A stretch of DNA of 64,000 nucleotides from Talaromyces rugulosus. Its lineage: Eukaryota; Ascomycota; Eurotiomycetes; Eurotiales; Trichocomaceae. The stretch is from the NCBI RefSeq assembly GCF_013368755.1, contig NC_049561.1:7209915-7273914 (forward strand), given 5' to 3'. Below, piece by piece: positions 1 to 64,000 of the stretch. The notes beneath the pieces were generated by a model that did no database searches, had not been told where the DNA came from, and worked only from the letters and a program-made list of their open reading frames with translations. Position 1 is the stretch's first letter. Each line of letters starts with the position of its first letter. The position numbers and the translations under genes were made by a program.

Positions 1-659
1 GGAATAACATATACTTCTTTTTTAATGGACGCCATTTTGGTTAGTAGGTGTTCACTTGTAGCAAGATTTTCTAGACATAGAGACCCCTAAATTGAAAAAC
101 TCTTGGTGTTTATTTCTCATCTTGTGCTTCAGGATCATTTTGCGGTCAATTTATATTCTATTTTTTTAAGCTGGATAAGCAGATGTCTGCCTCCGCGGAG
201 CTGGGCAAGCTATTCTATATGGAAGCGCCAGTACTTGTGTTTAATTATTTATCAGCCATCTGACATCACTTATCGGGAGTCAAGTTAACATTTGTCATTT
301 AAATCCTCCACTAGATTATAAATCATCGCTTTCGGAATGACATGCACGGAGCTGGTAGGGAGGCTATTCTTCCGCCTGTATTAACAGCCGTCTGCCATAG
401 TCTATCAAGAGTCAAATTAGAAATACGCCTGATAGTAGATCCTTCTATACCTATGTATATTATACGGCATCGCATTTGGAATGGGTTCCACGGAACTACA
501 TGTAAATATCTTCTGTCTGATCTTGGCAAGCCTTTTGTCTACATCATATAAATTTAGCCAGCCCCCGGTCAGATTTTCAGATTACAGGTTCCGTCAATAA
601 GTGTCTAACTTGCTTCTTCCTTTTTTATTCGACCTAAATTCTCGAAATATATTTCGAAA
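1..659. other. Left edge, no gene recognised
   Basis: Only short open frames (60-70 codons) occur on either strand and none shows a domain, signal peptide or splice structure that I can recognise. The composition is mildly AT-rich. Confidence 0.4.
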
Positions 660-824
660 ATGAAAGTTGGCATCGTGAACGCAGGCAATATTGGATTGCA
701 TCTGGCTTTTGTGGCTAGCCAAGGCAAAGACGACGTTGTTGCAGTTGAAATGCATAACATTCACCGACTAGACGCAAGAGCGTGTCAGCATGAAAGAGTG
801 GCAGGACCGAGTTGTACGTATTGA
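660..824 (+). pseudogene. N-terminal scrap of a Rossmann-fold dehydrogenase
   Basis: An ATG at 660 opens a 54-codon frame whose first 30 or so residues read like the beta-alpha-beta start of an NAD(P)-binding protein: MKVGIV, then NAGNIG where G.GNIG is usual, then an Ala/Leu-rich helix and a second acidic strand. Similarity stops at about 750, inside the tail of the convergent regulator fragment on the other strand, and the frame ends at 824. A whole dehydrogenase would be 250-350 residues, so this is a remnant cut at a rearrangement junction. The glycine motif is itself degraded (Asn for the first Gly). The exact family (6-phosphogluconate-dehydrogenase-like, ketopantoate-reductase-like or other) cannot be told from this much. 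Confidence 0.35.
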
Positions 825-1272
825 GAAATATTCCGACCATAGCCATGGCTTGCTGTAGTGGAGGTAGGTTCATTGAGCTGATTGTGTGATCGTCGTCCTC
901 ATGGTATTGATCTTCAACGTGCTCTGTTATTGCCATCTCCTTGAGCCCTTGTGTCGTATTTTGCTCCTGGTCTTGATCTCTATTCTGAGCCTGTAACTTT
1001 TATGATTGAGTATCCTTCTTATTTCAACGCCCGAGAATACGTACAAGTTGAGTCTCTAAGCGCTGTACTTCTGCTTGCAGGCTCTGGACCTCGTTCGTCT
1101 CTTTAGTCTCGCTAATACGTTGTGATCTACGTTGTGCTCTCGGTTTTGACTTCCGGCTCAGCGCCGTATGTGTGCAATCCGTCGCATAGTTGATGCAGTT
1201 CGAGCAACGAGGTTTCTGTCCATCGCACTTAATTTTGCGAGTGTAACATAGATCACATGCCTTCCACACCAT
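715..1272 (-). pseudogene. Truncated Zn2Cys6 transcription factor
   Basis: Exon 1 (1272-1045) encodes a binuclear zinc cluster, CDLCYTRKIKCDG..P.CSNC......C, followed by basic residues and a short heptad-like segment (residues about 62-76). A 54-nt intron (1044-991, GTACGT donor, ACAG acceptor) joins in phase 0 to exon 2 (990-715). Exon 2 reads through an acidic linker into the start of the fungal-specific regulatory domain: LPPLQQAMAMVGIFLNTYN, then LPLFHADTLL. The spliced product is 167 residues, against 400-700 for the family, and stops just after the PLFH motif. Its last codons overlap the dehydrogenase scrap on the other strand, so truncation by rearrangement is likely. It could still make a DNA-binding peptide, but I treat it as a broken gene. 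It lies 2.9 kb from the UstYa-type genes and may once have regulated them (inference). Confidence 0.6.
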
Positions 1273-1860
1273 AATTTAGCAATTCGTATTTGGTCGATGT
1301 GTAGACTCGATTATCACTCTACCTTCCTCGATCGATTACTCAATTCCATTGTAGCTCCAATACCTTTTCAACTCGATTTAATTGCTGTCCTTCCTCTAGA
1401 GTCCAATGTTGGTTTGGTAACTAATTTGCAAAACTCCCTCCGCGGGGGCGGACATTACGCATAATCTTGGATTACTAATACACTCAACCCTAACCCTGAA
1501 TTCATCAATATTGTATATAACGTAAGTCAGCTACAGTAATACAGTCTAGTTCCGTGGAATTAATCGTTTAATTGATTACTAATCTCAGAACTTGGTCGCA
1601 TGGTTTGGCGTTGACGTCATCCTTTCGCGACATCTTCATATCAAATACTTGATTAGAGACATGTACTAGGATTCGCGTCTGACTCAGGAGTCGACTATAC
1701 ACATGTATATCACGACCATGGCAAATTAAACCTTTGGGTTTACAGTCTTTTGATACTTCCGCGTTTCGATGAGAGTTCTAGAAACTAGCCTATTTGCTTC
1801 AATTCTTTTATCTTTCTTTCTTATATACCTATAAACTATTACAAGGAGCCAGTCATAAAC
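1273..1860. other. Spacer between regulator fragment and NmrA-like pseudogene
   Basis: No coding sequence is recognised. It would contain the promoters of the two divergent flanking genes when they were whole. Confidence 0.35.
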
Positions 1861-3036
1861 ATGTCGGCCATAGGCAATCAAGGCGGTGGCGTTGTTCGTG
1901 CGCTGCTGGGCTCTGGGTTAACTGGGGGCAACCTATGGCTTATTCGGACCCTGACACGAGACCCAAATTTGGCTAACGCGAAGAACTTGCTAGCTGCCCA
2001 CCAGACCATTGACAACTGTCTCACTCTCGTCACCGGGCACGTGCATGATAAGACTTCTCTCTAAGATGCTTTCGCTGGCGCTTATGGTGTCTTCGCTATA
2101 ATATCTGAATCTTATCCTGGGAGAGTTCTGACGAAGAAAGAAGAGATGCAGTATGAAATTGAAGTGGGCTGTAATATTGTCTTGGCAGCTGAAGAGTGTG
2201 GTATCAAGCATTTTGTTTAAGTAGCTTGCCGGACATGTTCAAGATAATAGGAGGACGTTTTCTTAATATTTACCACATGAATAACAAACATATAATTGAG
2301 CAGAGTGCCAGAGAAAGGCTCAGCGGGTTGACTTGCCTCATTCCGGGTTCGTATCCTTCGGGAAATCCAGCAGTCATGCATGTGTTACTCACAGCAAGCT
2401 CTGTGTATAGGTTTTTCTTATACCCACCTAAGGTGGCCTCAGTATTGCCAACGCCGAGGTAAAGTTGGCTGTAGGCAGTTTAGAAGTTATGCATGAAGGC
2501 TGATTAATTTACTAATCCAATAGCCGATGGAGTCGTTCAGTTCCGTATTCCAATCCCAGGTGGTCAGAGTATGCAATGGACTGACCCGATTCATGACATG
2601 GGCATCTTTGCAGCGAGTGGGTCCATTTGTGCCACCATAAGTAGGATGTGCCCAAACTAGTTTAATGGACAGTGGCTAACTATTTTCCTCTACTTTGGAG
2701 GGGTGTTTAACTTGGGTATCCAAAAAACCCATGGAAAGTCGTATCTTGTCTTAGGCCCTCGGAATCACCGCCGATGACATGGCCAAGACGTTTACACGGG
2801 TAACGGGCGAGGCAGCAGTTCACGAGCCGATTTCTGCCGAGGAATTTGCGGAGTTGGCGGTCCCATTTGTTGGGCCAGCTTTCAAGGAAGACGCCAAGGA
2901 AATGATGGAATGGGCCGCTGTGATGCCGGCGGACAAGATTTGCTACAGCGCCTTTGATGCCGATCAGGATCATTCTGTACAGAATCTAGGCCTGTCAGCA
3001 ACTTCCTTTAAGAGCTGGCTCTATCGTACTAGCTAG
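1861..3036 (+). pseudogene. NmrA-like NAD(P)-binding protein, frameshifted
   Basis: NmrA-family proteins are atypical short-chain dehydrogenase-like proteins acting as redox sensors or as NAD(P)H oxidoreductases. Pieces of one such protein lie in order here. GNQGGGVVRALL (1870s) is the nucleotide-binding loop. WLIRTLTRDP follows, then an in-frame TAA at 2062-2064. After it come DAFAGAYGVFAI and the segment ending CGIKHFV with a TAA at 2217-2219. A frame change leads to SSLPDMFKIIGGRFLNIYHM..K..IE (2220-2330), then PIPGGQSMQWTDPIHDMGIFA (about 2556-2618), YLVLGPR (about 2735), another frame change, and ITADDMAKTF to the C-terminus at 3036. At least two stops and two frame shifts break the gene. 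The order is complete, so this is decay in place and not a fragment. The start chosen is the ATG at 1861. Confidence 0.85.
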
Positions 3037-4156
3037 ATGGGGCCGACGTGAAAATATGAAAAAAAGATGACGAAATTTGGCGGGTCAAGTGAAAATGTGC
3101 ATAAGATACGAGCTATATTATAAGCCAAAAAAAAAAAAGACATCTAGGCACAACTATCAACTTGGCAGGCCGATATATCCACCCTATGTGTGAAGGTAAG
3201 GTTCGAAGAGCGTGATTATATAGTAGTAGTAGTAGTAGTAGTCCTACTACTAATATTATTATTATAATATTATAAATTTATTTATTTAATTTAATTTAAC
3301 AAGACTAACTTACTATATTTTTATATTATAAAATATAAATAAATAATATAAGTAGTGCAGTAAGAAACCACTGCATTGGACCCTCGGAAGGGTAGTTTCC
3401 CCGGCCACCGAGAACCGAGGTTTTACGTATGTACGCAGCAGACAGCAGACGACAGAGACAGAGAAGTGAAGACTTCTAGTGAATTGAATTGAGATTAAGA
3501 CTATTGCTTGAGGTTCTGTATGCATTCTGCCTGTTGCAAGTAAGTATCAGTTCGACAAACACCCTGCCACTGCTCACACTGGCCCATTCCACGGGGCGGT
3601 CATATCTTCCACCACTGTAGTTAATCAAAATAGAAAGATAATATTTAAAATTGTATTATAATTAATAAAAATAATAATTTGTAATATTATATTGTTAAAA
3701 TTTTAAATATAAAAAAAGAAAAAGAAAAATTCTACATAAAAATATTTTATATAGATAAATAATAAAATGTGGTATATAATCGTGCCACCTGCGCATCCAC
3801 CGCTCCCGCTTACATGCTAAGCTCTAGGCTTAGCCCCACTGCCTTAGGCATCCACCTTCCGACCTGCCGACCATCACACACCACTAGAAACAGCGCTGTA
3901 GGCATCATAAGCATCATAAGCATCATAAGCATCATAAGCATCATAAGCATCATAAGCAATGATTGCTGAAGGACCCGTTGTGACAACCGGCAAAAATAAG
4001 AACTAATGGTGTTGTATTGGCCTGTTAGTTAGAATTTGGGTAAGTATTCAAATGTTGCTTTCGGCGGACATTCTAGTAATGGACTCGGTGCAATATATGT
4101 AGGTTGGAGCCGCTTATATTTTGTCAACAATTCCAAGATCGGCGTGGTGTTCGCTG
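3037..4156. other. AT-rich spacer with microsatellites
   Basis: No gene is recognised. A run of tag/tac triplets lies at about 3221-3248 and is followed by long A/T stretches (3250-3330, 3630-3765). The interval separates the NmrA relic from the end of the UstYa-type gene. Confidence 0.5.
3897..3957 (+). repeat. 9-bp tandem repeat (gcatcataa)
   Basis: Six to seven head-to-tail copies of a gcatcataa unit. They create an open frame of repeated Ile-Ile-Ser, which I attribute to the repeat and not to a gene. Confidence 0.9.
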
Positions 4157-5286
4157 CTATTGTACGGGTTTCCTTTTCGGCGACTTAGTATCATGTTGTG
4201 GCTTTGAAGATGTGCAAAAATCCCTACCATATATCGGATGCCTGAGGAGATCATGCTCGAAGGGATCAAATGACCGCTGTCCCATCCAATTCTCAAGAGG
4301 CTCCCACTTGACACATTTGTGCTTCCCGTGATCTCTTGCGACCGGATAGGGATGGCTGGTGTCCGATGTTAGCGCAAAAACAAACATATATATATATATA
4401 CATATATAGTAATTGTATAACCTACCTATTCGACCAATATAATGGTATGAGAGTGGTATCCAGGTTGCACTGGACATACTGCCTTAACCAGTCGAGACAA
4501 TGCTCTATAGTCAGGTCAGCAAGAAGCGACATTTTCTGAGAATCTCTCTTGACTCACCTGTATGATGTTTTAGTAGTCGGAAATCATTGTCGGATAAATC
4601 TTTGTAATAATGATCTTGATGCATATAATGATGTAATCTTTCCACACAGTGCAGACCGTGGTAAACCGCAACCGTACCGAAGTATCCAGACCCATCAGAA
4701 AGCATGACCAAGTCGTCATTTCCTGAAAATTGGCCGAGCTCATCTGGTTGTATCTTTACGTTTTGATCTATGGCCACGTTCTATTAGTCCATTTGTGTTC
4801 AAATACGATGTGATCTGACATACACTGCAGCAGACTTTCCCACGCAATGTCGAGCTCAGCTCTCGGCTCACCGTTGAATGCTGTCGGCTTGTCCGGATTC
4901 ATCGTTCCATCGGAAAGAAATATTGCGCTGAGTTCGAATGGACGCTCTTCATATCCAATTATATCCCGTACTGGAGCTTTCGAGAGATCTCCGCTGTTAG
5001 TAAACCCTACGCAGCACAAACCTCATGGGTGCTTACAGGACGCATATTGAGGGCCATGGGAATATCTTGAGGCTATCCAGTTTGTGTATTCAACGCAGAT
5101 GACCACATTGAGAGCAATTAAGAGGGCATGGGCAGTTGTCGCATAGATTCGAGTTTTCTGTTGTCGACTGCGTCGGTGGGCTTGTGTGTGGCTCTCGACT
5201 AGAGGATCAGATACCGAACCGTTGATGGATTCACAGTCGTTTGTGTCAGGCAACTCTCCCATATCTAGAGAGGTATACTTTGCCAT
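4157..5286 (-). CDS. UstYa-family (DUF3328) oxidase-like protein, 5 exons
   Basis: UstYa-type proteins carry two HxxHC motifs. They catalyse oxidative steps, including macrocyclisation, in ribosomal cyclic-peptide (dikaritin) pathways, and also act in other fungal pathways. I place exons at about 5286-5037, 4988-4824, 4767-4558, 4504-4426 and 4355-4157, all in compatible phases (about 300 aa, family-typical). Seen: an N-terminal cytosolic part with acidic residues; a membrane segment at about residues 53-70 (ALLIALNVVICVEY); the entry motif PVRDIIGYEERPF; FNGEPRAELDIAWESLLQ; the first motif YHGLHC in exon 3; the second, HTEHCLDWLRQYVQC, created only by splicing exon 3 to exon 4; and the C-terminal HPYPVARDHGKHKCVKW. 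Introns 2-4 have strong donors (GTATGT, GTGAGT, GTAGGT). The first acceptor is uncertain (GGAG near 4989 or AAAG near 4978). I start at the ATG at 5286 because the 38 residues upstream are low-complexity. No break is seen. It is divergent from the next gene. Confidence 0.85.
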
Positions 5287-5838
5287 CGATGGCAACTTTG
5301 GTCCTGAGAACGAAAATGAGAACTGTATTCGAGGTAGTATAGACTGTATTCGAGGTAGTATAGAGAAGAATGGAAGTTGAGAAGGATCAAACGGCCACAT
5401 CTTGCGAAACGTGGAGAGGATTAACTGAATACAGTGCCATCCACATATTGGGTGTAATCAATATTAACGAAGAAAATAGTAATTTCCTTACGGAGCAATG
5501 ATAATAACAATAAGCATTATGATCTGTTGATGGTGATGTCCCATATTATTGCTTATCTTGCACATGAAATTTCCGTAAGCGCTTACAGAGTAAGTATTTC
5601 TATCGCTTTGACCTGTCAAGCCCAATGCAGTCAGCCCATTCTTTTAGTCTCATTGGGGGAAAAGATCTCTTTGGAGATCAGAAGTATTATGATTTGCATC
5701 CCTGTCAACGCTTAATATGTGTGTTTCTTCCAACAGAGAAGAACAAAGTAGGCTTTCCAGTAATTTCACCATTGACCTACGAAAACCGACCCCTTTCAAG
5801 TAAATTTGACCTCAGATTTATTGCATATCGCAGCCAAA
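5287..5838. promoter_or_regulatory. Shared divergent promoter of the two UstYa-type genes
   Basis: The two HxxHC-protein genes start 553 bp apart in opposite directions with nothing coding between them. A bidirectional promoter would let them be co-regulated, as is usual inside a biosynthetic cluster (inference). A short imperfect duplication, gactgtattcgaggtagtat-like, lies at about 5322-5362. Confidence 0.5.
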
Positions 5839-6537
5839 ATGGATTTGTCTACAATCCCCTTCTTGGCCAAGGGCCAGGAGAGCACGGATGAGGAGGAAAT
5901 GCCCTATGAAGAAACGGCCACGCAGTCGCCTGCCTGTTTTACCAAACAGCGCCGGAAGCCATGTATATACTTTACAGCCCTAATGTTTATCGTCGTTCTC
6001 GTACTGTTCGGAGTCATATCTATCTTACGCCCCAACTCTGCCGCACCCGATGTCTACAGACCAGAGACTCTCGGGGCCCTTAATATATGCGATTGCGGTT
6101 CCGCGGTCCACGAAGCACTCTCCAGAAACTGCGTATATGACACGCTCGCCACCGCATGGCTGCCCCCGCACTGTCGAGACGATGAGCTTACTGCGGAATT
6201 CAAGCGTTCAGGTCCTGGAGCAGACGGTTCCTGGCCTTATTTTGCCGACCCGGAGGGGAAGATCCCTGTGAACAAGTCTCACATTGCTGCACTTGGTGAA
6301 ACGAATGGGATGTTTTGGGCAATGAGAGAGTGGCATGTTGCGCATTGCCTCTTTTACTGGCAAAAGTACATACGTATGAGAGACACGGGAGTAGTGATGG
6401 AGCGGAGGTTTGACCAAATTGCGCATGTGAAGCATTGTGGACGTTTGGCGATGCATGAGCACAATCATTCAATGTTAATCGAGGTCAATGTGGTGATGAA
6501 TTCGGATATCGATCATGGCGATGAGCCCGGTCCCTGA
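5839..6537 (+). CDS. Second UstYa-like HxxHC protein, single exon
   Basis: A 232-residue frame from the ATG at 5839, preferred over the ATG at 5806 because of its context (aaaATGG). Order: an acidic N-terminus; a basic stretch QRRKPC; a membrane segment (FIVVLVLFGVISIL, about residues 48-62); a Cys-containing segment NICDCG; a conserved region AWLPPHCRDDELTAEF; a SGPGADGSWPYFAD loop; the first motif WHVAHCLFYWQK; and, about 30 residues on, the second motif HVKHC. This is the single-exon sister family that often accompanies UstYa genes. Two HxxHC motifs downstream of one membrane anchor suggest an enzyme facing the secretory lumen, where a precursor with a signal peptide would pass. It lies between the first UstYa-type gene and the repeat-containing precursor. 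Its exact reaction cannot be read from the sequence. Confidence 0.8.
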   Translation: MDLSTIPFLAKGQESTDEEEMPYEETATQSPACFTKQRRKPCIYFTALMFIVVLVLFGVISILRPNSAAPDVYRPETLGALNICDCGSAVHEALSRNCVYDTLATAWLPPHCRDDELTAEFKRSGPGADGSWPYFADPEGKIPVNKSHIAALGETNGMFWAMREWHVAHCLFYWQKYIRMRDTGVVMERRFDQIAHVKHCGRLAMHEHNHSMLIEVNVVMNSDIDHGDEPGP

Positions 6538-7513
6538 TTTGAAAAGAGACAACGGGGGCCTATTTTGCTGATTGACCACTATGGTCAATATTTAGCCATG
6601 TCTGTTCTCAATCATTAATTACGTGTAAGCTTCTAACAATCTACGGAGCGTAATATGTATAAAGTTGGAAATAGAAATACAATTGGACTGTGTACTATGG
6701 CCCTGGCACAGAAGTGCTATACCAGCAAAGCACAGAAAAGAAGAACGGAGCTCTTTTTCTTAATCTCACAATACGACTCGTTAGTACTGAAAAAGCTTTA
6801 TTTATTAACGTATTTTACTACTGAACGGGTCAGACTCTTGAATGGGACACTCCTCCAATTTCATACTCACTCATATTACTTACTCTTTATCTACAAATGC
6901 AACCGTTGGCGACTAATAAACATAAGCACTAGGCTGAATATGTTGACTGTCGGAGAGTAAGCGCAAAGATAAGTAAGGACTACTAATAACTTGTAATCAT
7001 AGGTTCGGAATCGGTCTGATTATTATGGTTTTCAAAAGCATGCAACATAAGCACTTTAACCATCTCCGTTGGGGAACGGTTAAGACAGTGGTAGGAACAG
7101 TACTTGACTGGGAAGCCTTGTGAAAAGCTCAATATACAGAATAAACATGGGTTTGTTATGGGTGGGTACTATCGACTATTATAATCAGTCTGAAAATATC
7201 CTAAGTGGAAGACCATGTAAGCTAGAATCTAGTTATATGCCAGCCTATCCTGCAGTAGTCCGAGAATGCAAGTAGTAATCTTAGTCTGACGACCATAATC
7301 AAACAGGTAATCTCTGTCAGAGAATATTCACAATCTAGTAATCAAATTATGCTAATTTTAGTCTAGTGTCCACCTACCTAGCAATCGAGCATGATATAAA
7401 ACCGCATTTAATTCGCATCGATCTGATCATTTCCCCCCTTTCCACAAACACATCACATAAACATCAAAATCTCAATCTCTTCTATTCTTCAAGATTACTT
7501 CAACTCTTGCAAA
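6538..7513. other. Intergenic region upstream of the precursor gene
   Basis: No coding sequence is recognised; a 101-codon frame at 6655-6960 lacks any supporting feature. The last 120 bases hold the likely precursor promoter and a CT/CA-rich leader. Confidence 0.45.
7395..7400 (+). promoter_or_regulatory. TATA box of the precursor gene
   Basis: TATAAA lies 114 bases upstream of the precursor ATG and is followed by a pyrimidine-rich then AC-rich leader (ttcccccctttcc, acacatcacataaacatcaa). That arrangement is typical of strongly expressed genes for secreted proteins in ascomycetes. Confidence 0.5.
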
Positions 7514-7817
7514 ATGCGTCTCAGCCAGACCATCTACCTCGCACCCCTGGTGGCCCTGCTTGCGCAGGGCCTGCCGCTCAGTGGTAAGTAATCAGAATAT
7601 GCTTTACTTGATGAGACTATATTGATCTTGGGGTCCAGATGCTGCCGCCGAGACTGGCATCATCGTGCGAGCTGCCGACGACGAGGCTTGGGCGTTTCAA
7701 ACCGATGGAGCTGCCAAAGTTGAAAGCAAGCGAGCTGCTGACGATGAGGCTTGGGCGTTTCAAACCGATGGAGCGGCCAAAGTTGAAACTGAGCGAGCTG
7801 CTGAAGTCGACGCCTGA
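7514..7817 (+). CDS. Candidate dikaritin-type RiPP precursor, 82 aa, two repeats
   Basis: Exon 1 (7514-7583) encodes a signal peptide: MRLSQ, a hydrophobic core with APLVALLAQG, then a small-residue cleavage region. A 55-nt intron (7584-7638; GTAAGT...CCAG) joins in phase 1 to exon 2 (7639-7817). The spliced product has a 23-residue signal region and a short acidic spacer ending IIVR. Residues 35-55 and 56-76 are near-identical 21-residue repeats, followed by six residues. Each repeat begins AADDE, holds WAFQTDG as the most distinctive block, and ends in a charged segment. Repeat 1 ends SKR (Kex2-type); repeat 2 ends TER. This is how UstA-like precursors are built: signal peptide, core repeats, acidic spacers and Kex2 sites. 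Two UstYa-type genes lie within 3.4 kb. Neither exon looks significant alone, so gene finders could miss it. The core is not one I recognise. Which residues form the mature ring is inference; Trp and Phe two residues apart would suit oxidative cross-linking. Confidence 0.8.
7671..7796 (+). repeat. Two 63-bp direct repeats in the precursor
   Basis: Units are 7671-7733 and 7734-7796. They differ at only a few positions: synonymous third bases in the Ala, Asp and Ala codons, plus two changes in the last codons that turn Ser-Lys-Arg into Thr-Glu-Arg. The amino-acid core is identical in both, so copies are either recent or held alike by selection or conversion. Confidence 0.95.
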
Positions 7818-8977
7818 GGTTCGACAGCGGCAAGTAAAGAAGGTCGGTCGATCTTTACGAAGTGAGATGACAATCTTGAGCTTTGTAGCTATTGGGATGA
7901 TCAGTTAATCGATTGATCATCTCATGAGATAGACCGTGGCACGACACATTGAATCACAGCAGCGATTTCCAGTATCTACTTGGATATAGTAGTAGTAGTC
8001 AATCAGATTGAGAAAAATATAACGCTTCGTTTATTTTACCAGAGTACGGTATCTACAATTATCCCTACGTATTGCAATCTCTTGTACCTATCCCACTTCT
8101 ACTTCAACGTACCTCTCTTACCGCCAGCCTTGGAACCCTAATGGAGCAAAGTTTTCTTAAAATGTATTTAGGTGTTCTGTAAATTGTACCCTCGAAAGTT
8201 GAAATCCGCGATACACATCAGTGAACTACCAGGATAGACATCGAGAAACTCTCACTCAATCTAGTGCACCGGTTTTGTAAGAAACAAAAGGCCCTGTTCA
8301 ACATCCTTTCCACATACTACAATGACGGGAGAAATAGGAATACAAGGTTGTGAGACGTCTGTTCACCATTTATGGTTGTATCCTCGTTCCGTCAATAGTG
8401 ATTGTACATCTAAATCCAACGTTGAGGAATTGTTTCATATAAAGCCGGTCTCTTCTGATGACTCGGAGGATATCTCAAATGGCTTCATGCTTGATGCAGA
8501 CACCAATAGAAGTGCAAAAGCGAAGAGGCCGCTCACAACGAGAAATGGCAGTCCAACCTACCTCCGGAACTAAACAAGGATGCGACAGTAGTATAACCAT
8601 GCCTTCCAGCAGTGCAGATACGTACTAGTTCAATGAAATTTTAGGTTGGTAAAAAAATTAATATTTTTAATAAATCATATTATTATTTTTACTATTTGGC
8701 ATCTTTCTCTATTTTTTATAATCTTTTAGGGGTAGGGGGGCACTAAGTGTACTAATGACGCTAAATCTCACAAGTATGACAGCGAAGGGGATACATAAAA
8801 TGAGTGTACGCCATCGCGCGGAGCGCGGCGCTGCAAGCTTCCTGTCCAATATACGTGAGGGATGACATCATACGAGGCCAATAAGAATGTCCCAAGTTAT
8901 CAGGGGAATAACATAGCATTCACCAGACTTCCAAGCAGTTGGTCTCATTTCACATCCACTTCAACTTCAACTGCTCA
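7818..8977. other. Spacer, no firm gene
   Basis: An 83-codon frame at 8322-8573 has no recognised domain, no signal peptide and no intron support, so I do not call it. The stretch at 8630-8720 is A/T-rich. Confidence 0.4.
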
Positions 8978-11900
8978 ATGGCAAACGCTTTGCTCTGCCC
9001 CCCGGGCAGCGACAATAAATGGGGCCCCCGCGTCAACCCCGATTGTCGGGCTTTTGACTTCACTGTCTTATTCCAGGATGTCTTCTTCAGCGTGTTCCCA
9101 GCATCGTTGTTTTTGATCGTTGTGCTGCCGCGACTACAATTCCTGCGCTGTGCCCCGGTGAAGCTGACATCCTACAGACTCGTCGTCTGCAAACTCGTAC
9201 GCATATACCACTGCTTTACTGAATTGCGTAAACTGCTACATTTCCCACTAACAATACATGCCAAAGTCACTCCTCGCTATCTTGTTCGCCCTGCAGGTTG
9301 TCTTCACTGCATTCCAAACAACAACGTCAGCCATCCATACAAAATTGTCCCTGACATCTGGACTCCTGAATATAGTTGCTACATTCGCAGCGGCTTTCCT
9401 GTCTTTTGCAGAAGATCAGCGTACTGTGCGACCATCAGATGTTCTTGTGGTCTACTTTTCGGTTGCAAGCATTGTCTACATGCCCCGGTTGCGTACGCTA
9501 TGGCTCATTCCATCTATCACAGCCCACCAAAGTCTATGGACTGCCGTCTATGTCTTCACTATAGCAAGTCTAATTGCAGAGTCGGCGAGGAAGACAAGGT
9601 TCCTACGGCGGCTGTATCAGAGCGTGACCCCGGAACAAGGTGGTGGGTTTTGGAGCCGGTGTCTTTTTATCTGGGTCCTCCCCTTCTTCCATCAGGGTTA
9701 TTCCAAACCACTACAGCTTGAAGACATGCCCGAAGTTGATGACAGCCTCGCTGGAGAAACCGCAGAGCAAAAGCTTCAAGCAGCATGGGACATAACCACT
9801 CCTGACCGACGACGACGTCTGCTCTACGCTACGTTTCGCGCGTACGGATGGGCCTTTCTGTCCGGCATTCCGCCTCGTCTGGCCTTGACGGCACTCACCT
9901 TTGCGCAGCCATTTCTCATTACGGTGCTTGTGGATTGGATGGGAACAACTGCAGCACCGGCAAACTATGGTCCGGCGCTTACAGGAGCTGTTGTGCTTGT
10001 ATATTCTGGTATGGCGGTGTGTGTATTCGTTGCACGAAACCTGGTTTCAAGCATATTAATCATTCAAGGATAGGTTTCAACAGCAATATACTGGCGTCAA
10101 ACGTATCGCTTTATCACAGCTATTCGTGCGGGGCTTGTCTCTATTATTTACACCGCAACGACGGGGTTGAAGGGCATCCAAATCAAAGACATGGCAGCCA
10201 TCACTTTGATGGACACTGACGTAGAGCGGATAGCCTCAGATTTCAAATCCATCCACGAGGTTTGGGCATCGGCCCTGGAAGTTGGAGTTGCGTTATGGTT
10301 GTTAGAGCGGCAGGTCGCTATCGCGTGTTTGATTCCAGCTGTCATATGTCTGGTGTCAGTACTAGCTACTATCCCGGTGTCGCGGAAATCAGGGAATGCT
10401 CAACGCAGATGGATCGAGAGGATACAGAAACGATTGGCGGCTACCTCGCACATGCTGGGTGAAATGAAAGCCGTGAAAATGCTCGGGCTTACAGATGTTA
10501 TGTTCACGGTGGTTTCAAGACTGCGAGAGATCGAGATCAAAACTTCAGAACGGTTTCGGAAACTTCTTTTATGGCAGATTTCTCTTTGTAAGAGGTTCTG
10601 TTTTAAATTTTGAGTAACTCGTGGACTAACGTTAGATAGCTAATATTCCTACGGATTTTGCGCCCTTTGCGACCTTTACAACATATGCTGTGATCTCGGT
10701 TGTAAAAGCAGACGATTCGCTAAACCTGGCACAGGCATTCACTTCTCTTTCTCTGATTTCCCTTCTCACGAGCCCTTTGCTTACCTTCTGTCAAGCCTTG
10801 CCTTCCATCGTCCAAACGATCGCCTGCTTCGGGCGCATTCAGGAATACATCCTCGATAAACATGCGCTAGCTCCTCTGGAAACTCACGCCGAAGGCGTCT
10901 CAGGGGGTGCGATGGAACTGCGAGAATATAATCGATCCACTGCATCTACCTCGCCTTTGGTATCATTCGTCAATGCGGACATTTCCTGGTCCCCGGACAC
11001 CCAGGTTGTGCTGCATGATCTAAATCTGAACATCGCCCAAGGAATCACCGTGCTTATCGGCCCCGTCGGGTCGGGGAAATCAACCGTGCTAGAAAGTATT
11101 CTCGGTCAAACATGCGTTAAGCGCGGTTCATTAAATTCAACACTGACGAAAGTCGCGTATTGCTGCCAGACGCCATGGATTACAGACGGCACCATCCAAG
11201 ATAATATCACGGGAGGAGCTGAAATTGACGACAGTTGGTATCAATTTACTATTTCTGCTTGTGGTCTGGAAGCAGACATGACGGCACTTACGAAGGTGAT
11301 ATGCCCAGTAGGACTGGGAGCAAAGGAGTGTTTCTCAGCGGAGGACAAAAACAACGGGTTGTGAGTTCCTTGTTCTAGTCGCTGATGTGAGAGTATTGTT
11401 TACGGGCGGAGATTCATTGATGATCGCAGGCTCTTGCCCGTGCTGTCTATTCCAAGAACCAGGTCTTGGTTTTGGACGATGTTTTTAGCGGACTGGATTC
11501 AAAGACGATCAGTGTGATATCTCGTCGTCTCTTTGGCAGGGAAGGCTATTTCAAGGCCACTGGACGATCGTTGATTCTGGCCACGCATACGCGTAACTAA
11601 ATTGATTCGTGCTGCTAAATAGACTACTAACGATCATCAGAGCAAATCCTTTCTCATGCAGACAATATCATCGTTCTCGACGACGGCAGGGTAGTCGACC
11701 ATGGACCGTCCACGGAGATTCTGGCACGAAGGTCAGATATTATTGCGGGATCCCTCATGCCCGTGCACAATTTGCTCCTGTCATCACCTGTAGATGAACC
11801 CCTACCTTGCGAGAAAGCGGACGAAACCCAAGTCTTCGTCGGTGACGCAGACAGTATACATTCCAACCCTACCCCTACAGCACAAAAGGGCGGTACCTGG

Positions 11901-14044
11901 TCTGTGTACATGTACTACTATCACAGTGCGGGATTTGTCTCCGTCATCCTTCTCGCATTTTTCTCTGGGCTTGAAGCATTTGGGTCCAGCTTTGCAAGTA
12001 AGAGACATCCCCTGCCAATCCGATTACAAAAGATCTAAAGACGTGTTTCTAGCTGTATGGCTTCAATGGTGGACAGAAACAAACTCGCAGCAGCCAAATA
12101 AGGAGCTGTGGAAGTACTTAGGGGTCTATGCCTTGCTCTTCGGCTTATCTTTTCTGGGCGTCGTCGCGGGTTGTTGGTGAGTTAGACGAGTCGTTTTGTT
12201 ACCATGGTAGAGAGAGCTGACAGATGCTAGGGTTTTCCTTATCAATATCATTAGGACCACCGGATTGAGTCTACATCGTAATCTTTTACAGACGACTCTC
12301 GAGTAGGCCCCTCCGAGGTCAATGCATTGGAAATACCGTCCTGGCAATTCACAGGTCACCATTCTCTTTCTTCCACAGGGTAAGCACGGGGTCGATAACG
12401 AATAGGTAGCAATCTCACATAATTGCCCTCGGTCTTCCAGGTCTAACCAATATTTTAGATTCAGCCAGGATATGCAATTGGTCGATATGGAACTCCCTAT
12501 GAACGGAGCCCAGTTTGTCACAGGCACAGTCCACGTCCAGTGTGTGTTTAGGAGTTTGTCTACTGACCTCTTAGCAATAAACAGGCGCCTTCTCGTGTTT
12601 TGCCAAGTTGATCATTCTCTGTATCCTTGGGAAGTATCTTGCAGTATCCGTTCCATTTGTGCTGGGGATCCTATTCTTCATCCAGCGGTATTATCTGCGG
12701 ACATCCCGCCAAGTTCGACTCGTAGACATCGAAGCCAAGGCTCCTCTGTACAACCATTTCATCGAGACTATCCACGGTCTCTCGACCATCCACGCCTTTA
12801 AATGGGAGTTTCGATTTCGGGAACAGGGCAAAGCATACCTGAATGATTCTCAGAAGCCTTTTTACATGCTCTTCTGCATTCACATATGGCTACAATTGGT
12901 CCTGGACTTGATTGTGGGTGCGATTACAGTCATCATCGTCGCTACTATGACATCCATGAGAAACCGCTTTACTGCTGGGTCCATTGGTGTTGCGCTAAAT
13001 CTTGTTCTCACGCTCAATCAGTCCCTTGCCCAGATGATAAAGTCCTGGACGACGTTGGAGACATCCATTGGCGCCGTATCGCGCGTTCGGGATTTCGTCG
13101 GAGATACGCCTTCAGAGTCAGACATTTTAATTACACCGTCTCGCGTACGACCCGAATGGCCTTCTCATGGTGTCATTGAATTTATAGGTGTTTCGGCTTG
13201 TTACAAGTATGTTGATTATACTGAACCAGACCATCAAAACAAAAAAAAAATAGAAAACTCACCCATAATCCACAGTTCTACAAGCGTACCTGTACTTCAA
13301 AATCTATCTCTGCGAATCCGAGCAGGAGAAAAAGTCGCCATCTGTGGGCCTTCCGGTAGTGGGAAAACATCATTCATCCTAGCTCTTCTCCAGATGATCG
13401 ACGTCCAACAAGGCCGCATCACAATAGACGACGTGGACCTGTCAACAGTGCCGCGAAACACGCTTCGCACACGGCTGAATACTGTCCCTTCAGACCCATT
13501 TTTCATGCCTGGCACGGTCCGATTTAACCTGGATCCGCATGGGGATGCGACGGATGAAAGTATCGAGTCTGCTATCAACAAGGTCGGCCTGTGGAAGCGC
13601 ATCAGCTGTGAAGGAGGACTAGATGCCGAATTTTCCGTGTCGGACTGGTCTTCTGGAGAGAGACAGTTGTTAGCACTGGCGCGAGCACTCAATGTGCGCA
13701 GCCGTATCTTGATCCTAGACGAAGCCACCAGCAGGTAAGCCTGTACCAGTCGTTCACGACAGGGCTTTTATATATATATATATATATATGTAGATGTAGA
13801 TCTAACGTTTAATAGCGTCGACTGGAAAACCGAGGCCGTCATGCAAGACGTCATCGATACAGAATTCGCGTCCTCGCAAACAGTAATCGCTATTCTACAT
13901 CGTTTACGACACATCGATCGATTCGACCGAGTTGTTCTGCTGAAGAGCGGGCAGATTGTGGAATGTGATAGTCCACGAGTCTTGCTTGCGCGGAACTCGG
14001 AGTTCCGTAGACTGGTCATGTCGTTGGAAAACAGTGAAATTTGA
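8978..14044 (+). pseudogene. ABCC-type (MRP/YCF1-like) transporter, frameshifted
   Basis: A nearly complete full-length ABC exporter split by many short introns. Exon 1 (8978-9196) has the fungal ABCC start CPPGSDNKWGPRVNPDC and a TMD0 segment. Exons 9267-10020, 10084-10587 and 10640 onward carry TMD1 (FIWVLPFFHQGY; YWRQTYRFITAIRAGLVS; LKGIQIKDMAAITLMDTD) and NBD1 with Walker A GPVGSGKS (about 11060). The signature LSGGQKQR near 11337-11360 is readable only after a frame change between about 11305 and 11325, where roughly five extra bases sit. NBD1 Walker B follows (VLVLDDVFSGLDS), then TMD2, in which exon 12229 onward meets an in-frame TAG at 12304-12306 after LLQTTLE. NBD2 has Walker A GPSGSGKT, signature SSGERQL, Walker B ILILDEATS and an LHRL switch region in the last exon ending at 14044. 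One frameshift and one stop make a functional product unlikely unless these are read errors. Its place 1.2 kb from the precursor suggests a former exporter for the cluster (inference). Confidence 0.8.
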
Positions 14045-14525
14045 GTTCTTTTTAGGCAGGAGAGAGCATTAAAGTCTTTAAAGAAGCGTCTCATAGTCTG
14101 CGGTTCTGTCGTAGACGCATTGGCCGTGTCACGCCCGGACCTTGTGTCAAGGGTTGTTTTGTAAGCATATCAATACTTAGATTGCATTAACTGCCCTCTT
14201 TCACTTCCCTGCAGGCATTGTGACCTTATCCAACCTACGAGAAGTTTGCTAAGGTTGCCGCAACGGCCCAAGGTGAGGAGCCGATAAGATGGAGGGTGAC
14301 TTATCAAACAAGAGGCCAGATGTTTTGTCGTATTGTGCCATACTGCTGCTGTATCTGGGGATGTGGTCTGGTGAAAGATGGCTGATGCGGGCAAGTCATC
14401 CATTTTCCCTTCAATTAATTTTATTTATTTCTTTGTTCTGTCAGTTCAACTGCTGACTACTGTTTCTCCTGATAACAGATCACCTGCGCCCACCGGCAAA
14501 TTTACACCCAGGCAAATTTTCATCC
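14045..14525. other. Spacer, no gene seen
   Basis: No coding or repeat signal is recognised between the ABC transporter relic and the regulator relic. Confidence 0.4.
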
Positions 14526-15917
14526 TTGTCTGACTTGGGAGTCAAGGGGTATGGCAATGTTGACCACAGAGGCCCACTATCATTCGAAACCAACATCCTC
14601 CCTCAGCAGTTACACAGCAGCCTGAACCTGAGCCAGCAATGGATGCACTGTAAGGATCAAGAGATGTACTCGCGGTTAGTAGTGTGTTTTTCTACAGCCC
14701 TGCCATTGATTTTACTGGCTAACTAGACCAGACTAACGTACGGGTGGGTGGTAGCAGACCAGGAATGGAGCCTGTTCTACGATACTCCCCCGGGCTTCTC
14801 GGTGGACATGATGACCCATTCATTGCCCACCGACATGAGACTGTGGAAGGCGACCTCTGAAGGAGAATGGGCATCTCTAGCGCCTGAGGTATTCGGGACC
14901 CAGCCCCCGATCTGCCTGCGTGATCTGTATACCTGCTTCATGAACCACGAACTCCGGCCAGGTCGGAGCTCGACGCTCCCTCTGCAGTATCTGCGCCTAC
15001 TGCTCGTGCCACTGCACGGTATGGTGTGCCATCTGAGACAGTGGCTTCAGTCCTTCCCCAACTGCCCCGTACGATGGCGCAAGAGTAGCCAGGGGCTCTC
15101 CAACCCAGCAATCCACGCACAGCTCGACCAAGTGTAGGCTCTGTTACCTGAATGGTTCAACCTAGCCATTCACTCGGCAACCAATTCCCCTGCTGGCCTA
15201 TCCATGCTCGCCATGTACCACCTCATAGCCCTGAACGCCATGACCAGTTTCCCTAATATCGAGGACACCATGCTGCGTGGACCACCCGAACGACCTGAGC
15301 CGCCAAACCCTCGCGGATCTGGCCCGTGTCCCTTAGGTTCCTGTCCGTCAACCATCGCCGATGATAGTGGAGAGGAGGCCCTGGTCCACTGCGGGCAGAT
15401 TCTGCGCCTTGTGCGACCCATGCCACAGCCAGACCAGCCACTCTGGTGGCCTGCCATCGTGTACCGCGTTGCGCTGATCACCATATTCCTGTCAATGAAA
15501 CGGCTTCCCCACAACTGGCTACCTGCGGTCATGCTCGGGCAGATGGTTTAGGATACGGCCAGCAATTCTGGTACCAGTAACAGTAGTAGCGTTATCTCCC
15601 TGATGAGAAACCCACTATCGACCGATCCAGTCGATGCCCCACCGCTTCACCGCCCCGTCGTCCTCAATAACGTGCCAGCCGATCATCCCGAGCTTCTAAA
15701 CTTCATCAAGTACAAGGAGGGCGAACCTTTCCTCGCCGTTCACGATAGTCAACTGGTTGAGTTGAGGCGGCCTCGCGATGTTATGAGCTTTTCCGTCGAT
15801 CTGGCCAATGCGGGATACCAACCGGCACTCAACGCCACAAACTTTCAAATCAGTGTCAAGGATTCTCTGGAACAACTGGCTTACCGGTGGAAGTTCTTAT
15901 CCCAGCCTAAGATATGA
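14526..15917 (+). pseudogene. Fungal transcription-factor C-terminal relic, three TAGs
   Basis: A single reading frame of about 464 codons continues through three stops: TAG at 14724-14726, 15135-15137 and 15549-15551. Around them the protein stays coherent: VCFSTALPLILLAN then TRLTYG.VVADQEW, a segment LPTDMRLWKATSEGEWASL, LPLQYLRLLLVPLHGM, PEWFNLAIHSA, a Leu-rich helix set with MYHLIALNAM, and RPRDVMSFSVDLANAGYQP at the end. The pattern of lPa..lW.A....eW and later helices resembles the fungal regulatory domain of C2H2 or Zn2Cys6 activators, but no zinc finger is found upstream. Each TAG could come from CAG by one C-to-T change in a CpA context, the change favoured by repeat-induced point mutation. 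Family assignment is moderate; pseudogene status is firm. Confidence 0.6.
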
Positions 15918-16592
15918 GGTATTAAAGAGTATCCGGAAACGGAAAAGAAACATTCGTTTGCTGCTGCCTTTAGAGTAAGAAATCTCACATATTGTATATT
16001 GAAGTTATGAAGCTATTTAGAAGTACATGATATTTGAGCACTTGGAAATATAACAGTTCGTAATATGATGATGTATCTTAATTAGTTGGATAGCTCAAGC
16101 CTAAGGATATTACATGACATAAAATATGATTGATCCACATTTCACCTGGTTTAGTATATTCAAACAGTTCAATGTTATCATTTGAAAAAAAGCATAAGAA
16201 TAGAGGATAGAGCACTTGATGACAATATATCTTATTTTAAATAGTGGATAATAATCACCTGGGAATCTCCACAGCTATTTTTTGTAGTGATAAAATCATG
16301 TTTTATCTCTCATTTGAAATAAGTTTCCTGTTTAAATGTGCTTTGGAGCCTATTATAAGAGGATATTGAATGCGAATTAATAGTTTTACTAACTAGTCTA
16401 AGGCAATGATGTTGCTCCAGCAGAGAAAAGATAAATATAGAATAGTACCAACAGGGGATTGAAATATAAAGATACAGACAATAAATAGATAACTCCAGCT
16501 GTCTTTATCCAGAATAAGAAACACCAAACCGTCAAAACAACGATACCGATGCCAAACCGGGCATCAAAATAAGAATTTACCGACTTCAAATG
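15918..16592. other. AT-rich spacer
   Basis: No gene is seen. The sequence is strongly A/T-rich; short open frames here have hydrophobic, low-complexity translations. Confidence 0.4.
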
Positions 16593-16844
16593 TTAGGAAG
16601 ACTCAACCTGTCCCAAATAGGGGAATCTTAGTGTCTTGCTCTTCTCTACCACACTCTCCAGATAGCTGGAGATCAACGGATCCATCCCCCCGTCCAGGGC
16701 TCGTACAATCCAATCCATAAACTCCATTTCTGTAAACTCCTCACCATACATTTCTCGCATATGCTCTGTCATTCCCGCAAAGGCGACCTTTCTTCCACTG
16801 GAATGATATTTGAACAACATCGTGTCTGGCAAAATCCATAGCAT
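16593..16844 (-). CDS. Hypothetical short protein or C-terminal fragment
   Basis: An 83-codon frame with ordinary, protein-like composition: LPDTMLFKYHSSGRK, FAGMTEHMREMYGEEF, FMDWIVRALDGGMDPLIS, ending in VEKSKTLRFPYLG. The amphipathic, evenly mixed sequence looks coding rather than chance and may be the last exon of a larger lost gene. I do not recognise the family. It ends 73 bp from the enoyl-reductase relic start on the other strand. Confidence 0.35.
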   Translation of the reverse strand: MLWILPDTMLFKYHSSGRKVAFAGMTEHMREMYGEEFTEMEFMDWIVRALDGGMDPLISSYLESVVEKSKTLRFPYLGQVESS

Positions 16845-16916
16845 AGACCAACGAATTATTATCGAGTGCAGACCACTCCAAAAGGGAAAACCCTCTCTTC
16901 GACATACATACCCACC

Positions 16917-17685
16917 ATGAACGGGTTACCGACTTCTCAGCAGGCTCTGAAGGTGGCTAGTCTCGGCAAGTTTATACTGGAGACCGGGCACTCGTTGCAC
17001 TAGTTGGGCGCCGATGAGGTGCTGGTGCGGGTGGCTTGTGTTGCACTGAATCCCTATGACGCCAAATCAGTCGACATGTCGCCCAGCCCTGGCGCGACAG
17101 CTGGAGTTGACTTTGCCGGCGAGGTCGTTGCCCTGGGCGAGGGAGCTGACTCGTCCTCCTCCCGACTTGCCTTGGGAAAACGCGTGTGCGGTTGTGTGTT
17201 CGGCAACAACCCGGACCGGCGCGATAATGGCGCCTATGCTGAGTACGTCGCTGTGCCCGCGTCGCTGGTTCTCTGTATCCCGGACTCCATGACTTTTCCG
17301 GAGGCAGCGACGCTGCCATCTGGTATGGCCACCACGGGAGGGGCATTTTACAATGGCCTCAACGTGCCCACACAACTTCAACCGCCTCCAACAGCTGGGC
17401 GCGGCGGCGACCTTTGACTACCGCTCGCCCACCTGTGGTTCCGACCTGCACGACTACACCAACAACCAACTGGCCTTTGCCTTAGACTGCATTAGCTCAA
17501 CTGACTCGATGCAGATTTGCTATGAGGCTATTGGGAGTGCCGGTGGCCGATACGTGTCGCTGGACCCTTTCCCCTTGAACAAACATACTCGCCGAAGTAT
17601 TCGACCAGACTGGCTGTTTATGTTCACGATGTTCGGACTGTGGTGTTCCCAAAATCCCCGCTATACGTTGGTAGTCAGACCCCAT
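16917..17685 (+). pseudogene. Zinc-less medium-chain reductase (trans-enoyl-reductase-like) relic
   Basis: From the ATG at 16917 the frame reads MNGLPTSQQALKV and meets a TAG at 17001-17003, then runs through the GroES-like domain of a medium-chain dehydrogenase/reductase: DEVLVRVACVALNPYDAK, TAGVDFAGEVVALGEG, NGAYAEYVAVPASL, TFPEAATLPSG. At about 17360 the protein jumps by a frame shift to CPHNFNRLQQLGAAATFDYR and LAFALDCISS, which belong to the second half of the Rossmann domain. The expected glycine-rich nucleotide-binding segment, roughly 30 residues, has been deleted at that joint. Similarity fades at about 17680, overlapping the end of the convergent MFS gene. Such reductases partner polyketide synthases; none is present here, so this is a stray relic. 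Confidence 0.75.
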
Positions 17686-19265
17686 TCTCCAATTCGCGCA
17701 CGTAGTATGATCATCACCACGGTCGACACCGCATACGCTGCTCCGCTGAAGACAGCTGCATACACATAGTCGCCCCCGTTCCGGGCGATCGGGGCGCCGG
17801 CAATCGGGGGACTGGTCAAGGCACCCAGACCAGCCACTGCGAAGACGGTGCCCGTCCGATATCCCACCTCAGCGGGCGGGGACAAGGACATCGCAATCAT
17901 GGGCCCCAGTCCAATAGTTGTACCCGAAGTAAAGCCAAAAAGGATGGTGAAGACGATGAGAGTGGCATTGCCGCGCGAGGGAAGCCATGAACCGAGTACG
18001 ACGATAAGGGATGCGATCATGGCGATGATCAAGACGTTAAATTGCCCGTATTTGCGTGCCCAGATTTGGGGGATGGTTCGGCCGAACAAACTTAGATATC
18101 AACCCTGTTAAATTTCTGATTCATGAAGTAGAGATGTCTTGTTGTTTTCTTCTCTCCGCTTCTCTTACCTAACGCCATTTTGAATGGGAATGAGATTGTA
18201 TCCCATCTGGACCGACATGCCATAGTGGATTGAGGATATCACCATGTAAACGTACGGAACAAACATGCCCCCTGCAAAAATTAATTCGCGAAATTAGTCA
18301 GAGAAAGGTGAGCGCAGGTGACGTACAATACGCGAAGAAGCTACCTATGCACATGAGCTGGAAGTTATATTCCCGTAACGGGTTCAGATAGTCACTAAGC
18401 TTGAACTTCTTTGGTGTGTGTGTGACATTTGACGAAATCAACGTCCAGGTGATGAGGAGCAGACCGAGGATTAGAAATGCGCAGGTACGCATGGTCCAGG
18501 CAAATCCAATGTCGGATGGTAGGTGGTTCACCATGAATGGGGAAATGACACCACCCAAAGAGGAGCCGGCGATGGCCAATCCACCAGCCAGTGCGCGGCG
18601 ATCGTGGAGGTAGGTCATCGGCTGCAAAATAATGCTTGTAAGTTTTCTGCCTGGTAAAGAATGGCAGCGACCAGGGGGGCTGGAGCAACACTTACGGCGG
18701 TCATGGATGGAGTGATGATTAACGACGCTCCAAACCCAGAACACACAGACTGACTCAAGATGAATTGATAGTATTTCGTTGACAGACTGGTCATCATGAG
18801 GCCGAAGACGTGCAAAAAGCTGCCGATCATGATCGGAAGACGTGGTCCATAGCCATCATACAGTCGTCCAGCTACGGGTGACATCCCGATCATGAAGAAA
18901 ACTACATTGGAGATGTCAGTTCACCTTATGGTCAAACACGCTACTCGTTGATACTGAAGGAGAAACATACATAGCACTTAGGATATCCAGCCCACTTGGG
19001 AACTCGAATAATCCCGAAGTTGGTTCAGCTCATATTCGGCCTGGAAAACGGCAACACAGTTGACCCAACCAAAGGAAGCAAACATGCCCAGGACACCGCC
19101 AGCTAACGCCAACCAAGCTTTGGTACCCTGCTTCTTGGGGGCCGAGGTGACAGCCGGACTCGCATCTTCCGTGGTATCTGTTTCCGACTCATCTCGATCA
19201 GAAGGCTGCGTACCATTCTCAAGGCTGGACTCGCTATAGGAAGATGGGTCGCGTGTCTTCGACAT
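17661..19265 (-). pseudogene. MFS transporter (monocarboxylate-transporter-like), one nonsense codon
   Basis: Five exons can be joined in phase. Exon 1 (19265-18971) has a Ser/Thr/Asp-rich tail then [20 protein letters not shown] and VGWIS. Exon 2 (18901-18696) has [13 protein letters not shown] and [16 protein letters not shown]. Exon 3 (18621-18327) has [20 protein letters not shown] fourth exon reads [19 protein letters not shown]. The last exon carries [15 protein letters not shown] and [17 protein letters not shown]. This is the fungal MCT-like 12-helix layout. The single defect seen is TAA at 18980-18978, three codons before the GTATGT donor of exon 1. It would come from CAA by one CpA-to-TpA change. 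Unless that codon is suppressed or misread, the product is truncated after about 95 residues. It is divergent from an intact Zn2Cys6 regulator, a common pairing of regulator and transporter. Confidence 0.75.
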
Positions 19266-19686
19266 TTTCGTGAGTGGATTGGGATGTCTTCAAAATTGCC
19301 GAGTTGAGAACGAGGAGGATATTTTGTATAGGAATTTCTCCCACTGGCACAACTAACTCTGACGCTGACTGCGGGCCGAGTCCGTTCGGACTCTAGCGGA
19401 CATGGAGATCTATAATCCTCCTATGCAACATTTCGGGCCATCGGACAAAACATAAACGGGACCACTTCTCCGTCTAATCCCAAGGCGAATCAGCTACAAA
19501 AGGACTGATTCGAGGTTGAAAGGGGTTAGTAGGGGCTGATTAGGTGGGTGGAGCCCGAGTTCGAGCGGTGTTCGTCGAATGCCGCTTCCGATCCCTGTCC
19601 CTCTTCATGTTCCCGTTCCTCTTCCTGCTCCTGTTCTGTCTTCCTCTTCCACTCAGCTAAAATCACTAAGCAGATGATCGGCCAAT
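19266..19686. promoter_or_regulatory. Divergent promoter between MFS gene and Zn2Cys6 regulator
   Basis: A 421-bp spacer separates the MFS start and the regulator start. A CGGACTCTAGCG stretch near 19387 and CGG/CCG trinucleotides at several points could bind a Zn2Cys6 protein, but no clear paired CGG palindrome is seen. Confidence 0.4.
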
Positions 19687-21678
19687 ATGGAATCCACCGT
19701 GCGCGCGCCTCTGCCTTATGGAAATGCCTGTGGCACCTGTGCTCGTGCCAAGTGTCGTTGCGTCCCCCGGAGCGGTGGTGGCGGCCGTTGTGAGAGGTGA
19801 GCGGACTCACTCGGTGTGGAGGAAGACTATCCATGCAGTGAGGTGGGAACTCATTGGGGGGATGTATTCTAATCTGATATTGTTCACAGATGTCATCGTT
19901 TGAACAAAGAATGCCGCGTTCCTCCGGGACGTCGCAAGACCCAGCCCCAAACCATGTCCAGGTCGGTTCAGCTGGAACGGAAACTGGATGGCTTGATGTC
20001 GCTACTGGCCTCGTCCGGCGGTCGGACGGATCTGCCAACGCCGGTTCGGGGGCAGACTGCGCCACAGGGGATGGGGCAAACTGAAGTCGAATCAGAAAGA
20101 GAAGATGAAGAAACATTAGCAAGTGAGGAAGAGTCTCTCCATACTTTTCGAACTCAACGGCTGCAGTTCCTCCCCTTGATCCACATACCAGCCACAACAA
20201 CCGCTCGTGATCTGAAACGACAGTCTCCTTTTCTGTGGCGTTGTATTTCAGCTGTGGAAAGTAAGCGTACAGCACGTCAAACAGCCTTGTGTGTAAGGAT
20301 CCGGGAGTTGGCGGGGAAGCGGCTGCTGGTTGACTGCGATAAGTCCCTGGATCTATTGCAGGGAGTGTTGGTCTATCTTGCATGGTATGTTGTGCTCACC
20401 TCTCATGGTGGTTGAATGACATGGGGTTTGCTGAAGTTCTCTCTCTTCCTCGCTGATTATCCACCAGGGTCACGTTGCACAGCCAGCCGCAAAAATCATC
20501 GCTCTGTATTTATTCCCAAATGGCGATCGGGCTGGTCGTCGAGCTGGGTCTCAACAAGCCCGCGCCTCCGGATCTTAGCATGACAGTCTCGAACTCCAAT
20601 GCCGTCGGCCATATGCCGGGTTTGAAAGCATCGATTTCAACTCTGCGCACGATGAATGAACGCCGAGCAGTATTGAGCTGCTTTGTGCTGACGTCGATGT
20701 AATAGTCCATACCTAGCAAAGAGATTGAGCATCGAATTGACAGGTCCAGTATAGAATCGCGCAGTTCCTAGGTCGAATGGATCCACTACGATGGACCCCG
20801 CATATGAAGGAATGTCTTGATGTCTTAGCGCACAGTGAAGAATCGTCTGGTGATGGGGTGCTAGTCCAGTTCACGCGCACCCGACTTCTCGCGGACCAGA
20901 TTCTTCAAGGCCCCTGGAGTGAGGGCCTGTATGGCGTCAATACAGCGCAAACCCTAGCCGCCTTCCATCTCAAGGTACTCCAGTCACGGTTGGAGACGAT
21001 TAAAGCTGAGATCCCCATTCAACTTGCTGACAACAGTATGCAGATCCCTGGCAATTGAAGATATTTTGTTTACAGCTACTTACTTAACCGGTCTTAGAGC
21101 CCATTCTCTTTCATTTTTACGATACTGAGCTTAGTCTTTATGAGGCCGCCCTGGTTAAGCCCCTTTCAGACGAAGAATTTAGCCCCCAGCGACTTGATCA
21201 CCTTTACACCTGTCTTCGCGTGGTGAAACAGTTTTTTGATCTATTTTTCACAATCCCTCTAGCTGGATACACGTCCCTAGCGCTCCCTTATCTTACACAG
21301 GTGTCGCACGGCTTGGTGACCCTCTTCCGCCTATCGACCTTGGACTACCCGGGATGGGATAAGAGCGCGGTGAAAGGCACGGCGGACATACTTGTCATTT
21401 CAGAGCAGATTGCCACGCGCATGGGCAAGGTGGCGGATGCGGTTGGGATGCGCAGTGAGGGGGCGTATTGCGATCCGTTCAGTAAATTGGGCATGATGAT
21501 GCAGAAGCTTCGGCGTGAGTGGGCAGTACGATTACCAGAGTGCCCGCAGGTGGTAGCCGACCAAAGCTCAGGCGAGCCATCATTGTCGAGCATAGAGATG
21601 GGTGATCTGGATAGCTTTATGGACTGGCCAGAGATGGCGTGGTTGATGGAAGGGGTTGGGACCAGAGGGTTCATATAA
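19687..21678 (+). CDS. Zn2Cys6 transcription factor, 565 aa, intact
   Basis: Five exons in consistent phase: 19687-19796, 19890-20384, 20468-20698, 20755-21035 and 21098-21678. The zinc cluster is split by intron 1: CGTCARAKCRC lies in exon 1, and the last cysteines (CERC, HRLNKEC) are completed in exon 2, directly followed by PPGRRK. A coiled stretch VQLERKLDGLMSLL and an acidic linker come next. The regulatory domain then has LQFLPLIHIPATTTA, SPFLWRCIS, LLQGVLVYLAW, YSQMAIGLVVELGLN, NERRAVLSCFVLTS, MDPLRWTPHM and, in exon 5, FHFYDTELSLYEAAL. Length and domain order fit an LEU3/acetamidase-regulator-like group. Divergent transcription from the MFS gene suggests it controls that transporter. 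It is the only regulator in the left 25 kb without a defect. Its target pathway is unknown. Confidence 0.85.
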
Positions 21679-22707
21679 TGCCGGTCGATGTTTAGTAGAT
21701 CGTTACTCATATCTGCTCCAATGGATATCAAATCATATCTGTGCAACATTTCAAAAGGTTTATTTAAAACATTGAATGTTGCCTGGATCTTGGATATGGA
21801 TCCTCTAATGTTTCAATGTTAGATATCTATGTCGAATTGATATTGAAGACGCAGACCTCGGGGTACATGTATCCATGGATATCCATAAAATATAAAGATG
21901 CCCGTACTATATAGCATATATAAATGTCTTGCTTCAAATTTTGTTGAACAGAATTTGTATATCTACTTCTTTTAATATCTTCTTCTCTACCAGTCGCGTT
22001 TGATTAAGAATTCAGATATAGATAGATACATATATATGTATAACCTTAGGAAGCATTTAAGTAATTAACATATAAATCAGCACGAAAATATTATATCCAT
22101 TTATCAGTTAGATGAAGTTTAAACTGTTCAAATGTTCAATGTTGTATATATAACCTTAAAAAACTTCAAGTTCAATTAATTTTTGATATTCTTACACATG
22201 TAAATGTATAGAGATCCGAACATATGATATCTATATCGTATATATATTAATGAAGATCGATAAAACCAGTATATATCATAAGAATATAATCAACATTTGA
22301 ACTTTTTTTCTAATGATGATTAATTTTGATATGAAAATTAATCTAAGAATATAAAGAAATGCAATATACTTCTATTCTCTAGGGTTGCTGATTGCTGATT
22401 ATAGTACAGACCCCAGCTCTATACATTCAAGTTTAAAGAAATCCATTGACATTAAATGAAATCAAATACCATTCCTTGTCCAACCGGTGAGTTGCCACAG
22501 GAGGCACGGCGTTCAACCGGGAATGGAACGGGAAGAGCGGCGTTCGGGGACGGCAGCACCCAACACCATGTTCCCCTTCCCATACTTAAACAATTCAAAC
22601 TCTAACTTCGGTCTACAGCATTCAATGCAATACCAATTGAAATATAACGGCGGTTTAGCATAAACTTGGATTGAAAACGGCCATCCAAGCTCCACCACAC
22701 CGCCAGC
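21679..22707. other. AT-rich spacer, no gene seen
   Basis: A/T-rich, with many short ATATAT and TGTATA stretches. Nothing coding is recognised. The region just before 22708 is the likely promoter of the DHA2 pump. Confidence 0.45.
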
Positions 22708-24701
22708 ATGAGCGAAGACAGCCAGCCACATCTTCTGAAATCCGAACCCAGCCCGTGGGACCACGATCCGAATGCAGAGAACTCCAATCAAAGCGACGAG
22801 TACGTGCCAGAATGGGTGGAGGGAACAGCACTGGTGATGGTTATTGCAGGCATCACGCTTGTCGTGTTTTTGATGCTGTTGGATATGTCGATTATTTCGA
22901 CCGTATGACCATCATTCCAAGACTAGGAGATGAAATTTTGGACTGATGTGGACAGGCCATTCCAAAAATTACCAATCAATTTAACTCGCTCGATGATGTT
23001 GCATGGTATGGGAGCGCGTATACAATCTCCAGGTATGGTGGAATGCAATGCAATCTAGAGAAATGCAGAATGAAAATGGCTCACGACCGCTATCACTCAC
23101 TCTCTAGTGCCGCTCTCCAGCCGCTGACCGGGAAATTCTACACCTACTTTTCATCGAAGTGGATATTCCTCTCCTTTTTCAGTATATTCGAACTGGGCTC
23201 CTTGATTTGTGGGATGGCCAACTCTTCGAAAATGCTCATCGTGGGCCGCGCGATCGCAGGAATGGGGTCATCGGGCATGATGAACGGGGCATTGAATATC
23301 CTGGCCGGTGCAGTGCCGATTAAGGAGAGACCGGGGATGATTGGGATCATCATGGGCGGTAAGGTGCTCGCCAAAAATTGATTTTTCCATAACGCTGAAA
23401 CACTTCTCGCAGTTGGCCAACTGGGCTTAGTTGGAGGGCCACTGGTTGGTGGAGCTTTTACGAGTTACTCGACTTGGCGATGGTGTAAGTGTTCGCAACC
23501 TATAATGATATTATCTCGTCAAAGAAGCACTACTGACCCCCTTTTAGGCTTCTATATGAACCTCCCCATCGGGGCATTGGTTGGTGCCCTGCTCATCTTC
23601 ACACGCGTCCCAGAGCAAAAGCCAAAACAACCCGCCCGCGAGATCCTACGCTCGGCCTTCCTGCAGAAATTCGACTTAATTGGGTTTGTGCTATTCGCGC
23701 CGGCCTCGATCATGCTTCTTCTGGCGCTCCAGTATGGTGGTAATGGCTATTCGTGGAACAGTGCGACAGTCATTGGCCTGTTCTGCGGGTCAGTCGCGAC
23801 TTTTGTGGTCTTTGTCTTGTGGGAACGGCAACTGGGCGTTGAGGCAATGATTCCGGGTCATTTAGTCTGCAATAAGATTGTCTTATCCAGCAGTCTACTA
23901 TCGATGATGATCTTTGGATTTACGATGGCTCTCTCATACTACTTGCCCATCTACTTCCAGTCCGTTCGGGACAAGACCGCCATTGTAAGCGGCGTCGACT
24001 TGTTGCCAAACATCCTATGCCAGTTGGTCATGGCCGTGGTATCCGGGGTGCTGAGTGAGTGTCTCCCATTTTCTCTTATCCTCCTTGAGTAAGCTAATCA
24101 GTATCAATAGCCTCAAAGCTAGGTTACTATCTTCCATGGGGAGTTCTCGGAGCTATTCTAGATGCCGTGGGAAACGGGCTGCTCTCCACCTTGTCACCCA
24201 CTACCTCGGTGCCCAGGTGGGCCGGCTACGAATCACTGGTAGGGTTTGGTCGAGGTGCCATCTCTCAAGTAGTGAGTTTTACATTCTTTGTCTTCCTCCT
24301 TCGATATACTAATACCTATCCAGCCCATGGTTGCCATCCAAAACGCGGTCAAGGGCGATGATATCTCCACTGCCATGGCCATGATGACCTGTGCCCAAAC
24401 CTTTGGCGGTGCCATCTTCCTGTCCGTAGCGGAAGTTATATTCGCCCAGGGCATTAGGGCGAAGATCCCCAAGTATGCCCCCTCTGTGAATGTCGAAGCA
24501 GTCATTGCGGCCGGGGCAACCGGATTTCGCCAAGTTGTGTCGGCGCAAGACCTGCCGGCAGTCTTGGTGGCGTACTCGAAGAGTATAGGCCATGTTTTCT
24601 ATTTGAATGCCGCACTATCCTGTGCGCAGTTTGTTTTCGCATGGGGAGTTGGATGGAAGAGTGTGAGGAAGGGGAAGGAAGAGATGGCACACCAGGTGTG
24701 A
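22708..24701 (+). CDS. DHA2-type MFS drug/toxin efflux pump, 546 aa
   Basis: Seven exons in consistent phase: 22708-22902, 22956-23032, 23108-23358, 23413-23484, 23548-24054, 24111-24271 and 24324-24701. The frame is unbroken. Motifs of the 14-helix drug:H+ antiporter family: [20 protein letters not shown] (helix 1 with motif D1); [32 protein letters not shown] (motif A/B region); [15 protein letters not shown] and [13 protein letters not shown] (motif C and the fungal FYINLPIG signature); [11 protein letters not shown]; and [11 protein letters not shown]. The product would sit in the plasma membrane and export small toxic compounds. It is close to fungal gliotoxin- or aflatoxin-type pumps by layout, but the substrate cannot be inferred. 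A degenerate LTR-like repeat begins at the base after its TGA, so the native 3' untranslated region has been replaced. Confidence 0.9.
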
Positions 24702-24985
24702 TGTGACGGCTGGGGCTGAGGCTGAGGCTATCCCCAAGGGTAGGAGCTGCCTTAGAGCCGGGTGGGAGCCTCAGGCACAAAAAGGCCTCAGGTAGGAAAG
24801 GTATCAATCGTAACCCATGATGCCAGATCTAGGAATAGTCTCATCCTAGGACTATAAGGGGTTAAGCTGGTTACCTAAATATATAAGGTAAAACCTTCCT
24901 GTAGGTCCTAGTAGTTAGATTTCTTCTCTATGCTTGTTGTTTTAGAGAACTATATCTCTAGATAGAAATCAACATTTTTGGAAAA
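24702..24985 (+). repeat. LTR-like dispersed repeat, copy 1
   Basis: Begins TGTGACGGCTG and contains ggctatccccaagggtagga, then tgccagatctaggaatag and cctagtagttagatt. It aligns end to end with the copy at 25101-25385. Terminal TG, a length of roughly 280 bp and direct orientation suggest LTRs of one retroelement, or two solo LTRs. No internal domain lies between the two copies. Confidence 0.6.
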
Positions 24986-25100
24986 GGCACGTCATATGTG
25001 AGCTTATTTTAGGTTACATTATATATTACAATTTCTCTCCTCTTAAAATATACAATCTAGATGACATACTAAATACATATAATTAAATATATAGATAGCC

Positions 25101-25385
25101 TGTGACGGCTGAACCTGAGGCTATCCCCAAGGGTAGGAGCGGCCTCGTGGCCGGATGGGAGGCCTCAGGCAGGAAGGGCATCAACCCTAATCCACAGTGC
25201 CAGATCTGGGAATAGCCTCACCCTAGAACCATAAGAGATCAAGCTAATTACCTAAACATATAAAATAAAACTTTCCTATAAATCCTAGTAGTTAGATTCT
25301 TTTTCTATATTTATTATTTTAGAAAATTATACTTTTAGATAAAAATTAATATCTTTAGAAAAAATATATTATATTATAATAAGTA
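25101..25385 (+). repeat. LTR-like dispersed repeat, copy 2
   Basis: Same order of motifs as copy 1 at 24702 but more A/T-rich towards its 3' end, with many C-to-T and G-to-A type differences. Only about 115 bp separate the two, which is too little for an internal retroelement region. Confidence 0.6.
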
Positions 25386-25558
25386 TTACTATATTTTATC
25401 TTTATCTTTCTTATAACTAGTATAGCTAATACTTAGCTATAGTTAGTACTTTAGTTAAAGATAGACTTTTCTTTATCTTAATCTCTTTATATTTAGTATA
25501 GTCTATACAGCTACAATAAATATTTTATTAATATTTTAATCTTAAATCTTTATTTATC

Positions 25559-26155
25559 TGTGAGGCCGTGAGACCTTCAGGACGCACCAGATGCCGCTGT
25601 CAATCGGTTCAACAACTCGTCACCAAGATATGAATCGGGGTGGGTATTCTGCTAACAGAAGGCAAGATAAGAAGGTTGTATAAGGCAATCTGTTACGGGC
25701 TAGGTCCCGTCTTACTGGCCTAATGTAGGTCCAGGAATTGAGTAGATTCAAACATGAGAAAGAGAAGGAAAAGGTTTACAGGGGTTTGTATTGTCGATAC
25801 AGGTGAGTATAGATCCTAGAGATATCCTAGTAAATCTAGTATAGTATTAAAGGGTTCTTCTATGGTAGATTAGATATAGATCAGGTGTGGTTATTTTATA
25901 AGAGTAAAGCCTAAGTATCTTAAAAGCTAGGATCCTAATATTATTCCCCTTCTTTAGCAGAGGTGTTATAGTGTTAAAGCTAGTGATTAAATGCTTTAGT
26001 GTCTTCTATAGACCAGGTAGATTCCTATATAAGTCATATATATCTAGTCTAATAGATAAGATATTATTTTATATATCTATAGTCCTAATATATAATCTAT
26101 TTGTTAAGTATACTATTAATTAGATACTCTTTATTACCTTCTACTAGGTATATTA
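25559..26155. repeat. Nested LTR debris
   Basis: The first 36 bases (TGTGAGGCCGTGAGACCTTC onward) are the reverse complement of the last bases of the Gypsy LTR found at 26156, 37284 and 44238. Beyond that the sequence is unrelated to the LTR, A/T-rich and without coding signal. Confidence 0.5.
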
Positions 26156-27887
26156 TGTGAGGATATTATATAGAGAGCAGGCAAGAGTTGGATTTGATAG
26201 TAAAGCTATGGTTCGCTAGGTAGTCAAACTGATTGCTGACCTTTAGCAACCCCTATGCAAAGGTCAGTATATATATACCACTTCATTAATGGCTTAGCAA
26301 CCCTCTGTAAGGCTAATATAATAAGGTACGGTATCTAATACATCCCAAAGATCTCACAGCCTCACATTACCCCCCCTTTTCTTAGAAGCTGCGCCAATGT
26401 TCTTTATATAGATTCTTATAGAAGATATAAATAAGCTCAGACACCATTGTTATAGGGACTAGCATATATAGTGTATAGACCTATCTACGCGTGTTATTAA
26501 TATATCATTTGTGGGTTAGGCTATTATTTGTTTCTTCTTTCTTATTACTAAATAGTTTATTGTGCTGCTACTGACTCTATGCTTATCCCTCCTGCTCTTT
26601 TATTTATTTATACTGTCTGAATGTAAGTGATATATCTTCTACTGGTTATTTTATATTAATTACAATATTTATTTGAACATTTACTCAGTTCATTATTTAT
26701 TAATAGTTTGTAGAATAGCTTTAAAAAAAAAGACCCCTTATTACTTTCTAGCTATTTTACTAATTATCTCATCCTCTAGCAAGGATATCTCTGTATTAAG
26801 CTGTATCTGGCCAATACATACTACTAGTAATATAGCTACTAATACACTACAGTCTATAGTATAGAAGAAATCATTAAAAAAGTCATTCTTAAAGAAAGAC
26901 AAGTCCACCACTATTCTTCTCTCTATAAAGAAGCATATATACTCCCCCTTCCCTACCAATACCAATAGGGATAACGTCGAGGACAAAAACAACGACAATG
27001 ATAAAGACGACGAAGCTGATACTGTGCTATCTAACACGCCGACCTTCTTACTCTGTTGTAGATCTCATACACGTCTCCTAGAGACACATTTCCTGCTTTG
27101 CCAGCGATGCCTGCGGTTGTTAGGCTGTGATCTTGATCTAGAGTACCCTAGCCATGGTGACGAACCCTGTCCCCAGTATAAAGGGTTAAAAAAGTCTATA
27201 GTTAAGTGCTATTTAGTGAGTTTCTCTTTCGCCTATGTATTTCCGCAGGTATTAATATTTGTTAGGTTTTTACAGAATAGCTTGATCAGACTACCACAAC
27301 TATAGAACTAATAGTAATCTATACTACTGGTTAAAAGAATACCGTCAAGGTATTAGATATAGTAATGTGTTATTGGTCTGATCCTTATTCGGCTAAGCCC
27401 TTAACTAGTATAGGTAGTTCTGCTTTTGCTATGGCGATATAGGGTGATTTGCCTATTATTATAATAGTAGATCTCTCAGCTATTGTCCAGCAGTCTATAA
27501 GCTGATACTCTGCCCTCTTCAGCAGTCCTATATTGGGTGTTACTGCCCTGTATGGGCTGACTATGTTGCCCTATATGTAGCGCAGGTTATCTGCCCCTGG
27601 TTATAGGGAACCCTTTGGTGGTTATAGTGCCAGGTTTAATCCTGAACTCGCATATCTGCTGGCTGGGGTGCACAAGACAACTTATGCTTTTGGTGACTAT
27701 CTCTATTATTGGGGATATGTCTGAAAAATTCCTTCTTATGTGGCGATACCGCGGCTTTTAGGCCTGAATTGAAATGTGTTTGCTTGCCCTTCGGGGCTTT
27801 TTATGAATATCCTAGTGTTCTGGTGCGGTGCCCTGTGGGGCTTATGTTTAGATACCCCTGGGTGGTTCGGGTTTGTTTTGTTCTTTG
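26156..27887 (-). mobile_element. Truncated Ty3/Gypsy copy (3' LTR plus about 1.5 kb)
   Basis: A 211-bp LTR (26156-26366, TGTGAGGATATT...GCCTCACA) is followed by a polypyrimidine run that on the minus strand is the polypurine tract. The next 1.5 kb match the full-length element at 37495-39010 in the same order. The copy ends abruptly at about 27887, where the helicase block begins (tctatcatcaatgg). It is less mutated than the matching part of the full element over the plus-strand Cys-rich frame (LLCQRCLRLLGC near 27080-27120). Confidence 0.75.
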
Positions 27888-28479
27888 TCTATCATCAATG
27901 GAAAAGCAACTGACTAGTCTGTTGATTTTATTTTATTAATAAACATTAGCGTTATACTAGGCAAAAGAGAGTTGGTTAGTTTTTTTAATTTAACTGACTC
28001 TCCACACCTGTATTTATATTAAGGTAGAAGCTTAAATTTAGACTAGGGATATATGACGCTGTTATTAATATATAGTATTAGTTTAAGTATATTTAATTAA
28101 TTAGCTATGTTATTATAAGTTATTAAAAATTATTAAGGTTATATTTTAAGATAATTAAGATATAGAAATGTTATATCTAATTAAAACTATAATTATTACC
28201 TAAAATAGAAAAGTGATAAAAATTTAAGGTTATTTTAGTGTAATTTTAGAGTTATTTTTATATCCTAGTTAGGGGGACTACTATCCATTATTTAATATAT
28301 TTATAGAAACATAGCAATGCTAAATATTACACAGATATTATAATATAAGCCTAAATACTAGGTTATGATTTGTTGTTTATGTTATTAGATAGTATTAGAT
28401 AGTCAATTGGACAAACATTTACATCAACCCACATATTAGACTGAGCGCCATAGCTGATATATATCATCATTCTGTGAAT

Positions 28480-28487
28480 ATTATAAC
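28480..28487 (+). repeat. hAT target-site duplication, left
   Basis: ATTATAAC, 8 bp, repeated exactly at 32302-32309. Block 2 has the uninterrupted site (attataaccag) at the equivalent place near 45797. Confidence 0.95.
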
Positions 28488-31400
28488 TAGACTTCCGCAT
28501 AACCCATTTTGGGTCGAAGGTCACGACCCAAAACCCAACCCGGTCTGGGTCTGGGTCGAAGCTTCATAACCCAGGCCCAACCCAGGCCCAGTCACTGGGG
28601 CCCCAGAAAACCCAGAAATAACCCATTTCGACCCAGTTCCGGCATAAATTATGGTATAATTATTTAAATTACACGCCGTCATTTTTCCCGTTTTGATGTT
28701 TACACTGAAATAGAACACTTTCTACCAGGAAATCAATGAAATCTTTAAGGAATTTCTTAAATATGAAAAGGGCATATCGAATTCACTGTTGCTTATCTTT
28801 TACAATGCCTCGTTCTACATGGAAAGGCCGTATCTACGGTGTGGTGGGAAAATGCGCATCTATCGTCGTACCGATGTAGTTATATATGTTAAACATATAT
28901 TCACACATTATACATTTCTACATGAATCAAATAAATATTTCGGGGAATATTAGAATGTATTGAACTGTTTAAATGTTCTACTGTTGTCAGAATATCAAAC
29001 CGTTCTATTGATAATTCCGACGCTTGTCAGAATACCTAGATATCTACATTTAAGTCGAAGGCTTCAACTTTGAAAGTAGGACGGGATGAATTTTTTTGGC
29101 TAGGCTTGGGGAAACTGGGGTGGGAATTGGGGTTTGACTGGGGTTTGACTGGGCCTTGACTGGGTTCTCTGGGTTGTCTCTGGGCTATTACTGGGTTATT
29201 ACAGGGATAATGCATTAGGTCCACATAATATCAGTATACCAAACCAATGAATGAGAGGACAAGGATTCATTCCATCTGACATATCAATTAACTTGACTTT
29301 CTCATTTTTCTCATTTTTCTAATTGTAGTGCTTTTCCATCTCAGTATGTTATTCATATTTTCCCTTTACCTCTCCCCTTCGTGATGCTTACATATCTTTT
29401 GTCATGTCTCAAAGCCAGCTTTCCGACTTCACATCGTCACTTTATAGTGGAGATATTGATGATCTTCCATCTCTCTCAACGCAACAAATCACTCCATCCG
29501 CAAGTCATCATACAATTGATTCTGGCTTCCACCGGCCAGATGACCTCCTCGTTCCTCCTTCTTTGATACGTGTTGGACCTGATCGCCGGAATAGGTTTGT
29601 TCTCTACGACAAGATGTCACACAACGAGTTTATCGACTGGTGGTTACAGACGGACTATGGGCGGAAAAGAAAGATCAACTGGGATTCACATCGCCACACG
29701 GTGATCTGGAATAGCTACAACCAGGTTGCTGAGGGTGTAGATGGCACACCAAAGGTCATGTGCAAACGCTGTGGAAAGATTCTTGAGCATCCTTATTCCC
29801 TGAGTCTGAACAGTTCCGGCAAAGCGCAGTATCACGGCACATCAACAATCCAGAAACATCTGAAGACAGCTGGGTGCCTACGGTCGGAGAAGGGAAAGAA
29901 GGCAGAGATTACAAAGTTTCTCCAAAAAGAGGTATGTTTTAGACTGTGAAACGATACTTAGATACTAATCTATGGTATGTCTTCCTAGGGCGAAATCTCA
30001 GCAGATATACCCTTTTTACAAGAGGACTGGGAAGACGATATCTTGCAATTCCTGACTCTCAATCGGCTACCATTCCACCTCATCGAGCATCCATCATTTA
30101 AGCGGATTATCTACAAAGCGCGTTCTGCTCTTGTCGCTCCAGTGATCCCGTCTGCCGATACAATCCGTCGCCGATTAGGGAGCTTGGTCAAAGACCGGCA
30201 GCAGCGGGTTCTTCGTACGCTACCTGCTGGTTCAAAGATATCTATTGCGCTTGACTGTTGGACATCTCCATTCTCGCAGGCATTTATGGCGATCACTGGT
30301 TATTTTATCGACAGTGATTGGGTTTATCGTGAGGTGCTTCTTGGTTTTAAGCCACTTCACGGTACACATACGGGGTCTTACTTAAGTGGTGTTCTGATGG
30401 AAACCCTGGTAGAGAACAACATTGAAGATAGAGTGTTTGGGCTGACCACAGATAATGCATCAAACAATAAGGCATTAGCTGCGTCTCTCCAACAAGCTTT
30501 ATCAGATGGTGTCATTATTACACGAATACCATGCCTTGCCCATGTTATCCAGCTCAGTCTTAATCAGCTTCTTGTTCGGATTAAGGCAGTTCCATCCAAT
30601 GAATCCGCGGAGACAAAGTGGACAGAGAGTCAGTCCAGGCTGGTTCAAGAGAATGCGAAGCAATGTCAGATCTCTTCTACATTGAACAAAGTACGTTATC
30701 TTGCAATTTATATAAATGCAAGCCCCCAGCGCCGAGAGACATTCTACAATCTTCAGACAACAAACGTCAAGATTGTTCCCATCCAAGATGTGAAAACACG
30801 ATGGAATTCTACATTTCTTATGCTTCGCCGGGCCAAACGGCTACGTGCTATCTTCTCTTTATTTTGTGCAGAGTATGACTGTGAGGAGATGCTACTTAGC
30901 GAGCACGAGTGGCGCCAAATTGACTATCTTCTCTGTATCACTGAGCCGTTCTTCGATTATACAACCCAGTTATCAAAGACTCGAGACGTCACTGCCCACT
31001 ATGTGTTCAAGATTTACAACCGACTTTTTGATCATCTTGAGCGATCACAGACACAGCTACAACGGAAGCGTGTCCCATGGAAGAAACAAATGCTGGACGC
31101 ACTGGACGCTGGACGGACCAAGCTTGATGAGTACTACGCTCAAACCGATACTATTCGAGGGCATATCTATGCCGTCAGTACGATGCTTGCACCAGTGAAT
31201 AAATTTAGATTCTTTCTCTCTAGCGATTGGGATCAGAAGTGGCGAGATATCTATCGCAACGCCTTTCAGCAAGCCCTCATCCCATACCAAGCGCAAGTAA
31301 AAAGTCAAAGCCAGGATGCATACAGCTCTCACACTGCAGCTCAACCAAGCTCAAGGCTGGAGGAGATGCTTGATGGAAAGGATATACAGCCACGAGCGAT

Positions 31401-32301
31401 GACTGATGAAATTAGTCAATATCTTGATAGTGGTCAGTGATTATCCACTACCTATGTATTGCTAGTTCACTAATCTTAAACTAGATACTGTTTCTGTTGG
31501 GCCACTTATCTTTTGGAAAGAGCATCAATATCGCTTTCCAGCTATTGCCGCCCTTGCGCGAGATGCGCTCTCCTTCCCAGCCACTGGTGCAGGAGTGGAA
31601 CGCCTCTTTAATACTGCTCGAGATGTTTGTCACTATCGTCGTGGGAGAATGAAGACCGAGACGATTGAGGAGTTGATGATGTTTCTTTGTACATCCAAAT
31701 TCGATATAGAGGCACAGGAAGCAAAGCTTCTTGAAAAATTCTTCTCACAGGATGAGCTTGAGGCGGCGAAAGAAGAAAGGGAAGAGAAGCTTAACAAGGA
31801 TGAGATCAATCCAATTAGTGATACAGAGGAGCAAGAGGATGAGCTAGAAAATGGACCAGAGAATGAAATGGAGGATATAGGACTAGATACGACTTCCTTA
31901 TCTGCTGCTGAACCAGATAGTCCAGGCTCACCGTCATTACCACCAACCTGTACACAGACACGGGTATCAGGGCGGAAACGTAAGAGCCGGGAAGATGATA
32001 TATTTGAATATCATTAGTTAAATATGTAAATTCTAAATAAAGGCTTTTCTTTTACCTTTTTTCCTAATAAATCTGTAAAGTAAATACTCAAAAATACAAC
32101 TACAAAATGCATAAGTTATGCAATTAGAATTCTTGGTATATTTGTTATGTTTGTAACCCAATTTGGGGCCCCAGGCCCAGTACTGGGTTACCCAGTCCAA
32201 CCCAGACCCATTACTGGGTCGACATGTTTGACCCAAAACCCAACCCAGTCTGGGTTGGGTCTGGGTTGGGTCTGGGTTTTACTGGGTCGTGCGGAAGACT
32301 A
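28488..32301 (+). mobile_element. hAT DNA transposon, 3.8 kb, apparently intact
   Basis: The ends are TAGACTTCCGCA and its near-complement TGCGGAAGACTA (12-bp terminal inverted repeats, one mismatch), flanked by the 8-bp duplication ATTATAAC, diagnostic of hAT elements. Both subterminal regions (28500-28640, 29100-29210 and 32150-32290) are crowded with GGGTC/GACCC and CCCAG motifs in both orientations, probably transposase-binding sites. It carries one complete transposase gene. It sits inside a heavily mutated helicase pseudogene yet shows no such mutation itself, so it arrived after the host repeat had decayed. Confidence 0.95.
29404..32017 (+). CDS. hAT transposase, 834 aa, three exons
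   Basis: Exons 29404-29931, 29989-31432 and 31485-32017 join in phase (introns of 57 and 52 nt with GTATGT and GTCAGT donors). Exon 1 carries a BED-type zinc finger: CKRCGKILEHPYS, then HGTSTIQKHLKTAGC. Exon 2 carries the RNase-H-like catalytic core: ISIALDCWTSPFSQAFMAIT (first acidic residue in ALDCW), FGLTTDNASNNKALA (second Asp) and RIPCLAHVIQLSLNQLL, followed by the helical insertion domain. Exon 3 has the C-terminal dimerisation domain SFPATGAGVERLFNTARDV..YRRGRMKTETIEELMML-like, with the conserved Glu before RLFN. A long acidic tail ends in basic RKRKSRED, a likely nuclear-localisation signal. No stop or frameshift is seen, so the element may be active. Confidence 0.92.
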
Positions 32302-32309
32302 ATTATAAC
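32302..32309 (+). repeat. hAT target-site duplication, right
   Basis: ATTATAAC, identical to the left duplication at 28480-28487. Confidence 0.95.
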
Positions 32310-35300
32310 CAGTACCCCGAACATATATAACAGATTATCTATATTACCATTCCCTATAAGCCCATTACACGCATTATGTTATTAGATAATCTTTAATATT
32401 CTATATACCAATGTCATTATCTCAGGTGCCATTTAATAGTCAAGATAGTTACCTAGATCTAACAGTATTGTTGTATCCAATATACATAGAAGAATTCCTA
32501 AATACATAGTTGACCCCGTAAGCGTGTAATCTATATCCCTAAACCTGATTATCTATAGCAGGTTATCTATAGCTAGCAATTTATATATTATAAACCTGGG
32601 TCCCAGTGATTTACTATTAATATTGACACTATCAACAACCCAGTTCCTATACAGTCCAGCAAGCAGTTTCTGTAGGATATGGCTAAGTAGGCTATAAAGC
32701 AGATAATTATATAGCATAAGCAGCAGATTAAAGAAGCTAAGAAGATATATATCTAGGCCTATAAGCCACACAAGATAAATCTATAGATAAAATATATAAA
32801 ATAGGCTATATATTTATTAGACAAGCACCGAAAGACATTGTGAGTATTGTTAAACCAGCCAGATCCTAAGAAAAAACCAGTATTAGCCAAGATTAGAAAG
32901 CAATTTGCCCAGATCATCATAATAATCCAACAGACCATATTAACACGATTAAATATATTCAGTCAGTACAAAATATATTAGAAATAGATAAATCAGATAC
33001 CCAGCACCCTATTTCAAGCATAAATAGACCCTAGCACTATAATAAAGTATTAGAACATATAGCAGCACATAATTCAATATATTATATAGAGCGTACAATA
33101 GCAGACTACCCAGTTTCAATTAATAACAGACTAGTAGATGGCTATAGAGCAGATGATTAAAACTATTATAAAGGAAGACAATAAGTCTATAACCAGTGAG
33201 GACCTAATTAAGAAGACGTAGGACCCAGCTAATTAACTATTAAGTCCCATAGATTAGGCTATATTGTGGTGGTATATCAGCATATTAGATTATTAATTAG
33301 ATAGCTAAACTAAATATGAATACTATAGTAGTATCATCAATGAATTAGTTATCATAGGTATCAAGGAGCAGGATAGGTAAGAGAGTATATTGACGTCTAT
33401 TCTCTAATTATCCAGGATGATCAAGATCACATAGATATTGGTAGCCTAGTAGGCATAAGAAAAGATAGCCAAGACCAAGGATTGTTCGAATCTATTGCAG
33501 GCTATAGTAATATGGTTTATAACTACTATAGAGGCCATACCAATGAAGTAGATGTTAAATACCCAGATATATAGATTAAAGATCCGGTATAACACCACCA
33601 CTAATAGATTAATGACGTGGTAGGACGACTAAATCATGTACCAGCATTACCAATTCACTATGGATCAGTTCTGGGAGACAGTACACAGGTTGGTCAACTG
33701 GGCGTGGGAGCATTTGATGTAGGAGGTGTTATTGTTGATATTAAAGGAGGCCGAGTAATTACCTTTCATCGCATGGGACACTATGGAGGATAATGTGGCT
33801 GAGGACCAGCCCTGATAGTATTACGCCCAGGATCCCTATAATTAGTGGATGTTGGATGACCAGTGGTAATTATATCACTAGATTTGGAATACCCCCTAGT
33901 TACACTAGGAATGGATTCAGCTAGATAAATAATAGTAAGAGAGGCAGATATAGCGGTGAATACAGGCCATTAGATAGAGTAAAGAACAGATATTGGTATT
34001 GAAGCATTAGATAGGTGGTGGCCCTAGGCAGGGACTTAAGGTGTTGAGTATCTAATATCAGAATATTAAATTTGGCGGTATCCGCAATCAATTTATCAAA
34101 AAAGGGTTGATATCATTTATAGTATTATATTATAAGGGGTACAGTATCAGTGAACAGCCAAAGATCATTTATTAATATATGCCATGGCCAGTAGGCAAGT
34201 TATTTATATATTTCCAGTAGTTGGTTATGCCATTCTAGTAGTATATTGAGACCATGGTGTATAGGTATCCTGAGTGGAATGGATTTATATGGCCACTGCA
34301 GAAGATAGATGACTAGATATAGATATTGGACTATATAAAATAGGCCATGCAGTAGAAGAGCAAAATAGATATAGAGAAGCAGTTGAACATCAGCATATAC
34401 CAGTAGATCATGATTGTGATTACATGGCAATATTTAGGGCCTATAGCCAGGTTTGAGGTTGACAATAACGAGGAAAAGGCTACTAAGAATAAAGATAGAT
34501 ATTAATAGATAGCAGAAGATACAGTAATTGATATATAGACCAGGCATAGCAATCATATTACTAAGAGGATATATACCCAGGAGATGCACTAAACAGCTAG
34601 GATGTTAACAACAATGTAGGAGCAGTTCCGGCAGGCTAATAAGCGATAATACCAGTTTTTAGGATTCTTATCGACGCGGGGAGCTGGGGGGAAGCGTAGA
34701 CAATGGATTACTAAGCAGAACTAGGCATAGTAGATAGCTTATTAACAGGTAATACAGCAGGTAGCCATCCAGCCATTATTAACCCGTATTAAAGAACCCA
34801 TAGTATAGTTTTGGAGTATGTAGATAGTCGCTATTAAGGCTATCATAAGTGGTGCACTGTGGATGTTGGCAGTGATGAGCACTGGCGGGGACAAGAGTAT
34901 AATATTCATGGTACTGATAGTATAGAAGCAGGCTAGTATATTGATTATGGTGGTACCTATAGTGTTATTGTGGCAGGATATGCAGTAGAAGTGTGAGTAG
35001 GCTGGGATATTATATATGTTATAGAATTCTTATTAACTACTTAAGACTGTATATATTATATTGATGATGTCCAAGTCAGCTATCAGTAAAGGGTTTTGAT
35101 CATATTTAGATTAATTACAGGACTAGAACTGATTAAACTAGATTATAATCAATAAGTGTTATATAATATTAGATAACTGGGCAGATTTTCAACTTAAGAT
35201 ATAGAAGTTGTTCTGGTTAATGACTATAGATATCTCTGTGGTCATATTGACAGCGATGTTGCTGGTGGTTGACAAGACCTGATTGTTATAGATATTATAG

Positions 35301-36530
35301 TTAATATCTATAATAGTGTAATAATACTATAGCCTATATATGATATAGACAAATATTATATACTGTGTAGAGCTAATAAAGTTAGATAAAACAGCATAAA
35401 TAGCATTTATTCAACAGTAAAAGGCCTAATAATATCTTTAAAGAGAGAAGGTAATCATTTACTATAAGTTGATAGGGAATATTAATATATTAGCAGCAAT
35501 ATTAAGGATATTAATATACTATAGACAAATAACTAAGGCGGCCAAGCAATGGACATTATAGATATTCAGCGAGATAGCTAGTGAGATTATAATCATAGCA
35601 ATGAACATATTAAGGATAGATATTAACATTCTAGTTATATAGTGCATAATCTATATCAATATACTAAGCATGTTACAGGATTATAGCTAAAAAAATAGGT
35701 ATACTAGATGAGATAGATAGGATAGTGAAATAGTGATTATTACACTATAGACAGCCTAGGGACATGGATAAGGATAGTAGGAGTGTAGACAGTAGAAGGG
35801 CAAAGAAATAATATAGTAATATTTCTAAGAATCAGGATGCTGACAGATAATATTAGATAGGTATTTAGATTTATATAACCGGCATAAGGGGTATATAGCT
35901 AGTAAAATAGTGTATGATTAATGCCAGGCACCAGAATAGCTATCTATATCTGAACTAAGATCAAAGCCAGTACCAATAATATAGGTGGTTTAGAAACAAT
36001 TGAAGCAGCGAATGGCTTAATAAAGACAGTCTATACATATGTAGACAGCGATTAAGGTTAATACATTAAAACAATAGTTAACAGTATAGATGTAGTAATA
36101 TCCCATATATTCTATAGCTATAGCGGATCCCCAGATATTCATACATTAGATTGAGTATTGCCGGCAGGTTAATATAGATAAAGTATAATAGAAGATTGTA
36201 ATAATAACCTAAGTGATATATAATAAACAGAAATATATCCTATATTTGTGTTATTTTCTATACAGTGTCTTCTAAACAGTATGCTAGTAGTTCAAGAGTA
36301 ACAGACAAAGTGGATAGCGTGTGATAAATAAACATAATTACCAGTTTCCTGACATTATCATCCCTGTAATATTTAGTGTTATTAAATATAGGCTTGATAC
36401 ATATATTAATCCAGTATTAACATGGATGCGTAATAATAATATTAACATCACCCATACAGACCAGATTAATACATAGTTAGGGCAGAAGGTTCGATAGAGT
36501 AAAATAGAATACACGCGCATAATCCAGGTA

Positions 36531-37283
36531 TTTTATTAGTTTAATAAGAGTATTATTCAGTAATTATATATATTTAGAGATATCAATATAAACCAGTCTG
36601 AGGAATATATATTTTAAATATCAAATCTAGAAAGTGATATATATATATATAGATCGATATAGATAATATATATATAACAGAATACCAAAAGAAACTGAGA
36701 AAAAGAAATGGTAAGACCAGAAAAAAAGGAAAGGAGAGTGTTATAAAAAAAGATATTGTTATCTAAAGCCAGGATTTAGGTTACTCATGATAGTGCACAG
36801 GGCCTAATTGAGGCATTATCAGGGAGACGGCAGAGTGTCATGACGAGTTCAGAGAAGCAGAGGAGAAGATAAAAAAGAAAAAAAGAGAATGATATATCAG
36901 TTGGGGTTAGAGAAAAAGGCCCATAATAGCCAAGATTAGGATTACCAATAATGGTACAAAGGGCACAATCCAGTTATCATCCCTATAAGAAATAATTATA
37001 TATAATAAAAAAAAAAAAAATAGAAATAAAAGAATAGGAATAGTATAAATAAGAAAAAAAATATAAAAAGTAGAAAAGACCAGAAAAATAGAAAAAATTA
37101 AAAAGATTAAAAGAGTAGAAAAGGTTAGACAAGTAAGAAAAAGAAAGAAAAAGATCAGGGTTAAGATTATTAATAATAGTGCCAGAAGCATAATCCGGCA
37201 GTGATCCCAGCAAAAGACAGTTATATATAATAAAGAAAAAAGATAGAAGTAAAACAACAAAGAAAGTAGATAAAGCAAAAAAG
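36531..37283 (+). repeat. Fossil telomere-adjacent repeat, part 1
   Basis: Matches the present telomere-adjacent sequence from about 62410 to 63169 in order: ataaaccagtc.gaggaatat, gatatatatata, ggaaaggagagtgtt, catgacgagttc.gagaagcag and others. Differences are mainly C-to-T and G-to-A. The copy is cut at 37283 by the Gypsy insertion and resumes at 44454. Confidence 0.85.
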
Positions 37284-37494
37284 TGTGAGGATATTATATA
37301 GAGAGCAGGCAAGAGTTGGATTCGATAGTAAAGCTATGGTTCGCTAGATAGTCAAACTGATTGCTGATCTTCAGTAACCCCTGTGCAAAGGTCAGTATAT
37401 ATATACCACTTCATTAGTGGCTTAGCAACCCTCTATGAGGCTAGTATAGTGAAGTGTGGCATCTAGTGCGTCCTGAAGGTCTTACAGCCTTATA
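37284..37494 (-). repeat. Gypsy 3' LTR
   Basis: Starts TGTGAGGATATT and ends GCCTTATA, where the intact end would be GCCTCACA. It is next to the polypurine tract (on the minus strand, A-run then G-run at about 37497-37513), which fixes the element's orientation. Confidence 0.9.
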
Positions 37495-38860
37495 TTATCC
37501 CCCCTTTTTTTAGAAGCTGTGTTGGTGTTCTTTGTGTAGGTTCTTGTAGAAGGTGTAAATAAGCTTAGGCGCTGTTGTTATAGGGACTAGCGTGTGTGGT
37601 GTGTAGACCTACCCACATGTGTTGTTGATATATCATTTATGGGTTAGGCTGTCATTTATTTCTTTTTCCTTATTACTAAATAGTCTATTATGCTGCTGCC
37701 AATCCTGTGCTTGTTCCTCCTGCTCTCTCGTTCATTTGTGCTGTCTGAATGTAAGTAATATGTTCTCTGCTGGTTATCTTATATTGATTGTGATACCTAT
37801 TCAAATATTTACTTGGTTTGTTATTTACTAATAGTTTGCAGAATAGCTTTAAAAAAGAAGACCTTTTACTGTCTTTTAGCTATTTTATTAATTACCTTGT
37901 CCTTTAGCGGGGATATCTCTGCATTAGGCCGTATCTGGCTAATATATACTGCTGGTGGTATGGCCACTAATATACTGTGGTCTATAGTGTAGAAGAAATT
38001 ATTAAAGAAGTTATTTTTAAAAAAAGATAAATCTGCTGCTGCTCCTCTCTCTATGAAGAAACATATACGCTCCTCCTTCTCTGCTAATATTAATAGAGAC
38101 GACATTGAGGACGAAGATAATGATAATAATAAAGATAATAAAGCCAATGCTGTGCTGTTCAGCACGCTGACTTTTTCATCCTATTATAGACCTCGTGCGC
38201 GTTTCCTAGAAACATATTTCCTGTTTTACCAGTAATGCCTACAGTCGTTAGGCCACAACCCTAACCTGGAGTGCCCTAGCCCCAGCAACAAACCCTGCCC
38301 CCAGTATAAGGGATTAAAAAAGTCTACAGCTAAATACTACCTAGTAAGTTCCCCTTTCACCTATATATTTCCACAGATATTAACATTCACTAGATTCCCA
38401 CAGAGCAGCTTAACCAAGCTGCCATAACCATAGAACTAATGGCAACCCATGCTGCTAATTAAGAGGATGCTGTCAAGGCATTAGACATAGCAATGCATCA
38501 TCAGTCTGATCCTCATTCAGCTAAGCCCTCAACCAATATAGATAGTTCTACTCCTACTGCAGCAATGCAGAGTGATTCGCCCGCTGTTATGATAGCAGAT
38601 CCCCCAACTACTGCCTAGTAGTCCATGAGCCGATACCCTGCCCCCTTCAGCGGCCCTATATTAGGTGTTACTACCCTATATAGGCCGACTATATCGCCCT
38701 ACATGCAGCGTGGGTTACCTGCCCTTGGTTATAGGGAACCCTTTGATGGTTATAGCGCCGGGTTCAATTCTGAACTCGCGCGCCTGCTGGCTGGGGTGTA
38801 TGAGGTAACTTGCATCCTTGGTAACTACCTTTACTATCAGGGGTATGTCTGAAAAATTCC
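37495..38860 (+). pseudogene. Opposite-strand accessory ORF inside the Gypsy element
   Basis: Between the 3' LTR and the pol end, the strand opposite to gag-pol carries decayed coding-like sequence shared with the truncated copy at 26400-27900. The truncated copy preserves a cysteine pattern (LLCQRCLRLLGC, then EPCPQYKGLKKS) that resembles CxxC...C zinc-binding clusters. Here the pattern is partly lost (CLQSLG..., KPCPQYKGLKKS). A later shared piece reads PFSGPILGVTTLYRP and GYREPFDGYSAGFN. Function is unknown. The two copies agree in frame over several hundred bases, which is why I list it. Confidence 0.4.
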
Positions 38861-39129
38861 TTCTTATATAGCGATGCCGCGGTCTTTAGGCCTGAATTGA
38901 AATGTGTTTGTTTGTCCTTTGGGGCTTTTTATGAATATCCTAGTGTTCTGATGCGGTGCCCTGTGGGGCTTATGTTTAGATATCTCTAGGTAGTTTGGGT
39001 TTGTTTTGTTCTTTATCTTTTTTGTGCAGCATGCGCGGCTTTTAGGCCCTTAATGGAAAGTCTTTTTTGTTCCTCTTCCCTTTAGTTCGCTGGTGTAGTT
39101 CCAATATAGTTTGCCCTTCGGCTTTCTTT

Positions 39130-39290
39130 TGCAGATAGATATCAAAGGCTTTGGTTTTTCTGACAGTTTCTTCTGGTTCCCAGGTGGCTTCCTCAATCGG
39201 CCACCCTTTCTATTGGACTATATATTCTGTTCCCCTGCCTTTCTTCTGGTCCTGAACTATTCTTTGAATAGTATACTTAGGTTTGCTATC
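39130..39290 (-). pseudogene. Chromodomain at the end of Gypsy pol
   Basis: The translation reads YTIQRIVQDQKKGRGTEYI, then VQ, a stop, KGWPIEEATWEPEETV. Tyr/Trp cage residues and the spacing fit a chromodomain of the kind chromoviral integrases use to target heterochromatin. One stop interrupts the first aromatic region. Confidence 0.75.
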
Positions 39291-42200
39291 TACTAGTACC
39301 GGTCCTGGAGAAGTATGGTTCCCAGCGTTGGTGTAGTGCGGCTCCAGTAGAGAGATATGGAAAACTAGATGAATTCCTCTATATCTTAGAGTAAGGTTAA
39401 ATTTGTATGTGTTTGACCCCTATATATCTACTATTTAGAATAGGTCTAGATATCTATTGGCTAGTTTTTCATTATATTGGAGCGAAGCTATATTCTTTGT
39501 CTGAAGTATGACTTATTCTTTGATTTTGAATTCTTGATGAATCTTTTCCTAGTTATAGTATTTTGCTTGTGCTTCTTTAGCTTCTTTTAAATATTCCTAA
39601 ATATTTACCTATTTGGTACAGAGCTCTTCTATCTGATTTATGGCACGTGGCTCCTAATTCTTTGGACTTGAGGGAGCGTCCTTAGGAATATCTATTCTTA
39701 GGTCTCCCTAGAATCCTATGAGGGTTTCTATTGGAGATTGCCCTATGATATTATGCCAACTGTTGTTGTACACATTCTACACCAGTGGGATCCACTGTAG
39801 CCAGTCCATCTACTCATAGTTCGCGTAGCATCAGAGGAAATATTCCACCATCTGGTTCTGACACTCCGTCTGTCCATCCGTTTATAGATAGACTGTCATC
39901 AACAGTTTCCAGATTATCTTCAGATAAAAACATATAGTTTGCCAGAATTCACTGGTAAACAGCTTATCCCAATCTGAGACGATATACTGCAGAAAGATAA
40001 TCCACTGCACTAGATTCTCTAGAAGTAGCTTCGCTAGTCCTTCAGCTAATAACGCTTTCTATGTCGGCAAGTAGATAGTGTATTTTGAGAATAGGTCAAC
40101 AATGATTAGTATAGTGTTAACCGTCGCTTCCTGCTATTCTATAGATAGCAATCCTGTTATAAAGTCTATAGTTACTATTTTAAACAGTTCCAATAAAACT
40201 GGCAATAGCTTAAGTAGCTTATACTGCCGGTGCCTATATACCTTAACCCATTGACAGATAGAACAGATTTAGATATAATAGTCTACATTAGCTTCTAATA
40301 CCAGCTAATAGTATTTCTAATAAATAGCCGCTATAGTACAGGCTTTTCTGAAATAACCTCTCTGTGTATTGTCATAGTTATTCTTTATGATTTCTAACTG
40401 TAAGGCCTTATCAGGTGGCATATATGCAGCCCCCTTATATTAGAGAAGATTACGCTCCCCAATACTCCATACTGAACCCTCAGCCTGTCCCACACGGAGT
40501 TCTTTCAACTTCTTTTATACAAAGGCGTCCCTTTATTAACATTTTCGAAGGAGACTCTCTATGTTGGGTTTTATTTCTGAATAGACTATTTTAGTCCTTA
40601 TAACTTCAATCGCTAGGGACCATAGCATTAGAAGTTCTAGACCTCCTATATTACCAGCAGTGGTGTTTTTATCTATAGGGGTATTTTTTTTTTTAAGCCT
40701 GCGGATATTTTCTTTGTTGATAGTAAAAGATATTCTTTAAGCTTTTTGTACTTGTGCCAGTATATTTATAGATAATTCTTAGTTATATAGAGAGATTAGA
40801 TTTTATTCTTGTTTTCTAAAGTAATCTCTTTACAGTTTTTCCTACAGGGTTAAGAGTATTATTGTGTCTTTTTTAACACTGTCTATATAGTCTGGACAAC
40901 AACTTAGTGTATTTATAGGGTTCTTTAAACCTAGACAATATTCTATATTAAAATCAAATGTTGATAGATATTCTGTCTATTAGACCTGACACCTGCTGAG
41001 TTCCTTAATAGTAGTAAAGTACTGTAGATTACTGTGATTTGTTAGGACCCTAATTATATATTAGCTATCTTCTAAATATTGCCATCAATGCTTGAAAGCT
41101 TCTACTACCACTAGAAGTTCTGAATTATACACTTCATAGCGCACCTCTAGTCCCTTGAGCTTCCAGGACCAGAAGGCTATTGGATACTATTAGGAATCTT
41201 TAAATAGCTGAATGATTACTGCTCTTAGGGCTTTGCCCAAAGCATCTGTTTCTATGTGAATTAGGAGCGCTGGGTTATAATATCTTAGTATAGATTTATA
41301 CTGGAATACTTGCTTCAAGCTTAAGAAGGATTCTCTAGCTTCCAAGGTTATATTAAATCCTTGGATGGCACTGCCTTTTTAGCTATTATACTTTGTTCTC
41401 TCCATAGAACCTTTAATCACCTTGAATAGCAGCGCTGATATATACAAAAACTGATATATAAAATTATAGTAGAAATTTATAAACCTTAAAAACAACTGGA
41501 CCTCTTTAACTGTCTATAGTTCAGGCCATTCTACAATGATATAAATCTAATCTAGATCCATCATTATTCCTTATAGGCTTATAATAAACCTAAGATATTC
41601 TATAGTATTTATTTTAAAGCTACACTTGCTTTGCTTATAATATAAGCTATAGCTTCTTAATCGGCTCATAACTTCCTATATCTAGACTTCATATACCTGT
41701 AGGTCGGCTGAATATATGACTATATTATCTAGATATACTACTACACAGATGTCTAATAGGTTCAACATTGTCTTATTAATATATGCCTAGAATATGGTCA
41801 ATGTATTTACAAGGCTGAATAGTATCACCTAGTATTCAAAGTAGCCATAATAGATTTAGAAAATGGTCTTCCACTTATCCCCCATTCAGATTCTAATACA
41901 ATGGTATACATCTTTTAGATCCAGCTTAGTAAAATACTTCGCGCCAGTAAAGTGGTCCAATGTCTCTTAGACTAGGGGAATTAAGTAATGATTCTTTACC
42001 ATAATTATATTAAGTCCCTAATAGTCTACATATAGTCGGAGCTTATCATCTTTTTTTGGTATAAAAAGGATAGAGGCTCTTATTAAGCTTTTAAATAGTT
42101 TAATCTAACTTTTTTCCTGTACTTTACTTAGATAGTTCTTTAGGACCTTATATTCAGTTTCTATAAGCCCATATATAGGTTTATAAAGGAGAGCTGTTCT

Positions 42201-42635
42201 TAGTTTTAAGTCTATAGTATGGTCATGCTCTATATATTTAGGCAGTATACTGGTAGCTCTCTCTAAGAATACATCTGCATAGTTGAATAGATAATTTGGC
42301 AATCAAAGCTCATCTGTTCCAGATATCTCTGTGTTTGATGATGCTTTCTAAATGTGTGTCCCATTATCCCTTTATGGGATATGAGTGGTATATAAGTGTA
42401 AGCCTAATTCTGATATGTTTTGGAGGTCTATCCAGTATGCCGCGCATTTAGTTATTAGGCTTTTATATGCTTTATGGGGAGATATAGTCTCTATTTCTTT
42501 GGTCAATGTATGGTCCCGGTATCTAAACCGCCCTACGATCTAATCTATGTTGGGATTTGTCTTTTTTAACCAGGGTATACTGAGGATTATGTTATATCTA
42601 TTGATATCTACTGTATAAAGAAGGTGTCTGTTTAT

Positions 42636-42923
42636 TTAGGTCAGTCTCTTGGAGTCTATAACTCTTATATCTATGTGGCGTTGTCTATATGTTTGGACAA
42701 CTCGCCTATTAATGGCTTTTACTAGCCTGGGGGCTTTTCTAGTAGTTCTGGTGAACTTCTTAGTAAGTTCCCGGCTTATGAAGTTGCCCTGGGCACTACT
42801 ATCAATAAGGGTCTGTATCTTTGTGGTTTCCAGTAGTTTAAGGAGTTCTGTTTTTATTATTAATAGTTGCTCTTTCTCTATATCCCTCTTATGGGCTATC
42901 TCTAGCGCGGCTGCTACATGCAA
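42636..42923 (-). pseudogene. Gypsy aspartic protease region
   Basis: A 95-codon frame with an Asp-Ser-Ser-Ala-Gln-Gly-Asn-Phe-Ile-Ser core, where retroviral-type proteases have Asp-Ser/Thr-Gly-Ala. The catalytic glycine is changed to Ser, which fits the G-to-A changes seen across the element. Confidence 0.75.
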
Positions 42924-43675
42924 GCACCAGGGTCCTAGTTTTTTGATGGTTTGGACGCTTTTTGCGCTTCATCGAACCTCTTTTTGTAGTATTCCTTTTT
43001 CTAGTGTCCTACCTTGCTATAATAGTTGTAGATAGACCCAGTTTAATCCTCTTTAAGCTTCCTATATTTCTTTCTCTTTGGGTTTCTATTATTACTTCTA
43101 TTTGCAGCGGTCTTGTCTCTTTAAAGGAACTGGTCATCCTTTCTATATTTATCCATAGGGGGTCTTGCTCCAGCATAGTGATAGTTTAGGACTATCTAGT
43201 ATTCATTACTGCTGCTGCCGTGACCATCCTGCCATCAGGAATTTCTTGTTTTTTGATGTTCGGGTATAGCATCTTCCAGCTTCTATAGGAATTGCATAAT
43301 GCCCTTGTATATTCAGGATTTCTCTAGATACTTCTACAACTCATCTTGGATGGGCTACAGGACCTTTACTATAAGAAGCTTTATATACTGTTCCTCGCTA
43401 TACTATATATCTATCTAGTCTTTGAGGATTTATAGATAGCGGGTAAATTCCTATACTGATTAACCCTCCAACTGTCTGGTATTATTATGATCTTATGTGG
43501 CAGCAATGTGAAGGAGCTTAGGATTATAAAATAGTTACTGTAGGTGCGCTTTGAAGTCTTTTTAAGTAATAGGTTCTGATTCTTTCTCTTTCTAGTACAT
43601 ATTGAAGTTGAGAAATTGCTTAGAGCTTAGGTTATCTAAAGCTTCGCCAATTTTATAGTGTAGATATTGGTTATA

Positions 43676-44017
43676 CTACTCTGGATATCTACCAAACCAT
43701 GATTCTGTATGTTCTATGAATGTTTTGAGTTTAGTTAGGAATTTTTTACTGTAGGGGTCCTTTATTTTGAATCTTGAGGGGCGCTTCTTTGTAGGAATTA
43801 TATCAGTTTGGGGTCTCTTTTTTCTATGAGCGCTGCTGTCGGGGGTTCTGGTGTCTTGGTTCTCGTGCGCTGATGTGCTATGTAGCTGCGCTTGGGTTTG
43901 TAGGATCTGCTGTTTTAGGTTCGCGATATAGAGCTTTTGGTCTAGCTGGGTTTTTATGGCTTCGAGTTCTTTTATTGACATGTCCTCCAGTTCCTGTTCT
44001 GGGGGTGGCTGCACCAT
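43676..44017 (-). pseudogene. Gypsy Gag N-terminus
   Basis: A 113-codon frame with an acidic start (MVQPPPEQELEDMSIKELEA), a Gln-rich coil (LKQQILQTQAQL) and a basic segment (KKRPQTDIIPTKKRP) ahead of DPYSKKFLTKLKTFIE, the usual opening of a fungal Gypsy capsid. It begins 220 bp inside the 5' LTR, as expected for this element size. Confidence 0.7.
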
Positions 44018-44237
44018 CCCTAGGTCCAGGTCTTTACTGGTGGGGTGATTCTCTTCTAATTCTACCGCCGGTTCTTTTCTATTACTATGTCCATCCAGTG
44101 TTTCTGATATGCTGGGTTGGATTTCTGCTGCTGGTACGGAACGTTCGGTGGTATTAGTGGGAATAGAGGTGCTCCTGGTAGTAACTATAATTCCAAAACT
44201 TGCTAGCCCTCTTCCCGAAGGTAAAGAGTAATCAGAA

Positions 44238-44448
44238 TGTGAGGATATTATATAGAGAGTAGGTAAGAGTTGGATTCGATAGTAAAGCTATGGTTTGCTA
44301 GGTAGTTAAACTGATTGCTGATCTTCAGCAACCCCTGTGTGAAGGTCAGTATATATATACCGCTTCATTAGTGGCTTGGCAACCCTCTGTGAGGCTAGTG
44401 TAGCGAGGTGCGGCATCTGGTGCGTCCCGAAGGTCTCACGGCCTCACA
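44238..44448 (-). repeat. Gypsy 5' LTR
   Basis: TGTGAGGATATT...GCCTCACA, 211 bp. It is the better preserved of the pair: its end still reads ggtctcacggcctcaca. Confidence 0.9.
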
Positions 44449-44453
44449 AAAAG

Positions 44454-45190
44454 CCGAAAAGATAAAAAAGATAAAAAAGACAGAAAGGATAGAAAAACAG
44501 ACAAAATAGTAATACAGTGCAGTTAAAATTAAGATTACCAATGATTGTACCAGAGATAGAATAGAGAAAGTCAGGATTCAGATTATTAATAATGATATAA
44601 GAGGTACAATATCATGATTTTACTGGTAAAAAGGTTATTATATACAGTAACCAGAAGAGAAAAACGAAAATACAAAAAACAGAAAAAGACAGAGAAAAAG
44701 AGGAAAAGTAAACAAAGAAAAAAGAATATAAAAGAGAAAGAAATAGGATAGAAAAAACAAAAAAAAAGAATAAAGAAGGAAAAAGAAAGACAGAGAACAG
44801 AAAAGGAATAGAAAAGAAAAAGAAAAAAACAAAGAAAAGAAAAGAAAAGAAAAAGAAAAGAAAAAGAAAAAAAAAAGAAAAAAAGAGAAAAGAAAAAGAT
44901 CAGGATTAGGATTACTAATAATAGTACACAGAGTCAGATTCAGGATTATTAGAAAGACCACCAAGAGTATAGACCAGCATCAATATAGAAGAAAAAGATA
45001 AGGAAATAGAAAATAAAAGGAAAAGGTATCAGTTAGGATTAAAAAGAAAAGTTGATCATAGTCAGGATTAAGATTACCAATGATAGTGCGAGGAGTATAA
45101 TCTAGTAGTTATCCCAGCAAGAGGCAAGTATATAGAGTAGAAAAAAGAGAAAGAGAAAAGTAAACAGAAAAGGAAAAGAAAGAAAAAAAA
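44454..45190 (+). repeat. Fossil telomere-adjacent repeat, part 2
   Basis: Continues part 1 exactly where the Gypsy element interrupted it and matches about 63170-63885 in order (aaagccgaaaag, aatacagtgcagt, ttaccaatgat, ggtacaatatcatgattttac, gagtagaaaaaagagaaag). It ends where the modern copy meets the TTAGGG array. Here no telomeric repeat remains and block 2 begins. Confidence 0.85.
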
Positions 45191-48100
45191 GAAGAAAACA
45201 GATTCTATCATCAATGGAAAAGCAACCGACTAGTCTGTTAATTTTATTTTATTAACAAACATTAGCGTCGTACTAGGCAAAAAGGAGTTAGTTAGTTTTT
45301 TTAATTTAATTAACTCCCCACGCCCATATTTATATTAGGGTAGAGGCTCAAATTTGGACTAGGGATATATGACACTGCTATTAATATACAGTATCAGTTT
45401 GAGCATATTTAATTGATTAGCTATGTTATTATAAATTATTGAAAATCATTAGGGTTATATTTTGAGGTGGTTAGAGTATAGAAGTGTTATATCTAATTAG
45501 GACCATAACCATTACTTAAAGTAGAAAAGTGATAAAAGTTTAAGGTTATTTTAGCATAATTTTAGAGTTGTTTTTATGTCCTAGTTAGGGGGACTATCAT
45601 CCATCATTTAATGCATTCATAGAAATATGGCGATGCTGAATATTGCATAGATATTGCAGTATAAGCCTAAATACTGGGTTATAATTTGTTGTTTATGTCA
45701 CTAGGTAGTATTAGATGGTTAATTGGACGAATATTTACGTCAACCTGCATATCAGGCCAAGCGCCATGGCTGATATATATTATCATTCCACAAGTATTAT
45801 AACCAGTATCCTGAACGCATGCAACAGGCCATCTACATTACCATTCCCCGCAAGCCCATTGTATGTATTGTGTTATTAGATGATCCCTAATATCCCATAT
45901 ACCAATGTCATTATCCTAGGTGTTATTTGGTGGTCAAGATAGTCACCTGGATTTAGCAGCATTATCGTACCCAATATGTATAGGAGAATTCCTAAGTATG
46001 TGGTTGACCCTGTAAGTGTACAATCCATGCCCCTAAACCTGATCATCTATAGCAGGTTGTTTACAGCTAGCAATTCATGCACTATAGACCTGGGTCTTAG
46101 TAGTTTGCTGTTAACATTAATACTATTGACAACCTAGTCCTCATGTAGTCCAGCGAGTGGCTTCCATAGAATGCAGCTGAGCAGGCTATAAAGTAGACAA
46201 TTATGCAGCGTGAGCAGCAGATTAAAGAAGCTGAGAAAACATGTATCTAGACCTATAAGCTATGCAAGGTGAATCTATAGATGAAATGTATGGGATAGGC
46301 TATACATTTGTTGGATAAGCACTAGAAGATATTATGGGCGTTATTAGACCAGCCAGATCCTAAAAAGAAATTGGTATTGGCTGAGATTAGAAAACAATTT
46401 ACCTGGATCATTATAGTGGTCCAGCGGACCACATTAACGTGATTGAATACATTCAGTCAATATAAGATACACTGGAAACAGATAGACCAGATGCCCAGCG
46501 CCCTGTTTCAGGCGTGAATAGACCTCAGTACCATAGTGAAGTATTAGGACATGTAGCAGTATATAATTCAATATATTACACAGAATATGTAGCAGCAGAC
46601 CACTTAATTTTAATTGATGATGGACTAGCAGACGGCTATAGAGTAGATAATTAAAGCTATTATAGAAAAAGACAATAAGTCTATAATCAGTAAGGACCTA
46701 ATTGAGAAGATACAGAACCCAGCTAATTAACCATTAAGTCCCATAGATCAGGCTATATTGCGATAATATATCAGCATGTTAGATCATCAATTAGATAGCC
46801 AAGCCGAATATAAATATCACAGTGGTATTATCAGTGGATTAGCCATCATAGACATCAAAGAGCAGAGTAAATAAGAGAGTACATTGACATCCACCCTTCA
46901 ATTATCCAGGATGATTAAGATCGCGCAGATATTAATAGCCCAACAGGTATAGAAAGAGACAGCTGAGACTAAGGATTATTCGAACCCATTACAGGCTATA
47001 GTGATGCGGTTCATAACTACCATGGAGGCCACACTGATAAAGTAGATATTAGATACCCGGACGTACAGATTGAAAATCCAGTACAACACTACCGCTGATA
47101 GGTTAGTGGTGTGGCAGAACAACCAGATTACATATCAGTATTACTGGTTCACTATAGATCAGTTCTAGAAGACGGTGTACAGGTTAATCAACTGGACATG
47201 GGAGCATTTGATGCAGAAGGTGTTGTTGTTGATACTAGAAAAGGCCGAGTAGTTATCCCCTATTGCATGAGACACCATGGAGGACAATATGGCTGAGGAC
47301 CAGCCCTGATAGTATTACGCCTGGGATCTCTGTAATTGGTGGGTGTTGGACGACCAGTAGTAGTTATATTACTAGATTTAGAACACCCCTTGATTGCGCC
47401 AGGAATGGATTCAGCTGGACAGACAATAGCAAGAAAAACGGGTATAGCGGTGAATACAGGCCATTGGATGGAGTAAGGAACAGATATTGGTATTGAAGCA
47501 TTAGACGGGCAATAGCCCCAGGCAGGGATCCGAGGTGTTGAGTATCCGATATCAAAATACCGAGTTTAGCGGCATCTGCAATCAATTCATCAAGAAAGGG
47601 TTAATATCATTTATAGTGTTATATCACAAGAGGTACAGTATCAGTGGGCAGTTAAAGATTATTCATTGATATATGCTGTGGCCGGTGGGCAAGTTATTTA
47701 TATATTTCCAGCAGTTGGTCATGCCATTCCAGCAGTATATTGAGACCATAGTGTATAGGTATCCTGAGCGGAGTGGGTTCATATGGCCACCATAAGAGAT
47801 GGATGGCTGGATATAGATATTGGACCGCATGAAACGGGCTATGTAGCGGGAGAGTAAGATGGATATAGGGAAGTGATTGAATATTAGCGCGTATTAGTAG
47901 ATTATAATTATGATCACACAGTGATATTTAGGGTCTATAGCTGGGTTTGAGGTCGACAATAATGAGGAGGAGGCCACTGAGAATGAAGATGGATATTGGT
48001 GGACGGTGGAGAACACAGTGATTGATATGTAGACTGGGCATGGCAGTCACATTGCTGAGGGGATATATGCCTAGGAAATACACTAAGCAGCTAGGATGTT

Positions 48101-49607
48101 AGTAGTGATATAGAAGCAGTTCTGGCAGGCTAATAAGCAATAACACTGGTTTTTAAGATTCTCATCGACGTGGGGAGCTGAGAGGAAGCATAGACAATAG
48201 ATCATTGAGCAGAACCAGGCACAGCAGGTGGCCTATTAGTAGATAATACGGCAGATAGCTATCTAGCTATTATTAATCTATATTAAAGGACTTATAGCAC
48301 AGTTTCAAAGTATGCAGGTGGCTACTATTAAGACCATCATAGGCAGCGCACTATGGACATTGATAGTGATAGGCACTGGCGGGGGCAAGAGTATAATATT
48401 TATAGTACTAGCAGTGTAGGAGTAGGCCAACACGTCAATTATAGTAGTACCTATGGTGTTGTTGCGACAGGATATACAGCGGGAGTGCAAGTAGACTAGG
48501 ATATCATATATGCCATGGAATTCCTATCAACCGCCCAAGACTGCATGTATTGTATTGGTGATGCCTAAGTCAGCTGTTAGTAAAGGGTTTCGATTATATT
48601 TGGGTTGATTATAGGACCGGAACCGATTAGACTGGATTGTAATTGATGAGTGCTATATAATATTAGACAGCTGGGCGGATTTTCGACCTAAGATGTAGGA
48701 GTTGTTCTAGTTAATGACTATAGGCACCCCTGTGGTCATGTTAATAGCGATGTTGCTGGCGGTCGATGAGACCTGGTTATTATAGACATTATAGTTGACA
48801 CCTGCAGTGATACAATAGTACTACAGCCTATACATAACGCGGACGAACATTGTATACCGTGTGGAGCCAATGGAGCTGGATGAAGCAGCATAGGTGGCAT
48901 TTATTTGATAGTAGGAGGCCTAATGGTATCCCTAGGGGGGGAAAGTGATTATTTACCGTAAATTGACGGGGGATGTTGACATATTAGTGGCGACATTAGG
49001 GGTGTTGGCATACTATAGATAAATGGCCGAGGCGGCTAAGCGGTGGGCATTGTAGGCATTCAGTGAGATAGCTAGTGGGGTCATGATTGTGGCGACGAAT
49101 GCATTGGGGGTGGGCATCAACATCCTGGCTGTATGGTGTATGATCCACGTTGATATACCAAGTATATTGCAGGATTATAGCCAGGAAAGCGGGTATACTG
49201 GACAGAATAGATAGGACAGTGAAGCGGTAATCATTGTACTGTAGACAGCCTAGGGACATGGATAGGGATAGTGAGAGTATAGATGGCAGGAGGGCAAAGA
49301 GGTAATACAGTAATATTTTTAAAAGTCAGGATACCAATAGGTGGTGTTGGACGGGTATTTGGATTCATATAACCAATATGAGGGGTGTGTGGCTGGTAAG
49401 ACAGTGTATGATCAGTGCCAGGCATCAGGGCGGCCATCTATATCTGAACTAAGGTTGAAGCCGGCGCCAACAGCATAGGTGATCCAGGAATGGTTAAAGC
49501 AGTGAATAGCCTAGTAGAAGCAGTCTATACGCGTGTAGATAGCAATTAAAGTCGATGCATTAGAATAGCAGTTGACAGCGTGAACACAGCGATGTTCTAT
49601 ATATTCT
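45191..49607 (+). pseudogene. Telomere-linked helicase block 2, decayed
   Basis: Second copy of the block-1 helicase, uninterrupted and somewhat less mutated. Walker A reads GTGGGKS at about 48372-48392, followed by SIIF and, after stops, SIIVVPMVLLRQDIQREC. The DExH box reads DWIVIDECYIILDSWA at about 48635-48665 (DECH altered to DECY). Later pieces include YRVEPMELDEA. The leader at 45205-45800 is shared with block 1 and holds the empty hAT target site. The copy is cut at 49607, where the 47-bp repeat of the next helicase family begins. The protein class is a RecQ-like subtelomeric helicase, distinct in sequence from the OrsD-RecQ gene at 57.2 kb. Confidence 0.75.
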
Positions 49608-51797
49608 AACCAAAATACCTGAGTGTAGTGAACTGTACTACAATCACAAACTCTATTTTAGGGTTATTTTTGCTAGTTAAATCTAGGGTTAGTGTCATAG
49701 ACTACAATCACGAACTTTTGTAGACTACAATCAGGTTTTGTCGCCTGATCGCCCTCAAAATTGGACCAGTTATTTTCATACCATTAAATCGCTCGTCACC
49801 GGAGAATGAGCGATATTCAAGTTATCGTGCCGCTGTCGTGGTTAATTGAAAAGGACGGGTTTTTCAGGTTGTTTTGGTTGGGGTGCGACGGGCGCTAGTG
49901 GCCAGGATATATCGCGTGCGCGCCATGACGGATCGTCAGGGGTTCTGACGTATTAGGGCATGGTTATATATAATCATATATTGTCCATACTACAGATTAC
50001 CATTACTATTATAGATAGCATTAGTATTTATCACATTTACCAGGGCAATTCATTATTATCATCATGTATAACACGTTTTTCGAGTAACTAGAGGAGTTTC
50101 CTATTGTGGTATGCCGGGAGTGTCGCCATGCCGTGTGGCCTAGCTAGATTGAAACGCATTTGCGTTGCGCGCACCGTTATGTGTCTACTATCATGTGCGT
50201 CACATTGGCCGATGATGTTTGTACATGGCCTAATATCGCGCATGATCTGATTGAGTTGAATATCCCGGCTATCCGGACCATAGTGATCCAACAGTTGGTC
50301 GCGTTTGTTGATGGATATTGATGTCAATTGAGTTCCTATTCGTGCTAATATATATGCACTACCATGCCTATTATGTGGCAGTATTGGATCAAGCATTATC
50401 AGTGGTCCTGGATCTGAAAGATTGGACAGCCTACCCACATGGAGCAGAAACAGATTCAGTATGAGCAGGATTAGGCATGCTGTCCCGTTCAATGCCAGCG
50501 GTTGTTTCCTGTTAAGGCCAACTCGCAGTATTTTGCGATTATTCCCGAGACGGATGAAGCTGTGGCCCCCGATGGTGATGCGTGCGAGACGTTAATCTAG
50601 AATATGCAGGCGCATTGGCGCAGCGTGCAGGAGGCCGCGGATCGGAAGATCCAGGCTGGCCAGGTCGACGAGGCCAACCCGTGGTTACGGCGAACCGAGT
50701 GGGTGAAGTATTTGGGGGAGTTCGACATCCCCGATTTGATATAGAGTGTGAGCCTACCCCCCGCGGATATCGATGGCCAGCCGTCTATTGAGCCGGAAGC
50801 CCACGCCATTTGGACGGCTATGGCGTGGTTGGCTACGATCAGCCAGTTGTCCGTGATTCACCAGATTGGGGTGTTTGTGCGGTTGGAAGCCATCTGGACT
50901 GAGCAGCATTAGACGCGGTACACCCTGTTAGAGGCGTATTAGGATGAGGAGTTAATTGTGAAGCAGGTGCGGCCGTGGTAGGAGATGTTGATGTTTTTTT
51001 GGCGTACGCAGCAGCTGTACGAGTGGACCAGTCCTTTGTATCGATTTATGCGACGACAGCGTATGGTATGGGAGCGGTTGGTTGACGCGGTGCGGATTCC
51101 ACCCATCTGCTAGGTGAGCAAGGGTAAGGTGATCATGCGATCCGGGGCCACGCGGGCACCGTGGGTGGAGGAAGAGGAGGAAGAGGAGGGGGAGGAGGAG
51201 GAGGAGGAGGAGGAGGAGAGAGATACCATGTTGATTGATTCGTTGTCCGTGGACAGTAACGAACCCGATTTTTTCAATGATAGGAGTGACGGGATAGAGA
51301 AGACGATGGAGGAGACGGCTATGGGGAGAACGGTTGATGTGGATGCTATATTTGATATTGAGCGCCCCCCGGAGAATGAGGAGGAAGCCAGTAATATCAC
51401 TGTGCCGCCATTGAGCCCTGTGGAGCGGGTGTGTTTGGATTTTTGCATTGAATTGTTGAACCAGCGCATCATTTGATGGGAGTATGACAGCGCATTAGTG
51501 TGTGCCGCAGCTGTATTGGGGGTTTGTGAGGGCGGTTTCCGTACGCCCGAGGATTACTCGCCTATTTTATCGCGAGTGATCAAGGTCGCGCGGTTCATGG
51601 TGGTGAAGAAAGCCGTTGAATTGAGTGACGAGCCCGAGGAGGAGGATGTGGCTGAGTTGCCCAGTTCCATGGACTATACGGATTGGGACAGCGTATATGG
51701 TGGATCGCCGCTACCTAGTTCGCCAGGCCGCAAAGGATGTTTGCAGTGGGTGACCTAGATGATGGATTGGTTCATGGTGCGCGGATCGCAAGGCCCT
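49608..51797 (+). pseudogene. Truncated OrsD-RecQ helicase copy A
   Basis: Begins with one 47-bp repeat and a leader, then runs through the 5' third of the helicase gene, ending at ggatcgcaaggcccta, equivalent to about 58594 of the open copy. It includes the OrsD-type zinc-finger region (VVCRECRHAVWPS, then a stop) and the Glu-rich tract. Many TAA, TAG and TGA codons occur where the open copy or copy B has CAA, CAG or CGA. Every difference from the open copy that I compared is C-to-T on the + strand. Confidence 0.85.
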
Positions 51798-52032
51798 AAC
51801 CAAAATACCTGAGTGTAGTGAACTGTACTACAATCACAAACTCTAACCAAAATACCTGAGTGTAGTGAACTGTACTACAATCACAAACTCTAACCAAAAT
51901 ACCTGAGTGTAGTGAACTGTACTACAATCACAAACTCTAACCAAAATACCTGAGTGTAGTGAACTGTACTACAATCACAAACTCTAACCAAAATACCTGA
52001 GTGTAGTGAACTGTACTACAATCACAAACTCT
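51798..52032 (+). repeat. 47-bp tandem repeat, five copies
   Basis: The unit begins aaccaaaatacctgag and ends cacaaactct; it contains TGTAGT and ACTACA seven bases apart, a potential hairpin. Copies elsewhere: 49608-49654 (one), 53975-54068 (two), 54170-54216 (one), 56360-56453 (two). Every array starts with CTAACC or CCCTAACC at its left junction. Confidence 0.95.
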
Positions 52033-53974
52033 ATTTTAGGGTTATTTTTGCTAGTTAAATCTAGGGTTAGTGTCATAGACTACAATCACAAACTTTTATA
52101 GACTACAATCAGGTTTTGTCGCCTGATCGCCCTCAAAATTAAACCAGTTATTTTCATACCATTAAATCGCTCGTCACCGGAGAATGAGCGATATTCAAGT
52201 TATCATACCGTTGTTGTGGTTAATTAAAAAGGACAGGTTTTTCAGGTTGTTTTGGTTGGGGTACGACAGGCGCTAGTGGCCAGGATATATCACGTGCGCG
52301 CCATGACAGATCGTCAGGGGTTCCAACGTATTAGGACATAGTTATATATAATTATATATTGTCTATACTACAGATTACCATTACCATTATAGATAGCATT
52401 AGTATTTATCACATTTACCAAAGCAATTCATTATTATCATCATGTATAACACGTTTTTCGAGCAACTAGAGGAGTTTCTTATTATGGTATGCCGGGAGTG
52501 TCGCTATGCCATGTGGCCCAGCCAGATTGAAACGCATTTGCGTCGCGTGCACCGTTATATGTCCACCACCATGCGCATCACATTGACCGATGATGTTTGT
52601 ACATGGCCTAACATCGCGCATGATCTGATTGAGTTGAATATCCTGGTCACCTGGACCACAGTGATCTAACAGTTGGTCGTGCCTGTTGATGGATATCGAT
52701 GTTAATTGAGTTCCTATTCGTGCCAATATATATGCACTACTATGCCTATTATGTGGCAGCATTGGATTAAGCATCATCAGTGGTCCCGGACCTGAAAGAT
52801 TGGATAGCCCACCTACATGGAGCAGAAACAGATTCAGCACGAGCAGGACCAGGTATGCTGTTCTGTTCAATGCCAGCGGTTGTTTCCCGTCAAGGCTAAC
52901 TCGCAGTATTTTGCGATTATTCCTGAGATGGATGAAGCTGTGGCCCCCGACGGTGATGTGTGTGAGATGTTAATCTAGAATATGCAGGCGCATTGGCGCA
53001 GCGTGTAGGAGGCTGCGGATCGGAAGATTTAGGCTGGCCAGGTTGATGAGGCCAACCCGTGGTTATGGTGAACCGAGTGGGTGAAGTATTTGGGGGAGTT
53101 CAACATCTCTGATTTGATATAGAGTGTGAGCTTACCTCCTGCGGATATTGATGGCCAGCCATCTATTGAGCTGGAAGCCCACGCTATTTGGACGGCTATG
53201 GTGTGGTTGGCCATGATCAGCCAGTTGTCCGTGATTCACCAGATTGGGGTGTTTGTGTGGTTGGAAGTTATCTGGATTGAGCAGCATCAGACGCGGTACA
53301 CTCTGTTAGAGGTGTACCAGGATGAGGAGTTAATTGTGAAGCAGGTGTGGCTGTGGCAGGAGATGTTGATGTTTTTTTGGCGTACACAGCAGCCGCACGA
53401 GTGGACTAGTCCCTCGTATCGATTCACGCGACGACAGCGCATGGCATGGGAGCGGTTGGTCGACGTGGTGTGGATTCCACCCACCCGCCAGGTGAGCAAG
53501 GGTAAGGTGATCACGCGATCCGGGGCCACGCGGGTACCGTGGGTGGAGGAAGAGGAGGAAGAGGAGGAGGAGGAGGAGGAGGAGGAGGAGGAGGAGGAGG
53601 AGGAGGAGGAGGAGGAGGAGGAGGAGGAGAGAGACACCATGTCGATTGATTCGTTGTCTGTGGACAGCAACGAACCCGATTTTTTCAATGATAGGAGTGA
53701 CGGGATAGAGAAGACGATGGAGGAGATAGCTATAGGGAGAACAGTTAATATGGATGCCATATTTGATATTGAGCGCCCCCCGGAGAATGAGGAGGAAGCC
53801 AGCAACATCACCATGCCACCATTGAGCCCCATAGAGCGGGCGTGTTTGGATTTTTGCATCGAATTGTTGAACCAGCGCATTACTCGACAGGAGTACAATA
53901 GTGTATTAGTGTGTGCCGTAGCTGTATTAGGAGTTCGTGAGGGTGGTTTCCATATACCTGAGGATTACCCATCT
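51798..53974 (+). pseudogene. Truncated OrsD-RecQ helicase copy B
   Basis: Five tandem 47-bp repeats lead this copy. It ends earlier than copies A and D, near residue 370 of the helicase. It differs from the open copy by both C-to-T and G-to-A, unlike copies A and D. Some codons mutated in A, D and the 5' part of the open copy are still wild-type here, for example CAA at the eighth codon and CAG in WPSQIETHL. The GAGGAG tract is expanded to more than 20 Glu codons. Confidence 0.85.
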
Positions 53975-54169
53975 AACCAAAATACCTGAGTGTAGTGAAC
54001 TGTACTACAATCACAAACTCTAACCAAAATACCTGAGTGTAGTGAACTGTACTACAATCACAAACTCTATTTTAGGGTTATTTTTGCTAGTTAAATCTAG
54101 GGTTAGTGTCATAGACTACAATCACGAACTTTTGTAGACTACAATCAGGTTTTGTCGCCTGATCGCCCT
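53975..54169 (+). repeat. Short leader fragment (copy C)
   Basis: Two 47-bp repeats and about 100 bp of leader, cut at gcctgatcgcccta where the next unit begins. Confidence 0.9.
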
Positions 54170-56359
54170 AACCAAAATACCTGAGTGTAGTGAACTGTAC
54201 TACAATCACAAACTCTATTTTAGGGTTATTTTTGCTAGTTAAATCTAGGGTTAGTGTCATAGACTACAATCACGAACTTTTGTAGACTACAATCAGGTTT
54301 TGTCGCCTGATCGCCCTCAAAATTGGACCAGTTATTTTCATACCATTAAATCGCTCGTCACCGGAGAATGAGCGATATTCAAGTTATCGTGCCGCTGTCG
54401 TGGTTAATTGAAAAGGACGGGTTTTTCAGGTTGTTTTGGTTGGGGTGCGACGGGCGCTAGTGGCCAGGATATATCGCGTGCGCGCCATGACGGATCGTCA
54501 GGGGTTCTGACGTATTAGGGCATGGTTATATATAATCATATATTGTCCATACTACAGATTACCATTACTATTATAGATAGCATTAGTATTTATCACATTT
54601 ACCAGGGCAATTCATTATTATCATCATGTATAACACGTTTTTCGAGTAACTAGAGGAGTTTCCTATTGTGGTATGCCGGGAGTGTCGCCATGCCGTGTGG
54701 CCTAGCTAGATTGAAACGCATTTGCGTTGCGCGCACCGTTATGTGTCTACTATCATGTGCGTCACATTGGCCGATGATGTTTGTACATGGCCTAATATCG
54801 CGCATGATCTGATTGAGTTGAATATCCCGGCTATCCGGACCATAGTGATCCAACAGTTGGTCGCGTTTGTTGATGGATATTGATGTCAATTGAGTTCCTA
54901 TTCGTGCTAATATATATGCACTACCATGCCTATTATGTGGCAGTATTGGATCAAGCATTATCAGTGGTCCTGGATCTGAAAGATTGGACAGCCTACCCAC
55001 ATGGAGCAGAAACAGATTCAGTATGAGCAGGATTAGGCATGCTGTCCCGTTCAATGCCAGCGGTTGTTTCCTGTTAAGGCCAACTCGCAGTATTTTGCGA
55101 TTATTCCCGAGACGGATGAAGCTGTGGCCCCCGATGGTGATGCGTGCGAGACGTTAATCTAGAATATGCAGGCGCATTGGCGCAGCGTGCAGGAGGCCGC
55201 GGATCGGAAGATCCAGGCTGGCCAGGTCGACGAGGCCAACCCGTGGTTACGGCGAACCGAGTGGGTGAAGTATTTGGGGGAGTTCGACATCCCCGATTTG
55301 ATATAGAGTGTGAGCCTACCCCCCGCGGATATCGATGGCCAGCCGTCTATTGAGCCGGAAGCCCACGCCATTTGGACGGCTATGGCGTGGTTGGCTACGA
55401 TCAGCCAGTTGTCCGTGATTCACCAGATTGGGGTGTTTGTGCGGTTGGAAGCCATCTGGACTGAGCAGCATTAGACGCGGTACACCCTGTTAGAGGCGTA
55501 TTAGGATGAGGAGTTAATTGTGAAGCAGGTGCGGCCGTGGTAGGAGATGTTGATGTTTTTTTGGCGTACGCAGCAGCTGTACGAGTGGACCAGTCCTTTG
55601 TATCGATTTATGCGACGACAGCGTATGGTATGGGAGCGGTTGGTTGACGCGGTGCGGATTCCACCCATCTGCTAGGTGAGCAAGGGTAAGGTGATCATGC
55701 GATCCGGGGCCACGCGGGCACCGTGGGTGGAGGAAGAGGAGGAAGAGGAGGGGGAGGAGGAGGAGGAGGAGGAGGAGGAGAGAGATACCATGTTGATTGA
55801 TTCGTTGTCCGTGGACAGTAACGAACCCGATTTTTTCAATGATAGGAGTGACGGGATAGAGAAGACGATGGAGGAGACGGCTATGGGGAGAACGGTTGAT
55901 GTGGATGCTATATTTGATATTGAGCGCCCCCCGGAGAATGAGGAGGAAGCCAGTAATATCACTGTGCCGCCATTGAGCCCTGTGGAGCGGGTGTGTTTGG
56001 ATTTTTGCATTGAATTGTTGAACCAGCGCATCATTTGATGGGAGTATGACAGCGCATTAGTGTGTGCCGCAGCTGTATTGGGGGTTTGTGAGGGCGGTTT
56101 CCGTACGCCCGAGGATTACTCGCCTATTTTATCGCGAGTGATCAAGGTCGCGCGGTTCATGGTGGTGAAGAAAGCCGTTGAATTGAGTGACGAGCCCGAG
56201 GAGGAGGATGTGGCTGAGTTGCCCAGTTCCATGGACTATACGGATTGGGACAGCGTATATGGTGGATCGCCGCTACCTAGTTCGCCAGGCCGCAAAGGAT
56301 GTTTGCAGTGGGTGACCTAGATGATGGATTGGTTCATGGTGCGCGGATCGCAAGGCCCT
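54170..56359 (+). pseudogene. Truncated OrsD-RecQ helicase copy D, duplicate of copy A
   Basis: Same length (2190 bp), same mutations and same truncation point as copy A, offset by 4562 bp. I see no difference between the two by eye. It is a recent duplication of an already mutated and truncated unit. Confidence 0.9.
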
Positions 56360-57237
56360 AACCAAAATACCTGAGTGTAGTGAACTGTACTACAATCACA
56401 AACTCTAACCAAAATACCTGAGTGTAGTGAACTGTACTACAATCACAAACTCTATTTTAGGGTTATTTTTGCTAGTTAAATCTAGGGTTAGTGTCATAGA
56501 CTACAATCACGAACTTTTGTAGACTACAATCAGGTTTTGTCGCCTGATCGCCCTCAAAATTGGACCAGTTATTTTCATACCATTAAATCGCTCGTCACCG
56601 GAGAATGAGCGATATTCAAGTTATCGTGCCGCTGTCGTGGTTAATTGAAAAGGACGGGTTTTTCAGGTTGTTTTGGTTGGGGTGCGACGGGCGCTAGTGG
56701 CCAGGATATATCGCGTGCGCGCCATGACGGATCGTCAGGGGTTCTGACGTATTAGGGCATGGTTATATATAATCATATATTGTCCATACTACAGATTACC
56801 ATTACTATTATAGATAGCATTAGTATTTATCACATTTACCAGGGCAATTCATTATTATCATCATGTATAACACGTTTTTCGAGTAACTAGAGGAGTTTCC
56901 TATTGTGGTATGCCGGGAGTGTCGCCATGCCGTGTGGCCTAGCTAGATTGAAACGCATTTGCGTTGCGCGCACCGTTATGTGTCTACTATCATGTGCGTC
57001 ACATTGGCCGATGATGTTTGTACATGGCCTAATATCGCGCATGATCTGATTGAGTTGAATATCCCGGCTATCCGGACCATAGTGATCCAACAGTTGGTCG
57101 CGTTTGTTGATGGATATTGATGTCAATTGAGTTCCTATTCGTGCTAATATATATGCACTACCATGCCTATTATGTGGCAGTATTGGATCAAGCATTATCA
57201 GTGGTCCTGGATCTGAAAGATTGGACAGCCTACCCAC
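56360..57237 (+). pseudogene. Leader and broken N-terminal OrsD part of the open helicase copy
   Basis: Two 47-bp repeats and the leader are followed by an ATG at 56863 that is in frame with the long helicase frame 375 bases downstream. The intervening codons encode the OrsD/C2H2-like finger CRECRHAVWPS..ETHL....H but contain several stops, the first after seven codons. This stretch shares the mutated bases of copies A and D. It therefore looks like a mutated 5' end joined to an unmutated gene body near 57258. Confidence 0.8.
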
Positions 57238-60200
57238 ATGGAGCAGAAACAGATTCAGCACGAGCAGGACCAGGCATGCCGTCCCGTTCAATGCCAGCGG
57301 TTGTTTCCCGTCAAGGCCAACTCGCAGTATTTTGCGATTATTCCCGAGACGGATGAAGCCGTGGCCCCCGACGGTGATGCGTGCGAGACGTTAATCCAGA
57401 ACATGCAGGCGCATTGGCGCAGCGTGCAGGAGGCCGCGGATCGGAAGATCCAGGCCGGCCAGGTCGACGAGGCCAACCCGTGGTTACGGCGAACCGAGTG
57501 GGTGAAGTATTTGGGGGAGTTCGACATCCCCGATTTGATACAGAGTGTGAGCCCACCCCCCGCGGATATCGACGGCCAGCCGTCCATCGAGCCGGAAGCC
57601 CACGCCATTTGGACGGCCATGGCGCGGTTGGCCACGATCAGCCAGTTGTCCGTGATTCACCAGATTGGGGTGTTTGTGCGGTTGGAAGCCATCCGGACCG
57701 AGCAGCATCAGACGCGGTACACCCCGTTAGAGGCGTACCAGGATGAGGAGTCAATCGTGAAGCAGGTGCGGCCGTGGCAGGAGATGTTGATGTTTTTTTG
57801 GCGTACGCAGCAGCCGCACGAGTGGACCAGTCCCCCGTATCGATTCACGCGACGACAGCGCATGGCATGGGAGCGGTTGGTCGACGCGGTGCGGATTCCA
57901 CCCACCCGCCAGGTGAGCAAGGGTAAGGTGATCACGCGATCCGGGGCCACGCGGGCACCGTGGGTGGAGGAAGAGGAGGAAGAGGAGGGGGAGGAGGAGG
58001 AGGAGGAGGAGGAGGAGAGAGACACCATGTCGATTGATTCGTTGTCCGTGGACAGCAACGAACCCGATTTTTTCAATGATAGGAGTGACGGGATAGAGAA
58101 GACGATGGAGGAGACGGCCATGGGGAGAACGGTTGATGTGGATGCCATATTTGATATTGAGCGCCCCCCGGAGAATGAGGAGGAAGCCAGCAACATCACC
58201 GTGCCGCCATTGAGCCCCGTGGAGCGGGCGTGTTTGGATTTTTGCATCGAATTGTTGAACCAGCGCATCACCCGACGGGAGTACGACAGCGCATTAGTGT
58301 GTGCCGCAGCCGTATTGGGGGTTCGTGAGGGCGGTTTCCGTACGCCCGAGGATTACCCGCCCATTTTATCGCGAGTGATCAAGGTCGCGCGGTTCATGGT
58401 GGTGAAGAAAGCCGTCGAATTGAGTGACGAGCCCGAGGAGGAGGATGCGGCCGAGTTGCCCAGTTCCATGGACCACACGGATTGGGACAGCGCATATGGT
58501 GGATCGCCGCCACCCAGTTCGCCAGGCCGCAAAGGATGTTTGCAGTGGGTGACCCAGATGATGGATCGGTTCATGGTGCGCGGATCGCAAGGCCCCACGC
58601 AATGGATGTTGGATTTGCGCACATATGGGTTGAAGATCCATTACAACACGACCAGCGCCGGCCATGTACAGTGGCAGAATGGGGACGAGTTATGTTATAA
58701 GGACCGGCAGTTCACCATGAATGAGTTTCGTGGCATGGTGCACGCGGTGGTCCAGGACGCGCGGCGGATATTGATCGACGACATATTAGGATGCCCGTCC
58801 GACGCCGTGCCAGCCATTCCATGGGACCGTTTGTATGACGACCCCAGCAATAACCAGGCACGATGGAGTTTTTTACAGGACACCCGAACGCAATGGCCCG
58901 TGGATGGGGAGCATTGGATGTGGCATCGAATCCGTCAGGACCCAGCCGTGCGGCGTCGATTCATCCAGGCCGACGGGCAAGGGTTTCATCCGGCGCGATG
59001 GATGGCGTATCAGAACCGGATCACTGCGTTTTTAGAGAAGTTGTTGGTGGCCATCCAGTTCACATGGGGTCAACCGGCGCGGGCCCCCGAGTTGTTGAGC
59101 ATCCGGCACGAGAACAGTCCCATGGGTGGGATCCGTAATATGTTTATCGAGGATGGCATGGTGGTATTGGTCGCGCAGTACCACAAGGGTTACCAATTGA
59201 GCGGCGACGTTAAGATCATCCATCGATATTTACCACGCGAGGTGGGTGAGTTATTAGTGTGGTATTTGTGGTTGGTGCAGCCGTTCGAGCGGGTGGTCAG
59301 TGGAAATATATATCAACGGGACCAGGTGTCCAGCCATATTTGGACCGCCCACCCACACCAAGCGAAATGGAATTCCGAACGATTACGACACATATTGCAG
59401 CGCGAGAGTGCCATGGGATTGCGCGGTCAATCATTGCACATTGCATCATATCGTGAGGTTGCGATTGCCATCAGCCGGCGGTATTTACGCAACAAATATC
59501 GATTTGCGGCGGATGATGGAGACGACCCCGAGGCCATGGACGAGGTGCAATTGTTGGCCGATGCCGCCGATCGTCAGGCCGGGCATGATCCACACACGGC
59601 CGGTGGCATATACGCCCGGGAGAGCCGCGAGTTGTTTGGCGCCATGGCGTCCATGCGAGAACGATATCGTGGTAGCAGTCAGGATTGGCATACATGGTTA
59701 GGGTTTGCATCATGCCAGCCGCCGTCCGACCCGGATGCCGATCCATTTAGCGCGCCCCCAGCATCCAGCACATCGTGGTTCACGGACGAGGCGCAGCGCA
59801 GCCGGGAGGAACGGTGGCAGCGGATGCAGCGCATGGATGTCGACCAGGCGTTGCGCGACATGATGGGACCGGACGCCGCATTTCGCGGGCCACAGAAGCA
59901 GATTGTGCAGGCCGTGATCCAAGGACAGAGCCCGGTCATCGGCGTGATGCCCACCGGTGGTGGCAAGAGTTTGTTGTTCATGTTGCCGGCATGGATGGCC
60001 CGCGGTGGCACGACGGTCGTTATCATCCCATTGGTGTCGTTACGAGATGATTTACAGCGTCGATGCGCGGAATTAGACATTCAATGTGTCGCATGGAACA
60101 ACCGGCAACCCGCCGATGGTGCATCGATTGTGTTAATCACGCCCGAGTCCGCCGTACGTGACGAAACATTCAGCACGTTTTTAAACCGCAAGCAGTTCAC

Positions 60201-61848
60201 CGGCCAGTTGGACCGGATCGTGATCGATGAATGCCACATCGCATTGCACGACCAGTACGATTTCCGCAAGTCGATGACGCAGTTGGGGCAGTTGGTCCGG
60301 TACCGTGCCCCCATGTTGTTGTTGACGGCGACGATGCCCCGAGAGGACGAGGAGCGATTGTGCCAGCGGATGTATTTCCCCCCCAGCACCGTGCATTGGA
60401 TCCGCGCGCGTACCAGTCGTCACAACATTGCATATCGGGTGGTCCGCATTGCGCGGCCGCAGGAGCATGGCCGACGTGGTGACGTGGGAGCGGCCATCAT
60501 GGCGTGGATTGAACAGGAGATCCCGCGATATTCGCCCGGCAAGGTGGTGGTGTACGCCAACAGCCGGCACCAGACGGAGCAGGTCGCGGAGGCATTGGGA
60601 TGCGGTGCATACCATTCCCACACGATTGATCGAGCCGGGATGTTGAGCACATTCCGACAGACGCCCAGCGGCGTCATCGTGGCCACCAGTGCATTAGGCA
60701 TGGGCATCGATATCCCCGACATCCGGTGTGTGATCCACGTTGGGCGTCCCCGATCGTTGTTGGATTATGCCCAGGAGAGTGGGCGTGCCGGGCGAGATGG
60801 GCAGGGCAGCACGGCGGTGATGGTTTTGGACGGTAGTGGTGGTGGATGGGGGGACCCAGTGACCGATCGAGATGCGGGATCATTGCGGGCATTGGAGCAG
60901 GTACAGCGGTACATTGATCAGCCATGTCGACGAGGCGTGTTCGATCCATATTTGGATGGGGAGGTGGATGGGTACCAGCGGCAGCAGTGCGAGGAGGGTG
61001 AAGCGGCGTGTGATGGATGTTGTGCGGCAGCCATACCGGTTGAGACGCAGGCCACATCACCGACCACGCAGAGTGAGACCCCGGCCATATCACCGGCCAG
61101 GCGGGTTCAGGTCCAGGCCAGATCACCAGTCCCGGCACCGGCGCGGTCCCCGAAACGAAAGTTAAGCGAGGCATTCACCATGGTGACAATGCCGCATGCC
61201 CGGCGGAGAGGATACAACGAGCCATGGGAGCAATTACGATCACACATCGAGCGTGAGGCGCGAACGGTGGATTCCATCCGGGAGCATTTTGACCGGTGGG
61301 TGGGACGATGCCGGATTTGCGCGATGCACGAGGCACCCAGCGAGCATTTCACGTATCAATGTCCCCGGGCCGAAGGCCAACAGGCGGCGGCGTGGATCGA
61401 GGAGACCATCCGCAAGGTGACCGGGAATCAACGCGAAGATGGGAGGAACGGGTATGAGGATTATGCGGTATGTTTTCAGTGCCATTCGCCGCAGTGGATA
61501 TGTCCACGATGGGTTCGTGTCGATCATGGTGGATATCAGCGTACCAAAGAAGCATGTCGATATTTGGAGACGGCGGCGCACACCATGGCGCAGTTGTTGC
61601 ATGGACCGATGCGGGAGGTGATCCAGCCAGCATGGGAGCGGCGGTTGGCGCAGATGCCCGGGGGAGGGGTCCCCCATGAGAACCAGGCCGCGTTGATTCG
61701 TCATTTTCAGCGGAAGTTTGGAAAACGTGGAGAGGAGCGTAGTGGGTTGGTAGAAGAGATGACGTGGATGTGTTCATGGGTCGACGATACGATGCAGGTA
61801 GATGTCGAGAGCAGTGAGGATTCCAATTCAATCATAAGCCATATGTAG
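57238..61848 (+). CDS. Telomere-linked OrsD-RecQ helicase, 1536 aa
   Basis: RecQ-family helicases unwind DNA 3'-5' and take part in recombination and telomere upkeep. Subtelomeric copies are common in fungi. The frame starts inside the OrsD domain (QDQACRPVQCQRLF, SQYFAII), with a Glu-rich tract at about residues 241-258. A central region (about 605-745) has GQPARAPELLSIRHEN, HKGYQLSGDVKIIHRYLPRE and LLVWYLWLVQPF. Helicase core: MPTGGGKS at about 904-911 (Walker A), VVIIPLVSLRDDL, VIDECH at about 995 (DExH), LLLTATMP, VATSALGMGIDIPDI, and QESGRAGRDG at about 1178 (motif VI). A RecQ-like zinc cluster (CRRG....., then C.....ACDGCC) and two C-terminal Cys/His knuckles (CRICAMHEAPSEH, CFQCHSPQWIC) follow. 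The natural start was probably at 56863 and is lost. There are no introns. Leucine is coded only by TTG/TTA because CT is almost absent. Confidence 0.92.
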   Translation: MEQKQIQHEQDQACRPVQCQRLFPVKANSQYFAIIPETDEAVAPDGDACETLIQNMQAHWRSVQEAADRKIQAGQVDEANPWLRRTEWVKYLGEFDIPDLIQSVSPPPADIDGQPSIEPEAHAIWTAMARLATISQLSVIHQIGVFVRLEAIRTEQHQTRYTPLEAYQDEESIVKQVRPWQEMLMFFWRTQQPHEWTSPPYRFTRRQRMAWERLVDAVRIPPTRQVSKGKVITRSGATRAPWVEEEEEEEGEEEEEEEEERDTMSIDSLSVDSNEPDFFNDRSDGIEKTMEETAMGRTVDVDAIFDIERPPENEEEASNITVPPLSPVERACLDFCIELLNQRITRREYDSALVCAAAVLGVREGGFRTPEDYPPILSRVIKVARFMVVKKAVELSDEPEEEDAAELPSSMDHTDWDSAYGGSPPPSSPGRKGCLQWVTQMMDRFMVRGSQGPTQWMLDLRTYGLKIHYNTTSAGHVQWQNGDELCYKDRQFTMNEFRGMVHAVVQDARRILIDDILGCPSDAVPAIPWDRLYDDPSNNQARWSFLQDTRTQWPVDGEHWMWHRIRQDPAVRRRFIQADGQGFHPARWMAYQNRITAFLEKLLVAIQFTWGQPARAPELLSIRHENSPMGGIRNMFIEDGMVVLVAQYHKGYQLSGDVKIIHRYLPREVGELLVWYLWLVQPFERVVSGNIYQRDQVSSHIWTAHPHQAKWNSERLRHILQRESAMGLRGQSLHIASYREVAIAISRRYLRNKYRFAADDGDDPEAMDEVQLLADAADRQAGHDPHTAGGIYARESRELFGAMASMRERYRGSSQDWHTWLGFASCQPPSDPDADPFSAPPASSTSWFTDEAQRSREERWQRMQRMDVDQALRDMMGPDAAFRGPQKQIVQAVIQGQSPVIGVMPTGGGKSLLFMLPAWMARGGTTVVIIPLVSLRDDLQRRCAELDIQCVAWNNRQPADGASIVLITPESAVRDETFSTFLNRKQFTGQLDRIVIDECHIALHDQYDFRKSMTQLGQLVRYRAPMLLLTATMPREDEERLCQRMYFPPSTVHWIRARTSRHNIAYRVVRIARPQEHGRRGDVGAAIMAWIEQEIPRYSPGKVVVYANSRHQTEQVAEALGCGAYHSHTIDRAGMLSTFRQTPSGVIVATSALGMGIDIPDIRCVIHVGRPRSLLDYAQESGRAGRDGQGSTAVMVLDGSGGGWGDPVTDRDAGSLRALEQVQRYIDQPCRRGVFDPYLDGEVDGYQRQQCEEGEAACDGCCAAAIPVETQATSPTTQSETPAISPARRVQVQARSPVPAPARSPKRKLSEAFTMVTMPHARRRGYNEPWEQLRSHIEREARTVDSIREHFDRWVGRCRICAMHEAPSEHFTYQCPRAEGQQAAAWIEETIRKVTGNQREDGRNGYEDYAVCFQCHSPQWICPRWVRVDHGGYQRTKEACRYLETAAHTMAQLLHGPMREVIQPAWERRLAQMPGGGVPHENQAALIRHFQRKFGKRGEERSGLVEEMTWMCSWVDDTMQVDVESSEDSNSIISHM

Positions 61849-61900
61849 ATACATACACCACAATAATATAGAAATAGAGGAGGTTCCATAAGCACAAAAT

Positions 61901-62288
61901 GCCCGTATGATGGTCAAGCAGAGGTTTGTAGGCATTGGCCCGCATGACGGTCAAGCAGAGGTTTGTAGGCATAGGCCCGCATGACGGTCAAGCAGAGGTT
62001 TGTAGGCATTGGCCCGCATGACGGTCAAGCAGAGGTTTGTAGGTATAGGCCCGCATGACGGTCAAGCAGAGGTTTGTAGGCATAGGCCCGCATGACGGTC
62101 AAGCAGAGGTTTGTAGGCATTGGCCCGCATGACGGTCAAGCAGAGGTTTGTAGGTATAGGCCCGCATGACGGTCAAGCAGAGGTTTGTAGGCATTGGCCC
62201 GCATGACGGTCAAGCAGAGGTTTGTAGGTATAGGCCCGCATGACGGTCAAGCAGAGGTTTGTAGGCATAGGCCCGCATGACGGTCAAG
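61901..62288 (+). repeat. 37-bp tandem repeat array, about 10.5 copies
   Basis: The unit begins gcccgcatgacggtcaagca and ends in gtttgtaggcattg. Ten full copies start every 37 bp from 61901, with a partial copy at 62271. The main variation is in the last bases (cattg, catag, tatag), giving an irregular higher-order order. It begins 52 bp after the helicase stop. Confidence 0.95.
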
Positions 62289-63885
62289 GCAGTTCCAAAT
62301 ATTTGCATAGATGCATCAGGATCAGGTAGATTATCAGAACCCAGATCAGGTATATACATGGATGAGACAGAAAGTTCAATAGGAAGGCATAGAATATACA
62401 CGCATGAAGCAGGGGTTTTACCAGATCAATAAAAGCATTATTCAGTGATTATATATATTTACAGATGTCAATATAAACCAGTCCGAGGAATATATATTTT
62501 GAATATTGAATCAAGAGAGTGATATATATATACACAGATCGACATAGATAATATATATATAACAGAATACCAAAAGAAAGCGAGAAAAAGAAATGGCAAG
62601 ACCAGAAAGAAAGGAAAGGAGAGTGTTGCAAAGAGGGACATCGTTGTCCAAGGCCAGGGTTCGGGTTACCCATGATGGTGCACAGGGCCCAATTGAGGCA
62701 TCATCGGGGAGACGGCAGAGTGTCATGACGAGTTCGGAGAAGCAGAGGAGAAGATGAAAAGGAAAGAGAGAGGATGACGTATCGGTTGGGGTTAGGGAGA
62801 GGGGCCCATGGTGGCCAGGGTTAGGGTTACCAATGATGGTGCAAGGGGCACAATGCGGTTGTCATCCCCATGAGAAACAATTATATATAATAGAAAAAAA
62901 AGAAAGACGGAAATGAAAGAATAGGAATAGCACAAACAGGAAGAAAAATATAAAAAGTAGAAAAGACCAGAAAGACAGAAAAAATTAGAAAGGTTGAAAG
63001 AGCAGGAAAGGTCGGACAGGCAGGAAAAGGAAAGGAAAAGGTCAGGGTTAAGGTTACCAATGATGGTGCCAGGAGCACAATCCGGCAGTGATCCCAGCGA
63101 GAGGCAGTTATATATAATAAAGAAAAAGGACAGAAGTGAAACAACAGAGAAAGTAGATAAAGCAAAAAAGCCGAAAAGATAGGAAGGATAGGAAAGGCAG
63201 AAAGGATGGAAAAACAGACCAAGTAGTAATACAGTGCAGTCAGGGTTAGGATTACCAATGATCGTACCAGAGATAGAATGGAGAGAGTCAGGGTTCAGGT
63301 TATTAATGATGGTATAAGAGGTACAATATCATGATTTTACCGGCAAAAAGGTTATTATACACAGTAACCAGAAGAGAAGGACGAAAGTACAAAGAACAGA
63401 AAAAGACAGAGAAAGAGAGGAAAAGTAAACAAAGGAAAAGGAATATAAGAGAGAAAGGAACGGGACAGAAAAGGCAAAGAAAAAGAATAGGGAAGGAAAA
63501 GGAAAGACAGAGAACAGAAAAGGAATGGAAAAGAACAGGAAAAAGACAAGGAAAGGAAAAGAAAAGGAAAAGAAAAGGAAAAGAAAAGGAGAGAAAAGGA
63601 AAAGGTCAGGGTTAGGGTTGCCAATGATGGTGCACGGGGCCAGATTCGGGGTTGTCAGAAAGACCGCGAAGAGTGTGGACCAGCATCGATGCAGAAGAAA
63701 AAGACGGGGAAATGGAAAATAAAAGGAAAGGGTGTCGGTCAGGGTTAGGAAGAGGGGTCGATCATGGTCAGGGTTAGGGTTACCAATGATGGTGCGAGGA
63801 GTATAATCCAGTGGTTACCCCAGCGAGAGGCAAGTATATGGAGTAGAAAAAAGAGAAAGAGAGAAGTGAACGGGAAAGGAAAAGG
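62289..63885 (+). repeat. Telomere-adjacent subtelomeric repeat
   Basis: Purine-rich and non-coding. It holds repeated boxes of the form cagggttagggttaccaatgatggtgc (about 62656, 62816, 63044, 63241, 63611, 63767), each carrying one or two degenerate TTAGGG units. An older, mutated copy lies at 36531-37283 plus 44454-45190. Confidence 0.85.
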
Positions 63886-64000
63886 AGGGTTAGGGTTAGG
63901 GTTAGGGTTAGGGTTAGGGTTAGGGTTAGGGTTAGGGTTAGGGTTAGGGTTAGGGTTAGGGTTAGGGTTAGGGTTAGGGTTAGGGTTAGGGTTAGGGTTA
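63886..64000 (+). repeat. Telomere, TTAGGG repeats to the end of the window
   Basis: About 19 uninterrupted TTAGGG units run to base 64000. Their orientation marks a right chromosome end. The first unit follows an aaaggaaaagga purine run without a transition zone. Confidence 0.99.

Follow-up and report, generated by a model that had tools for sequence, protein, structure and literature searches.

A compact locus near a chromosome end of the mould Talaromyces rugulosus probably makes a small modified peptide. This prediction from sequence is based on the adjoining positions of a two-copy peptide gene and two probable copper enzymes, of a type with which fungi modify peptides. The window analysed here, a stretch of 64,000 nucleotides, forms the right-hand end of its contig. 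A segment of 3.7 kb in this window contains, all as open frames, a precursor gene, a UstYa gene (gene 1) and a second gene for an HxxHC protein (gene 2). Genes 1 and 2 are transcribed divergently from an intergenic space that measures 552 bp from the coordinates (5287-5838), about 1 kb lies between gene 2 and the start of the precursor, and an ABC transporter gene adjoins the set. The best reading of this arrangement, considered fairly likely, is a small UstYa-type RiPP locus in which a Tyr-free core around WAFQTDG would be modified by two different HxxHC proteins. The peptide is probably of a kind left out by surveys that count repeats. No paper on the locus or on the gene-2 family was found among the matches listed from an open-licence library.

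The precursor gene is read on the forward strand and consists of two exons (7514-7583 and 7639-7817) flanking a 55-bp GT...AG intron (7584-7638), and the same splice is implied by the public protein P0001. Its product of 82 residues is letter-for-letter equal to the public TRUGW13939_02456, an identity that confirms the two-exon gene proposed in the sequence-only reading. Exon 1, defined by splice translation and the public model, encodes a hydrophobic N-terminus (MRLSQTIYLAPLVALLAQGLPLS) judged signal-like by inspection only; exon 2 holds the repeats and the stop. The two near-identical 21-residue repeats announced by the same reading were recovered by TRF (score 234, 92% matches) as tandem 63-bp copies at 7668-7730 (RAADDEAWAFQTDGAAKVESK) and 7731-7793 (RAADDEAWAFQTDGAAKVETE), followed by a partial third copy. 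The announced KR was found by repeat inspection as a single Kex2-like dibasic site at 7728-7733; ER occupies the equivalent position after copy 2 and VR precedes copy 1. Within repeat codons 1-19 the copies show three differences, every one silent, and the two changed residues sit beside the cleavage site. The presumed core, WAFQTDG, is encoded at 7689-7709 in copy 1 and at 7752-7772 in copy 2. A protein search with the spliced precursor, proposed along with the sequence-only reading, returned the exact public model and no other relative among 118 candidates from 5.8 billion proteins, and no second copy of the precursor was found in the T. rugulosus genome.

Gene 1 (4114-5286, reverse strand) encodes a UstYa-family (PF11807) membrane protein of 292 residues, as established by the splice model, Pfam, relatives and a genome-wide family search. 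Its six exons (5286-5037, 4976-4824, 4767-4558, 4504-4426, 4355-4228 and 4172-4114) are separated by introns that are all GT-AG. Five exons ending at 4157 had been proposed earlier; the six-exon model ending at 4114 is favoured because of the relatives and the public model P0002. In P0002, PF11807 matches with an E-value of 7e-36 (124.6 bits against a cut-off of 25); this model omits a stretch QYVQC...LYW, a version of which is present in all 19 gene-1 relatives. The protein displays one moderately hydrophobic segment and the motifs HGLHC and HTEHC, the latter split by an intron. It has the two HxxHC motifs and the single N-terminal membrane helix of UstYa/DUF3328 proteins, the helix being also backed by the predicted model of the relative P0003.

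Gene 2 (5839-6537, forward strand, divergent from gene 1) is open in a single exon and encodes a membrane protein of 232 residues with one hydrophobic segment, HVAHC at 166-170 and HVKHC at 196-200. The UstYa-like pattern, a single N-terminal membrane helix plus two HxxHC motifs, is present in this protein as well, and the earlier description of two divergent genes of this build can be seen in both translations. In a 37-row alignment of the gene-2 family, H166, H196, H199 and C200 are invariant, and H169 and C170 are conserved in at least 90% of the rows. The AlphaFold2 model of gene 2 has a mean pLDDT of 82.7, and in this model, as in that of a gene-1 relative, the HxxHC pair is carried by two successive helices following the membrane helix. 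Pfam gave no family at E<=1, and hence no PF11807, for gene 2 and P0036, and nothing but an unrelated sub-cut-off match for P0023, a relative with 67% identity to gene 2. A profile comparison of the two genes (hhalign) produced a weak match (probability 2.7, E 0.017) in which both motifs align in order. Gene 1 is of the UstYa type, and gene 2 is by these comparisons a member of a distinct, unnamed family, not a PF11807 UstYa. A hint of distant kinship between gene 2 and UstYa may be seen in P0084, which alone carries PF11807 among the 120 of 155 gene-2 relatives listed. Solved structures yielded no sequence match for either family and no significant match for the predicted fold of gene 2, and NCBIfam, a prokaryote library, matched nothing. 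Gene-2 relatives were not found in viral, prokaryote contig or plasmid collections, nulls that carry little weight because fungi are scarce or absent in these collections.

The products of genes 1 and 2 probably work jointly or one after the other, since the genes are paired in other fungi. Same-contig status was inferred by matching species and contig size between the relatives of the two genes. On this basis, a gene-2 relative (among the 120 of 155 listed) shares the contig of 9 of the 19 non-self gene-1 relatives, with consecutive locus tags in four of these nine pairs. A tenth case is provided by P0014 of Aspergillus carbonarius, where relatives of both genes are joined in one model. Seven of the 19 lie on longer contigs with no gene-2 relative among the matches listed, and two on contigs of about 1 kb. 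The distances within the two families are correlated over the window pair and nine other pairs (Mantel r 0.57, p 0.002). Judging from the species names among the matches listed, the gene-2 family presumably spans several classes of filamentous fungi.

The same build recurs in the genome of T. rugulosus itself. The genome-wide family search was grouped into 25 UstYa loci, of which 14 besides the window were sampled and 10 left out. Five of the 14 contain repeat precursors that combine dibasic sites with a signal-like start, no repeat precursor was found at the other nine, and none of five control stretches gave such a repeat. A repeat match with dibasic sites at locus L030 (C6:4890915-4891274) was excluded because no signal-like start was present in the stretch shown; its inclusion would bring the count to six of 14. 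Gene-2-like genes were found at three loci, each with UstYa sequence within about 5 kb. One of these, C6:102-109 kb, resembles the window in its two-copy precursor with KR (repeats DATALYAYI), located between UstYa and gene-2-like genes. Like the window locus it has both gene types, with two UstYa genes and two gene-2-like genes. It differs by a core that contains Tyr, and when aligned with gene 2 its gene-2-like proteins share only 18 and 23% identity with it. A similarity between the window and C6 precursors was considered and found unconvincing: only the signal-like starts align, with E-values of 1.6 or worse among the alignments listed. At the third gene-2-like locus, C1:112-128 kb, repeat scan and signal-like starts revealed no convincing precursor. 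The assignment of the locus to the dikaritin or UstYa type, made from its sequence alone, gains from these other UstYa loci and from the pairing in other fungi, and is weakened by the position of gene 2 outside PF11807.

On the left of the three genes lie a Zn2Cys6 regulator fragment (1024-1272, reverse strand; PF00172, E 7.1e-10) and a broken NmrA-like gene of the isoflavone-reductase superfamily (1861-3036, forward strand). The latter is interrupted by stops; when its pieces were searched apart, two of five matched NmrA below the cut-off and in order (E 0.019 and 2e-05), and three matched nothing. On the right, the ABC transporter gene has approximate limits of 8978-13735 on the forward strand (ABC_tran E 6.2e-26 and ABC_membrane E 2.6e-14 in 12581-13735) and contains an in-frame TAG at 10071-10073 unless it is spliced out. 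A DEAD/Helicase_C gene is found at 57-62 kb of the window. As flanking genes, the NmrA-like gene and the ABC transporter are reminiscent of the asperipin-2a set discussed below.

In the proposed mechanism, the N-terminal signal would take the precursor into the ER, where a single helix would anchor each of the proteins of genes 1 and 2, with the HxxHC part facing the lumen. Cleavage by Kex2 at KR would give two pieces with one WAFQTDG region each. The four histidines of each protein would bind copper, as in CctR, and the core would be oxidised with O2, then trimmed by peptidases and exported. By analogy, the likeliest predicted product is a short peptide hydroxylated or cross-linked from Trp to Phe (1 to 3), because the core is Tyr-free and W-A-F can be superposed on the Y-A-I of ustiloxin B, cross-linked at residues 1 and 3. 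A more daring proposal, which we regard as rather unlikely, is that a canonical UstYa and a Pfam-less HxxHC family, paired in distant filamentous fungi, form a two-part copper oxidase cross-linking Trp 1 to Phe 3, and that the two-copy precursors of the window and C6 represent a layer of fungal RiPPs excluded by rules of at least three repeats. The locus provides a three-gene test case of whether UstYa-type copper enzymes can take Trp instead of Tyr. It also bears on the role of the unnamed family of HxxHC proteins that accompany UstYa, and on the number of fungal peptide loci missed under repeat-count rules. As the gene-2 family presumably extends over several fungal classes, an answer would improve the annotation of many genes together.

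The locus could also be a decaying relic that once made a modified peptide and has lost cluster genes, its open frames being recent survivors near a chromosome end. Such decay would fit the stops in the NmrA-like gene, the TAG in the ABC gene, the presence of just two repeats, the E replacing K after copy 2, and the extension of the window to the end of the contig, where a DEAD/Helicase_C gene lies at 57-62 kb. It is a serious alternative, though judged rather unlikely: all three genes have open frames, the introns of gene 1 are GT-AG throughout, the differences within repeat codons 1-19 are silent, and few genes are needed for asperipin-2a, going by the set listed in PMC6514808.

An alternative in which the precursor product is secreted as a linear, unmodified signal- or pheromone-like peptide, and the HxxHC genes serve something else, is improbable. 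About 1 kb separates the start of the precursor from gene 2, the arrangement recurs at the C6 locus, and almost all pheromone-type precursors are without DUF3328 neighbours in the figures of PMC7329392. The same figures nonetheless place a DUF3328 gene near 22% of 7878 Kex2-processed repeat proteins, and so none near 78%, and the core holds Trp, not Tyr. UstYa proteins serve polyketide and non-ribosomal pathways too (PMC12048977), and DUF3328 proteins are described in those of cyclochlorotine, astin and atpenin (PMC12435403, PMC12048977). A gene pair modifying such a product, with the repeat gene as an accidental neighbour, is however very improbable given the closeness of precursor and gene 2; no synthase domain was detected among the window ORFs scanned, which are part of all ORFs.

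The small UstYa-type RiPP reading can be compared with several known systems. As at dikaritin/ustiloxin-type loci, a repeat precursor lies next to DUF3328 gene(s), but the Tyr used by ustiloxin, phomopsin and asperipin is absent, with no Y in either repeat. Y is reported in 65.6% of DUF3328-linked repeats (PMC7329392), so that Tyr in the core is usual, not universal. Ustiloxin B (UstA; UstYa/UstYb) and the T. rugulosus locus share a signal-peptide-like start, an acidic stretch ahead of the core, KR and two HxxHC-type helpers; UstA, however, has 16 YAIG copies and the tyrosinase UstQ, against two copies here. UstYa and UstYb are described as mutual homologues (PMC6514808), whereas genes 1 and 2 are not clearly so. 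Kex2-processed repeat proteins (KEPs) likewise look secreted and carry near-identical repeats together with a Kex2-like site. The definitions in two surveys (PMC7329392, PMC6339444) require at least three repeats, set between dibasic sites; with two repeats and one dibasic KR, the window precursor falls outside both.

The asperipin-2a cluster of Aspergillus flavus is listed as four genes, aprA, aprY, aprT and aprR, with no tyrosinase among them (PMC6514808), and the lack of a tyrosinase at the window locus is for this reason no objection. The two small sets share a precursor and a UstYa-type oxidase; the transporter and the isoflavone reductase of asperipin-2a have possible counterparts, by gene type, in the ABC transporter and the NmrA-like remnant of the window. 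The asperipin-2a core is FYYTGY with Tyr ethers, in contrast to the Tyr-free WAFQTDG, and the T. rugulosus locus has no more than two copies, adds an HxxHC protein from a different family, and has its NmrA-like gene in broken form. Finally, CctR, the copper-dependent DUF3328 hydroxylase of cyclochlorotine, resembles the products of genes 1 and 2 in its one membrane helix and its HxxHC(x)nHxxHC, which is reported to form a binuclear copper centre in this T. islandicus enzyme (PMC12435403). CctR acts as a homodimer on a non-ribosomal peptide, whereas the T. rugulosus locus pairs two dissimilar proteins.

The sequence-only reading had proposed a two-exon gene with two near-identical 21-residue repeats and a KR site, and this structure was borne out by translation, by the public model and by a tandem-repeat scan (period 63, score 234) that finds the tandem strong at the DNA level. 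Exon 1 (7514-7583, +) encodes the hydrophobic start and exon 2 (7639-7817, +) the repeats; the 82-residue product is letter-for-letter equal to the uncharacterized protein TRUGW13939_02456 of Talaromyces rugulosus. In a codon comparison resting on small numbers, the two copies differ three times in codons 1-19, always at silent third positions, whereas codons 20 and 21 change residues (S to T, K to E). The copies therefore agree in core and spacer, and copy 2 is followed by ER, KR being the only dibasic site. The protein search proposed for the spliced precursor returned 118 shared-word candidates in 5.8 billion proteins, with TRUGW13939_02456 itself as sole match at E<=1, and no second copy was found in the T. 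rugulosus genome at E<=10.

The adjacent gene 1 (4114-5286, -) was correctly recognized as UstYa-type, the Pfam assignment of its public model, P0002 (TRUGW13939_02454), being UstYa, but not as a five-exon gene. The five-exon model, of 300 aa, served for the search for relatives and their alignment; comparison with 19 relatives and with P0002 favours a different intron-1 acceptor and a sixth exon. The six-exon product has 292 aa, a hydrophobic segment near residues 47-65, and the motifs HGLHC (171) and HTEHC (203), the latter assembled across an intron. In the same alignment, P0002 omits a stretch around exon 4 (QYVQCN.DTTLIP..W) of which the relatives have some version.

Gene 2 (5839-6537, +) encodes 232 aa in a single exon; residues 42-63 form a strongly hydrophobic segment, and the motifs are HVAHC (166) and HVKHC (196). 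The expected pair of membrane proteins with one segment and two HxxHC motifs each thus stands, but gene 2 falls into no Pfam family at E<=1 and no NCBIfam family. A protein search gave 155 proteins including itself, of which the 120 matches listed were examined; one of these, P0084, carries PF11807. In an alignment of 37 family members, gene 2 included, the invariant residues comprise C84, C86, G87, C98, D101, W107, C112, R113, D114, H166, H196, H199 and C200, with H169 and C170 nearly so. The family hallmark, as read from this alignment, is CxCG...C.YD....W...CRD ahead of the two HxxHC motifs. The profiles of the gene-1 and gene-2 families match weakly, both motif pairs aligning in order over 77 columns. 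In AlphaFold2 predictions, both gene 2 (mean pLDDT 82.7) and the gene-1 relative P0003 (mean pLDDT 73.0) have a membrane helix followed by a domain with the two HxxHC motifs in two successive helices. Solved structures gave no match by sequence to either family and no significant match by fold to the gene 2 model.

The association of both genes extends to distantly related fungi. Among the matches listed, a gene-2 relative lies on the same contig, as judged from matching species and contig size, for 9 of the 19 non-self gene-1 relatives: Hirsutella rhossiliensis (HRG_005163/005162), Zasmidium cellare (27366/27365), Tolypocladium paradoxum (08442/08443), Apiospora kogelbergensis (006847/006848), Nemania sp. 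NC0429, Nemania serpens, Echria macrotheca, Cercophora samala and Chaetomium tenue, whose shared contig means little by itself because it spans 5.4 Mb. In a tenth case, P0014 of Aspergillus carbonarius, a gene-2-like stretch follows the UstYa domain within one gene model; this may reflect gene fusion or two genes merged in annotation. Seven relatives have no same-contig partner among the matches listed, and two sit on contigs of ~1 kb, too small to show a pair. Across ten pairs, the nine and that of the window, the two distance matrices are correlated (r 0.57, permutation p 0.002); correlation would also arise from common descent alone, and two of the gene-1 members compared are partial or oddly modelled.

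In the T. rugulosus genome (35.8 Mb, six contigs), PF11807 matches 43 places, grouped by hand into about 25 loci, 14 of which were read besides the window. Repeat precursors with dibasic sites and, by inspection, a signal-like start occur at five of these 14: a two-copy ALYAYI precursor (C6:105433-105609; L022:9434-9610), three near UstYa genes, namely a Tyr-free ACAAVGGGSAAAAC type (C5:3949961-3950560; L025:6462-7061), DLYNYK (C6:4394141-4394740; L031:7642-8241) and ELYPAPDLGRI (C4:1854694-1855212; L035:7195-7713), and, beside a UstYa gene, an ustiloxin-like precursor with seven copies and YFIG cores (GVEDYFIGADKR; C1:2037998-2038285; L038:5999-6286). At the same repeat threshold, none of five control stretches gave a match (48.4 kb; a small set, in which one stretch comes from a chromosome end and another lies next to the window). 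Gene-2-like genes were found at three loci: the one in the window, C6:106-109 kb and C1:118 kb. At each of them UstYa sequence lies no more than about 5 kb away. The C6 order around the two-copy precursor, UstYa(-), UstYa(-), precursor(+), gene-2-like(+), gene-2-like(+) (C6:102-109 kb; L022:6747-8452, L023:195-2666), can be set beside UstYa(-), gene 2(+), precursor(+) in the window. At C1:112-128 kb, UstYa-like pieces diverge from the gene-2-like gene (L020:5157-9434; C1:117-121 kb) and adjoin a large HELGHGIHDL frame that by inspection resembles an M3-type metallopeptidase; a scan for repeats and signal-like starts found no repeat precursor there.

CctR, a DUF3328 enzyme of Talaromyces islandicus, is described as a membrane-anchored homodimer whose HxxHC pair forms a copper site; each monomer binds two copper ions, and the enzyme uses O2 to hydroxylate a C(sp3)-H bond (PMC12435403). 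On this model, the products of genes 1 and 2 would both act as copper oxidases in the lumen. Cyclisation from Tyr at residue 1 to Ile at residue 3 is reported for ustiloxin (YAIG) and phomopsin (YVIP) (PMC7329392), and W-A-F of the window core and Y-A-Y of C6 could be aligned with this 1-to-3 pattern. As the window core offers no Tyr hydroxyl, an aryl ether would be a less likely product than a bond between Trp and Phe or a simple hydroxylation. Trp is reported in 20.5% of repeats near DUF3328 genes (PMC7329392), so a Trp core has precedent.

The window (G000:C1:7209915-7273914) is the last 64 kb of a 7,273,914-base contig. A DEAD/Helicase_C gene was found at 57217-61845 by domain search of the window ORFs; such helicase genes are common close to fungal chromosome ends. 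The repeats listed in the terminal stretch (63310-63814) recur at the opposite end of the contig (L036, near C1:200-690), and at 50091-58293 (-) frames of 167 and 180 aa, almost identical in their listed beginnings, turn up repeatedly, which suggests copies of a single subterminal element. Frames of hAT-type transposase lie at 29989-32014 (Dimer_Tnp_hAT in 31466-32014), and frames sharing their listed beginnings are next to the C6 precursor locus (L022:2-1949).

Closer to the locus, the left side holds a Zn2Cys6 fragment and a broken gene in five pieces, two of which give matches to NmrA that are in order but fall short of its cut-off (E 0.019 and 2e-05); to the right lies an ABC transporter gene whose frame contains a TAG, unless an intron removes it. 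Among the window ORFs that were scanned, none showed a synthase domain. For asperipin-2a, the set is given as a precursor and a single UstYa-type oxidase together with a transporter and an isoflavone reductase (PMC6514808), and the flanking ABC transporter and broken NmrA-like gene make the neighbour list recall this set, partly in ruins. By gene type, these two neighbours are possible counterparts of the asperipin-2a transporter and reductase. The locus is probably a UstYa-type RiPP locus of a new form, and decay of the gene cluster is the chief alternative explanation. Among the papers listed by searches of open-licence literature, none on the locus or the gene-2 family was found. The two repeat-precursor surveys consulted require three or more repeats (PMC7329392, PMC6339444), so that the window and C6 precursors, with two each, fall outside their definitions while otherwise resembling such precursors.
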